A DNA stretch of 64,000 nucleotides, taken from Semisulcospira habei. Taxonomy: Eukaryota; Mollusca; Gastropoda; Semisulcospiridae. The stretch lies in the NCBI GenBank assembly GCA_036245525.1, contig BTPG01000004.1, positions 162,622,574-162,686,573 on the forward strand, in the 5' to 3' direction. This document shows, one piece after another, positions 1 to 64,000 of this stretch; the stretch's first letter is position 1; each line of letters begins with the position of its first letter. The position numbers were made by a program, and so were the translations under genes. The notes beneath the pieces are model-generated. The model was not told the origin of the DNA and did no database searches. It worked only from the letters and a program-made list of their open reading frames with translations.

Positions 1-2619
1 CCTTGCCTGCTCACAGTGTCGAACGCTTTTGTTAGGTCGACAAATGTTACGTACAGCCCTTTGTTCTGCTCGCGGCACTTCTCCTGTAGCTGTCTCAGCA
101 CAAAGACCATATCGGTGGTGCTCCTGTTTGCTCTGAAGCCACACTGGCCCTCTGGGAGTTGGTCTTCAGCGATGGCAGTGGGCAGTGGGCAGATGTTCAC
201 ATCTGCACGGGACATAGACGACCCCGCCCTCCACGAGTCGCCTGCTGCCTTGCAGGCCTGGCCGCTTGGCTGCGGAAAGGCTAAGGGAGGAAACCCCTGA
301 CATCAAAGCCCCCGTGTCTCCGGGGAAGGCTTTTGAGCCAGAGACTAGGACAAGGACAGTCTGATATAAAACCTACGACCCGAGGACCTCGATGCCATCG
401 TCCCAGCTTGCTAGGCCATGGCAGATGAACCAAGGGTTTAAAGGGTGGGGCCAGTACTGCGCACACTGCACTCCACCAAAAAGCTCCACCGCGCAGGCTT
501 TAGGAAACGTCCACAGACCATGACACTGACCATTCCAAGTCCTGTAGCGACGGGCGAGGGGCGAAACGGCAGGTGAAAGATGTCACTGGAAGCCGCAGTC
601 TCAAACCTGCATGCAGGCGGTTCAGGATATTGGTCGCCTGATGTTGACCTGGGGATGACAACATCACTCGGCACACCCTGAACGACCAAGCAGCCTTCTC
701 TAGGGACAGCACTGCTTGCTCCACACGGAGAGGGGCCTAGAAAAGGTGGCCTAACCAAAGCTCGTCCCCTCGCAACCCCAGTTGGCTAGCCGCGGTCAAC
801 GGGCATCTTCTCCTGCGGTCAAAAAACAAGAAAGAATAACGGATCCACTCTCATGACGACCACGACCGGACTCAACGTAGCATGCTGGAACGTCCGTACC
901 ATGCTCGACAAAGCAGACAGCGGACGCCCTGAACGTCGCTCCGCCCTCATTGCCCATGAATTGCGGAGGTTAAACATCGACATCGCCGCGCTCAGCGAAG
1001 TACGCCTTCCGGACGAAGGCAGCCTCCAAGAACTTGGTGCTGGGTACACCCTCTACTGGTCAGGCAGGCCTGCATCAGAAAGACGGCTTTCAGGCGTGGG
1101 TTTCATGGTCAAGACATCCATTGCGACTAAGCTGGAAAACCTACCAACGGGCCACTCAGACCGCATCATGTCCATGCGCCTCCCACTGAGACACCAGCAG
1201 CACGTCACCCTTCTCAGTGTGTACTCCCCAACCCTCCTGGCAGAGCCTGCTGAAAAGGACAAGTTTTACACTGACCTGCGCAGCCTCCTACAGAGTACCC
1301 CTGCAGACGACAAAGTCATCATCCTTGGCGACTTCAACGCCAGAGTGGGCCAGGACTCTGAAGCCTGGAAAGGAGTCCTCGGCAAGCATGGCGTGGGGAA
1401 CTGCAATGACAATGGCCGCCTACTGTTGGAGTTCTGTGCGGAGCAGCAACTGGTCATCACCAACACTACTTTTCAGCAAAAGGACAGTCGAAAGACCACC
1501 TGGATGCATCCTCGCTCCAAACACTGGCACCTTATCGACTATGTCCTAGTGCGTCAGAGGGACCGCAGTGACGTCCTCCTCACCAGAGTGATGCCCAGCG
1601 CAGAGTGCCACACTGACCACCGCCTTGTCCGCTGCAAACTCAGGCTCCACTTCAAGCCAAAACCCAAGAAATGGGGGCCCCCCAAGAAAAAGCTTGATGT
1701 TGCCAGCCTTCAGCGTGACGATGTGAAAGCTGCCTTTCAGACAGATTTACAGCGCAGGCTCAAAGACACAGCGGACCCAGTAGACTCCTCCCCTGAAACA
1801 CTTTGGGAACAACTGAAAACTGCTATTGCAAAATCCTCTGCAGAAGTCTTGGGTTTCGCCAGAAAGAAGAACAAAGACTGGTTTGACGAAAACGATGTAG
1901 AGATCCAGGAACACCTAGCAAAAAAAAGAGCCGCCCATCAGGCCCACCTAGCCCAGCCTTCCTGCCCTGTGAAGAAGTCTGCCTTCCGCCTCGTCTGCAG
2001 CAGTCTCCAGCGCAAGCTCAGAGATCTCCAGAATGAGTGGTGGACCAGACTTGCACAGAGGACCCAGCTTTGTGCTGACAATGGTGACTACAGGGGCTTC
2101 TACGAAGCACTGAAAGCAGTGTATGGCCCCAGGCACCTGGTACAAAGTCCCCTGCGAAGCGCGAATGGCCAGGCACTCCTCACAGATAATACCTCCATCT
2201 TGAACCGCTGGTCGGAATACTTTCAGAGCCTCTTCAGCGCTGAGCGCACTGTTCAAGAAGCAGTCATCCTACAAATCCCACACCTCCCAGTAAAGGTTGA
2301 ATTGGATGAACCGCCCACCGCTGAAGAGACCCTCACAGCCATCCACCAGCTCAAGAGTGGCAAAGCAGCAGGCATTGATGGAATACCGCCAGAGATCTGG
2401 AAACATGGAGGCACAGCACTGCACAACAAGCTCCATGACCTCTTTCTCTGCTGCTGGGAGGAAGGAACACTACCAAAAGATCTCCGTGATGCAGTCGTTA
2501 TCACCCTGTACAAGAACAAAGGCGAGAAGTCTGACTGTTCCAACTATCGGGGAATTACCCTGCTGTCCATTGCTGGGAAAATCCTTGCAAGGCTGCTCCT
2601 GAATCGGCTGGTAGTAGCC
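1..2619. mobile_element. LINE insertion with inverted 5' part (twin-priming type)
   Basis: Bases 1-176 read on the minus strand encode the middle of a reverse transcriptase (residues such as QCGFRANRSTTD and FVDLTKAFDT). Bases 177-2619 on the plus strand hold the 5' UTR, endonuclease and N-terminal RT of what appears to be the same element. The plus-strand protein stops matching just after LLNRLVVA, exactly where the minus-strand piece begins (AIAEDQLPEG). The two pieces are therefore adjacent parts of one transcript joined in opposite orientation, with a shared GCC triplet at the break (2617-2619 versus 174-176). This is the geometry expected of twin priming. The 3' part continues left of the window, so target duplications cannot be seen. 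Bases 177-852 are taken as 5' UTR. Confidence 0.75.
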
Positions 2620-2631
2620 AAACATCAGTAG
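853..2631 (+). CDS. LINE ORF: AP endonuclease plus start of reverse transcriptase (truncated)
   Basis: The 592-codon open frame starts at the first ATG after a leader with no frame. Residues about 5-270 form an exonuclease-endonuclease-phosphatase domain that nicks target DNA: NVACWNVRTML at the start, GDFNARVG near residue 157, and a TDHRLV motif near 255 in the place of the usual SDH. Residues about 480-590 are the RT fingers, with LKSGKAAGIDGIPPE and NYRGITLL. The catalytic palm is missing because the element is inverted at this point; the last few residues (KHQ) come from flanking DNA. There are no internal stops or frameshifts over 1.8 kb, so the copy is fairly young. The endonuclease resembles proteins often mislabelled craniofacial development protein 2 in animal genomes. 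RTE-like or a related clade is likely, but the exact clade is not certain. Confidence 0.85.
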   Translation: MTTTTGLNVACWNVRTMLDKADSGRPERRSALIAHELRRLNIDIAALSEVRLPDEGSLQELGAGYTLYWSGRPASERRLSGVGFMVKTSIATKLENLPTGHSDRIMSMRLPLRHQQHVTLLSVYSPTLLAEPAEKDKFYTDLRSLLQSTPADDKVIILGDFNARVGQDSEAWKGVLGKHGVGNCNDNGRLLLEFCAEQQLVITNTTFQQKDSRKTTWMHPRSKHWHLIDYVLVRQRDRSDVLLTRVMPSAECHTDHRLVRCKLRLHFKPKPKKWGPPKKKLDVASLQRDDVKAAFQTDLQRRLKDTADPVDSSPETLWEQLKTAIAKSSAEVLGFARKKNKDWFDENDVEIQEHLAKKRAAHQAHLAQPSCPVKKSAFRLVCSSLQRKLRDLQNEWWTRLAQRTQLCADNGDYRGFYEALKAVYGPRHLVQSPLRSANGQALLTDNTSILNRWSEYFQSLFSAERTVQEAVILQIPHLPVKVELDEPPTAEETLTAIHQLKSGKAAGIDGIPPEIWKHGGTALHNKLHDLFLCCWEEGTLPKDLRDAVVITLYKNKGEKSDCSNYRGITLLSIAGKILARLLLNRLVVAKHQ

Positions 2632-2690
2632 CTTACGTGTATGCATGTTTTCTGTGTCATTTTAAATTCCCTGAGTTTCCTCTTTCTTTC

Positions 2691-2693
<3 letters not shown>

Positions 2694-2775
<82 letters not shown>
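2694..2775. repeat. (TG)n microsatellite
   Basis: About 82 bases of uninterrupted TG dinucleotides follow the end of the inverted LINE by 75 bases. The alternating purine-pyrimidine pattern can form Z-DNA. Confidence 0.98.
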
Positions 2776-2779
<4 letters not shown>

Positions 2780-3330
2780 CAGTCCCATACTCTTAGGGCG
2801 AAAACGTATTAATCGAAAAACGCAGAAATTGAACAAAAAAGGTATTTCCTGGCCAAAGTTGCTCAGTCTATGATTAAATTTACAACAGATTAATCAAGCT
2901 TGCTTAAACAGAACTTCGGATATTTTCCCCCTTCTCAAACTCGGATAAGTCGAACAATATCAAATACAGCTCCAAACGCCAAGTCGAACACGGTTAAGTA
3001 ATATTATATTTTTAAGAAAACGCTTAAGTGGATATACATTTGTTTCCTGTCCAACGCTACCATTCGAGCACTAATTTTACAGCGTATTACTCAAACTGTC
3101 CAGGTTGAGTTCAGTCAAACTTCGGATGAGTCGAACGTGTTTCTTTTTTCCAAACTCGGACAAGTCCTACCTTTTTTCTTCTTTTTTTCCCCCTTTGTTT
3201 CGTGGCCAAAGCTGTTCTTTTTATGACTTCTTATACAAACTGGGACTGTTCTCGAAAATCCCTGATGCAACTGACAACGGCTCCGCTAACCCCTTGACTA
3301 CCGCGAAAATGTAAACGCGATCCAACTGCA
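2776..3330. other. gene-free stretch with pogo/Tigger-like transposon relic
   Basis: No coding signal. Two copies of a TCGGAT(A/G)AGTCGAA motif at about 2939 and 3122, the second preceded by CAGTCAAACT, resemble pogo/Tigger terminal repeats. Only fragments remain. The last 40 bases run into a half-copy of hairpin family B (AGATCCTTATGAGCCCCCGC). Confidence 0.35.
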
Positions 3331-3559
3331 AGGCATATAGATCCTTATGAGCCCCCGCAGTTGCAGTTGTAATTAATGTCACGTGTTTCACCGGCAGACC
3401 CTGAAACGCTGGAAAAGTAACATTCATAACACATCGAGTCAGTCCTACCGGCGTCGAAATTACCAAACTTAGGAGTTTTACTACATACCAAACTTAGGAG
3501 TTGTATTCTGAAGACTACAAGACTCAACAGACTTAGGAGTTGTATTCTGAAGACTACAT

Positions 3560-3700
3560 CACAGTCCGGGCCGCTACAGAACTGCCGCGATAGTTCAAGG
3601 GTGGTGCCAGAACAGCGTGGCGCCTATAGGCGCCACGCTATTCTGGCACCACCCTTGAACTGTCATGATCGATACAGATTTACTGGGCTGAATGAGTTAA
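3560..3700. mobile_element. palindromic MITE, family A (left arm eroded)
   Basis: A hairpin at 3590-3667 has TTCAAGGGTGGTGCCAGAA paired with its complement around a central GGCGCC...GGCGCC loop. The right terminus GGGCTGAATGAGTTAA ends at 3700 with the family's TTAA. The left terminus is not recognisable. Confidence 0.75.
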
Positions 3701-3710
3701 CGGCACTAAT

Positions 3711-3852
3711 GTCTCATACCATAAGTGGAGTACATGCGAACAGAATACAGTTATCTGGCACCCGTTTGTGAACAGAGGTACTGCGGGCGAATACATGTGT
3801 AAGTCTTCGCGAGTTGACTTTTCCGACCTGTTATAACGAGCTGTGATAACGT
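3711..3852. repeat. first copy of a 140-bp dispersed direct repeat
   Basis: This block, containing AAGTGGAGTACATGCGAAC and TTCGCGAGTTGACT, recurs at 4890-5037 with only a few substitutions and one 4-base insertion (a repeated GACT). Confidence 0.9.
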
Positions 3853-4567
3853 TAACATTAATGTTTTTTTTTTAACAGAACGAATATTGGAAACTTTCTG
3901 CGATGCCGTTTGGCGGCTGACCAGACTATGGTAAGCTACTTGTCGTTGCAGTACTGAGTCCCGTGCAAATTATGACACAGCCATTCTTGACTGGATGTAG
4001 TTCAGAACTGACGTTCGATCCTAGACTGCTTGTTGATTTATGTCTGGTGTGCCTACTGTTACAGCTAGCAACCCGCTAGTGAAAATGTCAAGATGTTTCG
4101 GGATTTTCTTTGTTTTCTCGAATTCGATATCACGCAGCGTCAACTTCTACAGTTAAATCTAGGTTCTGCTCAATCAGTTTATGCTTGCAACTGTTCTGTA
4201 AAAGGCAACTGTGTGTTAATTGGGTTGTGTTTTTGAAAAAGAAAATCGTTATCATCTCGTTATTTAAAATGCCACCACATTATGATGATTTATTCCAAGC
4301 CGAAAGGACAACTCCCCTGTGAGATGGCCTTAGCTGCCTGCTAGACGTTTAACTCAAATAACTAATTAACTGAAAAGACAAGGTATGTTTTACAAGGTAC
4401 CAAGAACGTTCATGTCTCGAGCTCTGACAAGTGACGAGAAAATCTTATGTAGAAAAGTTTATGTAAATGGCATATCAATGGTTGTAAGATCTGCTAGTGA
4501 TACAGGCGAACTCCTTTTCGTTGCTGTTGTTTCCATTTTAATAAGCTGAATTTATTGCACTGCCTTG
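3853..4567. other. gene-free stretch
   Basis: AT-rich DNA with no frame longer than about 70 codons and no recognised repeat. I see nothing functional in it. Confidence 0.5.
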
Positions 4568-4780
4568 ATTCATTCAGCCCCGACACACCGCATCAAGACA
4601 TGGATCAAGCATGATCAGAGTTCAAGGGTGGTGCCAGAATAGATTGGCGCCCATAGGTGCCAAGCTATTCTGGCATCACGCTTGAACTATCATGCTCGAT
4701 CTGTCTCTAGCGTTCTAATTCAGTCCTTCAGAGGGCAACTTCAATATTTGGGGATTTGGGTCCTTGGGTAGAATGTGTTA
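4568..4780. mobile_element. palindromic MITE, family A
   Basis: The left end CATTCAGCCCCGACACA and the eroded right end GGGTAGAATGTGTTA flank the family hairpin (TTCAAGGGTGGTGCCAGAA arms near 4620 and 4680). The TTAA has been lost on the left. Confidence 0.75.
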
Positions 4781-4784
4781 CTCC

Positions 4785-4860
4785 TTGGGTGTCGGTAGCG
4801 GTTTTAGTCGCGATGATTCCTGCAGGAATCATCGCGACTAAAACCGCCACCGACACCCAA
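4785..4860. repeat. 76-bp near-perfect palindrome
   Basis: Two 38-base arms meet without a spacer at CCTGCAGG (centre between 4822 and 4823) and have one mismatch. The arms carry TTTTAGTCGCGATGATT. The palindrome directly abuts the end of the preceding MITE and differs from families A and B. Confidence 0.9.
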
Positions 4861-4889
4861 CGCCGGGGTTAAAATTATATTTCGGGCGT

Positions 4890-5037
4890 GTCGTCTCATA
4901 GCTTAAGTGGAGTACATGCGAACAGAATACAGTTATCTGGCAGCCGTTTGTGAACAGAGGTACTGCGGGCGAATGCATGTGCAAGTCTTCGCGAGTTGAC
5001 TGACTTTTCCGACCTGTTATAACGAGCTGTGGTAACG
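4890..5037. repeat. second copy of the 140-bp direct repeat
   Basis: This is the partner of 3711-3852 in the same orientation. The two copies lie about 1.18 kb apart, each 3' of a family A hairpin, which suggests that a unit containing MITE plus flank was duplicated. Confidence 0.9.
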
Positions 5038-5474
5038 TGGAGACTTCACGCGCAGTTTGACAATCAAACGCAAATGTTACTATGCGCGCGGAGCCTGCAT
5101 TGATTGCCCACAAGCTCAATTCAAGACAAGTAAATTTTATACCTTGGTAGCAGCTGTCACGTTTTCACCAAGCTCGTTACAACATAGCCTTCATGGTACA
5201 AAAACTAGCTTCTATTTTTTTTTCCCCCCAGGCCGTCATTTGAATTAGCATCTTTCTTGAAGAAAAAGAGAAAAAGAAAAAAATAGATGGACGCTGAACG
5301 GCTTGATCTGCATGTTATATGACGTGGTTGACACAAGCAGATGATGTACACACGGGCATTATGGGGCTTGAGTGTGGAACAGAGCGAGTGAAGCCATAAA
5401 GCATAGGGATCTGACACCAACGTCATGCCAAAATCGCAGCGTGGCCGGAGCTTTAAACCTGCAAGATACAGAAA
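5038..5474. other. gene-free stretch
   Basis: No recognised gene or repeat apart from a short A/G-rich tract near 5262-5284. Confidence 0.5.
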
Positions 5475-5690
5475 TTAACCCCTTCGCGGCCAATGATCAC
5501 CAGCTGAATTTCGCAGCTGAAACCGCTGGCCGACATTCGCGAGAAGAAACAGATGTAAGTGCGACCAAAGTATATAGGACTAAGAAGAGACATAAGTCCT
5601 CATGAGTCAACGCTCTCGCGGGGGCTCATGAGGATTTATGTCTCTTGCTGCTGGGTAGCGCTCCATTTGCCCCGCCAGTTCAGGGGTTAA
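5475..5690. mobile_element. palindromic MITE, family B, with TTAA ends
   Basis: The element starts TTAACCCCTTCGCGG (5475) and ends CAGGGGTTAA (5690). Between them lies a hairpin at about 5581-5650 with arms AGAGACATAAGTCCTCATGA and complement. Family B arms elsewhere read GAGGCATAGATCCTCATGAG. The TTAA-CCC termini match family A in style, which suggests the same type of transposase mobilised both. Confidence 0.7.
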
Positions 5691-6440
5691 TAGAGCGCAT
5701 TTTGGAATTGAATCGTCTGTTTCGACCATGATATAACTTGAGGGCAGTGCCTGATTTACTTCATACCCAAAGAGGCGCAAAGCTAATCTGGCTTCCCTTG
5801 AGTTATCATGGTCGATCAATCCAGCACTGATCTGAAAGGACGGGAAGAACTGAGAAATCGTTTGCACAAGACTAGGCGGTTTCGTCTGCAGACTGAACAC
5901 TCATTTTGTCTAAAATTATATTTGATCAGAGTAGACGATACAGCTGTTCGGGGCTTCTAGATGATTGAAACTGTTCAGCAGGGTTTGCATAAAGTTAAAG
6001 AAATGCACGGGACTCCTAGTGACAGCCCAGCGCAGCTGACCTACTTGCAATCGTGCATAAGGACTGCAAAGTGCGTATTCGGCAAGCTGTGTGCCGTACA
6101 GTAAATGTATGAAAATGGGTTAAATTTAGAAAATCCTTCAAAATTTGGAAATTCATCAAATGCCTAGAGTGTTTGAAACCCTCTTGTATCTTCTCAACAC
6201 CCGTTCAAATATATATGATAAAAAAACGGCGAAGGGGGTTTAAAAGGACTTCGATGTCGCATTTTGAAGAATTTTTGGCGGAGGGGGGGGTGGGGAGTGG
6301 GGAGAGGGGGTCCCTCCTCCCAGATCCGCCCCTGATTTTCTATCATTATGTTTTGCTTGTGTTGTTCATTTCATATACAAGTTACGAGGGGACTCAAGTT
6401 CGCTGTAAACGAAGTCACTGAAATAAAAGGAGTGCCCTGT
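5691..6440. other. gene-free stretch with a G-rich MITE end
   Basis: The sequence is mostly unremarkable. A G-rich run at 6282-6310 is followed by AGATCCGCCCCTG (about 6322-6334), the right terminus of the small element family described at 6778-7122. Confidence 0.45.
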
Positions 6441-6444
6441 GGAG

Positions 6445-7300
6445 AAAAAAAAGTGTATAGGTCGGAGTGCACAACGTTTTTCGCAAATATCTCTGCAAAG
6501 AACCAGTTTTCTATACCAATCTTAGAACAAATATCATTCAGTGATAGTTGACCAAATATGATATACTTTTTTTTAAAAAAAACTCTAACAACGTGTCGGT
6601 TTTGCTGTACAGTCGTACAGAATAAGAAAGATCCATTTCTACGTGAATTGGCCAAGTTTTCAAACCTGAAACGGCGCAGACACGTCTGCATGCTTGACTT
6701 CGATATTGACATCTGCCGGGGCTCTATTTAGGTATTGAAAATGGCGTGTTCTTGTCTTTTCTCCAAATGCTTACGACCAGTGACGGATCGGAGGGGGGGG
6801 GGGTCCAGGGGTTCCAGCCCCCCCCCCCCTCCCTCTCCCCTCCACCCGACCCAAAATTCCTTAAAATGCTATATAACAAAGTCCCTTTTTTTGGGTGGTG
6901 GCCCTTCTTTTGATATTTTGGCGACTTTTTGACACACACACACGCTCGTTTGATATTTTGAGGCGACCGGTGAGAGTCTTGACACAGGCGCTGCTCCCCC
7001 CCTCCCCCCACCATCCATCCCGGGTTGTTTGATCTAGCATCGGGGAGGCCGTTTGTGTCAGGCTGAAGGTCCTAAACAAAAATCTGGACCCCCTACCCCT
7101 CGAGGTAACTGATCCGCCCCTGACGACTGTACAGCAAAATCGACAAATCATAAGAGTTCAGTTAAAATATTTCATGTTAGGTTGTTGGCACTAAATGATA
7201 TTAATTTGTTCTTAAATTGGTACAGGAAAGTGTTTCTTTGCGGGGATATTTGGAAAAAAAAACGTTGTGCGCTCCGATATCAAACGGCCTGTATATCCAT
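6445..7300. mobile_element. foldback element, about 170-bp inverted arms, with a nested insert
   Basis: The left arm 6445-6614 and right arm 7123-7300 are imperfect reverse complements (shared blocks GCACAACGTTTTT, AACAAATATCATT and GCTGTACAGTCGT). A second small element (6778-7122) sits between the arms. There is no coding capacity. Confidence 0.7.
6778..7122. mobile_element. small G/C-tract MITE inside the foldback element
   Basis: The termini CAGTGACGGATC and, on the complement of the right end, CAGGGGCGGATC form an imperfect inverted repeat. ACGAC flanks both sides (6773-6777 and 7123-7127) as a possible 5-bp target duplication. The interior has long G and C runs. Right-end relatives lie near 6322 and 7848. 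Confidence 0.5.
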
Positions 7301-8184
7301 CCGACTTTAGTTATTCCGACCTTGTTATGCGCGAAGTTGAGCGCTGTATTTTAGTATGATTGTTAGGTAAAACTTGTCAAAACCCAGTCAGCGAAAATGA
7401 TGAGTCCAGTCGATTCTAAGAAATTAACGTTGTGCACGGAATTTGAGAGTAAATCACGTTTCTGCAGTTCCAGCATGGGCGAAAGATCGGATGCACACCT
7501 GATTTATTTATTTTGATTACACTGGTTCGTTCAGCATAACATTACAAGCATAAATTTACGACATGACCCACGGGCGGAACAGTACCCCCCTCCCCCCCCC
7601 CCCCACAGACACAAAGGCCCAAACATAAAAAAGCAAGGTCCGGGGGGGGGGGGGGAGAGGGGCGGTAGGGCAGACGCGCCAAGCGTGTGTAAGAACCTCA
7701 TGTACCCTGTCATAACCTGCCAACATATTGATAAGCTGGGGGGGGGGGGGGGCAGAGTCCAAAATAGAAAAAGTGCCCAGGTTCGGGTGTGGTCCGAAAG
7801 CCTGGGAACAGAACCCCCACCACCACCACCACCCCCTCGCCCCCCTCTAGATCCGCCCATGTGACCCATGGCAACATTTACTCAGCGCCTACGCAAATCA
7901 GAAAATAAGAAGAAAACAAACAGGACGGGAAATAAATAATGTTCAATAAGCTGTGTTACCAATGCAGCCGAGTCATGCGAAAGTTGTTTACAAATTATAT
8001 GTGCAACTACTGTAGACGAACCAGTCTATGCTGTTCAATCGCACTTTGACGTTACGCTCTGAAGCCAGTGATATTAGTACTGCGGTCTCATAGGAGCTTG
8101 ACGATCGAGCAGACAATCGCGAGAGTAGGCCACCACACACACTATATTGAGTGTATGTTACCCTGTATGTTCAGCCACTGGCCA
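7301..8184. other. gene-free stretch with poly-G/poly-C tracts
   Basis: The interval 7580-7860 contains several C or G runs of ten or more and a (CCA)n patch; open frames there are low-complexity artefacts. AGATCCGCCC near 7848 is probably another small-MITE end. No gene is seen. Confidence 0.5.
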
Positions 8185-9045
8185 GTGTCTTTAACCGTTT
8201 TTCCATATCCATCATGCGTCTGCAGATGATACTCAACTCCATGACTCATGTTCACCTGATCACATTACGCGCACAATCGAGAGCCTTCAGGAGTGTGTCT
8301 CGGAGACTAAGATGTGGATGACTTCAAACAAATTACAGTTCAGAATGACGAAAAAACTGAGGCCATGATCATTGCTTCCCCGAGGTTGACGAAGACGCTT
8401 ACACTCCCCCAGTCATTACAAATCTGTGGTGCCACTGTCCCCTTCTCTCTCTCTCTCTCTGGGTGTCACACTTGATAGTAGCCTGTCCATGCGCCTTCAT
8501 ATGAACGTTTGCAGATCCGCCTATACTGAACTGCGACGTATTGCTTCAGTCCGCCACTATCTGACACCTGTCTGCGCTTTTGTTTTGTCTAATTAGACTA
8601 TTGTAAGTCTTCTGGCCGGCTGTTCCCAGTGTCGAATTGGCAAACACCAGAAAAATTCAAAACTCAGCTGCTAGGTTGATTCAGTCTTAGAGTCCCTAGA
8701 TCATATCATATCACACCCCATCTGTCTATTCTTCACTGATTACCTGGCATTCAGTATAAAATTTCATGCATGACTCACAGTTGTATTACCTGTTTCTGCT
8801 CACACTAGCTTGCCTCGCTTCTACAGCTGTATACGTCCTCAAGACAGAATTTGCTCTCTGCTGCTGACTCTCGAGTCTTACGTATCCCTCACGTCAAAAC
8901 AAAGTCGTTCGGTGAGAGGTCATTCAAGTACCAGAGCCCAGTTGTTTGGAATGATCTCCCACGCGAACTGAAATACGTGGATTCGAGAGAGGCATTCAGT
9001 CGAGCCCTAAAGACCCATCTTTTTTTTCTGTCTGCTATGAATGGC
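8185..9045 (+). pseudogene. decayed LINE reverse transcriptase C-terminal part
   Basis: Translated with several frame changes, this stretch gives an RT palm remnant (ADDTQLHDSCSPDHI), a SETKMWMTSNKLQ block, a GVTLDSSLSMRLHM block, and in the final open part (8851 onward) SFKYQSPVVWNDLPREL and SRALKTHLF. The last block is the signature end of CR1/jockey-type LINE proteins. A CT microsatellite (about 8444-8460) interrupts the domain. It has several stops and frameshifts and is not functional. The matching 3' tail may be 9903-10096, displaced by the next insertion. Confidence 0.75.
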
Positions 9046-9077
9046 TTTTATCACAGACCTGTCATGTTGAAGTCATC

Positions 9078-9092
9078 TCTATCTCTATTAGA

Positions 9093-9153
<61 letters not shown>

Positions 9154-9183
9154 CGCGCGCGCGCGCGCGCGCGCGCGCGTGCG
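9078..9183. repeat. (GT)n-(GC)n microsatellite, Z-DNA-type
   Basis: About 70 bases of alternating GT pass directly into about 30 bases of alternating GC. The tract is almost entirely alternating purine-pyrimidine, the classic Z-DNA-forming pattern. Open frames read through it are artefacts. Confidence 0.95.
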
Positions 9184-9753
9184 AGTATGAGTCCATTGAA
9201 ACAGTCCAGAACTTTAAGTTTCTTGGCACTACCCTGTCATGTGACCTGAAGTGGGAGGAAAACACTCGCCTTATCGTCCAAAAAGCACAGCAGCGCTTGT
9301 TCTTCCTGCGACGTCTGAAAAGTTTCGGTCTCGATGCCCACATGTTGATGCAATTCTACCGAGCTGTGATTGAGAGCGTGCTCACCTTTTCGATCACGGT
9401 TTGGTATGGTTCCATCACGGCCAAAGAGAAAATCAGACTGAGTAGGGTGGTCAAGACCGCTTCAAAAATCATAGGCAGAGATCTTCCTAGCCTGGACTCA
9501 CTGTACCAGCAGCGTCTCTTACGTAGAGCACGTCTTATCTCCAGTGATTCCACCCACCCCGGCAATGAGCTTTTTCAAATTTTACCATCAGGGCGCAGGT
9601 ACAGGTCCATCAGTACCAGGACCAGCAGATTCCGCAACAGTTTTTTCCCTCTTGCTGTTCACGCTCTCTCTGATCAACCGGACTAATTGGAGAGAGCGCG
9701 AGTGGCGAGTGAGAATGATTGTGTACAGTCAGTTTTTAACTGTATCAGATGTT

Positions 9754-9804
<51 letters not shown>

Positions 9805-9902
9805 AGTCTTAGTAACTGACATCAAGACAAATTCCAATGTTTTTATTGTTTTGTACATGGAAACATATGGCAATAAACCATCTTATCTTATCTTATCTTA
9901 TA
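9184..9902 (+). mobile_element. 5'-truncated LINE, RT C-terminal region and 3' end
   Basis: A continuous frame to 9686 encodes the thumb and connection region of a LINE RT: NFKFLGTTLS, QRLFFLRRLKSFG, IESVLTFSITVWYGS, RYRSISTRTSRFRNSF. This type is common in fish and invertebrates (Rex1/Babar- or CR1-like; clade uncertain). The 3' UTR follows, including a TC/TG microsatellite, and the copy ends in CAATAAACCATC plus several TTATC repeats at about 9871-9900, a normal tandem-repeat LINE terminus. The 5' boundary is masked by the Z-DNA-type repeat. The copy has no stop within the frame and looks younger than the LINE it interrupts. Confidence 0.8.
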
Positions 9903-10096
9903 AGCATAGCATTTTTGAATGGTGACTTTATAGAGAGCGTTGTATTTGTTTTTAATACTTTTTGTAAATTGCGTTTTTGTAATCAGTTATTCAGTTTTGT
10001 ACAATTAGTTTTTGTTAAGCGCCTAGAGCTCTAATCCGAGGTTAGGCGCTATACAAATACGCATTATATTATTATTATTATTATTATTATTATTAT
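9903..10096 (+). mobile_element. LINE/SINE 3' tail with (ATT)n
   Basis: The sequence GTTAAGCGCCTAGAGC followed by GGCGCTATACAAATACGC and an (ATT)n run is the hairpin-plus-microsatellite 3' end typical of CR1/L2-type LINEs and their SINEs. It may be the 3' end of the decayed LINE at 8185-9045. Confidence 0.65.
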
Positions 10097-10246
10097 GTTG
10101 TTGTTGTTGTGGCTATGCGCACTCGGTGGCTCATCGGTTGTCTCGCATCTCACCAAAAGCTAGATCGTCAAACCCTTGTTTGCTGTGTTCTGGTCTGACT
10201 CAATGCATAGTTGGCTCGCATGTGACCAAAAATGTGAATGCGATGA

Positions 10247-10458
10247 TAACATTTTTGCCCCGAGACCCTGCAGCAGGAGATGGATTGATCATGATAATTC
10301 AAGGATAGTGCCAGAAGAGCTTGGCGCCTTCAGGCGCCAAGCTCATCTGGCACTACCATTGAATTAAGCATGATCAACCCATCTCCTGCAACTCGTACAT
10401 AGTCGTAGACAACATCTCCAAAAGTTTGGAAATGCGGCCGTGGGGATAAGAGGGTTAA
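10247..10458. mobile_element. palindromic MITE, family A (short arm left, long arm right)
   Basis: The central hairpin (about 10292-10370) has arms around GGCGCCTTCAGGCGCC. The short-arm flank reads GCAGCAGGAGATGG; the long-arm flank includes CCAAAAGTTTGGAAATGCGG. The right end is GAGGGTTAA; the left TTAA is eroded. Confidence 0.85.
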
Positions 10459-10552
10459 AAAGACAGGTGAAACTTGCAGAAAGTGCGTGGGGCTCTATAC
10501 CAGTCGTATACAATTCAATGTCAAAGAATACAAATATATCTTTTAGCTCTTT

Positions 10553-10612
10553 TGAGACGTGACGCCTCCGGATACGCGGCTTATGCAGCGCATCCGGAGG
10601 GGGCACGTCTCG
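10553..10612. repeat. imperfect hairpin (GAGACGTG...CACGTCTC)
   Basis: The arms GAGACGTGACGCCTCCGGAT and ATCCGGAGGGGGCACGTCTC are imperfectly paired around a short GC-rich loop. The hairpin immediately precedes the next MITE and may be a relic of an unrelated foldback family. Confidence 0.7.
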
Positions 10613-10618
10613 AAAGAG

Positions 10619-10832
10619 TTAACTCATTCTACCCCAGACACACCACAGCAAGAGAAGGATCGACCATGATAGTTCAAGGGTGATGCCAGAATAGCTTGGC
10701 GCCTACGGGCGCCAAGCTATTCTGGCATCACCCTTGAACTATCATGGTCGATCTGTGTCCTGCACTGCAATGCAGTCTTCAGAGGACAACGGCAAAATTT
10801 AAAGATTTCGGTGTTGGGGTGGAATGAGTTAA
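10619..10832. mobile_element. palindromic MITE, family A, intact TTAA ends
   Basis: The element runs from TTAACTCATTCTACCCC to GGGGTGGAATGAGTTAA. Its core arms TTCAAGGGTGATGCCAGAA pair almost perfectly. TTAA is present on both sides, as expected for a TTAA target duplication. Confidence 0.9.
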
Positions 10833-10963
10833 AGAAAGTCTGCAAAATTTAGAAGATACACATGTACAGACTATTCCACATGCTTGTGCAGTAATGCTCA
10901 CAATGCTGTGTAATTTGCTTTACACAGAAGAACGCGTAGTGCAGTAGTGTAGCTGGAGTTAAT

Positions 10964-11146
10964 TTAACCCATTCAGCCCTGTCGCACTACAGCAGGAGAT
11001 GGGTCGACCATGATAATTCAAGGGTAGTGCCATATTGGCACATCCCTTGAATTATCATGGTCGATCCATCTCCTGCAACAGGTGCATAGTCGTTAGATGA
11101 CGACTCCAAAATTTGGGAAATACGTGCGGCGGGCTGAATGAGTTAA
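10964..11146. mobile_element. palindromic MITE, family A, core partly deleted
   Basis: TTAACCCATTCAGCCC on the left and GGGCTGAATGAGTTAA on the right are perfect inverted termini. The core hairpin has lost much of its tip (GGTAGTGCCATATTGGCA). Confidence 0.9.
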
Positions 11147-11400
11147 AACAATAGAAAGTGAAGGGCGCTTGTAACACTGGTATATTTTGTAATGTACTTT
11201 GACTCATATTGGAGCAACAACAACAAAAATTGTTTGTCAAACTGCCCGATATTCAGTCTTTGCACTGAATAATATGTTTTGGCTGATAACTCACGAAATG
11301 CGTGGGACACTATATGCATTTCTTGTACGTTTTGCATTGTGTTAATATTTTAGACTAAGTAGTAACGAGAAATGCTAGCCTTTTCATACTTATCCATAAG

Positions 11401-12225
11401 CATTGGTTCCAGAGTCCAATTCAGATGTGCGTAGTTCTGCACTCACATGTTAACCCATTGGTTCCAGAGTCCAATTCAGATAGGCGTAGTTCTGCACTCA
11501 CATGTTAACCCATTGGTTCCAGAGTCTATTCAGATGTGCGTAGTTCTGCACTTACATGTTAGCCCATTGGTTCCAGAGTCCAATTCAGATAGGCGTAGTT
11601 CTGCACTCAAATGTTAACCCATTGGTTCCAGAGTCCAATTCAGATAGGCGTAGTTCTGCACTCAAATGTTAACCCATTGGTTCCAGAGTCCAATTCAGAT
11701 AGGCGTAGTTTTGCACTCACATGTTAACCCATTGGTTCCAGAGTCCAATTCAGATAGGCGTAGTTCTGCACTCACATGTTAACCCATTGGTTCCAGTGTC
11801 CAATTCAGATAGGCGTAGTTCTGCACTCGTATGTCAGCCCATTGGTTCCAGTGTTCAATTCAGATAGGCGTAGTTCTGCACTCGTATGTCAGCCCATTGG
11901 TTCCAGTGTCCAATTCAGATAGGCGTAGTTCTGCACTCGTATGTCAGCCCATTGGTTCCAGTGTCCAATTCAGATAGGCGTAGTTCTGCACTCGTATGTC
12001 AGCCCATTGGTTCCAGAGTCAAATTCAGATAGGCGTAGTTCTGCACTCACATGTTAACCCATTGGGTCCAGAGTCCAATTCAGATAGGCGTAGTTCTGCA
12101 CTCACATGTTAACCCATTGGGTCCAGAGTCCAATTCAGATAGGCGTAGTTCTGCACTCACATGTTAACCCATTGGGTTCCAGTGTCCAATTCAGATAGGC
12201 GTAGTTCTGCACTCACATGTTAGCC
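11401..12225. repeat. satellite array, 55-bp unit, about 15 copies
   Basis: Units begin CATTGGTTCCAGAGTCCAAT and contain TCAGATAGGCGTAGTTCTGC. The period is 55 bases with rare 54- or 56-base units. Variants cluster: copies around 11840-12000 share GTGTCC and CTCGTATGTCAG, which suggests local amplification. There are no spacers. Each unit carries (T)TAACCCATTGG, which resembles the MITE terminus TTAACCCATTTAG, and the array stops exactly where a family A MITE begins. Confidence 0.97.
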
Positions 12226-12413
12226 CATTTAGCACAATGGCCCACATTTTGGAGGTGTTACCTAACTCCTGTATACCAGTTGTAGGTGATAGATTGATCA
12301 TGATAATTCAAGGGTAGTGCCATATTGGCTTGGCGCCTTTAATCTGGCACTACCCTTGAATTATCATGGTTAATTCGTCTCCTGCTGTAGAGCGTTGGGG
12401 CTAAATGGGTTAA
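12220..12413. mobile_element. palindromic MITE, family A (long arm left)
   Basis: The left end TTAGCCCATTTAGCAC is followed by the long-arm motif ATTTTGGAGGTGTTACCTAA. The right end reads GGGGCTAAATGGGTTAA. Its orientation is opposite to the copy at 10247-10458. Confidence 0.85.
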
Positions 12414-13340
12414 TGAAACAGACTGCTATGAAAACTGTACATTGTTGTTATGTGCTAATACATAAGTTAATGTAATACTGTTAATAGAGTTTCTTTGTGT
12501 GTGTGCGTGATTTCTTTGTGTAATACATTTTTTTTGTGTGTGAGAGTGCTTGCACGCCATGCGCGCGAGCGCGAGCGTGTGTGTGTGTGTGTGTGTGTGT
12601 GTCTGCACGCTGACTGACATTTGCGTAAAAGCCGCCCTATGTTAAATGAGACAAAAATAGGCATATACACCACAGAAGTAACAAGAGACAAATCTTCATC
12701 AGTTCCCACGACAGCGATGGGCTCAGGAGGGTTTATGTCTCTTGCAGCTGAGCAGCGTTCGCCTTGCCCTGACAGTTAAGTGGATAACATTGCGATTTGA
12801 AGTTGACATGTATTTTACATGTTGGAGTGTCAAATCGCGCAGTAATGCATACTGTGGGCGTTATCTGCAAACTTTTTCTGTGTCATTTTGAGTGGTGTCG
12901 ACATTTTCAAGCATATTCATTCATGTAACGATTTTTGTGTCTGGACAATGCGGTTACAGTAAAGTCCGTGGATTATGTTTATTAACGGCTTAGAGAGAAA
13001 GTAGCTGTCCCCCGAAACGTTGATGTCTTGTTCTTGATTGTAATTGTCATGATTTTAAAATTAAAGTTACACGTGTCAGTTGTGTTCAGCGTTTTGTTTA
13101 AAAAGGGCACGGATTCGCTTCGCTGTGATGTTTATGTTTGCAATGTGTGGGTGGGTGGGTGGGTCGTAGGCAGCAGGGGATGGGAGGGGGGGGGGCGTAT
13201 TGAGCTTGATCCCTCTGCCCTGCCCCCCCCCCCCTCAACCCCGCACCCCCCAAAAAAAATTAAAATAAAAATAAATAAATAAATAAATAAAATAATAAAA
13301 TAAATAAAATAAATAAAAATAAATAAACAGAGAAAGAGAT
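12414..13340. other. gene-free stretch with simple repeats and a half hairpin B
   Basis: A GC/GT microsatellite lies at about 12560-12602. A single arm of family B (GGGTTTATGTCTCTTGC) lies near 12728. Poly-G, poly-C and an A/T-rich (AAAT)n tract occupy 13183-13325. No gene is seen. Confidence 0.6.
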
Positions 13341-13516
13341 GAACCACACTTGCACATTCATGCTGATACCTTCTTTATTCATTAAAAAGTATGCATTCTA
13401 ACTGCAGGAATTTTTTTTATAAATACACGTATTTAGCTCAGATCGTCGATTACTGACAGAGTCAATGATGCCAAGCGTGCACTGCATCGTGCTGATAATG
13501 ACGCGCTTCCAAATTG

Positions 13517-13744
13517 TCAGTTCACAGGCACATTTTCACCCAGGAACGGTCTGTAGTCAGTGAAGTCTTTCAGCACCATGCTATGCAAGAGTACTTTTGT
13601 GCATGAGTCTCTGACTGTAAAATCTAGCAAGCAGTATTTTCTGTCTCTAATAAAATGCTGGGTAAAATGAAAGAGACCCGACTTCCTAACAAGTGCCCAT
13701 GTCATGCTAACTGACAATATGTTAATTGTAGTGAACATCTCCAA
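13517..13744 (-). CDS. possible terminal exon of an unidentified host gene
   Basis: The 75-residue open end (…DYRPFLGENVPVN stop) reads like normal coding sequence. A candidate splice acceptor (ATTGTCAG) lies inside it, so the exon may start near 13712 rather than at the methionine. An AATAAA polyadenylation signal lies on the same strand at 13379-13374, about 140 bases past the stop. I do not recognise the protein. It may also be a chance frame. No upstream exon was located. Confidence 0.28.
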   Translation of the reverse strand: MEMFTTINILSVSMTWALVRKSGLFHFTQHFIRDRKYCLLDFTVRDSCTKVLLHSMVLKDFTDYRPFLGENVPVN

Positions 13745-13754
13745 ATAGGCAAGT

Positions 13755-14045
13755 CAGAACCTTTTCAGTCTGTGGTAACGAATCTTGGTGTTTTTCTTGA
13801 TTCAGATTTGACCATGGGCAAGCAGGTCAGTTTTGTTTGTCGTACGGCGTACCTTGAACTCCGCCGTCTTAGCATTATTAGTAGACCTTTTTTGACCGAT
13901 AAGACTGCAGCTCCAGCTGGCATGTTCTAACATCTTGACCCGCCTAGACTACTGCAATTCTATTCTAGCAGGTATACCCAGTGAACAAACACCCCACCTT
14001 CAGCGCATTCAAAATCATACAGCAATGGGGTACAATGGTTCCTTT
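13755..14045 (+). pseudogene. LINE reverse transcriptase fragment (CR1/jockey type)
   Basis: The conceptual translation gives LGVFLDSDLTMGKQVSF, AYLELRRLSIISRPF and, after a frame change, LDYCNS with an LQRIQN block, the post-palm region of CR1/jockey-like RTs. Stops and a frameshift make it a dead fragment. It ends where the AT-rich flank of the virus-like cassette begins. Confidence 0.65.
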
Positions 14046-14658
14046 GACCTCCCTCAAGCCTAGAGAAATAAGAAAGTACAATACAAGAGATTTTTTGACG
14101 ACGTCATCTTTTTACGTTTTTTGATAACAAAACACTCGTGTGACGTCACCTTTCATTTTTCCCCGGATTCTAACTATTGTCTCTGACAAAACTTAATCAC
14201 ACATTGTTAAAAAAAAAAAATGATGACCATTTCCAGTCGAGAATAGTACTTTCCAAAGACTTCGAATTACCCATTGTCTTAATTAACCCCAATAATTAAC
14301 TAATTACGGTCGTTAACGTCCACACTGTCGTTTCTCTCAAATCAAACCAAAATCCTGTCAGTGCACTCTAAAATAAACTAATGACTTTTACACACACCCC
14401 TGTCAGAGTCGATTTCTGAGAAACACGATTTTCTCAAGTAAAACTTTATACGTTACTAGCAAGTTACAACTAACTTTTAAGAACCTGCAGAGGTAACCTT
14501 TAAGTTACTTATCATAAGAACTTATTAATTACTTATCATAAGAACTTATTAATTACTTACTGTAAGTTCTTATAAGTTCTTACAACAACTTGACTTAAGT
14601 CACAACTTACTCGGTCAGATTTGTCAAGATACAAGGACAATAAAAAAACTTTTTTTTC
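14046..14658. other. AT-rich flank of the virus-like cassette with short tandem repeats
   Basis: There is no large frame. A 24-base unit (TTACTTATCATAAGAACTTA plus TTAA) occurs twice at about 14508-14556 and is followed by an inverted form (TAAGTTCTTATAAG). Two ACGTCA/GACGTC motifs lie at 14097-14105 and 14141-14148. It is plausible as the terminal or regulatory region of the element that carries the four ORFs, but no matching opposite terminus was found. Confidence 0.4.
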
Positions 14659-14751
14659 TCAGTAATACTCTGGCGGTGGTGCTGATGGGGTTAAATAATC
14701 AGGCACAAGTGGTGTAAGTGGCATGTCATTTTTCTGTGAAGTGTATGTCAT
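14659..14751 (-). CDS. 30-residue ORF with overlapping PSAP and PPxY late-domain motifs
   Basis: The ATG lies 26 bases downstream of the stop of the 228-residue ORF on the same strand, and the frame ends at 14659. The last nine residues are PSAPPPEYY. PSAP fits the P(T/S)AP motif that recruits TSG101/ESCRT-I, and PPEY fits the PPxY motif that binds NEDD4-family WW domains. In known enveloped viruses and in adenovirus protein VI such motifs serve budding or intracellular transport. The frame is also open upstream of this ATG, overlapping the end of the previous ORF, so a longer product through frameshifting cannot be excluded. The role is an inference from motifs in a very short ORF. Chance occurrence is possible, but the position, strand and spacing match the neighbouring ORFs. 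Confidence 0.45.
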   Translation of the reverse strand: MTYTSQKNDMPLTPLVPDYLTPSAPPPEYY

Positions 14752-14777
14752 TAATAAACGATTACCAAATCTGATCT

Positions 14778-15464
14778 TTATTTGTTTAAAAGATTGTGTA
14801 GTTTTTCTGTGGTTTCCTGTACCCCTATCTTTTTTCCCTCTGCTAAAAAACTGGCCTTCAGTTCTTCAACATTTACGGGAGATTGACTACGCATTTTATT
14901 TTGTATTTCTGACTTCTGTTTTTTGTAATTATTTAAATCATCCTGGACCCGCTTAAATTCTTCATCATCAATAAAATTATCATTCAATGCCTTACTGATA
15001 ATAAGTTTCATACTGCTCAGCTTTGCACCAGCAAGCGTACTCAATGCTTCATGTTTCTGTAATTTCGTGTGAAACCTCTTGTTCAAGGCTTCCAAACCAA
15101 AGCAAGCCAGGCATGTAGCAACGCTAACACCCTCAACTGCTATTCCAGCCAAACTCCCAATTCCTGTGGCGAACAGAACGATACCCCCTACAGAACATGA
15201 AGCTGAAACTGCACCAATAGCCATAGAAGTGTTTTGTACAGAATTGAAAACGGTCTTATACCGTCTTTTGCACCGTGAATATTTCGCCTCCTCACTCTCC
15301 AAATATTTCAAAGCTTCTGTAATATTATTTAATCTGAATGCATCTGCCTGTAATGTTTTATCTGAAGCAATTGGCATATGTGGATCAGGCGCAAGCGTTG
15401 TTTTAGTCATCACATTTGTTTCAGTCGGATCAAGCGTTGGTAGTTGCGGATAGAAGTTTACCAT
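14778..15464 (-). CDS. virus-like cassette ORF 3: 228-residue protein with a central hydrophobic segment
   Basis: The ATG at 15464 is used; the frame is open 15 bases further upstream, but only to a TTG. Residues about 80-123 are rich in Gly, Ala, Ser and Val and long enough for one or two membrane passes or an amphipathic insertion. They are followed by a Lys/Glu-rich region (about 130-205) likely to form long helices or a coiled coil. The N-terminal 35 residues are Pro/Thr-rich. The start lies 29 bases after the stop of the 291-residue ORF. The domain pattern resembles a widespread class of uncharacterised invertebrate proteins that I associate with virus-like mobile elements; that link is from memory and unverified. 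A membrane-active minor virion protein is one possibility. The frame has no stops, so the insertion is either recent or under selection. Confidence 0.6.
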   Translation of the reverse strand: MVNFYPQLPTLDPTETNVMTKTTLAPDPHMPIASDKTLQADAFRLNNITEALKYLESEEAKYSRCKRRYKTVFNSVQNTSMAIGAVSASCSVGGIVLFATGIGSLAGIAVEGVSVATCLACFGLEALNKRFHTKLQKHEALSTLAGAKLSSMKLIISKALNDNFIDDEEFKRVQDDLNNYKKQKSEIQNKMRSQSPVNVEELKASFLAEGKKIGVQETTEKLHNLLNK

Positions 15465-15493
15465 TTTTTTTATTGACAAATATTTTTTTTTAT

Positions 15494-16369
15494 TTAATCA
15501 GCAATTACATTTTGCAACTCTTCAAAAGTATACAATTTGCTGGCATAATAAAATGCAACAAGATCAATGTGTTCAAGGTTTATGTAAGTTAGACGAACAA
15601 AAGTTGTTTTGTCGACCACCACCTTGACAGCTGGAACACTGCTCGAAACATTAATAACATCATTATTTTTTGTAATAGCAATAAAGACCTTTGATGATTC
15701 TGTTACTGTTTCGTCCCATGTAAGTTTAATTCCTTGTGCAATTTGAGCCTCTTTAGCAGTAGCAACAGATTTCATGATAATTTCAAATACTATTGCCGCT
15801 TCTCTAGCCACGACTAAGCTTGCTGGCATAAACACAACAGAAGTATCTGATCTACCCTTTCTAGTTGTAAGAAGATACCGCCGTCTCTCATAATTTTCAA
15901 CTTTCAGTTTTTCTCTGCTATTGTTGTCTGGGGCAAAGCTTGGAACAAGACTTACAATAAGCGGCCCAGAATTAACAACCTTCCTAAACACTAAGGCACC
16001 TTCGTCATCAGTGTATACATAAGGACTAATAAATTCCAACTTTATGTCCCAGTCAATTGTGGGTGGTGGAACAGGCACAGGTGAAACCACCCACTTATTT
16101 CCCACATGTATTAAGTTGTAGGGCGAATTATTTACAGGTGGAGTAGGTACAGTAACATCACGTAGCTGACCAAGTTTAGGAATCTGTTTTTCACCGTCTT
16201 TCATGTCAACAATTACTTTCCTCTTGTACATGCCATTTGAATCAAGTTCAAAACCATATATTTCTCCAACATCCCCCTCCTTCTCAAAATCCTGTACGTC
16301 TGCCAAATCTTTCAATTCTGTTACTGGACATGCAACTGGTATGATTCTCAACTTTGGACCACCACTCAT
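15494..16369 (-). CDS. virus-like cassette ORF 2: 291-residue protein of unknown function
   Basis: The ATG at 16369 lies 21 bases after the stop of the 236-residue ORF and is preceded on its own strand by a TTTATAAAAA stretch. The protein has no signal peptide or membrane segment. It opens with a short basic stretch (GPKLRIIPV), has a Pro-rich linker around residues 74-104 (PTPP, PVPVPPP) and a C-terminal half of alternating hydrophobic residues that suggests beta strands, with a YERRRYLLTTRKGR basic patch near 160. I do not recognise a family. Its position between two other compact ORFs and the lack of introns point to a viral or transposon origin; a structural protein is plausible but unproven. 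Confidence 0.6.
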   Translation of the reverse strand: MSGGPKLRIIPVACPVTELKDLADVQDFEKEGDVGEIYGFELDSNGMYKRKVIVDMKDGEKQIPKLGQLRDVTVPTPPVNNSPYNLIHVGNKWVVSPVPVPPPTIDWDIKLEFISPYVYTDDEGALVFRKVVNSGPLIVSLVPSFAPDNNSREKLKVENYERRRYLLTTRKGRSDTSVVFMPASLVVAREAAIVFEIIMKSVATAKEAQIAQGIKLTWDETVTESSKVFIAITKNNDVINVSSSVPAVKVVVDKTTFVRLTYINLEHIDLVAFYYASKLYTFEELQNVIAD

Positions 16370-16390
16370 TTTTTATAAACAAAAATAAAA

Positions 16391-17101
16391 TTATTTAATT
16401 TCCAACACAACACTAAAATCATGCATAAGAACTGGTTTGTCATCCTGATTAGTTACAGATATACTCAGTGACTCAAAGAAACTAGAACCTAATTTCTTAA
16501 ACTGCAAATTAGGAAATCTAACAACTACACTTTCACAATACGGAGCAGTTCCAGTTGGTAAGCATCTCAACAAAGTTGAAGGCTTTCCATTGTGAACATT
16601 CTCAGATGTGTTCAGTTCTTTCAAATAAACATTTAGCACTCTGTGTACTGACAAATTGACAGGGCGTTTTCCAGTTATTTTAAGTTTTTTTGTCTTCATT
16701 GTTATAATACCAAACTTAAATTCACCTAAATCATCTAATCTCCACCAATCTTCGTCAATATAAAATCCAAGTAAATATGCAAATCTATCTGAGATCTTTA
16801 GCCAATCTTGTGTCGGAGATTCTAATGTAACAAGTAGGTTAGCTGGATTTAAAGTTGCTTTAATTTTAAAATTACTTTGAAACCATTCAGCTATAGTACA
16901 AAAGTCATAATAACCAGGCGGTAAAGCTTCAGTCTTACCACCAAAAATTACTTTATTATATATATCATCTTCTATATTAAACCATTTTACTGTATAAAAC
17001 ATTTCATGGATAGCTGCAGCCTTGCTACCATCCCGATTATCAATCCCATTAGTTAACCACACTGGTTTGCTTGTGTTAAGATTTGTTAAGGTAATAAACA
17101 T
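16391..17101 (-). CDS. virus-like cassette ORF 1: 236-residue, probably beta-rich capsid-type protein
   Basis: The ATG at 17101 is followed by a beta-rich sequence with an LPPGYY turn (residues 60-65), a DRFAYLLGF block (105-113) and an acidic-aromatic stretch (about 114-125). The spacing of a PPG-Y turn followed about 45 residues later by LLGF matches a pattern I recall from uncharacterised proteins of invertebrate Polinton-like or related virus-like elements, where they lie next to capsid genes; the match could not be tested. There is no signal peptide. It is the first of four minus-strand ORFs separated by 21, 29 and 26 bases, an arrangement unlike host genes here, which have long introns. 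About 55 bases beyond its ATG the sequence changes to a LINE fragment, so anything further upstream in the original element is lost or displaced. Confidence 0.6.
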   Translation of the reverse strand: MFITLTNLNTSKPVWLTNGIDNRDGSKAAAIHEMFYTVKWFNIEDDIYNKVIFGGKTEALPPGYYDFCTIAEWFQSNFKIKATLNPANLLVTLESPTQDWLKISDRFAYLLGFYIDEDWWRLDDLGEFKFGIITMKTKKLKITGKRPVNLSVHRVLNVYLKELNTSENVHNGKPSTLLRCLPTGTAPYCESVVVRFPNLQFKKLGSSFFESLSISVTNQDDKPVLMHDFSVVLEIK

Positions 17102-17156
17102 TTTTATTATCTCATATAAAAAAGGATGGAATTTAAATCACCAACCATTTATGAAC

Positions 17157-17905
17157 CGACGGTACTATCGACAAGGAAATCGCAGCTCGCATCAGCAAAG
17201 CCAGCCAAGCCCTGGGTCATCTGCGCACTTGTGTGTTGAATAACAACAACGTCAAGCTCTCCACCAAGATCAAAGTCTACAAGGCAGTAGTCCTCCTCAG
17301 CCTCCTCTATGGCTGTGAGTCATGGACGCTGTACAGAAAGCACCTCAAACAGCTTGAACGTTTCCACATGAGATCCCTGCGCTCACTCATGGGCATCAAA
17401 TGGCAAGACAAGGTGACAAACCTGGAAGTCCTGGATAATGCTGGCTCAGTGAGTGTTGAAGCCTTGATCTTAAAGACACAACTTCACTGGACAGGTATGG
17501 ATACGCATGGATGATTCTCACATGCCACGCCAACTCCTGTATGGTGCACTCTCAAAAGGCCACAGGAAGCAAGGACGGCCAAAGAAACGCTTCAAAGACT
17601 GCATAAAAGACAGCCTCAAGTACCGCGTCTTCCTGGTAAAGTAACTTGAAGCACAAGTGAAAGACAGATCTGGCTGGCATGCTAGGAAAGCCTGCACGCT
17701 CTTTGAACACAATCAGCGCAAACGGATCACCAGTGCCAGAGCTCGCAGAAAGACAGCGTTGACTCTCCCCACAGCTACGTTCCAGTGCCCCCATTGCCCT
17801 TGCAGGTGTGGCTCCAGGATTGGCTTGGCCAGCCACACCCGCACCCACACCCACAAATAGAAGTCATGCACAATGACGACATCGTCGGTTTTCGATGGTC
17901 TACCC
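17157..17905 (+). pseudogene. 5'-truncated LINE, RT C-terminal region with zinc finger
   Basis: The translation gives NNNNVKLSTKIKVYKAVVL, LYGCESWTLYRKHLK and LRSLMGIKWQDKV, then after a small gap MPRQLLYGALSKG and finally FQCPHCPCRCGSRIG followed by HTRTH, a C2H2-type finger that ends many LINE proteins of this group. It is probably related to the LINE at the window start, whose lost 3' half would look like this. One frame break lies near 17495-17515 and one stop near 17642. It lies in the opposite direction to the virus-like cassette and marks that cassette's right edge. Confidence 0.75.
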
Positions 17906-18440
17906 ATTATGCCTTCTAGTTGTGAAATACTTCTTAGCTGAGTGTGTACATACTCTCAAAATTTCTTTCCCATACACACTTATGAATGGAGAACAGACAG
18001 CAGCAGACATGTGATATCTCTGCACTAGTAAAACTGACGAGATGTCAGCAAGCATTTCTTACGAAAGCGATAACCTGAGAAAAAGACTAAGAAAACACAC
18101 CTGCTGGCAACTGCTGTCGTTATCTTTGATTTAATTACAAGCAGAATTTACTCAATAACATATACCATTGTCTGCATAATCAGGCGAAATAGCCGCACTG
18201 AGTCACCAGACAGTCCGGTGCACAATCGTCTTTCAGTGTACACTGGGTAGTCTCAGGTAAGCCCAAATCAGCCGCAAAGTGAAGGACTTGAGGCAAAGGT
18301 AAAGTTTCGTTTTGGAATGGGAACATAAATTATATCAAGCCAAACTTTGCTTAATATTCTGCCACCAAGTGATGGATGTGATTACTCATCCCTAAACAAA
18401 ATGTCCTTGGCTAACACCTCGGGCATTTTGATTACATTGG
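17906..18440. other. gene-free stretch
   Basis: No recognised gene or repeat. It could include displaced DNA of the virus-like element, but no frame supports this. Confidence 0.45.
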
Positions 18441-19339
18441 CTGATTACAATACAATACAATACAATCATACTTTATTAATCCCTCATGGGGAAATTCACT
18501 GTCTGCCCATACAACACATGGCAACATCAGTCACTCATTGAAATAATTAAATAACCCTAACTCTCAGTTAAAGAGATGAACTGTAACAGGCGTGCTGTTA
18601 CCTTTGTAACACTCTTGGCATTGGAAACACGTATGGTTTATGCCCCCTGTGCTTCTGGTGTCAGCAGTGTTGCAGTGAACTACTGAATGGGCTAGTACTA
18701 AAGAATGTTGACAGACACTACTGATATTACTGTTGAAGAGGGTAACAGCCTGAGGGGCAAAAGAGTTGGCATAATGTGATGTACTACTTTTGGGTACTGT
18801 TCAATACATCTGCTGTCAAATTCATATCTAAGTGGATGTGTTTTGCCATCAAGAATGTCAGCCAGTTTGTTCATAATACGTCTGTTGTATAGTGTGTCCA
18901 AAGTATCCTGTGCCCTACCAATCACCCCGCCCCCTTTCCAGATTACTTTGTTAAGACAATCTTGATCTCTTTTACATAAATTTCTACCCCAGCACGTCAG
19001 TCCAAAAGTTAGAACGCTAACAATGCTGGAGCAGTAAAATATCTGTAAAAGCTGAGTGCTTACATGAAATGATCTGAGCTTTCTCAAACAGTAAAGATGG
19101 GTATGCGCTTTTTTCACAATAGCATCTGTGTTTTGTTTCCAGTTGAGTGTATTGTCAAAAAGAACACCTAAATACTTGTAGGACTCTACATGCTCAACTT
19201 CTGTTCCCTTGATTGCAACAGGATTGGGATGATGTTTATTTTTCCTGAAATCTGTGACCATTTCTTTTGTTTTGCCAACATGTAATTCAAGATAGTTTCT
19301 ATCGCACCACTCTACAAAGTCGTCGATAGTGTCTGTCGT

Positions 19340-20688
19340 CAGGGTTGATAGTCATTACTTTTTTTCTTTAATGAAATAACTTTTCTTTAATTCTGGTAAA
19401 AGGTTAAAGAAATAAATTTTCTTTACTTTTTTTTTTGAAAATTAAAGAAATAAATTTTCTTTAATTTTTCTTTTTAATGAAATAAATTTGCGTTAAATAC
19501 ATGAATGATCATTTATTGCTCAGCTCAGACAAAAAAAAATGGCATACAGTTGAAAAGTGATACACCACCAGATTTCCTTCTCTACCCACTATCTAAAACA
19601 CTATTTGACCAGATACATGCAGTAGTTATGAGAAGTGGGAAGACAGAAAAAAAGAAACTCGGAAAACTGCACAGCACAAGAAAAAGTCATGCGGCTAAAA
19701 ATGGAACAATTCAGGCTTGTTTGATCTTATTTTGCGCTGCTGACAAATCCACTCATCTGCAAGAGCCATAGATCCTCAAGAACCCCAGCAGTCTTGGGTG
19801 GGTGGGGGGGGGCGGGGGTTGGTGGGTTAATGACGATCTATGCCTACTACTATTAAAAATGTATGCATGCACCCGTTCAGGTTTTCACCTGTGCTGTCCA
19901 ATCGTTGCAGTACCATCTGCCTTCTCACTCCTGAAACGAAAACCACCCAACTGCAAGAGGCATAGATCCTCATGAGCCCCCGCAGATCTATGCCTCTTGC
20001 TGGGATAATCTGCGCTCATGTTTCGCTCAAGCAAAGTGGATCTCTTAAGTTTTTCACCTGTCCAATCGTTGCTGTACCATGTGCTCTTTTACTCCTGAAA
20101 CGAAAACCACCCAACTGAAAGAGGCATAGATCCTCATGAGCCCCCGCAACTGCGGGGGCTTGTGAGGATCTATGCCTCTTGCTGGGATAATCTACGCTCG
20201 TGATTTTCTCAAGCAAAGGGGCTCCGTTAAGTTTTTCAACTGTCCAATCTTTGCTGTACGAGTGCCATCTGCTTTCTCACTCCCGAAACGAAAACCACCC
20301 AACTGAAAGAGGCATAAATCCTCATGAGCCCCTGCAACTGCAGGGGGCTCGTGAGGATCGAAGCCTCTTCCTGGGATAATCTACGCTCATGATTTTCTCA
20401 AGCAAAGGGGATCCGTTAAGTTTTTCACCCAGAGGCATAGATCCTCCAAGCCGCCTCAAACCAGCTGCAACTGGGTCAAACCGGCTTTGCGCATAGGCAC
20501 CCGTTTGTTCGTGGCGTAAAAACGAACTGAAGTAACGAAATTTTTAACGAAAAAAATCGATAATCGTTACTTTTATTTTTTAATTCGTTGAATTTTCTTT
20601 AACTTTTTAAAAACATTAATGCGTTAAATTTTCTTTAATCAAAAATTTAATTTGTTAAATCGTTATATCGTTAAATCTTCCAACCCTG
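19340..20688. mobile_element. non-autonomous hAT element with 8-bp target duplication
   Basis: The termini CAGGGTTG and CAACCCTG are inverted. TCTGTCGT occurs on both sides (19332-19339 and 20689-20696). Removing the element and one duplication rejoins the RT frame of the host LINE. The subterminal regions are rich in TTTAAAGAAATAAA-type blocks. The interior holds no transposase, only a tandem array of family B hairpin units. The length is 1349 bases. Confidence 0.9.
19880..20450. repeat. tandem array of hairpin family B units within hAT
   Basis: Three complete units and partial ones, about 170-185 bases each, carry GAAACGAAAACCACCCAACT, the arm GAGGCATAGATCCTCATGAG, a GC-rich loop, the complementary arm and GCTGGGATAATCTACGCTC. 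Hairpins centre near 19980, 20148 and 20340. A degenerate half-arm lies earlier at about 19760-19790. Confidence 0.88.
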
Positions 20689-21075
20689 TCTGTCGTCCTC
20701 ATCTGTAATCTGACCTGTCAGTGCCATGTCGTCAGCGTATTTGTCCATGACACAGTCGTCATGAGTGGCTCTACAGTCTGCTGTGTACAAAGAAAACAAA
20801 AAAGGCGACAGGACAGTCCCCTGTGGTGCACCGGTGTTGGTAAAAAGTACATATGAGATTATTGAGACTACATCAGGCGTTAAAATAAACTTAAAGCAGA
20901 AGACAAAAGAAATATTGCCCGAGTGTACCCAAAGTGAATGCAGTGTAAAAGAATGAGCCAAAACTGTGTTGCTTGTACTCTAGAAAATATAGTGCCTTCA
21001 TTGACAATAGGTTTAGAGTGGATTACAGAAAAATTGTTCATGATGTATGTTATTTGGTGAAGCCCATAATGCAAG

Positions 21076-21330
21076 GGGACCCATGAGAATCTGTGCCTCT
21101 TGCGTGGTGCCAGAATAGCTTTGCCATTCTGTCATCGCCCTTGAGCCATTATGGTCGATCGACCTTTTGTTGTAGGACTGAAGGAGTCAAGTCAGTCAGT
21201 TTAACCTCTTTCCTGCTGAGGAAAGGTCAACACCACCCAGCTGCATGAAGTATAGATCCTCATGAGCTCCCACAATTGTGGGGGCTCATGAGGATCTATG
21301 ACTCTTGCTGTCATTACTTTGTATCCAAGT
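21076..21330. repeat. degenerate family A and family B hairpins
   Basis: Positions 21078-21105 hold one arm of family B (CCCATGAGAATCTGTGCCTC), fused to a worn family A arm (about 21106-21165). Positions 21249-21308 hold a nearly perfect family B hairpin with arms TATAGATCCTCATGAGC. Confidence 0.75.
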
Positions 21331-21383
21331 TCTTCGATGCCGGTGGGGGGGGGGGCGGGGGGGGGGGGATATCTGGCGTAAAA

Positions 21384-21566
21384 TTAACCCATTTAGCCCC
21401 GACACCCTGCAGCAGGAGATGGATTGATGATGATAATTCAACACCTTAAGACGCCAAGTTCATCTGGCACTACCCTTGAATTATCATGATCAATCCATCT
21501 CTTACAACTGGTACATTGTCGTTAGACAATGCCTCCAAAGGTTTGGAAATGTGGCTGTAGGGTTAA
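21384..21566. mobile_element. palindromic MITE, family A (short arm left)
   Basis: TTAACCCATTTAGCCCC begins the element and GGGTTAA ends it. The left core arm is partly deleted (AATTCAACACC), while the right arm CTGGCACTACCCTTGAATTA is intact. Confidence 0.85.
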
Positions 21567-21670
21567 CGAGTTCAGAAGCACAGTCTGGGTCCACTGGCAA
21601 TGAACGAGTTAAAAGAATTCATTTTTAAATTACCTACAACCTCTGTTTTGACTTCTCCTTAATTTTGCAG

Positions 21671-21793
21671 GGAGCACGGAGTGTGACCTGCTAGTTCGAG
21701 TGGTGCCAGCGGACAAGACAGCGGTGACGTACTATGGGGCACCTCCTCTTATCTACATTCAGTACACGTCTAGTTCACAAGCCAATACACCAG
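21671..21793 (+). CDS. DUF5054-type host gene, third-last exon
   Basis: The exon is bounded by an acceptor with a pyrimidine-rich tract (AATTTTGCAG) and a GTGTGT donor. It reads two bases to complete a codon, 40 codons (STECDLLVRVVPADKTAV… IYIQYTSSSQANTP) and one base, so it is phase 1 at its 3' edge. The next exon, 12.5 kb away, continues in this phase. Codon use is G/C-rich in third positions (CTG, GTG, CAG), unlike the AT-rich surroundings. Upstream exons were not found in the window and may lie left of it or among the repeats. Function is inferred from the two following exons. Confidence 0.8.
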
Positions 21794-21887
21794 GTGTGTT
21801 CATGTACCATGTGATTCCACTAAACGATGAAAACCAAGCTGAGCACTTCTCATCCTCTCAACTTGTTTAGTGAAATACATGGATTCC

Positions 21888-22084
21888 CCCGTTTAGACCA
21901 GGGCCGCATTTCCCAGATTTTAGAGGCGTCGCCTAACAACTTTGTAACAGTTGCTGGAGATAGACTAACCATGATAATTCAAGGGTAGTGCCAGATTAGC
22001 TTGGCGTCTGATGGCATCTGACACTACTCGTGAATTATCATGGTTTATTCATCTCCTGCCATAGTGCGTTGGGGCTAAATGGGC
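21888..22084. mobile_element. palindromic MITE, family A (long arm left), intronic
   Basis: The left arm holds GGCCGCATTTCCCAGATTTT and the right end is TTGGGGCTAAATGGG. The TTAA is lost on both sides. It sits 95 bases inside the intron after the exon. Confidence 0.8.
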
Positions 22085-23489
22085 CATTTGACAGTATGCT
22101 TTAGCGCAAAAAGTAGTCTTGGTTTGTGGTTTATTTGAAAATGTTGACCTTTTATTGTAAGAAATGATTATCAACTACTCAACATTTATTAAGGACATTT
22201 AGTTTAGACAGAACTGTGTGTAATGGCAAAGTTCCCGGATGCGTACGGTTTGGTATCCCTTTTCTCAGTGGACCCCATATCTTGTAATGGCCCTCGACAA
22301 TGTCCAGACAAAATCTTGGCTTGTTTAAAAAAAAAACCGTGGTGACGCAGCTGATGTGATTTTTAGCCTTAGTCAGTGTTGCTGATGGTCGATCCTGAGT
22401 GAGAGGTACACAGATATAAAACCCTCTAAGGTCGAAAATCAGCTGATTTCCCCAAAACTGTATTATGACCGGTTTTGTGCCTACATCATGTTGTTTCATT
22501 ATTGTACCAAGTGTCCGGCACCTGTCCTGATCTCTGTTTGTATTATGGCCTGTTTTCTGCCTACATCATGTTGTTTCACTATTGTACCAAGCGTCGGGCA
22601 TCTGACCTGATCTCTAGGAACGTCAGGAAGTGACATATGGGAAGCACTCACACATGCCTCAAGTGTCCTGATGAAATATTACCCTTCATGACTCACCAAA
22701 TAGCATCTCACAGTCATTGCAATACCATTTCCCACCGAGGACAAACTAAAAATTACCACAGCTTACAAAAAAGCCTATGCTCCAAGTAAAATTGACATGA
22801 TAATTTTTTTTGCATGTGAAAAATGTTTTTAGTACATGTTACACTTGTGCACCACATGGAACTGAAGAAAACACTTTGAAAGTGCAGGTCATGATAGAAA
22901 ATGCTGCATACTGACACGTATTGGTGTTTCATAATTGTTATAATTTCATGCTAAACATATCCTTAGCAAATGTTGAGCAGAATATCTGCTGAAGTAGAAA
23001 ATTTATTTTATGCTGCACAAATCCTTAGCAAATGCTGCTAAATTAGAAACATGCATGTAATTGACTGTGTGCATATTTATAGTTGGCATTGCTTGAAACC
23101 TATTGAATGAACCTAAATACTGCTGCCTTAGTACATGATTGTGTTTTGTTTTCAACCATACATACTATATTGTAGCAAAGGATGTGTTCTACTTGAAATA
23201 CCAAACATAACTTTTGATGATCAATGTTGTCACATTAGTGTTTCCACTGTTCTTGTGAGTTTTCACCATTACAGTCTTGGTCAGTCAGCTCTTCCCTGTC
23301 AGTTGAAAATATCATCCACTGTCCATTCAGTCCTGGATTAACTGTTTAAGCAGTGCTGGTCAGCCCAACTCAGGCAGTGAATCCGAGGACTACCCCAATA
23401 TTTATATAGACCTGTTGTAAGTACCTTGCAACAGGTTCGTTACTGTAAGTACCTTGCAACAGGTTGTACATTATCCCGTTCATAGTCAG
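22085..23489. other. intronic sequence with two small tandem duplications
   Basis: An 81-base unit beginning TGTATTATG(A/G)CC is duplicated at about 22459-22617. A 33-base unit (GTAAGTACCTTGCAACAGGT) is duplicated at about 23414-23466. Otherwise I see nothing. Confidence 0.6.
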
Positions 23490-24349
23490 TCTTTCGGTCA
23501 GAAATACTGTCCAGGATTGCGCAGACAACAACAGCACTGACAAGATTGAAGATCATATGGAAGGACAATCACAGCGCTGGACAGACAAACAGTTAGATCC
23601 CCTGCCCCCGCCTATCAGGCACCCAATCGCCAGCCCACAGAGAAATACGCAGGTATAGAACAAGACGATCATTTCCATCATGAGAGGATGGAAATGATCG
23701 TCTTGTTCTATACCTGCGTATTTCCCTGTGGGCTGGCGTTTGGGTGCCTGATAGGCGGGGGCAGGGGATCTAACTGTTTGTCTGTCCAGCGCTGTGATTC
23801 CCCGTGGTTTGTATACAATTCTGCCAGCGCTAGCCTCACCCATCTGGTTTGTGAATATGGAAGGACAGAAACATCACACTCTGCTCCAAGATCAGACTGA
23901 TGCGCTCCTTAGTCATCTCAGTGTTCTTGTATGCCTGCGAGTCATGGACCCTCACAGCAGACCTTGAAAGGAGGATACAAGCCACTGAAATGATGAGATG
24001 TTTTCGAAGGCTGCTTGGCATCTCATACAGAGATCACATCACAAATGAGGAAGTGGGAAGCAGAATCAGGCAAGCCATCGGGCCCTATGAAGACTTTGTG
24101 AGAAAACACAAACTGAAGTGTTATGGGCATGTCACGCGTTCAGCAGGGCTTGCCAAAACAATCTTGCAAGGCACTGTGCAAGGAGGACGAAGGAGAGGAA
24201 GACAGAGGAAAAGATGGGAGGACAATATCTCAGAGTGGACAGGACTGAAGCTGGGCGATACGCTGAGAATGGCAGAGAACAGAGAGGAATGGAGGGAGCT
24301 GGTTGCTAAGTCATCAGTGGTGCCCCAACGGTCGGCAAGACTACGGGAT

Positions 24350-24388
<39 letters not shown>

Positions 24389-24395
24389 TAGATAG

Positions 24396-24437
<42 letters not shown>

Positions 24438-24440
24438 TCG
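23490..24440 (+). pseudogene. RTE-type LINE 3' part with (GATA)n tail
   Basis: The first piece, 23500-23568, matches the RTE copy at 30119-31480 (ILSRIAQTTTALTRLKTIWK in that copy). After a 300-base interruption carrying a foldback, the frame resumes at about 23891 with SLVISVFLYACESWTL, FRRLLGISYRDHITNEEVGS and RRRGRQRKRWEDNISEW, the RTE C-terminal end. The 3' terminus is a long GATA microsatellite (24351-24437). It is inactive, since the palm domain is missing. Confidence 0.85.
23569..23797. repeat. foldback with two 111-bp arms
   Basis: Left arm 23569-23679 and right arm 23687-23797 are inverted copies with about two mismatches and a 7-base spacer. The arms include CACAGCGCTGGACAGACAAA and CCCCTGCCCCCGCCTATCAG. 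The foldback interrupts the RTE copy. A further 90 bases of unknown origin follow before the RTE resumes at CAAGATCAGACTG. Confidence 0.92.
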
Positions 24441-24670
24441 GTCTTTCTGCAATCTCCATTAATTCAGTATCCAGGTGTTATAATGAGCTATATTGTGTTG
24501 TTACCAGGTATCAGGTGTTGTGATGAGCTATGTTATGTCACCAGGCGTTATGATGAGTAATGTCAGGTGTTATGATGAGTAATGTCACGGGACATGAGCT
24601 GTGTGTTATGTCACCAGGTAAACCATATCCAGATGTTATGAGCTATGTTCTCACGGTCAATACTTTGTCA
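24441..24670. repeat. decayed minisatellite (GGTATCCAGGTGTTATGATG type)
   Basis: Variable units of roughly 35-40 bases built from TGTTATGTCACCAGGT and GGTGTTATGATGAGCTGTG. Related blocks at 29740-29796 and 34149-34330 suggest one ancestral intronic array later split by transposons. Confidence 0.75.
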
Positions 24671-24929
24671 TGGTGCGAGGGCTTGCGTATCTCAGTGACC
24701 CGGAGAGCTATGCCAGTGGGAGCTTATGCTCCTGGCAGGGTCACCCAAACTGCACAGGTCAAAGGGTAGAGATCAGACGAATTTGGACCACCTTTCCCTG
24801 AGGCTATAACAAGCCCATGTTACAGAAACGTCAACAACATTTCAAGGAACTCCATCCCTGGAAGAGGAAGGGCTCTCATCTCGAGAGCGTATGGCATGTT
24901 GTGGTGAAAGCCACAAGGAAGCCCGAGCG

Positions 24930-27900
24930 GCTTGTGTCAGTGCAGAGGGAGAGCCACGGCGGGGGAGAGAAGAGGGGCACTCCTGAGGCAAGCCAGGACG
25001 GGTCCGCCCACCGCTGGAGGTGGGCCCGGGTGAGCGGTAGGACCGGGGCCATGAGGACGCAGGAGGACGGGCGCCAATGGGCCAGGAGGTAAAGCTGGAG
25101 CGGGCGCGAGTAGAGCCTGCCCAGGGGCAAGAGGTCCGCTGCGGCATTCATAAACCCAGTAGCTGCAACCAGACGCAGGCCGGGACCACTTCCGCGAGGG
25201 ACACCTGGCGGGAAAGCTCCACCAACTTCGTGACACGCGCCTCTGGCATCCTCACTCGGTTGAGGTCGGTTTTTAAAAAAAAAACTCCACGCCAAGATGG
25301 ACGAACCGGCGGGATGGAGCGAGGTCGGACTTCCCGCGGTTGATCAGGAAACCGGGCCGACGGAGGAGGGCCAGGAGCGTGTCCCGGTCTGCCGCAAGCG
25401 CAGAGGGATCCTCATTCCGGAGAAGCAGGTCGTCCAAATAATTGGAGGTAGGGCTGGCGGACGTCTGTCTGGCTTTGGCGACCACCGCATCCACGATCCG
25501 TGTAAACACCCAGGGGCTGATGTTGAGGCCGAAGGGGAGAGCGCGGAACTGGTAGACCACGTGGCAGGTAAGGGCAAGAGGCCGGGTGAATGGGGGAGCG
25601 GAAATGAACTTGTTTTGCGCCGACAGGTCGATGATAGGGCGCCACCGGCCGCCTGGCTTCGGTACTAGAAAGAAGCGGCTTTGGTATCAGTTTCAGCCAA
25701 CTTAATCAAATTTCAAATACAAAACGATTTCCAAATACCGTCAGTAGCTCGCTTGAGCTTGCCCTTAGCACCACGTGAATGTTCTGTGTTTACGTACAGT
25801 GTGTGAGTGAATGCGTGTGATTCACGTGAGCGTGCTTGTTGGGTTCAGTTCGCGGCAACATTCTGCGCATTGAGTTATATTATAAATATGAGAAATGTGC
25901 CATATAAATACCATGTAATAAAGCGGCTGTAAAAGCCTGGGGAGTCGTGCCACGCGACCACCTCCTTCGCGGCCTTGAGCAGTAAGGCTGAGATCTCGTC
26001 CCGCAGGGCCTCCGCCTCATTCTGGTCGCCTGGGACACGCGTCCAGACAGGAGAGCGGCGGAGAGGAGGGGAAAGTCGAAAGGAAATCCGCAGGCCCTCC
26101 AAAACAGTGGTGAGCACCCAAGTGTCGTCCAGGCGGGTCAGGGCCAGGCGGGGGCAAGGGGCGCGAGGGCGACTGGGGGGAACTGGCCTGGGGGGGCCAC
26201 GGGCATCCCCGAAGACTGGGCCGGAGGAGGGTCTGAAGGACCGAAGAGCACGACCCACCACCCTACGGGAGGCCTGAAAGCGAGCAGAGGGTAGCCGCGG
26301 GGCGCTCGGCCAGAGGTCCATGGAGGCATCATGCACTGCCTGCCAGGTGGGACTGAAGGGTAGGGGGTCCCTGATCGGCGCTCGGCGGAGCTGGGCGGCG
26401 CGGGCACTGGTCAAACAAGGCATCCTGACGCAGAAGGTCACAGTTCGCAGCTGCGGCGAGGGTGTTAGTTGAAGCATGGTAAGCCGCTCGGTTGGCCGCG
26501 ACCGCCAACGCGTGGATATCATGACGGGGATCCACGGTGGGATGCTCCAAGGATTCCTCCAAGCACTGGAGCACAGCCTGCGTCACCAGCTCCAAGAATC
26601 CTGAACAGGCCAGGGAGTTGCGGATCAAGGTCGCTGTATTGGGGAGCCCGGAAGGGGTACAACGCTGCAAGGCCCGCCTACCTCCAACCGGCGCCTCAGC
26701 GGCGGGGTGCACAGGAGGAAGAGCGCAGACAAACGACTGAGAATGACCCGAGTACCAGCTCTGCCGGAACCTGATATCGACGCCCGTCAGCCAACGCGCG
26801 TCGGAGAAGAAGCCCCTCTCTGTCAGCCCGCCCTGCTAAAGCTCGGCATTGAAGGTCTCTGTCAGGTCCCGAAACCCAGGGGGTTGAGGGAGGGACAAAC
26901 GTTTTGGCCTGGCGCGGTGCGGCCACAAGGGCAGAGACCTTCCTTTTCAGCGGCAGAGACGGAGGGCAGATGTCCGGAGGCAGAAAACGAGCGATCAGCC
27001 GCGACACGCAGGGGAAGGGCTGAGCGAAGGGGGATGGGACCGGGCACTGACGTCGAGGGCGCGGGACTGTGAATAGGGGAACGAGTGCCGGCCCGAGGAG
27101 GGAGGGTTTGGTGAGAAGAGAGCTGGGTGGAGACTCAGCGCATCGTCGGCGTACTCCGGGGTCGTGCGCCAGGGCGGGGAATGCAGCGGGGCCCCAGGGG
27201 GCGTCCAATTCCGCCTGCAGGCACGAGCCGGCGCCTGACGGGAAGAACCCGTACCAAAAGGGGGGGGGGGGGAGGAGGGCGCATCAGGCGGGGGAGGTCG
27301 ACGCTTGGCGAGTCACGCCGGTCATGGCGGCGCCCTGAAGGGCGCTGGTCCCGCGGAGCCGGGCAACTGAAGAACCCTGAAGCCGTGCGGCGCCGAGAGG
27401 TAGAGGGCGACCCCGAGGGGGGGCCTGGTTCCTGTCGAGAGGCCAGAGAAGCCCTCCGCCTGGTTGGAGCTGCGCCGAGCGGCCCCTGCCGCCGCGTGCC
27501 GAGGGAGGGAGAGTCCAGAGACGGCATCTGCCCAGCAGATCCGTGACCCAGGGAGCAAGACTCAGAGGCTGACGGAGAGCATGCGCGTCGACACGAGAGT
27601 TCCTCCATCTGAGACTGCCGCCTGTACACACTGGGCCGGTCCCCCACCCTCGAATGCCGCGCACCCGAGAGGGAGGCGGGTGGGGGGGGGGGCGGAGGGG
27701 GGGGGCGGAGATCCAAGACTCGAGTGGCGAGGGCCTGGTGAGGCTGAAGTCCGGCGACCCTGACGTCCCGAGCACTGGGAGGAGTCCTGCACAACCCGGC
27801 GACGAAGTCCAGCCGGAGCGGGGGGGGGGGGGGGGGGGGGGGCAGCACGGTCGTGGGGGTCACGACGGGAGCCGCGAGGAGCGCATGGCGGGAGGAGAGC

Positions 27901-28643
27901 CCCACGATGTCCGACGTCACCACCCGCTCGGGGGCCTAGGGGGGGGGTCCCTGGAGGCAGACGTATGGTCACGCCGGTAGAACTCCCACAACTGAGACCA
28001 GAGGAGCAGCCCAAGCAAGGGAGACACAGCGTGTGAGTATCCGTCGGCCACTGAAGCCCCTTACACCGACAAGTACGCAACTGTGCACTGCAACAGAAAA
28101 CGGAACACATGAGAGGCAACGGCACGTGGCCCGTGCAACGAAAGGCCACATGAGCGAAAGCTCACGACCGGTTCTGCAGTGAAGTCCGGCTGTGTGCAAA
28201 ATAGCTGCTAAATAGTCAGGAAATTCCTCTGCCGGTCAGGAGAACCTGACTGTCAGAGGCATGCCCTGAGACCTTACCTGGCCATGTCCAGAGCGACGGA
28301 AGGCAAGCAAGGAAGGTTACACCAACGAACTGGAACCACAGGTAGTCCACCGAGAACACAGAAACACCAAGGGTAATCCAAGGATAATCCAAGGGTATCC
28401 AAGAGTATCCAAGGCTGAGCAACAGTACGGTACACCTTACCACCACAAAGCTAAGCGTAAGACTGGCGTGACACCACGTGACCGGATAGGGAGGAAGGGA
28501 GGCTACTCAGGGTTTCATGGTAACGACTCCCTAGAGTCGCCTCCCCGGTTGTGTTGATTTACACAACAGATTCTTAGGCTGAAATCGGTAAGCTAAGTGT
28601 ACCTTCCATAGAGTAATGCCATCGGTATGCATTTTGAGGAAAC
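24930..28643 (-). mobile_element. DIRS-like element copy 3 (5' repeat, gag, RT; 3' part lost)
   Basis: The right end 28440-28643 is the 5' terminal repeat (CGGTTGTGTTGATTTACACA, GTAATGCCATCGGTATGC). The gag-like protein starts near 28149 with a Cys-rich block (LPCLGCSSGLSC). RT follows, with LPFGLNISPWVFTR and the catalytic YLDDLL at about 25430-25520. The sequence stops being DIRS-like near 24930 at the start of RNase H (CTDTSRSG), so RNase H, recombinase and the 3' repeats are missing. Many frameshifts lie in poly-G/poly-C runs (23 G at 27820-27842). It belongs to the same subfamily as the element at 61.3 kb. Confidence 0.85.
25681..25920 (+). mobile_element. 240-bp SINE-like insertion in DIRS copy 3
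   Basis: AAGCGGCT flanks both sides (25673-25680 and 25921-25928). Removing the insert rejoins the RT frame at SRFFLVPKPGG. The insert ends with GTGCCATATAAATACCATG followed by TAATA, a LINE/SINE-type tail. No tRNA-type promoter boxes were recognised, so the class is uncertain. Confidence 0.75.
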
Positions 28644-28649
28644 AAAAAA

Positions 28650-29738
28650 AATCATGCACCAACCAGATCGCAACATTGTGCATCATTTAAAACTGTCCAT
28701 CGAATCGAATTTGTCTCTTTATATAAATTTTGTTTACTGTGAGAAGGCGTTTGAAAGTGGACACAGAAAAAGTATCTGGCAGCTACCCCGGCACTACGGG
28801 ATACCAGTCAAGCTAGTGAGCATGATCAAGAACTCCTATGAAGGAATGACCTGTAGAGTCGCCCACAGTTCTCAAGGAATGTCAAGGTTACAACTTGAGT
28901 CAGGCAAGTCTGCCTGTTGTCACCATTCTTACTTCTCCTAGTAATTGACTGGATTCTGAAGAAGACAACAGCAGGGAAGAGAAATGGAATTCAGTGGACA
29001 CTGTGGAACCAATTTGACGACCTGGATTTTGCTGAATTCCACAGTCGCCAGCAGATGCAAGAGAAAACATCCGACCTCTCAACTGCCTCAACCCAACATC
29101 CACGAAGGAAAGACCAAAGTTCTGAAAATCCACGCAACAGCACAGAACCAATGACGCTTGGAGGGAGCCCCCCTAGAAGAAGTGGAGGCGTTCATATACC
29201 TAGGGAGTGTCATTGACACACAAGAAGGCACAGACCAAGACATCAAAGCAAGATTCGGGAAGGCGAGAACAGCATTCCTCATGATGAAAAATGTACCAAG
29301 ATACATCTCTCGACTCTCAACATCAAGTCGGTCCTTCTTTATGGAGCAGAAACCTGGAGAACCACAAAAGAACTCTCAGGAAAATCCACACCTTCATCAA
29401 CAGCTGCTTTAAGAGAATCCTTCAGACCCGTTGGCCAGACACCATCAGCAACTGCGACCTATGGCAGAAGACGAACCAGCTTCCTGCAGAACAAGAACTC
29501 AGAAAGAGGAAGTGGAGATGGATAGGGCACACCTTCTGAAAACCAACCACAAACATCACCAGATAGAATCCACAAGGCAAAAGGAAAAGTGGGAGACCCA
29601 GAAACACCTGGAGAAGAGACTTGGAGGCCGACACCAAACAGATGGGGTACACCTGGAAAGGGATGGAAAAAATTGCCCAGGACCGTGGACACTGGAGAAA
29701 AGTTGTTGACGGCCAAGAGGGGCAACGGGCGCAACTAA
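28650..29738 (+). pseudogene. RTE-like LINE, palm to C-terminus, many frameshifts
   Basis: Motifs in order: LYINFVYCEKAFES (palm A), HYGIPVKLVSMIKNSYEGMT, a LQLESGKSACCHHS remnant of the QGCLLSP motif, FDDLDFAEF in place of [35 protein letters not shown] and the C-terminal LEADTKQMGYTWKGMEK. This protein family is common in molluscs and flatworms. The FADD motif is disrupted, so the copy is inactive. It ends where the intronic minisatellite resumes. Confidence 0.8.
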
Positions 29739-30118
29739 ATGAGCTGTGTGTTATGTCAACAGGTAAATGTTATCCAGGTGTTATGATGTGTGTTACCCAA
29801 TGCAGACCAAAAAGATGACTGCCAAGCGTGTAAAATGCGCAGAAGTATCCAATGGAGAAATAAACACGCTTAGAAAAGACAGTTACAACACAATTTATTA
29901 ATATTTCAGGTAAATATCCTTTTCAAAATAGACAAACAAACAAGTAGCGAGATCAGTCGCTACTTCATTTCAATCGGATAAAGAATGTGGCAACTGAAGG
30001 ATGTGACGTAAAATAAAATAAAAGAAAAACAAAAGTGCGTAAAAAAGAAGAAGTAAAATAAAAATAAAAATGACGTCAAAAGAGATGATTCTTAAAGAAG
30101 AGCTTCGTTCAACAGCTA

Positions 30119-31480
30119 TCTATCTATCTATATCCTGTAGTCTTGCCGACCGTTGGGGCACCACTGATGACTTGGCAACCAGCTCCCTCCATTCCTCTCT
30201 GTTCACTGCCATTCTTAGCGTATCATCCAGCCTCAGACCTGTCCACTCTGAGATATTGTCCTCCCATCTTTTCCTCTGTCTTCCTCTCCTTCGTCCTCCT
30301 TGCACAGTGCCTTGCAGGATTGTTTTGGCAAGCCCTGCTGAACACGTGATATGCCCATACCACTTCAGTTTACGTTTTTTCATAATGGCTAATAGGTCTT
30401 CATAGGGCCCGATGGCTTGCCTGATTCTGCTTCCCACTTCCTCGTTCGTGATGTGATCTCTGTATGAAATGCCAAGCAGCATTCGAAAACATCTCATTTC
30501 AGTGGCTTGTATCCTCCTTTCAAGGTCTGCTGTGAGGGTCCATGACTCGCAGGCATACAAGAACACTGAGATGACTAAGGAGCACATCAGTCTGATCTTG
30601 TCCTTCCATATGGTCTTCAATCTTGTCAGTGCTGTTGTTGTCTGCGCAATCCTGGACAGTATTTCTGGTTTTGATCCCTCATCTGTCACAATGGCTCATA
30701 CGTATTTGAATTTATTAACTGTTTCCAGTTTTTGGCTTCCAATCATGACGTCAGTGCCAATGCCACTGGTGTTGTCATCAGTTTGGTCTTCTCTGCACTG
30801 ATTTCCATCCCATACGCAATGGCTGTACTGTCCAGCTTTTCCATCAGCTGAGCTAGCTCCTTCTCTGTTCCTGCAAGGCCATCAATGTCGTCTGCAAAGC
30901 GCAAGTTCGTGATTGTTCTGCCTCCAATACTGACAGTTCCTTCATGATCTTTCAAAGAGTCTGTCATGATTTTTTCCAGGAAGATGTTGAAAAGAGTAGG
31001 TGAGAGCAAGCAGCCTTGTCTGACTCCGACTGTAGTCCTAAACCAGTTTCCTATTTTGCCGTTGAAGCAGACTGCACTAGTGGCCTTGTTGTAAAGGTTT
31101 GCTATGACTTGATTAGGTTGGCATTGATGTTGTATAGCTTCATGGTGGACCAAATGGCTGCATGCCACACCCTGTCAAATGCTTTCTTAAAATCCACAAA
31201 GACATGATAGAGGTCTTGCTGGTGCTGGAGGTACCTCTCACATAGAACTCTCAGGTTGAAGATCTGCTCAGTTGTGTTGCGCCCTGGTCTGAAGCCTGCC
31301 TGTTCCTCAGCTAGGATTTCCTCTGCCTGTGGCTTCAGCCTGTTCAGTAGGATCTTTAACATGACTTTGCTTGGGTGGCATATAAGACTGATCGTGCGAT
31401 AATTCTGGCATTGATTATTATAAATGATTGGGTCCATGGTGTGGGCCAATCCCCTGACTGCCAGATCTTATTGCGGATTC
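30119..31480 (-). mobile_element. RTE-type LINE copy nested in the Penelope element
   Basis: TTCAACAGCTA occurs on both sides (30108-30118 and 31481-31491). The minus-strand coding has NYRTISLICHPSKVMLKILL, EQAGFRPGRNTTEQ, VFVDFKKAFDRVWH (palm A), TVGVRQGCLLSPTLFN (palm B), LRFADDIDGLAG (catalytic FADD) and the RRRGRQRKRWEDN C-terminal end, with frameshifts near 31110 and 30745. The 3' end is a short GATA run. It is the same family as 23490-24440 and retains catalytic residues, but the endonuclease is missing because of 5' truncation. Confidence 0.9.
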
Positions 31481-31491
31481 TTCAACAGCTA

Positions 31492-33176
31492 ATCTACTCA
31501 TAAAAAGCCGCCTAAACAACCTAACTTTTACCTTCTCCCCAAAATTCACAAACTCAACAACCCCGGCAGCCCCATAGTGTCAGCTTGCAGCTGTCCCACA
31601 GAACACATCACCGAATACCTGGACGTCATCTTTTTCAACCCTTTGTCCAGTCTCTGCCTACCTACATTAAAGACACCAACCATGCTCTAGAGATCATAGA
31701 CCAAGTCAACCAGAAACAACTTTTCAAACCTGAACTGTTATTTTCCCTTTATGTTACTTCATTATGCACTGTCGTACCACACAATGATGGCCTCGATGCA
31801 CTTGCATACTTCCTCAACTAAAGAAGTCACAACCGACCACCTACTCATACACTTCTACGTCTGGCTGAATTAGTTTCCTCTCTCAACAGTTTCACCTTTG
31901 ATGGCGTCACCTTCGCTCAGTGCAGTGGCGTAGTGATGGGCACGAAAATGGGACCTAGCTATGCTTGCCTCTTTATGGGATTCCTTGAGTAACAAATACT
32001 TCAGAAATACACCGGGCCTGTCCCTGAGATGTATAAACACTACATCGATGACGGAATAGAAGCTACAAACATGACACAAGCTGAACTTTTAGACTTCATT
32101 CACTTCGTGCAGAACTTCCACCCATCAGTCAAGTTTACATACAATATCTCAGCTACTTCAGTCGACTTTCTGGACATGAACATTCGTATTGACTTCGGAA
32201 TGTTGAAAACTTCAATACATTACAAAAAACCGACTCGCATTCCTACCTCGACTACCGCTTTTCGCATAACCCCAAAACTAAGAACAGCATCCCATATTCC
32301 CAGTTTCTTCAGCTGAAAAGAATCCGTTCCCGAAGAATCAGACTTTGATGTTAAATCCAAAGCTCAAATGGCTGGATTTTTCATCGACAGACGTTACCCA
32401 CATACTGTTGTTGAAGGATCGCTCCAAAAGGTACAAAATCTTAGTCACGAGAAAACACTGCAGACTAAACCCACAGCAGATATAGTGACAAGCCTATCGT
32501 CACCATGATCATAACACCTGGATAACATTTACCTGTTGACATAACACACATTTTACCTGTTGACATAACACACATCCCCACACCAATCCGGTTCATAAAA
32601 TACTTCTGTCCAACTGGGGTCTTTTGTCATCCAGCAAAGAGTCCGCCGATATCTTTTCAGAACCTCTGTTGATGGCTTCAGTACAGGAGGGACATTAATT
32701 TACGGGACATGCTTGTTCGCTCTGCTCTGAAGCCTCGTCATATCACCAGACCCTCAGGCTCCACACTTTGCAATGTTTTTAATTGCAAGACGTGTCCTTT
32801 TTGACCTTTATTTGCCTTTCCACTGTGGTGAATGGTCCACGTTACAAATTCAACATAGACAGATACTTCACATGTCGAACTACCAACGTGATGTATGTCA
32901 TCTCCTGTGTGAAATGCGACCAACTATATATTGGAGAGACAGAAAGAACCATCAACGACCGTTTCAAAAAGTATCTCCACTGAGTTGGTCAAATACCAAT
33001 ACAACAGACCGGTCGCACGACATTTCAACCAGGCCGACCACTCAGTCTCGGACATTCGGGTTGAAGGCCTCTGGCTTATGCAGTCCAGCAATATCTGGGC
33101 CAGGAAAGACCGAGAAAAATTTCTGATTAATAAACTGGGCGCTGTGGCACCACTCGGGATGAATATAAAAGATTAA
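31492..33176 (+). pseudogene. Penelope-like RT plus GIY-YIG endonuclease, frameshifted
   Basis: The translation across several frame changes gives [23 protein letters not shown] RT entry, an LFKPELLFSLYVTSL block, SGVVMGTKMGPSYACLFMGF and the catalytic YIDDG (about 32042). The C-terminal endonuclease includes YVISCVKCDQLYIGETERT, the GIY-YIG signature with the Cys pair typical of Penelope elements, followed by ARHFNQADHS. Penelope proteins copy RNA at exposed chromosome ends or nicks. At least four frameshifts and stops (for example near 31690, 31992 and 32983) make this copy inactive. About 75 bases of inverted host minisatellite are embedded at 32505-32580. Confidence 0.8.
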
Positions 33177-34148
33177 CATTTTTTTACCTTACCCGTGACA
33201 TTCTAATCTGCTAACCTTTACCTTACTGTGTCGCTTCTGTTTGAGTACGCTTACATTCCTTCTCCTTGTTCTTACTGTCCTCTCCCCCCCCCCCCCCCTT
33301 TCCTAATGTAGACAGTTTTAGGCAGGCCTATTTGGATGCCTTTAGGTAGTATCTTTTACCCTGTCTCCTACCCTCCCTCCCCCTTTGTCCCTCGTTTTCT
33401 TCTCTCACTTGTTGCTGTCAGGACGTTAAGCAATGTACAACCAACCATCCTTACACCTTCCCCCACCCACCCACTTCCCCCACCACCTTCTCTCTCCCCC
33501 CCCCCTCCCGCTCCCTCCCTTACCGTTTTTTTTTTTGTTGTTGTTGTTGCCATTTTTGGGTTACCCTTGAAGACGGTTTCACAACTACCTACTCTCCACT
33601 TCTACCGATAATCTTTTACTGAAATTGAAAATTTGCTTTGATTCAATGAATTATTACTTCTTGTGTACCGTGCTAGATGCTGGTTTTATTTTTCACGGGG
33701 CCCTCCCGTTTTTCCTCGAGGTAGTCCTCAACTTGAAGGTGATATAAAGTTTGCGTTCGGATTGGTGTTTAGCAGGCTTTGTGTATTAGACACTCGGCCT
33801 ACTTCGTGCCCAAGGGTAATCCCTGTTCGTTCTCTATCTCTCTCTCTTTCTGGCCTCACGCACACGCATTCAGTTTTGCTTGCGCATGCGTGCGCTTACA
33901 CACACTCTTGTATCTTGTGTTCAGTTTCTCTCCGAGTCTTACGAGTTTTTTTGTTATTTTTATTTTATTTTTTTAACGCACTTTTGTTTTTCTTTTATTT
34001 TATGTCACATCCTTCCGTTGCCACATTCCTTCTGCGATTGAAATGACCGATTTGTTTATTTTGAAAAAGGGTATTCACCCGAAATATTAATAAATTGTGT
34101 TGTAACTGTCTTTCTAAGCGTGTTTCTTTCTCCATTGGGTACTTCTTT
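33177..34148 (+). other. 3' region of the Penelope element
   Basis: Non-coding, with C-rich tracts (33285-33300, 33450-33520) and a T-rich tract (33940-34000). TGACGTTAAG-type sequence near 33422 (GTTAAGCAATGTACAACCAA) resembles the 3' end of the 377-bp insert at 56014-56390, so a short piece of that retroelement may be included. The last 200 bases match the inverted segment at 29830-30060. Confidence 0.6.
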
Positions 34149-34330
34149 GATGTGTGTTACATCACTAGGTATCCATGTGTTATGATGAGATGTGTTATGT
34201 CACCAAATATCCAGGTGTTCTGATTAGCTGTGCGTTATGTCACCAGGTATCCATGTGTTGTGATGATCTGTGTTTGAGCTATGCATTGTCACCAGGTATC
34301 CAGGTGTTTTGATCAGCTGTGTGTTGCTGC
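34149..34330. repeat. minisatellite block abutting the splice acceptor
   Basis: Units like GGTATCCAGGTGTTCTGATT and GTGTGTTATGTCACCA repeat up to the TGCTGCAG acceptor of the next exon. Confidence 0.8.
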
Positions 34331-34332
34331 AG

Positions 34333-34503
34333 GTATCCAGGTGGTGGTGCAGTTGTTCCAGAAGCCACCCACCCGTCTGGCGGAGGCTGTGTCTGTGGCC
34401 TTCACCCCTCAACCCAGGGACCAGACGTCATGGTGGCTGTCTAAACTCTCTTCACGCATCAATCCCATGGACGTCATGCTCAACGGAAGCCAGTATCTTC
34501 ACG
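34333..34503 (+). CDS. DUF5054-type host gene, second-last exon
   Basis: The acceptor TGCTGCAG and donor GTCAGT bound 171 bases: two bases completing a Gly codon, 56 codons and one base. The protein reads IQVVVQLFQKPPTRLAEAVS…, SWWLSKLSSRINPMDVMLNG and SQYLH. The pattern of a Pro-Glu-Ala run, a tryptophan-rich strand, an INPMDV block and an NGSQ-LH turn is the one I know from DUF5054 proteins (glycoside-hydrolase-38-like, in plants, fungi, bacteria and some invertebrates). The biochemical role is not established for that family. The phase matches both neighbouring exons, which strongly supports a real spliced gene. Confidence 0.82.
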
Positions 34504-35131
34504 GTCAGTTGTAATAATAACATGGTCATAATATTACTGCTTTAAAGAATCAATTGCACGTCAAATTCCACCGTCAGAGTGAACAGTGATCAAGTCTAAA
34601 TGGCAAAAGATATAATTTATATAATAGCCCTCTGAAATTACACTCTACCATAGAAATGAACAGAGGCACAATAAATGGAAAAAAATAAATTTATCGTTTT
34701 CCTTTTAGCTCCATACCTGGTGCAAAAAGATTGCAAGTGGAGGGCCAAAGCCTTTGCACTTGAAGGCGTTTTGTACTCTCTTAACAAACAAATCTTTCAG
34801 CAGAGATTTTTTTTTCTCTTAAATCATAAAAATAGTTCACAAACCTTACAGAAAAGGAAAGCATGCACTCTATACAACGCTGACGACTCGCGGTTTCACT
34901 GGCGTGGCTAACCATGAAAGAAACCAGAGTACAGAGTGAGAAAGAGATGGAGAATGGTTGTCTGGTTTTATCTGGTCTCTTTCATTCTCTCTACAACTGC
35001 ACAGTCATACATTTTGTGTGTCCTCAGGCTGACATCAGCCCTTTACTGACATCAGTCCCAGGACCTTCTGTAGCGCAATGTAGCATGTATGAGTGATGCC
35101 TTTTGTTGATCATCATTGCTCCTTTTTGCAG
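34504..35131 (+). other. intron of the DUF5054-type gene
   Basis: A 628-base intron between a GTCAGT donor and a CCTTTTTGCAG acceptor. No repeat was recognised. Confidence 0.75.
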
Positions 35132-35394
35132 TCATCAATGAGGGTGTGTACTTCCTGGACCAAGCTGGGCGAGGTCTGGAGATTCTGAGTCCTGATGTCG
35201 GACTGGTCACCTTGGGTACCCCCTCCCATCCGCCGTCTGTCTACCCAGTGCCCCTCACCCCTCTAGCTGAGCCCATCACCACTGCCGCCTTCAACATCTA
35301 CAACAACCTGTGGAACACTAATTACATCTACTATTACCCATTCTTCAAGGAAGATGAAAACTTTAAGGCGCGCTTCACTATCAACTTTAAATGA
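35132..35394 (+). CDS. DUF5054-type host gene, terminal exon with stop
   Basis: The exon opens after CCTTTTTGCAG in the phase left by the previous exon and ends with TGA at 35392-35394. It encodes VINEGVYFLDQAGRGLEILS, a DVGLVTLGTPSHPPSVYP segment and the end NIYNNLWNTNYIYYYPF followed by FKARFTINFK. The NNLWNTNY near-terminal motif and the final strand ending in a basic residue match the C-terminal end of DUF5054 proteins as I remember them. No polyadenylation signal stands out; an ATTAAA lies near 35624. The full protein should have a GH38-like N-terminal domain outside the window. Confidence 0.82.
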
Positions 35395-36100
35395 CTTAGT
35401 TGTACTTCTGTTTTTTGGTTTTATTCTGCCCTCACAAAGTAAAGCAAGAGATTGACCATGCTGGTGCTTGATTAGCCAACTAATCTGGCACTACTCGTGA
35501 ACCTTTATATTTGTACACACTTCTCTTTTTGTTATGATTGTAATGCATTCTGCTGTGAGTACAGCCAAAGATTTATGGACCATGGTAGTTAAAGAATATT
35601 GCCCGATTGCTTGGCACCTGAAAATTAAACTGTAAAACCCTAGGACACAATCTGACAGGATGTGGATCAACCATATTTCAAGGGTAGTGTCAGAATAGCT
35701 TGGTACCAAAAGGGGGGGGGGGGGGGTAGATTTCTGCGAACAAATTTTTTTACCAGGCTGAAAAATCTGGCAGTAAATATTCGTTTTGGTCAACAAAATC
35801 ACTTGTCTGTGTTTGTCCACTTCTTTTGGAAGACCCTGTGTCATATTTTATCCCATTATCGCCAAGTTTTCCTGTGATCTTTACTCATCCTTTCTGCATG
35901 GTAAATACCCGAGCACAATTTGTGTGGCCCGTGTGTGAGATGTCATCAAAAGTTTTTTCTCGTGTTCCATGACTGTGCCGAACATTTGGGGAGTTTTTGG
36001 AACCTGTCACTCGGACCAGGGCCACACTGGACATAAATTCAGGCACAACACTGCGGCTGAACGCAGTACAGGATTGTTGACATCACAGTAGAACTCGAAA
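35395..36100. other. 3' flank with two worn family A hairpins
   Basis: Worn arms lie at about 35447-35505 (GAGATTGACCATG, CTAATCTGGCACTAC) and about 35655-35715 (GTGGATCAACCATATTTCAA), the latter running into a G tract. Some of this is probably 3' UTR. Confidence 0.55.
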
Positions 36101-36560
36101 AAGAATTGTTGACGACGCTGTAGCACTTCATGTTATGGAGGCCTTTTCAGGGTGAAACAAGATGAGGATTGCATCTCAAAGCCTACCGTGTTGTTTGGAG
36201 CTCACATGCGTTTATCTTTTAGGAACATTCAGAGTTGTTCATATTTTCAGGTTTATTATGCTGATCCATTTTCCTCCTCTCTAAAGCAACCTTTGATCAA
36301 CACGTGCGTCGGCGCACAGAAATAAAGATGGACACATGGTGCTTCCCGCCATTAGTATACTCTGTGGGCTCGTGTAGCGACAGGAATACATATCCTTCTA
36401 ACCCACCCTCTGATCCACACACACTGGCACACAGAAATAAAGACGGACACACAGCGATTCTCGCCATTCATAAGCTCTGTAGTCTGGCATAGTGATAGCT
36501 AATAATAGCACGAGCAGCGAAATGATGTCGCTGCAAGCTTCACGTCATGGTATCATTAGT
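36100..36560 (-). repeat. dispersed repeat C, inverted copy
   Basis: This is the reverse complement of the repeat at 59665-60010, with shared blocks TTTGGAGCTCACATGCG, CATTCAGAGTTGTTCATA and GATCCATTTTCCTCCTCTCT. No coding capacity. Confidence 0.75.
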
Positions 36561-36649
36561 CCCATGACGCCGTGTTCATAGCGACGACTCGATGTTATAC
36601 GTCGCTCATTGCAGTACTAACATTTGAGGTATTAGAGCATCAGACTTTG

Positions 36650-37010
36650 CAATTTTCTTGCCGATTTTCACACCTAGGGCTTACAGATCACAATTGGACC
36701 TAATCCTGCCCCAGAGCTGGGACAAACGGCAGGCATATGCAAATACTATTTATGAAAAATCATGCGGGTATTAATGAGAAGAGTTTTTTCGTAAAAGAAA
36801 AATTAAAGTTATGTTAGCTGTTTTACAAATGACTCTGAAAAAGTGGTGCTGAAAATTGTCTGATTTTCACACCTAGGGCATACAGGTCACAATTGACCTA
36901 ATCGTACCCAACAGCTGACACAAACTGTAGGCTTGTGTAAATATCATATATGAAAAATCATGCGATTATTAATGAGAAGATTGTTTTTTTCGCAAAAAAA
37001 AAAAGATTCA
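36650..37010. repeat. two tandem copies of a 197-bp unit
   Basis: GATTTTCACACCTAGGGC starts each copy (about 36663 and 36860) and GAAAAATCATGCG recurs in both. Identity is roughly 80 percent. Confidence 0.8.
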
Positions 37011-37379
37011 ATTGTTTTAAGATTAATCCCAAATAATTTGTGAAATGAATCCCCAAAAACACGAAAATATATATACATATTTTTTAAATTTCATTATCAC
37101 TTAAAATGTTATAGAGGTACAATGCTGGTTAACAAACCCATTCAGTATCTCCCTTTTATCTAGCTACATGCAAAATATCTAGTAAAAATAAGAAAAATTA
37201 CAGACTCCAGTAGGGATCAACCAGTTTTTGTGAAACGGCCATTTTCTCGTCGGAGCATCTTGATCAAAATTTTAAAAAAAAAACTGCCTTAAGATTATTC
37301 TTTTAGGGACAATATCATACAATTTTAAGCTTGTCCATCCTAAAACACGGGCTATAGTCACTGTCACACACATATACGG

Positions 37380-37560
37380 CGCTTTGGCGCCAAAAAGACG
37401 TTTTCTAGCAAGGTTTGTGTAGCTAGGCGTGATGTCGTTTTCATCTTTTTACTTCTTTGCCAGAATTTCTGCCGCGCATGCCAAAAACGCCATGCATGCT
37501 CCGGAATGCGCTCCATCCAGCCCCATTTCAAAGTAAATATGGTAGACAAAAAAAAAAAAA
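37380..37560 (-). repeat. dispersed repeat D (GAGCGC…GGCGCC type), inverted copy
   Basis: The reverse complement matches 51298-51480, sharing GGGGCTGG(A/T)TGGAGCGC, GTCACGTCTAGCTAC-like and CAAAGAAGTAA blocks. Probably a MITE. Confidence 0.6.
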
Positions 37561-38046
37561 AAAAAAAAAGCAAAAAGCTTGTCGTCTCTGTCCGAGTCAA
37601 ACCAGCATGACCTGAAACTTGGATCATACGGCTGTGAGATAAATACATTAAACCATGGCTGCTGCTAATTTACAAGCCTATACTTACTTTTGACACAGTT
37701 CCGACTCCTCGGCAGAGACTCGGAGCCAGAACTTCTGTCATAAACAAGTCGGCTTGTAAATGGTCACTACGCATAGTTTAACATATACTGAATTTTATTT
37801 TACATGTACTTTCGTGGATCGCCCCCCCCCCCCCCCCAATTTCTTTCCATACGTTAGGTTAGAACACTTAAAGACTGCCTTATTTCAGTGACCTGTTGGA
37901 AGGTCAAGGTCACAAATTATGTGGATCCATCATCCATATGTGTTCACACCCCTATCCATGTTGCAAAATGTGTTCACACCCTTTAAACCAACATTCATTA
38001 CATGATCTGGGATGGTTTTTACGATGAAATACCTGCATCTGTACGC
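37561..38046. other. gene-free stretch
   Basis: A poly-C tract lies at about 37821-37838. An AAGGTCAAGGTCACAAA motif near 37902 is shared with 40262 and 40417. No gene. Confidence 0.5.
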
Positions 38047-38059
38047 TTTGTGCAACCCT

Positions 38060-38820
38060 CATCATCATCAGTCCCTTGCCCGAACTGGGCGTTGGGGGGG
38101 ACTGAAAGGCAGCAGCAACAGACAGTGCTCTCCACTGAGTTCTATTTTGGGCGGTGGCAAGCAAGTCTGGCATCTCGAGTTCGGTCCATTCTTTTATGTT
38201 TGCGACCCAACTCTTTCTCTGACGACCTCGCCGACGACTTCCTTCGAGAGTGCCTTGGAGGATAGTCTTGGACAAGGTGTTGTGTCGGGTCACGTGGCCA
38301 AACCAAGCAAGCTTGCGCCGTTTCACGGTTGCCAGAAGGGGTTCATGTGGGCCCACCAGGGAAGTGACGATGCTCCGTACATATTCGTTGGTCTTGTGCT
38401 CGCGGTACGAGATGCGGAGCAACTTCCTCAGGCACTTGTTCTCAAAGGCCTGGATTTTCTTTTCTGAGTCTGCAAGCAGTGTCCAAGTCTCACAGCCGTA
38501 GAGTAGAATAGACACTATGAGGGACTTGTAAAGCCTGTACTTGATGGTGAATCTGATGGAGTTACTTCGCCATATCCTGTCCAGCCTGGCCATTGCGGAT
38601 GTTGCTGTACCTATCCTGATACGGATCTCTGCTATGCAACTACCGTCTTTGGACAGGGTGGCTCCCAAGTACTTGAAGCTATTGACCTCTTCTAGCTTCT
38701 GGCCGTTCATGTGAATGTTGCTGCTGCTGTCGCTTGTGGTGTTGATCATCACTTTGCTTTTATCCGTACTGATCTCCATGCCAAAAGACCCTGCGCTACT
38801 TGAAAGTTTGTCTGTCAGGT
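38060..38820 (-). mobile_element. 5'-truncated RTE-like LINE copy with 13-bp target duplication
   Basis: TTTGTGCAACCCT flanks the copy (38047-38059 and 38821-38833). The minus-strand frame reads AQNLTDKLSSSAGSFGMEIS, YLGATLSKDGSCIAEIRI, LLYGCETWTLLADSEKK and WFGHVTRHNTLSKTILQGTL to the C-terminal end, and the 3' tail is a short ATG repeat. It is nearly identical to the copy at 54466-55252, so the family moved recently. Confidence 0.93.
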
Positions 38821-38833
38821 TTTGTGCAACCCT

Positions 38834-39356
38834 AACTAACTCTAAAACGAGATTCCAAAATAACCCAGAACACAGCACATTTACTAGGGACAATGGCATG
38901 AAAATGACGGACTGAACATTTTGGGTTTCTTCTGCCAGTCGCTATACATTGCTGTCACACACTCGCCAAAAATAGATCAGTATCAACCACACAAACAAGT
39001 GCCGATAATCCAGCATTTAATTTAGTTCACGATTTCTCAGTCAAGAACAATATTGTGCTGTCTATACACAACATGACAATTCACCACAAAATACATAGCT
39101 AGCAGTCCACCTTTTACACAGTACAACAAAGTGTGATCATAACCGCTTACTATACTATACACCATAAATTGGGGGCATGTGAACAAAAGCACACAATGTC
39201 TGAAATGCCTACATACCTCAGTTTTGGTACTAACTTCTGGTTCCTAAAGCTTAATATTGCTAACTAAAAGGATGTAATTTGGGTGAATTTTTCAAAATGG
39301 GATAAGCAGATTTCACACAGTCACAGTTGAATACAAATGTTTGGGTCTGAATAATG
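38834..39356. other. gene-free stretch
   Basis: No recognised gene or repeat. Confidence 0.5.
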
Positions 39357-39442
39357 GTAAGCCACTTGACCCCAAGGCCGCATTTCCCATTTTTGAGGCG
39401 TCACCTAACGACTTTGTACCAGCTGAAGGAGATGGATCAACC

Positions 39443-39713
39443 TTAACCCTTTTAGCCCAAACACTCTACAGCAGGAGGTTGATTGACCATGATAAATCAA
39501 GGGTAGTGCCAGATTTGCTTGGTGCCTGAAGGCATCAAGCTAATCTGGCACTTCCCTTGAATTATCATGGTTAATCCACCAACTGGTACATAGTCATTAA
39601 ATAACACTTCCAAAATTTGGGAAATGCAGTTAGTTATTTGGGTTTGACGCCAAGCAGGTGACCAAGGCCATCCCACGGCGGTGGGAAACGCACCGTGAGG
39701 CTAAAAGGGTTAA
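39443..39713. mobile_element. inner family A MITE (with its TTAA duplications)
   Basis: TTAACCCTTTTAGCCC starts it at 39443 and GGCTAAAAGGGTTAA ends it at 39713. The hairpin core is about 39500-39566. It contains a 54-base LINE 3' end insertion. Confidence 0.9.
39629..39682 (-). mobile_element. 54-bp remnant insertion of an I-type LINE 3' end
   Basis: The sequence GTTAGTTATTTGGGTTTGAC matches the 3' end of the LINE at 52512. GGGAAATGCA and GGGAAACGCA (39619-39628, 39683-39692) form a 10-bp target duplication with one substitution. It is an extreme 5' truncation. Confidence 0.8.
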
Positions 39714-39818
39714 TAATTCAAGGGTAGCGCCAGATTAGCTTGGCGCCATGGAACTATTCTTGAATTATAATGGTCGATCCATCTCCTGCTGTCATGCGTC
39801 GGGGGCTAAATGGGATAA

Positions 39819-40910
39819 AGTGCGAGGATGGGGATTTTCCTATACATGTACTCTCTGATGACTCCAAACGACACGTCCTATTCCCCTCATCATTACACTA
39901 CGGTACCCTAGGACTAGTCTCCACTTGTTCCCTTAGCAGGGCGCAAATGTCACTTTCAGCGATGCCATCACAGAAGACACGGTTGTCATACTGCTGTGGA
40001 ATCATTATTGACCAGCGACTGAAAGCGCAGGTGACCTGTGCATCTGAAATTAAGGCTGCACATCAATTTTTGCCTCACATGCGATAACAAAAGTGAGTAT
40101 GTTCTGAGCCAGTGGTCGTCGTGTGTCCGCCCACTGTTGAGCATGGTCAACTTTAACATTGGCACTTTCTCGGAGACTATTCAAGCCAGTCTTCAAACTT
40201 GGCCCACGAATACTTTGTGGCAAGACCTTTATAAATATACCAATTTCAGTGACCTCTCTCAAAGGTCAAGGTCACAGGGATCAGGAATTTGTCTAAATTA
40301 GCCATATTTTGACAAAATTGATCTTTTCTCAATATCATTCACAACTTCATACCCAAACTTGGTACAAAGATGGCAATACTTCTCTATGCATACTGATTTG
40401 GTTGACCTGTAAGAAAGGTCAAGGTCACAAAAATCAGATTCATTATGTGGGTCAGTCATGCACGTGAGCCTTAAGGGTTTTGCCATTCTGGTTTGCGATC
40501 TTGTGCTGCAATTTCTGTGCATGTACGCATTTATGGGCATGCGTTAAACACCAGTAGTGTTTCCAGATTGTTTGCTGGTACAGAACCAACACCCGTGAAG
40601 TGGTCAACTAAACTATCAATCAAACAAGTTGTGACTTTCTAAACTTGACGCCTTAATTTTTGGTGTGTAGTATAGTAACCCCTGTGCACAAAGGGTCCTT
40701 GGGCAGATGTCGGCCACCGTTGTGCACATGTCAACCTGTTGATGTCGGCCCAATGTCCTTCTGCACACTGGGGACACAAGTTTACATGACATGTACAATG
40801 AACCACTGAACAAGTTGATTCAGACTAACACGTTCAACAGCATCAACACATAGAACCCTACAATCTTGGTTAACAAATATGAAAATTGTCATCTAAAGAC
40901 TACGAAACAG
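39819..40910. other. gene-free stretch
   Basis: Two AAGGTCAAGGTCAC motifs (about 40262 and 40417) are the only recurring items. No gene was recognised. Confidence 0.5.
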
Positions 40911-41056
40911 TTCAGGAGAAAGACCGAACATGACGGTTCAAGGGTGATGCCATAATAGCTTGGTGCATACAGGCACCAAGCTATCCTGGCACTAGCCTTG
41001 AACTATCATGGTTGATCCATTTCCACTTATAGTGATAACGCGTTGAGAGGGTTAGC
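40911..41056. mobile_element. palindromic MITE, family A (worn)
   Basis: Core arms GGTTCAAGGGTGATGCCATA and CCTGGCACTAGCCTTGAAC surround GGTGCATACAGGCACC. The termini are eroded (right end GAGAGGGTTAG). Confidence 0.75.
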
Positions 41057-41483
41057 AGTTTGTTTCGAAATATTGCTCCAAAGAAATCACAACTCATACC
41101 TGGACACACTCAAGACCTCTATCCTGCGGTCAGTGCTAACAGTCATGCAGACATCAACAGGGCATCACATTGACATGATTGTTACTCAACAAGTCTACAG
41201 CTATTTTGTGGCTCGAGTGGGCTTTCAGCCCCATGTGCATACAGACACTGTATAATGTACCGGTGGCTGCATGCACAAGGGTGGATGAATGGGGCAGCTT
41301 TCACTCCATGGACATGCTTTATGCAAGATAGGTCAACCAAAAAACACAATAAAAAACAAAGGAACCTGCTATAAACATTTAAACAAGCAAAATTGTTTTT
41401 TCATTTTTTTGTCAAGTCTCTCACACACAAAAAAAGATACTCTATATCTGAAATTTACAAACTGGTCACATCCAGTCAAACAA

Positions 41484-41837
41484 AAATGCATTTTTCTTTA
41501 AAAGGTATTTTTTCGAAAAATACTTACCGATGACATGACAAATGGGAGTGTCTACTACGTGCTCAAATTCTAGCCTACAAACCCGTTGTGTGCAAACACA
41601 ACCCGGGAGGCACTCGGGGAACCCCCCAGAGGGGCCAAGAGTTGTCTCCCGGACCTGCCTATCCGGTTCCGAGTCACCTGACTCGCCAGTCAGATACTAG
41701 GCTCACCAGCGGCAAGCGGGGCAGGTGGGAGGGTCCTCCGTGTCATGTCATCGGTAAGTATTTTTCGAAAAAATACCTTTTAAAGAAAAATGCATTTATT
41801 TCATCAAAAACATTACCGATGACATGACAAATGGGAG
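41484..41837. repeat. DIRS 3' terminal repeat and internal complementary region
   Basis: The outer end (41484-41538, AAATGCATTTTTCTTTAAAA…) is inverted at 41741-41797. The adjacent 41793-41837 is the inverse of the element's right end (47881-47924). The join in the internal region overlaps at CATTT, so it spells out the circle junction. Confidence 0.92.
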
Positions 41838-41931
41838 AATCACGAATAGGAGGAGGGTGCCGCACCGGTACTACCGGCGACCAAGACCGTCCTCCCATTG
41901 CTAATTCCCAGCTAGCAAGCTAGGTGCGTAC

Positions 41932-43062
41932 CTACGGCGCCTGCTGCGCTGGGAGGGAGTGCTGTGCCACCGTGAGGTCCCCCATCAAGGCGAGGTTGTC
42001 TCGCTGTCCCGCCAGATCCCGAAGGTAGAAATGAGCGAAGGTAGATTCTGCTCGCCAGCCCACCGCGGCCACGATGTCCTTGACAGCGCAGTTCCGATCG
42101 AATGCAACGCTCGTGGCCATGGCGTGTACTTCGTGTGCGCGGATCTTCAGTCTCTGCGCTACACGTGGGGAGAGATCCATGTATGCAGATCGTATTACCC
42201 AGCGCAGCCAGGAGGAGATCGTCTGGGCTGTGATATCAGTCTTGCCCTGGCGTATTGGCAGGAAGAGGCGGGAGCGCCCTCTACGGGTAACTTTGGTACG
42301 GCGCAGGTAAATGCGTAGGGCACGCACGGGATCCTGTTGCCGAGTCTCCGGAGAGCAGTCAGGCCCTCCCAGGGGCCGCAAGGTGATGATCTGTGGGGCA
42401 GTTAGAGGCGACCTTGTCTTGGCAATAAATATTGGGGTCCGTTAAGAGCTGCACGGAGCGATCTGCCCTGAACTGGAGGCAGTCTGGGCGGGTAGAAAGA
42501 GCGTGTAGCTCGCTAACTCTGGACGCGGTGGCCAAGGCTAGAAGGAAGCAGGTCTTGCGTGTCACATCCGCCAGAGGGGCGAGAGCGAGTGGCTCGAAGC
42601 GGGATGAATTCAGCCACGTCAGGACCCAAGGTAGGTCCCAGCGAGGAACGAGAGAATGCTGAGTTGGACGTTGGAGGCTGAAGTTGGACATGAGGTCGGA
42701 GAGGTCCTTACAGGCGCCGGGGTCTGGAAGGCCGAGATGGTGGTAAGTGTCGGCGACCATGGATAAGTATCCCCTGATGGTGATGGGAGCCAAACCTTGG
42801 ACCTCGAAGAGCCAGAGGAGAAAGTCCGCGAGCTGGGGGTTAGTCAATCCGGTGGGTAAGAGGCGACGGGCGTCGCACCAGGAACACAACACGCGCCACT
42901 TCCCTTCATAAACACGCCGGGTGGACGGCTTGCGGGCTGCAGCGATTGCCTCCACTGCTGCACAAGAGAAGCCTCGAGCGGTGAGGGCGCGCTGCACAAC
43001 CTCCAGGCGTGAAGAGACAGGCGTTCTGGACAAGGGTGGAAGAGAGCCTGCCTGGGCTGCTT
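41932..43062 (-). pseudogene. DIRS tyrosine recombinase, frameshifted
   Basis: The N-terminal core-binding part (about 43030-42600) has RKPSTRRVYEGKWRVLCSWC and FLLWLFEVQGLAPITIRGYL. The catalytic part has ATASRVSELHAL with the first catalytic Arg. After a frameshift near 42395 the second part reads IRAHEVHAMATSVAF and VGWRAESTFAHFYLRDL, where the terminal Tyr lies. The H-x-x-R motif reads HEVH, so the second catalytic Arg is replaced by His, a single CGC to CAC change. Recombinases of this type join the circular DNA intermediate to the target without a DDE integrase. The frameshift and the lost Arg imply inactivity. Confidence 0.85.
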
Positions 43063-45224
43063 GAGCATAGAACGGGGCGTGGGAAGGCGCAGGGGAGGAG
43101 AGGTGGCGAGGTTGAGTAGGTCGGTGGTCCAGGACCGGGACCAAGCCAGCGGGGCGACCAGAAGCAGGACTGCGTTGCACTCTCGAAGTTTGTGGAGGAC
43201 CTTGGGAATGAGGACTGTCGGAGGGTACGCGTAAGCGATGAGGCCGTCCCAAGGAATCGAGAGGGCGTCGACTGCCCAGGCCAGCGGGTCTGGAATCGGG
43301 GAGACGAAGAGGGGAAGCTGGTGGTTCCACCTCGTAGCAAACAGGTCGATTAAGGGAGTCTCCCAACGGGCGCAGATCATCTTGAAGATATCTGGGCGCA
43401 ACGTCCATTCTGTGTGGAGCAACTGGCCGCGGCGAGAGAGAGAGTCCGCCAACACATTCAAGTGGCCAGGAATGTGTCGTGCCAGGAGAGTAATGTCGCG
43501 TTCCTCGGCCCAGCGCATCAAACGGAAGAGGAGCATACAGAGGTCGGGAGAGCGGGTGCCCCCCTGCCTCTGGATGTAGGCCACCACCGTCGAGTTGTCG
43601 GAGAGGACGAGAAGCCGCTGGTTCCTGAGCTGGCTCTCCCAAACGAAGAGGGCATGCCAGACTGCTTGCAGCTCTAACCAATTGCTGTGTTTGTCCGCAA
43701 ACTCCGGGGGCCAGAGGCCGGACGCCGAGGCGAATTGAGGAAGCAGGTGGGCTCCCCACCCCGAGAGGCTCGCGTCGACACACAGGGAGAGGTGCGGGGG
43801 GGGGGGGGGGGGGGGGGGGAGAACAAAGGGACTCCCGAAGCCAACCAAGCCGTGTCGGTCCAGCGTAGAAGATGAGGGCGAACCAGGGGGGATACCGGGA
43901 CCAGGGTGGTGAGGTCGCCGGAAGAGGGTCTCCAGAGAAGCAGGAGGTGCAGCTGAAGAGGGCGGGCGTAGAGGCGACCCAGGGGGAGAAGCTCCGCCGC
44001 TGCGTTGATCAGTCCGAGGAGTTGAAGCCAAACTCTGGCGGGAGCTGCTTCCTGCTGAGCTAGCTGGTTGGCGAGGGCGGACAACTTCCGAATCCGGGGA
44101 TCCGGGAGGCGAACAACGTTGAGATCGGTGGCAAAATCCATCCCGAGATGTATGAAGCGGCGCGAGGGCGTGAGATCTGACTTCCTGACGTTGAGGAGGA
44201 ACCCCAGTCGCGACAGCAGACGCATCAGTGTATCCCTGTCCGCTTCCAAGACGGACTCGACGCGGTTCCTCAGGAAGAGATCGTCGAGATAGTTGGACAT
44301 AGGGCTGAGAGACGACTGCCGTGCCTTGGCCATTACTGCATCCATCAAGCGGGTGAAGACCCAGGGGCTGAGGTTGAGGCCGAAGGGGAGGGCTCGAAAC
44401 TGGTAAACGGTTCCATCGAAGGTGAAGCGCAGATACCTCTGGGCGGCCGGATGTATGGGTACATGTAGGTAAGCGTCGGAGAGATCTAGGCTGACGGCGT
44501 AATCCATGGGTCGCACCGAGGTACGAAGGGCTCGGGCCGTCTCCATGTGGAAGGAAGGAGCCACGATGAAGCGATTCAGAGCTGAGAGGTCGATCACTGG
44601 ACGCCACTTGCCGCCGGGCTTGGGGACGACGAAAAGTCGGCTGTAATATCCCAGCGAGTCTGTGCGGCGCACAACCTCTGTGGCGTCCTTCCTCAAGAGA
44701 GAGTCGACTTCCCCCCGTAGGGCGCACTCCTTGAGCGGGTCTGCGGGGATCTCGGTCCACAGCGGAGTAGCGCGCAGAGGAGGAGGGGAACGAAAGGAGA
44801 TCCTTAGGCCGAAGGAAACAGTGTCTAAAATCCACGGGTCGTCTGGAATCAGTAATCGCCACTCCTCGCTGAAGAGGGCAAGCCTGCCGCCGACTGGAGG
44901 ACCCGAGACGGCCGGCGGAGGCGGAGGAGGGGCGGAGTCACTGAGCCCGCCCGCGCCCAGGGCGACGGGCGGGACAGGGCCAAGCGGGGGCGGGGGCGCT
45001 AGCTTGGCCGGGGCGACCGAAGGCGGGGCGACGGCGACGCAGGGACTGCAGCTGGGCTGTCGAAGTCGGGGCGACGGGTCTGGTGGTCCGCAGGGAGCGA
45101 CCCACGGCCTTGCGGGCTGACTTAAAGCGCCGAGGAACAGACTTGGGAGGCCACCTGTCCGAATTGGAATCCTTGACGGCTTGCCAGGTGTCACCAAAGA
45201 GAAGGGGTCCCCCGAGGGGGGCAC
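42844..45224 (-). pseudogene. DIRS reverse transcriptase and RNase H, frameshifted at a poly-C run
   Basis: The RT part (45224 to about 43820) has VVPKPGGKWRPVIDLSALN, VSLDLSDAYLHVPIHP (palm A), FRALPFGLNLSPWVFTRLMD and the catalytic SNYLDDLF. A 23-base G run (43797-43819, proline codons on this strand) shifts the frame. RNase H continues in the next frame with LCVDASLSGWGAHLL, WLELQAVWHAL, LVLSDNSTVVAYI and HIPGHLNVLADSLSR, so D, E and D catalytic residues are present, followed by a conserved DLFATRWNHQLPLFVSP block. The poly-C length may be a sequencing artefact; if so, the polyprotein could be intact. Confidence 0.88.
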
Positions 45225-47034
45225 GACGCAGCTGAGTCTTCAGGTCGGCAGGCATTCCCCGGCAGGCCTGCAGGACAGCGTCGCGGCGGAGTAAGTCACA
45301 ATTGGAGGCTGCAGCCATAGCGTTGACAGAAGAGTGATACGCGGCGCGGTTGGCCGCTTCAGCCAGGACGAGAAGATCGCCAAGAAGGGGGGTCAGGGAA
45401 GGGTGCCACGAATCTTCCACGCGACGGAGGAAGGCTTGCGTAAGGAGCTCCATGAAGCCGGCGCAGGCCAAGGAATTCCTGACAAGCGAAGCAGTCTTGT
45501 CCAAACCAGCGGGGAGCGCGCGCCTAAGGGCAGAGGCCCCACCCGCCTGCACCACGGCGGCTGGGTCCACCGGAGGGAGAGGGCAGAGGAAGGCCTGGGA
45601 ATGGCCGGCGTACCACTGCTGGCGGAAGTAAATGTCGAGGTCAGGAGGCCATCTGTGGTCCGAGAAGAAATTGCTGTCCCGCGAGTCAGACAACAGGTGG
45701 GCCGAAAAAACATCCCGAAGCTCACGAAAGCCGGGGGGCTGAGGGAGGGTCTTGAACTTCTTCACCTGTCTACGCGCGTCGACGAAGGCAGAAGGCTTCC
45801 TCTTCAGGGGGGGGGATGGAGGGCAGTCCTCTGCCGGAAGCGTGGCGGAGATGAGGCGGGCGACCTCGTCGAGAGCCAGAAGAGCCTCTGTGCGGGAGGA
45901 GGCCGGTAACCCGTGGGCTGTCGACGCATCCGAAGGAGAGAGCGGAGAAGGGGAGCGGCTGAGACCTCCTAGGAGAACCGAGATCGAATCATCAGGGAGA
46001 AGACTCAACGAATCGTCGTCCACGACGCAGGGAGCCGTCGAAGAGTGACGGCGACCGGGACTCCGAGAGCGAGCAGCTCGACGAGGACGAGGGGAGCCAT
46101 AAGGCGCCGAAGCACGCGGGGGAGAACGACGTCCGCGATGGCGACGCGACGAACTAGAGGAGCGGGAACGGCGGCGGCGGCGACGAGACGAGCGACTGCC
46201 AGCTGGAGACCGCGATCCACGGGAACGAGGAGGAAGGAAAGAGGCTGGGCGAGGGGAAGGGGAACAGAAGGGACGAGGCAGACGGCAGGGAACGTGGGAC
46301 GAACGCCGCGAAGAGGTAGAGCGCGAGGGCCCATGGTCCTGATGACGAGGAGAATCACGATCTTTACAACGCTCACGCGAAGGAGCGCGAGAGTGGTGGT
46401 CAGACTTCGAGCGCAAGGAGGAACTGGACACAGGTAGTGGTGTGGTGAGTGTGCGAGAATGTCTCCGCGAGCCGGACTCTGTGGCGAGGCGGGTTCGCAG
46501 CGGCCGAGGAGGATCCAAGGCCTTCCTAGGAGACGAGTGGGGACCGGTTGACCATGGACGGCGCGAGGCACGTCTCTCCGAACTGACCTCTGTCTCGAGA
46601 TGGGTTCTCTGCCTGGCGTAAGGCTTGGTCCAAGCGCGTTCCCTCCTGGGAACCAGCGCCTCGAACTCCCGACTCCGCACACTACCTTGCTGTGTCCGCC
46701 GTGGAGATCTTTCCAGACTGGGGCCATCGGGGGCAAGTGCGGCCGGGGCGCCGGAGATGACAGCCGGCACTTCCTCAGGTCCTGCCACAGGCACAGGTGT
46801 CGGGCGTTCACGTCGGTAGAAGCTCCAAAGTTGGGACCAGCGGAGCTCCGGCCAGACGGCGCAAACGTCACATGAACGCTCAGATGTACAGCCGACACAC
46901 GGCAGGCAGACCTTGTGCGAATCCGAGGGCCACTGGAAACCTCCACACTGAGTGCAGGTCATCAGGAGGGCACTGCAACACACAAAAAAACCCTGCCGGT
47001 ACGTGGTCGAGACCAACAGGGCTCGTCCTACCAA
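44938..47034 (-). CDS. DIRS gag-like ORF 1
   Basis: The 698-codon frame starts with a Cys-rich segment (CTQCGGFQWPSDSHKVCLPC, then C-x-x-x-x-x-C pairs) that also opens the copies at 28.1 and 63.8 kb. A long Arg/Ser/Pro-rich stretch follows (residues about 80-360), then a more ordered C-terminal half with FREVFSAHLLSD-like and DLDIYFRQQWYAGHSQAFL blocks. It overlaps the start of the RT frame by about 290 bases. The role is presumably RNA binding and particle formation, by position. The exact start is uncertain because the frame is open slightly upstream. Confidence 0.75.
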   Translation of the reverse strand: MVGRALLVSTTYRQGFFVCCSALLMTCTQCGGFQWPSDSHKVCLPCVGCTSERSCDVCAVWPELRWSQLWSFYRRERPTPVPVAGPEEVPAVISGAPAALAPDGPSLERSPRRTQQGSVRSREFEALVPRRERAWTKPYARQRTHLETEVSSERRASRRPWSTGPHSSPRKALDPPRPLRTRLATESGSRRHSRTLTTPLPVSSSSLRSKSDHHSRAPSRERCKDRDSPRHQDHGPSRSTSSRRSSHVPCRLPRPFCSPSPRPASFLPPRSRGSRSPAGSRSSRRRRRRSRSSSSSRRHRGRRSPPRASAPYGSPRPRRAARSRSPGRRHSSTAPCVVDDDSLSLLPDDSISVLLGGLSRSPSPLSPSDASTAHGLPASSRTEALLALDEVARLISATLPAEDCPPSPPLKRKPSAFVDARRQVKKFKTLPQPPGFRELRDVFSAHLLSDSRDSNFFSDHRWPPDLDIYFRQQWYAGHSQAFLCPLPPVDPAAVVQAGGASALRRALPAGLDKTASLVRNSLACAGFMELLTQAFLRRVEDSWHPSLTPLLGDLLVLAEAANRAAYHSSVNAMAAASNCDLLRRDAVLQACRGMPADLKTQLRRAPLGGPLLFGDTWQAVKDSNSDRWPPKSVPRRFKSARKAVGRSLRTTRPVAPTSTAQLQSLRRRRPAFGRPGQASAPAPAWPCPARRPGRGRAQ

Positions 47035-47059
47035 GGGGAAACGTACCGAACGACAATAA

Positions 47060-47290
47060 CAACAGGGCTGTGCCCCCAGGCTATACTGTTGTAGCGCTCG
47101 AAGCTAAGAGTGCGCTCTCATAACAAAGCCTACCCCAGCCAGGCTGGAGAGTAAACGTGCGCCAAAACGACAATAGGGACGAAAGGGCCGTGCCCTCAGG
47201 CTATACTGCTGTAGCGCTCTAAGCTAAGAGTGCGCTCTCGTAACAAGCATGCCCCAGCCGGGCTGGAGATGAACGTGAGCCAAGCGCCGC
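47060..47290. repeat. two tandem 118-bp units in the DIRS 5' region
   Basis: The unit carries CAGGCTATACTG(C/T)TGTAGCG and GCTAAGAGTGCGCTCTC. A third, weak unit may follow to about 47400. The position upstream of the gag frame suggests promoter or leader repeats. Confidence 0.8.
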
Positions 47291-47924
47291 AGCTGTTTCA
47301 AACAATGCTCCCCGAAGGCTACCCGGGGAAGCCAGTAACTTTCACCCAAAAAGGGGAAGGGCGAGGGCGCCAGGGCCCCGCCGAGCTAAGAGTCCCCGCT
47401 CAACAAAACCCACACAACACGAAAACAAGGTAGAGTCCAAATGCTCAGGCCGGTACCCCGCCCGGTAACCGGCCAAGGGCACAACTAACTATCCTACCTC
47501 TCTGCCGAAGCGGTAGCGGGAGAAGAGACGTCCATGTCGCCACAGGCGAACGGGCGGGAACCAGCAGGTCCGCCAAGCGAAGCCAACCAAGGAGGGCGCC
47601 AAACCGAAGAAGCGCAAGCGAAGCTGCAGCGAAGCGAAGCAAGAAGTCACGGCTAAACTCGAGCACCAAAGACCGACCGGTCGAAGCGAGTGCGAGAGGC
47701 TAGAAAACACGTCCGAAGGTCGTGAGCCTACGTAGCTGACTGGCGAGTCAGGTGACTCGGAACCGGATAGGCAGGTCCGGGAGACAACTCTTGGCCCCTC
47801 TGGGGGGTTCCCCGAGTGCCTCCCGGGTTGTGTTTGCACACAACGGGTTCGTAGGCTAGAATTTGAGCACGTAGTAGACACTCCATTTGTCATGTCATCG
47901 GTAATGTTTTTGATGAAATAAATG

Positions 47925-49700
47925 ATACTTCATCTTTGAAGGTTCCAATCTGGTTACATCCAGTCAAAGTCAACTTACGCAGATGTCAGAATCTTCAGCT
48001 CAAAGACCTCTTTAAAGTCAGGGCCGGAGTCCACATCATTAGCAGCAGTGACAACCCAACATGGCAGATTTGAAATGTTATTTTCAGCAACAAAACATAA
48101 CGACCTGTTTGCAGTCCCATTGTGAACCCCCATCCACAGAGGTAGTTATATAGACAAATATATTTTAAATAAACATTTTGCTGAGAACAACTTGCGCTAG
48201 ACATCTTAACAAGCCACAGGGAGCATCATGGCTTTTGGCACCATCAACAAAAACCACAGGAGCCAGTGTGCTAACAGCAGCCTGAGAAGAACAGCAAAGC
48301 CCTCATGGTTCTTGTGCATGACCGAGACAGTTCTCAAACCTATGACCAAAGGCCACTCAAATAAGCACATGTTAAAGTATCTAGATATAATTACAAAGTT
48401 TGGCAAGGATCCACTCGCCCATCACCTAATGCTAGGAGATTTCTTGTCGGGCGAGGCAAAATTATGTGGTTGGCAGCCCGAATGGCAAATGCAAAATTCA
48501 GTGCAGGTGTACACGTGAAACTGGGCTCCAGATGGCTACTGAAAGGCTACTACAGTACCACAGTATGCAATATGTGGTCCTCTGGTTGGTCATCACGCCT
48601 GAAAATTCCTATGTTCTGTCAATGTGAATTTTTTCACACATGACTTCCTTTGACCTTTGATCCAAGTGCTCAACCAACTTCAGTACCCACCCAGAGATCT
48701 CCATCAACCTCGTTGCCAAGTCTGATTGAAAAATTTGGAGAAAAAATAAGTTGGAAAAATGTATAAAATAAAACAGGCATGTTTACACACATTTTTCAAC
48801 CTGTTGTGAGCCTTGACCTTTAGAGGGCTGGCCAAATTAGTATGCATAGTAGAAAGTTATAAATTTAACATTATTATGAAGTGAAAAAAAAGGGTTTCAT
48901 GAAACAAAAAGTAGACGAGCGGCAGGAAAAAAAAATTCTTTTTAGATGAGGAAAATGACTTTTTAGACCAAAGAATTGTCTTCTGGTGAAATGAAACGAG
49001 TGAAAAAATGGCTTCCACTTGGTTTCATTTCACCCGAGGATGGATCTTCAAAATGAAACATTGTTATTTTCCTTCCCTAAAAAGGAAAAGGGTTTTCTAC
49101 CACAATTCTAAGTTTCTTTTTAATAGTATTATGTCTCTACATAATTATAAGAGATATATCTGAAACCTTCACTCAGCTATGATTTGTACTGTACAATCAT
49201 TGTAGATAGGAGATTCACTCAAATTTAAACAGCTTTAGCAGACTATGGTCTAATAAATAACAGAAAATACACTGACACACAGCATGACCCGAGTGCATGA
49301 CCACCCAACACACTTTAGATGTAAGTTGGCTCCATGCAATCCAGTCATGGCGATTACAATGTAAACATGAAGTAGACCTAACTTTTACATCAAAATGTAA
49401 CCTGTGGCTCATTGAAAAGCATACCTTCAAAATACTATTCAGAAGCAGAAGAATGTTCACTGCCCTCGTTTATCTTTAGACTTTATACAGCACTCCAGGA
49501 TACTTTCAGAGGAAGCATTCTGCAAGCGTGTACAACCTATGTTGGTGTACCGTTTTCATCAGAATGGCAACTGATGTTTTGGATTATTTTCATTTAATTT
49601 TTAGAGAAATCTGACGTGATGCTCTTCCAAAACCTGCTTCCCTTTGTGCTCATCTGTCATTTCCATTAATATCAATTTACTGCTTTCAGCATGATAGGAA
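47925..49700. other. gene-free stretch, probably 3' flank of the minus-strand gene
   Basis: No frame or repeat of note. CCTTTGACCTTTGATCC near 48650 and CCTTGACCTTTAG near 48812 resemble the AAGGTCA motifs elsewhere, inverted. Confidence 0.5.
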
Positions 49701-49706
49701 TGACTG

Positions 49707-50135
49707 CCAGACAGGCAATAAACACTGTCATGTGGAGCATGCACATTCACTCACATTAAACATGAGTACAGGCCATCACATCATGCTAACGGCAAGCTCA
49801 AACACGCTACTGAAGTTTTGAAAAAGGTAATTGAGATGGCAGACAGGCGATAAATACCTTCATGTGGAACACGCACATTCACTCACATTAACCCATTTAG
49901 CCCCGGGGCCCTGCAGCAGGAGATGGATTGATCATGATAATTCAAAGGGTAGTGCCAGATGAGCTTGGCACCTTCAGGCGCCAAGCTCATCTGGCACTAC
50001 CCTTGGATTATCATGTTCAATCCATCTCCTACAACGCGTCCAAAAATGTGGATATGGGGTTAAGAGGGTTAAACATAAATACAGGACATCACATGATGCT
50101 CAAACATGCCATGGAAGTTTTGAAAATTCGTACAG
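49707..50135. repeat. tandem duplication with a MITE in the second copy
   Basis: The unit begins GCCAGACAGGC(A/G)ATAAA and includes ATTCACTCACATTAA and GAAGTTTTGAAAA. Copy 1 is 49707-49825. Copy 2 runs from 49838 to about 50135 but has the MITE 49892-50068 inserted at its TTAA. Confidence 0.9.
49888..50072. mobile_element. palindromic MITE, family A, with proven TTAA duplication
   Basis: TTAA at 49888-49891 and 50069-50072 flanks CCCATTTAGCCCCGGGG to GGGGTTAAGAGGG. The neighbouring unoccupied duplicate has a single TTAA (49756-49759). The core hairpin has arms CAAGCTCATCTGGCACTACC and complement. Confidence 0.95.
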
Positions 50136-50836
50136 TATTTGAGATTTTGATTATGTGGGTTGACATCAATACTAAAGTAGAGGGGGAGGAAGTACTGGAC
50201 AGTGCTGGAGTTGATGTCTGCTCTAGTCACACTAAACTTACACATTACTTAAATTACCAAACTGACACATTTTCAATTACTGATGATTGCACAGTCTTTT
50301 AACAATTTACAGCTTAACAGAAAAGAAAAAAATAAATGAGAGATTTACCTTTACATTGTTCAAAGGTACTGGTATAGCAAAACCAAAAGAGAGCAAACAA
50401 AGAATATTCAGAAAAACAAACAAACACAGAGGCACAAAGACAAATCTGACCCCACAAAAAGTCATCAAATCATCAACATAATCATCAAATCAGACTGGAC
50501 ACAGCAAATTATTTGTCAAATGCACGTTCCAACACACAGGCAACTTGCACACGCACACCTTCTTCTCTCTCCCTTTCTCAGCAATCAGAAATGAAGAAGT
50601 TGTGTAATGTAACTTGAATGTGGTTTGGGAATGTCTAAATCAGACATGCACATCATGACACTAAGACCTGAAGACATTCACTCCATGGTGCGTGCAGCTA
50701 CCAGTACTCTGCCACCAAACAAAAGCCACCACACAGTACAAGTCACACACATAAAACCCAGTCCATGAGTAAGATAGATACAATTCTTATACTGAGAAGT
50801 CCACGCAAGCAATGTCACTCATCCTCTGACACACCC
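50136..50836 (-). other. probable 3' UTR and flank of the ATP13A1-like gene
   Basis: No other features are seen. A clear polyadenylation signal on the minus strand was not identified. Confidence 0.45.
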
Positions 50837-50947
50837 TCAGTACGTTGACTTTAATTTTCCTGTCCCAAATAGAAACTGACATATCTTGTCCACGATGTAA
50901 GCCAGCACAATGTCCGCAGATACCACCAGCAGCACCGTGTTCCGGAA
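50837..50947 (-). CDS. terminal exon of an ATP13A1-like P5A ATPase
   Basis: On the minus strand an acceptor (TTTTGCTCCTGACAG) precedes 36 codons and a TGA. The peptide has one hydrophobic helix (VLLVVSADIVLAYIVD) followed by KICQFLFGTGKLKSTY. This layout, a last membrane helix then an aromatic-rich segment and a GT-KLK tail, fits the C-terminal end of animal ATP13A1, the endoplasmic-reticulum P5A ATPase that extracts mis-targeted membrane helices. The identification is by memory of that tail and only 36 residues long. Upstream exons must lie to the right; none was found before 64000, which would make the intron at least 13 kb and full of transposons. The gene converges on the DUF5054-type gene. 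Confidence 0.6.
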   Translation of the reverse strand, partial: FRNTVLLVVSADIVLAYIVDKICQFLFGTGKLKSTY

Positions 50948-50986
50948 CTGTCAGGAGCAAAACCAAACCACATCAGCACTAGCAAA

Positions 50987-51181
50987 TTAACCCATTTACC
51001 CCCAACGCACTATGACAGGAGATGGATCAACCATGATAATTCAAGGGTAGTGCCAGATCAGCTGAGCGCCTGATGGTGCCAAGCTCATCTGGCACAACCC
51101 TTGAATTATCATGGTTGATCCATAAACTGAAACTGATACACAGTTGTTCGGGAAACACGCCCGTGGAGTTAAATGGTTTAA
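50987..51181. mobile_element. palindromic MITE, family A (intron of ATP13A1-like gene)
   Basis: TTAACCCATTTACCCCCAAC on the left and GGAGTTAAATGGTTTAA on the right. The core arms pair around GCGCCTGATGGTGCC. Confidence 0.88.
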
Positions 51182-51297
51182 AAACAAATAAAAGAAAGAA
51201 ATACACATCACCATGACAAGGATAGTAAAGTCTAACTTAGCAATAACAACAAACTGAAAACCATGCCATGAAAGCAATAAACTGTCCTGTCCTTGAA

Positions 51298-51500
51298 AAT
51301 ATGGTAGACTTTAGGATGGGGCTGGTTGGAGCGCGTTTCGTAGAATGCAAAAGACATAACAGGCGGGCGGGGTTCATGGTCTGTCAAAGAAGTAACAAGA
51401 TAAAAATGATGTCACGTCTAGCTACTCTAACCTTGCTGTTAACCGTCATTTTGCCTCGAAGCACCGTATGTGCGTATGTATGTGTGTGTGTGTGAGTATG
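51298..51500 (+). repeat. dispersed repeat D
   Basis: Matches the inverse of 37380-37560. It ends in a short GT microsatellite (51480-51495). Confidence 0.6.
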
Positions 51501-52009
51501 TATGTAAACACGAGAATCTCCAATATTACTGTACGCACAAACTTGAAATTTGGCAAAATACTTTATTAAGTAGGTGGCTAAGAGAGCCTCTGGATGTCTC
51601 ATTGAAGACATAAAAGACCGTTCATAGAAAGTCGGTTGACCCAGATTAGTGTCCACAATTTTGATTATATGCATTTGAAATTTTGGATATGGCTAGTTTG
51701 TAGAAAGACATTGGATGAGTTCCTTAGCCAGCTTTGTACCTCTTCAACTTTTCGAAAATAAAAGTTTAATGCAGAAAAAAATTTCAAAAGTAAGAAGAAT
51801 CAAACAGTGACGGTGACGTAAAAGCACCAAACGCATCAGTGTTTTATACAATGTTCCTAATTGATGCAAATCAGCAGCATGTCAAGTGTTTTACATGTGT
51901 ATGAGCTGGCGCGATGTTCTCCTTCATTTATTTTTGTATGATATTTGCGAATGTATTGCGGAAAAGGTGGAACATGCATGCAAGCTCATACAGAAGAGGC
52001 TTTGTGGGC
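51501..52009. other. gene-free stretch
   Basis: AT-rich, with nothing recognised. Confidence 0.5.
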
Positions 52010-52497
52010 GTGGGCCACTCCACCTTATTCTTCAAAATTGCTGCGGCTACGCCAGCCCACAGAACCTATAACCAGTAGAAAGTGCTGTGTGTCTGCCGTC
52101 TGTGTTTTAGTTTTATGTGTGCCATTCTGCTGTTTGTGTTTGTGTGTGCCATTGCCGTGCGGATCAGGTTGGGGGGGGGGGGGGGATTAAAGGGAGATAC
52201 TGAACAAGTTGTACCTCTTCAACTTTTTCAATAATAATTACTTCATTTTTCCAAGTTTTGGAGCCACTATTTACTCCCATCAAACAGCCCTGGAAGAGGC
52301 TGTGTGGAACAAAACAGTCAGCTCTGGAAGAGCGTGCCTTTCGGATGAGTGACGTGAAACATCAAATTCGTCGCAGTGTACACGGCGTGACCAGCGATGC
52401 CATGACATAAAGCTTATAGCGACGTCATTTTGCTGCTCATGCTATTCTTCTTCTTCAGAATTTCTGCCGCTACTGGAAGAGGCTGTGTGGAACAAAA
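52010..52497 (+). repeat. dispersed repeat C, partly tandem
   Basis: CAGCTCTGGAAGAGCGTGCC and GTGACGTGAAACATCAAATT match 59650-59700. CTGTGTGGAACAAAACAG occurs twice (about 52301 and 52482), so at least two units lay in tandem before the LINE inserted. Confidence 0.75.
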
Positions 52498-52733
52498 CAG
52501 CTCTGGAAGAGTTAGTTAGTTATTTGGGTTTAACGCCGAGCAGGCAACTAAGGCCATCTCACGGCGGGAAGGGTAAAAATCTGGTCAGCCAGACTAAAAG
52601 AAAGGTCTTAAGACATGATGTAAATATACCTTAAAAAATATGTCAGGCTAAAATGTCGCACAGGTCTTTAAAGAAAACGTTGGAAGACTCTCAAAAAGGT
52701 CAAAATAATAGAAACATCATAATCTATAAACGC

Positions 52734-54457
52734 TCAAATCTTATTAAAAATATGGCACTCTCTCAGAAAACTGAAGATCTTGTCCGGGGGCACATCCCGG
52801 AACAAAACCTTCAAGGAGTCTGCCATGAAATGTTTATACCTTGTGTCGATTAGATCAGCACAAGACAACAAAAAGTGTTGAACAGAGTACTGCTCGTCAC
52901 AGGCATAACACCATGGACGCTCCTCCTGTTTAAGTAAATAAGAGTGCGTAACATACGTGTGGCCGATGTGGAGCCGAGCCAGGACAGTCTCCTCACGGCG
53001 GCTGCCGCAGCGATAAGGTAGACCGTCGGACAACTTAGGAAGGGCTTCATGCAGCTTGTTAGCTTCCTCTTTGTCCCACTCGGACTGCCACTCACGGGCT
53101 ATGTACGCACTAGCCACATGTCTAAAATCACTATAAACAGTCTGCGTGTCAGGGACAGGGTCATTGCGGGCATCGTTGGCAGCAGAATCTGCGATCCTGT
53201 TGCCTTCGATGCCCACATGCCCTGGCACCCAAATAAAAATGATATCATAATATTCCTTCATCAAGTCCGCGTGGAGCTCTCTGATCTGCACCAGCAGTGG
53301 GTGGTCATTTCCCGTGCCCTGAAGGGCCTGCAGGGCAGAAAGAGAGTCAGACAGAATCAGGAAGTTCCTTTCTCTAGATCGATAAGCATGCCTGAGTGCC
53401 AGCAGAACCGCCTGCAGTTCCGCACTAAATACAGATGAGTGGTCTGGGAGGCGGTGCTTAAATGGGCGTCTAGGATGGCGAGAGGACACTGCGGCCGCAG
53501 CCACTCTCCCATCCTCAGACTTTGACCCATCGGTATAGATGCGACAATAGCCAGGAAAAATTGAAAGCAGTTCATTGAGGCTCTGTTGGTATATGGCTGG
53601 TGGAGTAGAGTCTTTCTTGTGGGCAGTCAAGTCCAGCAAGATGTCAGGAACTGGTAAGAGCCAAGGTGGAGTGATGTGTTGCAGGGATTCCGAAACTCTG
53701 TCCAGGTCCAATCCGGCCGCCTGCAGATGAGGTCGGACACGGAAAGAAAGTGGACGGACAGCTCCCGGATGGGTATCGTAAATCTCTGCAAACGATGGTT
53801 TAAAAACACAATCATAGGCAGGATTGTCTGGATGGGCCTTCAGTTTCAGAACGTAGCTGAGCATGAGGCGGATGCGGCGGAGCTTGAGAGAAGGCTCCCC
53901 TGCCTCGGCATACAGACTAGGAACTGGAGACGTCCTGAAGGCCCCAAGACATATCCGCAGACCCTGATGGTGAATTGTGCTCAGACGCTGTAGCACAGAC
54001 TTGGGAGCTGAGCCATACACCACAGAGCCGTAATCCAGTTTGGACCGAACAAGGGCCCGGTACAGACGAAGTAAGACAGTACGGTCCGCACCCCAGTCAG
54101 TACGACCGACGACACGAAGAATGTCGAGAGCCTTCTGACAAGAGGTTCTAAGGTAATTAATATGGTTGCAGAAGGTAAGTCTTTTGTCAAAAATGACCCC
54201 CAGAAACTTTGCCTCCTCGGCCACCTTAATTGGCACTCCAGCAATGCTCAGGCTAGGTTCTGGAAAAAATTTCGTCTGGTTAGTAAAATGCACACAAACA
54301 GTCTTGGAGGGTGAGAACTTGAATCCATTGAGAGACACCCACCGCTGGATGCGATCAACGCACAGCTGCAAGCGCCTCTCAAGGGACGCAAGTCCTCGAC
54401 CACGTGCGCACAAAGCAAAGTCGTCAACAAACAAAGAGCATTCAGAATCATCCTTGA
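52734..54457 (-). CDS. I-type LINE: RT palm C-terminal part, thumb and RNase H
   Basis: The frame reads directly from the left target duplication of the RTE-like insertion. It begins with the catalytic CSLFVDDFALCARG, then KFSPSKTVCVHFTNQ, KFLGVIFDKRLTF and YGSAPKSVLQRL. RNase H follows with IYTDGSKSEDGRVAAAAVSS, FSAELQAVLLALRHAY, LILSDSLSALQAL and WVPGHVGIEGNRIADSAAND, so the catalytic D, E, D and D are present. The C-terminal tail has LARLHIGHTYVTHSYLL and a CYACDEQYSVQHFLLSC zinc-type motif usual for this group. The open frame of about 570 codons has no stops. Confidence 0.9.
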
Positions 54458-54465
54458 CGGCCTTT

Positions 54466-55252
54466 CATCATCATCATCATCAGTCCCTTGCCCGAACTGG
54501 GCGTTGGGGGGACTGAAAGGCAGCAGCAACAGACAGTGCTCTCCACTGAGTTCTATTTTGGGCGGTGGCAAGCAAGTCTGGCATCTCGAGTTCGGTCCAT
54601 TCTTTTATGTTTGCGACCCAACTCTTTCTCTGACGACCTCGCCGACGACTTCCTTCGAGAGTGCCTTGGAGGATAGTCTTGGACAAGGTGTTGTGTCGGG
54701 TCACGTGGCCAAACCAAGCAAGCTTGCGCCGTTTCACGGTTGCCAGAAGGGGTTCATGTGGGCCCACCAGGGAAGTGACGATGCTCCGTACATATTCGTT
54801 GGTCTTGTGCTCGCGGTACGAGATGCGGAGCAACTTCCTCAGGCACTTGTTCTCAAAGGCCTGGATTTTCTTTTCTGAGTCTGCAAGCAGTGTCCAAGTC
54901 TCACAGCCGTAGAGTAGAATAGACACTACGAGGGACTTGTAAAGCCTGTACTTGATGGTGAAGCTGATGGAGTTACTTCGCCATATCCTGTCCAGCCTGG
55001 CCATTGCGGATGTTGCTGTACCTATCCTGATACGGATCTCTGCTATGCAACTACCGTCTTTGGACAGGGTGGCTCCCAAGTACTTGAAGCTATTGACCTC
55101 TTCTAGCTTCTGGCCGTTCATGTGAATGTTGCTGCTGCTGTCGCTTGTGGTGTTGATCATCACTTTGCTTTTATCCGTACTGATCTCCATGCCATAAGAC
55201 CCTGCGCTACTTGAAAGTTTGTCTGTCAGGTTTTGGAGCTCACTATTGCTGC
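54466..55252 (-). mobile_element. 5'-truncated RTE-like LINE copy inside the I-type LINE
   Basis: CGGCCTTT on both sides (54458-54465 and 55253-55260) marks the target duplication. Excising the insert and one duplication rejoins the RT frame at the codons just before FVDD. The 3' tail is an ATG repeat. The sequence is nearly identical to 38060-38820 but begins about 20 bases earlier. It fused with the host LINE frame to give an artificial 447-codon frame. Confidence 0.95.
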
Positions 55253-57612
55253 CGGCCTTTACAATGTTATTAATTTTAATACTAAATAAAACAGGAGATA
55301 GAATGCTGCCCTGTGGGACACCCATCTCCTGTTCAAAGGAGTCGGAGAGGGTGGAGCCCACACGGACATGGAACGACCGGTTAGTCAAAAAATTGTGAAT
55401 AAAAACGGGCAGGTGCCCTTTAAAACCCATGTCCAACAAGTCAGACATTATGCCATACTTCCAGGTAGTGTCATACGCCTTCTCAAGATCGAAGAAAATT
55501 GCATAGACATGCTGCTTGTTGACAAAAGAATCTCGAATAAATGATTCAAAGCGGACTAAATGGTCAGTTGTACCACAGAAGCGCCGGAAACCGCACTGGA
55601 GGTCTGTGATGAGACCCTGTGACTCAAGATGCCACACCAGGCGGGCGCTGACCAGGCGCTCCATAGTTTTACATAAACATGATGTCAAAGCGATAGGCCG
55701 GTAGTTGCCCGGGTCGGAAGGATCCCTTACCCGGCTTGGGGATCGGTACAACCACAGCCTGGCGCCAAGACGGCGGAAAATGACCAGTTCTCCAGATATG
55801 GTTAAAGGCCTTGAGAAGTACAAGGAGTGACCTCTCAGGCAGATGCATTAGGAATTGATAGTGGACGGTATCTAGGCCAGCAGCAGAGTCATTACATTTC
55901 TGCAAAGCTTGCTGCAATTCTGATAATGTAAACGGGACATTATAGTCTTCTGAGTTATCGGACTTAAAATCACAAATACGAGACTCTCGCTTCTCCTTCT
56001 CTCTCTGGAAGAATTGATTGTACATTGCTTAACGTCCCGACAGCAACAAGGCTTTCTCAGGACGTGCCTGCACTGCTTGTGAAAAAAACTAAACAGAACA
56101 TTGAATGTATGTCGCCAGCCGGTCAAATACATTAAATAAACCTAACACATGGGGCCTAAATAAAGCTAAGACCATTTAGCAACACATATCCAATATCAAG
56201 AGCTACAGGCAGTGCAGACAGTAGGGAGAGTTTTAAAAAGGCAAATACAGGTGAATGGACAAAGGGTAGACAGAAACACATGCCCCAGAATAGAGAGAAA
56301 AACCCACCCTGTGGGGCTGACCAGGGTGACCCTGGGAACTAAAAAATACCTAACCCCACCCAAGTCCCCCAGGGCAGACCCGGGTGGGGGTCTCTCTGGA
56401 AGAAAGGTGAATAATGCTCCGTTGAAGAATTATGGGCAATGGTGGAGGCAAGCAAATTGGCCACAGCTTTTTTATCTGTAACCAAACTGGCACCATCTCT
56501 AAGATGGCCAACAGAAGCCGAGCCACCTCTGGCCCTAATTCTCCGAACAGCCTTCCATACTTTCTGGGACGGAGTCCGAGAAGTTAAAGATGAGACGAAG
56601 CGTCTCCAGGAAGCACGGCGTTCACGTTTAAAAATGTAACGGGCTTTCGCCCTCTGTCTTTTAAAGGTTAAAATATTCACTTGCGACGGATTATGGAAAG
56701 CACGTCGCTGAGCAGATTTGCGCGCTATTTGGGCTTTGCGGCACTCTTCGTTGAACCATGGTACTCTCGGCTTTCGAGGGACTGATGCGGAAGTTTTAGG
56801 GATGGTTTCACCCGCTACGTCCAACAAAATAGTAGTAAAAGAAGAAATAGATTCTTCAGATGACATGACCACCTCCTCTGTAATACGAGACTGACAGAGG
56901 GAGGCGAACAGAGGCCAGTTAGCTTTCTTAAGATTCCAGCGCCCCACCGGCGGATCCTCCCCACAGCTGACCGATGACAGGACTACTGGGAAGTGGTCAC
57001 TACTACACAGGTCATCGTGAACCTTCCAGTCAAAGTCCAGCATGAAAGAAGGATCACACACAGTGAGGTCTAGAACAGAACTAGATCCTGAACCTGGGTT
57101 AGAGTATGTAGGTGAACCATCGTTAAAGACACATAGGTTAAGTTGAGAAAAAACATCTTCTAACATCTGACCTCTGCCATCATAGTGGTCACTACCCCAA
57201 AGGTGAGCGTGACAGTTAAAATCCCCCATGAGAATAAAGGGAGGGGGCAGTTGATCACCTAAATTAAAAAAATCATTACTACAGACCCACAGGGATGGTG
57301 GCAGGTAAATACTGCATATGGTTATGGTCTTCTTCAAGGTAACCCGAGCTGCGACAGCCTGAAGACAGGTGTCGATGCTAAAGGGGCTACATAAAATTTG
57401 GCTACTAATGAGAAGAGCCACTCCACCCGAGCGCCTCTCTGAATCAGAGCCTTTATGTATAACGTTAAAACCATTAACCAGGGTCAGAAGTCTTCAGGTA
57501 AGTCTCCTGAAGAGATATTACTGAGGGGTTATAGCACTTGACTAAAAGACGTAATTCCTCAAAGTTAGCTTGAAAACCACGACAATTCCACTGAAGCAGA
57601 GAGTCCATGATT
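55253..57612 (-). pseudogene. I-type LINE: endonuclease and RT N-terminal part
   Basis: Endonuclease residues from about 57610 include SLLQWNCRGFQANFEELRLL, VISLQETYLK, then after a frameshift near 57480 ERRSGGVALLISS, FILMGDFNCHAHLWGS and DDLCSSDHFPVVLSS with the SDH motif. The connector has PWFNEECRKAQIARKSAQR. RT has LQQALQKCNDSAAGLDTVHY, FPPSWRQAVVVPIPKPGKG, a frameshift near 55730, GNYRPIALTSCLCKTMERLV, LQCGFRRFCGTTDHLVRFES, FFDLEKAYDTTWKYG (palm A) and MGVPQGSILSPVLFS. The 377-bp insert lies between the connector and RT. At least two frameshifts make it inactive. Confidence 0.88.
56014..56390 (-). mobile_element. 377-bp retroelement insert (SINE or LINE 3' end) in the I-type LINE
   Basis: TCTCTCTGGAAGAA occurs on both sides (56000-56013 and 56391-56404). 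The minus-strand 3' end reads GGGACGTTAAGCAATGTACA then ATCAA. A similar end occurs near 33417-33440. There is no frame of note, so it is a SINE or the untranslated end of another LINE. Confidence 0.9.
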
Positions 57613-57617
57613 ATGTC

Positions 57618-59045
57618 TTATCTGGGGGTGCGGAGTTTTTCCCCCCTTTTTCCTGTGCCTTGGAAGGAGTCGGAGAAACAGAGGGGGGGCCGGCTCCCGG
57701 GCCTCCTCTGGTTCTTAGGAGATGAAGGGGGTGGAGCTGCCGCAGCATCGGCAACTTCCACTCCCTCCATCTGCTCCTCCAATGCAGCATATTTGTTTTG
57801 AAGGGGGACATCAGTGTTCCCCTTCTGGGCCCGTGCGCACGGCGGTCCCATAGATTTCTTAGACTTCTGGTCCTGGGCAGCGGTCCTGCCGCTAGAGTTA
57901 GCGGCCTTAGAAGGCTGACCAGAGCCAGAAACCTTTGGTGTTGACAAACTAGCAGGTTTGGGTGGGGGCTGAGGCTTAGGGGCAGCAGAAGGCGGTGCCA
58001 CCGGACCGGTAGCGTCTGCCCTCTGCGTTCCCTGGCTCCTCGTCACCACCGGAGGAGGGTTACTCTCCAGGGGCGAGAGGATCTGAGGCTCCGCCCCCAA
58101 CCAAGAAGTTGGGGTTTGACAAGAGAAGTCTTTGGTGGGGCGCTTGCCTGCCACCGCAGCACTGAAAGTATACACAAAGTTGTTATTTGAGTTTGGCGCC
58201 GCCTCAGCTGCACCAGGACCGTCAACCAGTTTTTTTGCGTCCGCAAAGGACAGCCCCTTCTCCACACGCACCTGCTGAATCCTGCACTCGGAGATCCAAC
58301 GAGGGCACTTCTTGTCCGAAGCCATATGTGCCCCCTGGCAATTCACACACAGGGGGATGGCTGTGCAGGACTCAGCAGAGTGTCCGGGCTTAGTGCAACG
58401 GGCGCATAGAGCCTCTGCCTGGCGGCATGTCTTCTGCCCATGGCCATACTTTTGGCACTTAAAGCACTGGAGGGGGAGAGGGACGTGCTTCTTCACTTTC
58501 AAGGAGTAGTAACCTCCCCAGATGGTAGTAGGAGCTGTGGGGGTGCCAAACGTCAGGATGATGGTAGGGAGACGGATCTCCCTACCACCTCGTTTGGGAA
58601 ATGAAGCGCCTGACGTAGGTCACCCCCTGTGACTTAAGGTTCCGTACAAGTTCATCTTCAGACAGTTCGGCCAATGCTTGATCTTTAATCACTCCTCTAG
58701 AGGAATTCATTGTTTTGTGGGGAGTGACCTCCACTGGAGTGTCTCCGATGGAGGAGAGCCTCAGTAGCCCATTGGAGTGTGCCCGGGTACCAAGAAGTCA
58801 CCAGACCTGAGGCGCTGGGCCTCAGGCCTGCCAACACGGCTCCTGAGGGTCTCCCTTACCAGGAAAGGGTGCAGCTTTGAAACAGGCTTCTCTTTAACTT
58901 TGCTGTGGATAATGAAAAAGCGAGGCCAGGCGGCCGACGCCTGAGGTGTCGCTTCCTCACAGTCAGAGTCACTATCGTTCTCAATGACAATGTCGGCGGT
59001 TATGTGCCGCTTTGGTGCTAGTTTTGTTTTTTTGATATTTTCCAT
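57618..59045 (-). pseudogene. I-type LINE gag-like ORF 1 with three CCHC knuckles
   Basis: The N-terminal part (59045-58761) starts MENIKKTKLAPKR and has WPRFFIIHSKVKEKPVSKL, the RNA-recognition-like start typical of jockey/I gag. After frame changes near 58765 and 58590 the C-terminal part (58502-57618) has CFKCQKYGHGQKTC, CARCTKPGHSAESC and CVNCQGAHMASDKKC, three zinc knuckles that bind nucleic acid. A Pro/Ser-rich tail follows and the frame ends just before the endonuclease ATG. The ORF is broken by at least two frameshifts. Confidence 0.85.
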
Positions 59046-59664
59046 ATTATAGTATGATAGATATTCATCCCCCAGGGGTCCCCGCCCGCCACCGAGCCCA
59101 ACAAAGGAAAGTGCAATTGTCGGCGGGTCTCCAGCCGACGCACAATGGAGACTGCCCGAAAGATATACTCAAGGGGGTAAGCCCGATTGAACCGTTTGAG
59201 CCACCGCCTTCTATCACACTGTTGAATACAGGGGAATACTGGCGTAAAACACCTAATTAGCATCAGAGGCTATAGCATGGTGCTCCGTATAACAACCCGC
59301 ATGTCAACAGGGGGATTGGGCTCGACGTGACAAGAGCCGATTGACTAAGCCGGTACGACTAGCCTCCCGTTTAGGCAGAAGTCAAGGCCAAAGTGGAGTG
59401 TTTCAGCCACCAGGATCCTCTTCTCCCCCGACACGGGTCTCCAAGCACGGCAAACACTTGGGATCCAAAGGACCAAAAGCTCATGCGTATTTTTAAGGAC
59501 CAATCCAACATGGTAAGACCTGGGTAAGCACAGCTCCTTAAAAACCGGACCAGTGAAAAAGACTGAACAACATATCTGCTGACATCAAGTCCTAATCAGG
59601 GACTGAGTGGACTACCCACCCACGCCACGTGGAGGCCGGTGCCGGGTAGGCAGCTCTGGAAGAG

Positions 59665-60010
59665 CATGCCTTTCAGATGAGTGACGTGAAACATCAAATT
59701 CATCACAGTGTAAACGGCATCGTGACCAGCGATGCCATGACGTGAAGCTTATAGTGACGTCATTTTGCTGCTCATTCTTCTTCTTCAGAATCCCTGTTGC
59801 TACTCCAGCCCACAGAGCGCACTCGGGAAGCGCTGTGTGTCCGTCTTTATTTGTGTGCGCCAGCGTGTGTGTTGATCAGAGGTTGGCTTAGAGAGGAGGG
59901 AAATGGATCAGAAAGATAAGCTTAAAAAATATAAACAACTCTGAATGTTCGTAAAAGAAAACCGGACGTGAGCTCCAAACAATTGGAATGAAATCCTCAT
60001 CTTGTTTTAA
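59665..60010 (+). repeat. dispersed repeat C, right part
   Basis: Continues the repeat interrupted by the I-type LINE. GAGGTTGGCTTAGAGAGGAG and CTCTGAATGTTCGTAAAAGA match the inverse of 36150-36300. Confidence 0.78.
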
Positions 60011-60405
60011 TTTACTGGAACTTGTTTGATCATTGTATCAATGCATCGTCCAAGATTGAGCGTGGTTACTTGTGGTGTGAGATTCTTGCATTCTTGGCTA
60101 TGCCAGCCAACTATGTGCGTGCTTTTCTTGTACAGCAATCACACACGCGTTATCAGCGGTTCTGACAGTGACACACCAAAATCGAGATGTGCAAAGCCGC
60201 GAAGCAAGAAAACATGTATAGGTGGCTTTGAACAATCAGCTATGGGTTCCTTTTTAGAACTGCTACCATTTTATTTCTCTTGTAAGTTGTGGTAAATCCT
60301 GTGAGCAACATTACAACCAGCGGAGGAGGGGCGTGCCGCGGGGTAACTGGCCGTGTCATGCCGTAAGCCTTATGATCATCAGGACTGAAGATCTGTGTAG
60401 CTTGA
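60011..60405. other. gene-free stretch
   Basis: No gene or repeat was recognised. Confidence 0.5.
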
Positions 60406-60612
60406 TTAACCCTTTTAGCGCCAAGGGTGCATTTCCCAAATTTTGGAAGTGTTACTTAATAGTTATGTACCAGCTGCAGGAGGTGGACAGACCATGATAA
60501 TTCAAGGGTAGTGCCAGATTAGCTAGGCACCTTATGGCTAATCTGGCACTACCCTTGAATTATCACGGTTAATCAATCTCCTGCTGTAGGGACTCAGGGC
60601 TAAATGGGTTAA
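60406..60612. mobile_element. palindromic MITE, family A (long arm left), intact TTAA ends
   Basis: TTAACCCTTTTAGCGCCAAG begins the element, the long-arm motif CCCAAATTTTGGAAGTGTTA follows, and GGGCTAAATGGGTTAA ends it. The core arms CAAGGGTAGTGCCAGATTAG are intact. Confidence 0.92.
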
Positions 60613-61270
60613 ATCTTTCAAATTTTCATTTGGATGAGCGTTTTAGGTAGAGAAAACTGGAAAAAACACTATGACATGACAGCTGTGCACTTGTGTACGG
60701 AAGGACAGGTAGAAAAGAAGATTGGCACTAACTGGCTGGGACTGAGATGGGCAGTTTGGATTTTTCCACCCATATGATCTTCGCCACTTCAGAGCCAATC
60801 GGGAGAAATCGCACAAATTAAACTGTTTCTTAGTTTATTATGTTTTGTTTTAAAGGCAGATGACACACATATTTTCTTTCATGTTTTGGGTATCTGTATA
60901 AACCTAATTCATTTGCAAGGGACAAAATATAGCAAGTACTTTTTTCACGTTCACTTCTGTAGTTTGGAGGAACGGTATAAATATCATGACGGGCTATCAA
61001 ATGTGTAGTTGGGCTAGCAAAGTTCTGGTGTTAATAGACCGGCCGCTAGTTAGAATTCTACTTATTCCTCACCCCTAAAATTTAGCATAACTGGTGTTGC
61101 AGTGGCTTCATGTCTTCAAAATAAAACAAATCATAAAAAAAGATTACACTCACTGCTTCAGGAGAAAAATGCATGGTGTTTTCAAAAGTGAAATCGGATT
61201 GAGGCAGTTCATCAGTATATGTGAGATATGCGCTCAAACACAGTGACACAATGTGAACTTTTGATTTAGG
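60613..61270. other. gene-free stretch
   Basis: AT-rich, with nothing recognised. Confidence 0.5.
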
Positions 61271-61759
61271 GCGAAAATGTATTTTTCTCTAAAATGTATT
61301 TTTCGAAAAATGCTTACCGATGGCATTACTATTAGGAAGGTACACTTAGCTTACCGATTTCAGCCTAAAAACCAGTTGTGTTCCTACACAACCAGGGAGG
61401 TAACTGAAGCAAGCAGTTACCAAGAACCCTGAGTAGCCTCCCTTCCTCCTCACGTGAGCTGTCTAGCCACACCAGTCTTGTCTTAGCGGACTGGCGGCAA
61501 GCGGCGTAGGCGGAGGGATGTTTGAGTAATGCCATCGGTAAGTATTTTTCGAAAAAAATACATTTTAGAGAAAAATACATTTGTTTCTTCAAAAACATTA
61601 CCGATGGCATTACTATTAGGAAGAATTGCGAAGAGGCGGAGGGTGCCGCCCACTCCGTCCTACCCCTGCGTCAGCGCTTAGCAAGGCCCCCCTTAGGTGC
61701 ACACTCCCAATGATTTCAGCTAAGCATTACGCCGCTGGGAGGGAGTGTTGCGCCACGGC

Positions 61760-62461
61760 GACGCCCCCCCCAAGGGCCAGGTTCTCCCGTTGGCCTGTGA
61801 GGTCACAGAGGTAGAACCGGGTGAAGGTTGATTCTGCTCACCAGCCCACAACCACCACAATGTCCCTCACAGCGCAGTTGCGGTCGAATGCGATGCTCGT
61901 GGGACCGGCTCTGACCTCAACTGCCCTTATCCGCAGCCTCTTTGCGCCCTCCGGGGAGAGGTCTTCGTACGCGGATCAAATGCCCCCGCGTCACTATGCG
62001 GCGATAGTCTGGGCTGATATGTCGTTTCTGCCCGGTGCCACGGGCAGGAAGAGGCGGGCACGTCCCCTCCCGAGGGGTTTTGACTGGCGGAGGTAAATCT
62101 TCTACGCCCTGACCGGGACCTGCTATTGGGATTCCCGCGACTGGTCACGGCCCTGCCGTGGCCAAAGAGTTATCATCGGAGGCGCGGCTGAGGGGGGTCT
62201 ATTCTGGCCAAAACGTCAGGCTGAACTGAGCCAACAGGCCTGAGCTGCAGACAGGAGAGGTGCACGGAGAGTGCGTGTAGCTCGCTCACTCTTGATGCTG
62301 TGCGAGGGCCGGGAGGAGCACATCTTCCCGGTTAAGTCGGCGAACCGCGCCAAGGGCAGTGGGACGAAACGGTCTGAGTTCCGCCATGTTAACACCCACG
62401 GGAGGTCCCAGCGTGGGATCAGCGAGTGGGTCACCGGCCACTGGAGCTCGAAATGCGCCAT
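61760..62461 (-). pseudogene. DIRS copy 2 tyrosine recombinase remnant
   Basis: Blocks of the recombinase are recognisable in shifting frames. The H-x-x-R motif reads VEVR, so here the Arg is kept and the His is lost, the reverse of the 41.9-kb copy. The first-Arg region (ASRVSEL in the other copy) is scrambled near 62290. It is inactive. Confidence 0.7.
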
Positions 62462-63175
62462 CCGGTCAGCGAGGGACTACCAAGTCCCGGTACGTGTCTG
62501 CCACCATAGCCAGGTAGTCCCTGACGGTGAGGTGTCAAGTTCTAAGGGGGAGCTGGCCCGGAACGGGGACCACCGACGGTCCCGACATCCATCCGATGAA
62601 GAATAGTGCGGGCCCATCCAGCGCCGGTGCCAAGTCGACAGGGATAAGACTTCCCCCGTAGGCCGGTGGGATGAGCCATAGCTCCAGTGTGTAGGCAGGC
62701 AACAATCGGGAGGAGGGCTGCTCCGTCTGACCTCCAGACGCTGCGGCCTACGGCGGGAATCCTGCTGCGGAGGGTGGGGGGGGGGGGGGGCTAGCCCGCA
62801 CCGTCATTGTCATGTTCAGGGCCTGGCGTCTATGCGGTGGGGAGGACCGCCACGGCCGGTGTCTCCGATCCATCCGCGGTCCAGGCGAGGTGCTCAACGA
62901 GTGGCGAGCGACTGAGGACATGTGTGTCCGTGCCTGCGACTTTCCCCACATCTGATTGTCTGGCCCCAAAGCTCCGATGTTGTGGGGGGTGGGGTCCCCG
63001 CTGAGCCGCTCCTGTTCCAAGCTGAGCGGTGAGACCTCCGCCTCGACAGACTCACGCCAAGATGGACTTGGCTCCTTGAGGCGAGTGCGGGAACCGGTAA
63101 GACACATGGGGCCCCGAGGGTATGCTCACCACATTGAGGGGTGACGACCGGTGGTGTCGACCAGGTTCCTTGGCG

Positions 63176-63176
<1 letters not shown>

Positions 63177-63207
<31 letters not shown>
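63177..63207. repeat. 31-base poly-G run in DIRS copy 2
   Basis: An uninterrupted run of 31 G. Long G runs also occur in both other DIRS copies (27820-27842, 43797-43819). Such lengths are prone to sequencing error and could form G-quadruplexes. Confidence 0.9.
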
Positions 63208-63209
<2 letters not shown>

Positions 63210-64000
63210 GTCAAGTCAAATCCTGTCTGGCTGGTTGGGATCAACGTATCCTTCCCTTGTGGGGCTATGTCCGTTCCCCTGTGTGTAGGGGGGGGAGGGG
63301 GGGGGTACCGCCGCAAAAGTCCTGTCTCCGTGGAGATGGAGTGCGGGGTCTGCTGCAGACCATGCTCCAAGAGCGGGTTGGCAGGGTCTCGGACAGCTCG
63401 TCGGTTCCGGCAGCTGTATGTACCGTGTCATCCCCCAAAGATTGGTGGGCGTACCTCCGTGAAAGTCCAGTCCCCGAGGAGAGGGAGCGCGGGTGGGCAG
63501 GGAACGAGGAGCCAATGGCGGCGGCTGACCGCGACACGTAGACGAGCTGACTATGTCTGAGGTGGTGCCCTGGGGCGCTCTAGTGTGGAGGGTGGAGCCG
63601 GGGGGTTTGGTGGTTCCTTAGACCGCATCTGGCACTTGCGCCAGTATTCCTCTTCCCTGGGTGCGCAGGCCTCACATGTCTGATCCGAAGCACAACCCAA
63701 ACAGGGAAGGCAGCAATCGTGGGTGTCGCTTGGCCACTGAAAACCCCCGCAATTAGCGCATGGCCATACCTGTGCAACTGCAACATACAGCATACGCATA
63801 AAAACAACCCCGCGTGGCGCCTGAGGCCATGTGAACTGAGCTCATGACCGGTCCGTTCGAGCTTCAATGTCGAAATATACTGGCAAATTCAGCCGTAATT
63901 CCACAGAAAATGCCAGGGCCAGTCTCAATTCTGCCGGCTTAATGGCATTATCTGAGGCCTTACCTCGCCACATCCTAGCGAAAGCAGTGACAAAGCGGTA

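Follow-up and report, generated by a model that had tools for sequence, protein, structure and literature searches.

The window analysed here is a 64,000 nt stretch of the Semisulcospira habei genome (assembly GCA_036245525.1, contig BTPG01000004.1, positions 162,622,574-162,686,573 of the forward strand), and all positions given below are numbered within it. Four ORFs of 236, 291, 228 and 30 amino acids follow one another on its minus strand from position 17101 to 14659, every one of them open and separated from the next by AT-rich spacers of 21, 29 and 26 nt. The original prediction had described a four-ORF cassette on this strand with these lengths and gaps and without stops, and our re-reading matched it exactly.

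Table 1 Features of the four-ORF cassette and its flanks (window positions).
Feature	Position	Strand	Details
Right flank, LINE-like coding remnant	17149-17430	+	found by tblastn; labelled by reading; right limit of the cassette
ORF1	17101-16391	-	236 aa
ORF2	16369-15494	-	291 aa
ORF3	15464-14778	-	228 aa from ATG; 233 aa in the ORF list via an upstream TTG
YPQL, ALIX-type late motif	15441-15452	-	ORF3 tail, residues 5-8
Hydrophobic Gly/Ala-rich segment	15081-15239	-	ORF3, residues 76-128
Putative ORF4	14751-14659	-	30 aa, C-terminal PSAPPPEYY; from sequence only
Adjoining PSAP (TSG101-type) and PPEY (Nedd4-type)	14665-14688	-	putative ORF4; from motif counts
24-base tandem repeat	14500-14559		2.5 copies, 97% matches; AT-rich stretch 3′ of ORF4
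Left flank, LINE-like coding remnant	13787-13897	+	one match in the window; labelled by reading

Protein searches with ORFs 1-3 in a set of genome and metagenome proteins yielded three, two and five relatives, respectively, at 27-63% identity and 79-100% query coverage (E-values of 4.9e-76 to 3.4e-12 for ORF1, 6.6e-100 to 1.7e-47 for ORF2 and 1.4e-80 to 4.1e-31 for ORF3). All of them are unnamed and without Pfam domains. These relatives place ORFs 1-3 beyond chance and show the three to be real genes. P0004, related to ORF2, and P0008, related to ORF3, share a figure of 1837 bases for their longest contig, which would fit a neighbourhood of ORF2 and ORF3 on a single contig. Public contigs of 10.3 kb, 3.5 kb (the longest) and 2.9 kb lie behind P0010, P0005 and P0003, respectively. 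Within the 64 kb window, a search with ORFs 1-4 and the related proteins P0001-P0010 found no further relatives, the best match beyond the cassette having an E-value of 0.15.

ORF1 aligns with its relatives at 60, 42 and 27% identity across 100% of the query, and the alignment of these four sequences (A1) contains 43 invariant columns. The relatives of ORF2 show 59 and 38% identity (alignment A2). Both proteins appear rich in beta strands, with 39% strand and 13% helix in ORF1 and 40% and 25% in ORF2, according to a crude propensity method that reads even the hydrophobic segment of ORF3 as strand. The LPPGYY and LLGF motifs previously noticed in ORF1 are both present, and the beta-rich setting claimed for them agrees with these propensities. 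ORF1 matched no family in Pfam, PHROGs, NCBIfam or the sequence searches, penton proteins included, and hhalign detected no relation between ORF1 and ORF2 (probability 0.2%). We consider ORF1 a candidate, perhaps, for a single-jelly-roll vertex (penton-type) protein and ORF2 a candidate second shell or surface protein.

The five relatives of ORF3 are 63, 62, 61, 38 and 44% identical to it (alignment A3). Composition counts agree with the earlier description of a Gly/Ala-rich hydrophobic segment followed by a charged stretch: residues 76-128 consist to 79% of G, A, S, C, V, I or L and include 2 charged residues, and 33% of the following 100 residues are charged. The best mean hydropathy over 19 residues is 2.02 in ORF3 and 1.98-2.15 in the best segments of the five relatives. 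These features point to ORF3 as a candidate membrane-active or matrix-like virion protein. Three of the six ORF3 members also matched the RTX N-terminal domain in Pfam (best E-value 0.044), which we attribute to a likeness in hydrophobic, Gly/Ala-rich composition; it is compatible with a membrane-active segment and too weak to be used.

The N-terminal tail of ORF3 varies freely around a conserved motif. A YPx[LI] sequence is found in the tails of all six ORF3 proteins (the window protein and five relatives), where just 3 of 53 columns are invariant (Met1, Tyr and Pro), compared with 50 of 190 in the body. With Met1 and the YP pair left out, tail identities between the four proteins of the window clade and the two most distant relatives, P0009 and P0010, range from 1/27 to 6/26, against 69-77 of 185-186 positions in the body. 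Shuffled tails contain YPx[LI] in 1.1-3.3% of cases, depending on the ORF3 protein. A variable tail that has nevertheless kept this motif fits an ALIX-type late motif. A PSAP motif occurs in P0009 and P0010; it is absent from the other four of the six proteins, namely the window protein, P0006, P0007 and P0008.

In the window cassette, PSAP is found in putative ORF4, directly adjoining PPEY. Together with the YPxL of ORF3, this puts all three classes of ESCRT-recruiting late motifs, P(T/S)AP, PPxY and YPXnL as defined in PMC8402826, into one cassette. The original prediction had not mentioned these motifs; they are new here. It is the presence of the motifs that is established here; that ORF3 and ORF4 are virion proteins is what we infer. 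PSAP may have moved from the ORF3 tail to ORF4; this is conjecture, since four of the six ORF3 proteins lack the motif. The combination of PSAP and PPEY is present in one of the 662 window ORFs that start with ATG and have at least 20 amino acids, namely ORF4 itself, and 0.14% of ORF4 shuffles hold both motifs. These motif tests were made post hoc, after the motifs had been noticed, and the ORF3 counts come from six related proteins.

The cassette could be virus-like and the motifs incidental, without any recruitment of ESCRT, a reading that we regard as quite possible, if short of even odds. Short motifs easily arise, and ORF4 has just 30 amino acids. YPx(1-3)[LI] also occurs outside the N-terminus in three other proteins (P0001, P0002 and P0004), and 3 of the 662 window ORFs, ORF3 among them, have YPx[LI] within their first 13 residues. 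Tyr-Pro is, however, the sole conserved pair in a freely varying tail, retained in six of six proteins, and three motif classes converge in a single cassette.

On either side, the cassette is bordered by LINE-like coding remnants. We chose this label because they resemble further ORFs elsewhere in the window, and from our reading of those ORFs. The right-flank remnant has tblastn matches at four other places in the window (E-values of 8e-13 to 2e-9); the left-flank remnant has a single one (51% over 37 amino acids, E-value 4e-4). Pfam recognized no transposon domain in three flank pieces, returning UL40 (0.09) for one, nothing for another and ALKBH8_N (8.4e-9) for the piece at 18698-19261. With such remnants at both ends, the cassette is, as we read these flanks, an integrated fragment lying in the host genome between old retrotransposon remnants. 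Only two pairs of inverted repeats enclose it within positions 13000-18500 (I11, 18 nt at 83%, and I15, 17 nt at 82%), and both lie in low-complexity stretches. A longer inverted repeat was not seen in this region, as would be expected if the fragment is truncated.

Domesticated or otherwise host-coded genes without a viral role would also leave open ORFs. In a simulation of neutral decay with one indel per ten substitutions, all four ORFs stayed open in 5.7% of runs when divergence was 1%; at 2%, 0 of 600 runs kept them open. This would favour the host-gene reading. However, without indels the four remained open in 38.7% and 18.5% of runs at 1% and 2% divergence, and a recent insertion accounts for open ORFs equally well. 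The missing introns, the short spacers and the LINE-like remnants at both ends also argue against host genes, a reading that we consider very unlikely.

The proteins submitted to family searches were ORFs 1-4 together with P0001-P0010, 14 in all; Pfam was run on every one, PHROGs on 10 and NCBIfam on 6, and every match that had a printed cut-off fell short of it. No viral family was convincingly matched in these three libraries or among PDB sequences, where alignments A2 and A3 reached best E-values of only 0.37 and 0.08. Among the relatives of ORF1 and ORF2, no family was repeated across members. IMG/VR scans, tblastn of ORFs 1, 2 and 3 against a phage collection and searches of prokaryote genome contigs with alignments A1 and A3 likewise found no relative. 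We dismissed as noise the Pfam matches of single proteins to THOC7 (0.0042), flavivirus capsid (0.0074, an A3 member) and DUF697 (0.026), the NCBIfam matches PRK04405 (0.0013; 17.9 bits, cut-off 339) and nucleosidase PRK05584 (0.004), and the PHROG matches 25388, "virion structural protein" (0.017), and 21036 (0.01, with P0009). The match of A1 to NEDD4-binding protein 2 among PDB sequences (E-value 0.0036, a single 54-residue stretch) is ascribed to chance, because it was absent from the single-sequence search.

The viral or virus-like transposon origin proposed in the original prediction remains the best reading: the genes are compact, lack introns and share one strand, their flanks are LINE-like, and their relatives are unnamed and without Pfam domains. 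The juxtaposition of two beta-rich proteins with a hydrophobic-segment protein that bears viral-type late motifs argues for it as well. The assignment to Polintons or adintoviruses may hold; it gained neither a convincing family match nor a relative in IMG/VR. With a probability of about one half, we propose that the cassette is a structural-module fragment of a eukaryotic DNA virus or a virus-like (Polinton-type) transposon, whose ORF3 and ORF4 would recruit ESCRT. The readings weighed against this one overlap with it and with one another, so their odds do not add up to one.

The closest known systems are Polintons/Mavericks and adintoviruses ("meldviruses"), virus-like elements of eukaryotes that encode a vertex protein as well as small virion proteins, which are sometimes membrane-active (PMC4028283, PMC11071296). 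They serve as a working model for the cassette if ORF1 is a penton protein. An ordinary fragment of this kind, in which ORF1 is the penton (PX), ORF3 a minor core protein of the virion and the motifs serve entry and not budding, is a possible but doubtful explanation. The Polinton penton gene adjoins the major capsid gene or, more commonly, lies one gene away (PMC4028283), and PPxY has an entry role in adenovirus protein VI and is described for the adenovirus penton, too (PMC2841620); ORF1 has a PPGY. This PPGY, however, is not retained in any of the three ORF1 relatives, and ORF1 lacks a penton match. Unlike in Polintons and adintoviruses, we recognized none of the hallmark genes (for a double-jelly-roll capsid protein, packaging ATPase, protease, PolB or integrase) in the cassette, and no library family matched. 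Neither a hexon nor a PolB with an OTU-like domain, by which adintoviruses are defined (PMC11071296), was recognized there. No ORF of the cassette is longer than 291 amino acids, and none has a sequence match to a double-jelly-roll major capsid protein; that gene may have been in a lost part of the element. A role in entry only is also at odds with the YPxL and PSAP that accompany PPxY, motifs linked to budding in PMC8402826.

Retroviral Gag and the matrix proteins of enveloped RNA viruses typically carry motifs of these three classes (PMC8402826): MLV Gag uses PSAP, LYPAL and PPPY, and P(T/S)AP and PPxY overlap in Ebola VP40, which the PSAP and PPEY of ORF4 resemble. That the cassette derives from an enveloped element resembling retroviruses or RNA viruses is nonetheless very unlikely. 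In Pfam, the ORFs matched no Gag, VP40, protease, RT or RdRP, the flavivirus capsid match being judged chance. A gag-pol layout is also unlike several separate, short-spaced ORFs. In contrast to the late domains of Gag and VP40, the motifs of the cassette are split over two small proteins near beta-rich ORFs. Late motifs are no proof of an envelope, since they are also named for reoviruses, which are nonenveloped, and for the penton and protein VI of adenoviruses (PMC2841620). Protein VI, an internal capsid protein, recruits Nedd4 ligases through its PPxY (PMC2841620); it differs from the cassette proteins in that there is no sequence match, that the cassette PPxY lies on a separate ORF of 30 amino acids and that two further motif classes are present.

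Under the proposed structural-module reading, the element would have integrated into the host genome, and LINE-like sequence would have cut it off on the upstream side of ORF1. The beta-rich ORF1 and ORF2 would form a shell, and ORF3 would insert into membranes as a matrix-like or protein-VI-like virion protein. The YPxL of its tail and the PSAP and PPxY of the ORF4 peptide would bind ALIX, TSG101 and Nedd4-type ligases; the particle would then be acted on by ESCRT during budding, or by the ligase during entry. The data show the ORFs, the conservation of ORFs 1-3, the motifs, the hydrophobic segment and the flanks, and from these we infer the protein folds, a role in the virion, the partners bound and the step at which they act. 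A rather unlikely extension is that the cassette is the virion module of DNA viruses or virus-like transposons that form an unclassified family, probably infecting or residing in animals, with ESCRT-driven budding through all three classical late motifs, two of which share a dedicated 30-residue microprotein; if true, this would be an enveloped or membrane-released Polinton-like element.

Polintons have been proposed as viruses on the basis of their capsid genes (PMC4028283). Among the papers listed in our literature searches, none connects Polintons or Mavericks with ESCRT motifs or deals with the exit of Polinton-type particles from the cell. If the ESCRT motifs are conserved in such an element, they would tie virus-like transposons to the way in which retroviruses and filoviruses leave the cell and make egress directly testable with peptides and single proteins.

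Rfam gave no match at the gathering threshold over positions 13500-18500. A scan for bacterial-type promoters and terminators returned 11 and 1 sites, compared with 10.5 and 1.7 in shuffled sequences. Poly(A)-type hexamers, to which we give no weight as evidence, lie near the ORF ends.

Four consecutive ORFs on the minus strand make up the cassette, and the coordinates, strand and spacers given for them in the original prediction proved exact when re-derived from the ORF listing. The spacers between consecutive ORFs measure 21, 29 and 26 nt, and the ORFs have a GC content of 32–43% and a GC3 of 23–33%.

Positions of the cassette ORFs in the window
Feature	Position	Strand	Source
ORF1, 236 aa	17101-16391	minus	ORF listing
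ORF2, 291 aa	16369-15494	minus	ORF listing
ORF3, 228 aa counted from ATG	15464-14778	minus	ORF listing
ORF4, 30 aa	14751-14659	minus	ORF listing

Relatives were searched for ORFs 1, 2 and 3 in one protein database search each, yielding three for ORF1 (60, 42 and 27% identity), two for ORF2 (59 and 38%) and five for ORF3 (63, 62, 61, 38 and 44%). Because all of these have E < 1e-11 and cover 79–100% of the query, ORFs 1–3 are, judged by sequence, real genes. The relatives stem from sources marked jgi, ena and lgn, are annotated as “hypothetical protein” at most and lack Pfam domains. For the ORF2-like P0004 and the ORF3-like P0008, the longest contig is listed with 1837 bases in both cases, which would fit a location on one contig, as neighbors like in the cassette. 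Minus-strand AATAAA or ATTAAA motifs lie at 17108, 16399, 15498-15494 and 14782, which places one just ahead of ORF1 and the others on or next to the ORF1–3 stop codons, and a TATAAA at 16377 (minus strand) immediately precedes ORF2; this placement would fit one transcript per gene.

No relatives of the cassette were found elsewhere in the 64 kb window (best outside match E 0.15), in IMG/VR or, for ORF1 and ORF3, among prokaryote genome contigs, and searches of Pfam (all 14 cassette proteins and relatives), PHROGs (10 of them), NCBIfam (six) and PDB sequences returned no convincing family. The sole recurrent weak match, to an RTX N-terminal domain in three of six ORF3 proteins (best E 0.044), is probably compositional. 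The cassette is probably a fragment of a virus-like structural module, real and probably young, that has no assigned family. We put its virus-like origin at about 0.8, by judgement and not by computation; kinship with Polinton-type elements, predicted originally alongside an unclassified relative, is by the same kind of judgement an even bet.

Crude propensities assign 39 and 40% strand to ORF1 and ORF2, making both beta-rich, and mainly helix to the C-terminal part of ORF3. The ORF3 hydrophobic segment is scored as strand, a known weakness of propensity methods. ORF1 is a candidate single-jelly-roll vertex protein, going by size, beta content and general likeness. ORF3 begins with an N-terminal tail of variable sequence, continues with a hydrophobic segment rich in Gly and Ala (residues 76–128) and ends in a charged C-terminal part; the segment's best 19-residue mean hydropathy is 2.02, and 1.98–2.15 in the five ORF3 relatives. 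Buck and others describe a scheme in which certain capsid core proteins that act on membranes bear holin-like hydrophobic domains (PMC11071296).

In the alignment of ORF3 with its five relatives, 50 of 190 body columns are invariant; in the 53 columns of the tail, this applies only to Met1 and one Tyr-Pro pair. This pair lies within YPx[LI] in all six proteins (YPQL, YPPL, YPQI, YPQL, YPTL, YPAI). Comparing the window ORF3 and its closer relatives P0006, P0007 and P0008 (n = 4) with the distant P0009 and P0010, identity ranges from 1/27 to 6/26 in the tail, leaving out Met1 and YP, vs. 69–77 of 185–186 residues in the body. YPx[LI] arose in 1.1–3.3% of shuffles per tail and falls within the first 13 residues in 3 of 662 window ATG ORFs of at least 20 aa, ORF3 included; these late-motif tests were post hoc and the six proteins are related, hence the figures are not independent probabilities. 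ORF4 carries PSAP with PPEY directly after it, alone among the same 662 ORFs, and 0.14% of its shuffles contain both, a post hoc figure as well. PSAP is also present in the ORF3 tails of P0009 and P0010, and absent from the other four. However, non-N-terminal occurrences of YPx(1-3)[LI] in P0001, P0002 and P0004, and the absence of the ORF1 PPGY from all three ORF1 relatives, count against motif significance. By type, the cassette carries one conserved motif of the ALIX class plus a TSG101-type and a Nedd4-type motif side by side.

Published work assigns P(T/S)AP to TSG101 binding, YPXnL to ALIX binding and PPxY to the recruitment of Nedd4-type ligases; all three classes occur in MLV Gag, and P(T/S)AP and PPxY overlap in Ebola VP40 (PMC8402826). 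The PPxY of adenovirus protein VI acts at entry, and adenovirus penton and nonenveloped reoviruses also have late motifs (PMC2841620). Two mechanisms therefore remain: the cassette motifs could serve budding via ESCRT, or could recruit a ligase during entry. YPxL and PSAP would favor budding; an envelope does not follow from the motifs. Recruitment of ESCRT or a ligase has, by judgement and not computation, an even chance or slightly less. The open-licence literature covered here yielded no description of late domains for Polinton-like elements.

On the right, the sequence starts to resemble LINE-type ORFs from other parts of the window at 17149 (tblastn), leaving 47 bases to the ORF1 start, and a weaker LINE-like match lies on the left at 13787-13897 (tblastn), the LINE label being our reading of window ORFs. 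From these flanks, the cassette is, on the sequence, an integrated piece without upstream neighbors. Within 13000-18500, only two inverted repeats enclose it, both of low complexity (18 nt at 83%, 17 nt at 82%). In neutral-decay simulations with one indel per ten substitutions, all four ORFs stayed open in 5.7% of runs at 1% divergence and in 0/600 at 2%; without indels, the values were 38.7% and 18.5%. By these values, the copy would probably be of young age, or else subject to selection.

Downstream of ORF4, an AT-rich stretch contains a 24-base tandem repeat (2.5 copies, 97%; 14500-14559), followed by the 10-base repeat TAAGTTCTTA; the whole, 14500-14582, could be an end of the element or a repeat with a regulatory role. 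A 187-aa minus-strand ORF at 18698-19261 matches Pfam ALKBH8_N (E 8.4e-9), resembles 9195-9560 (E 3e-23, tblastn in the window) and reads like a LINE remnant. Short ORFs recurring on both strands in 55-base steps at 11886-12212 (ORF listing) apparently mark a 55-base tandem array. Large GC-rich minus-strand ORFs of 149, 474, 672, 516 and 698 aa at 41932-47034 read like a tyrosine-recombinase (DIRS-like) retrotransposon, and those on the minus strand at 52734-58502 read like a LINE that has a zinc-knuckle ORF, an endonuclease, an RT and an RNase H.
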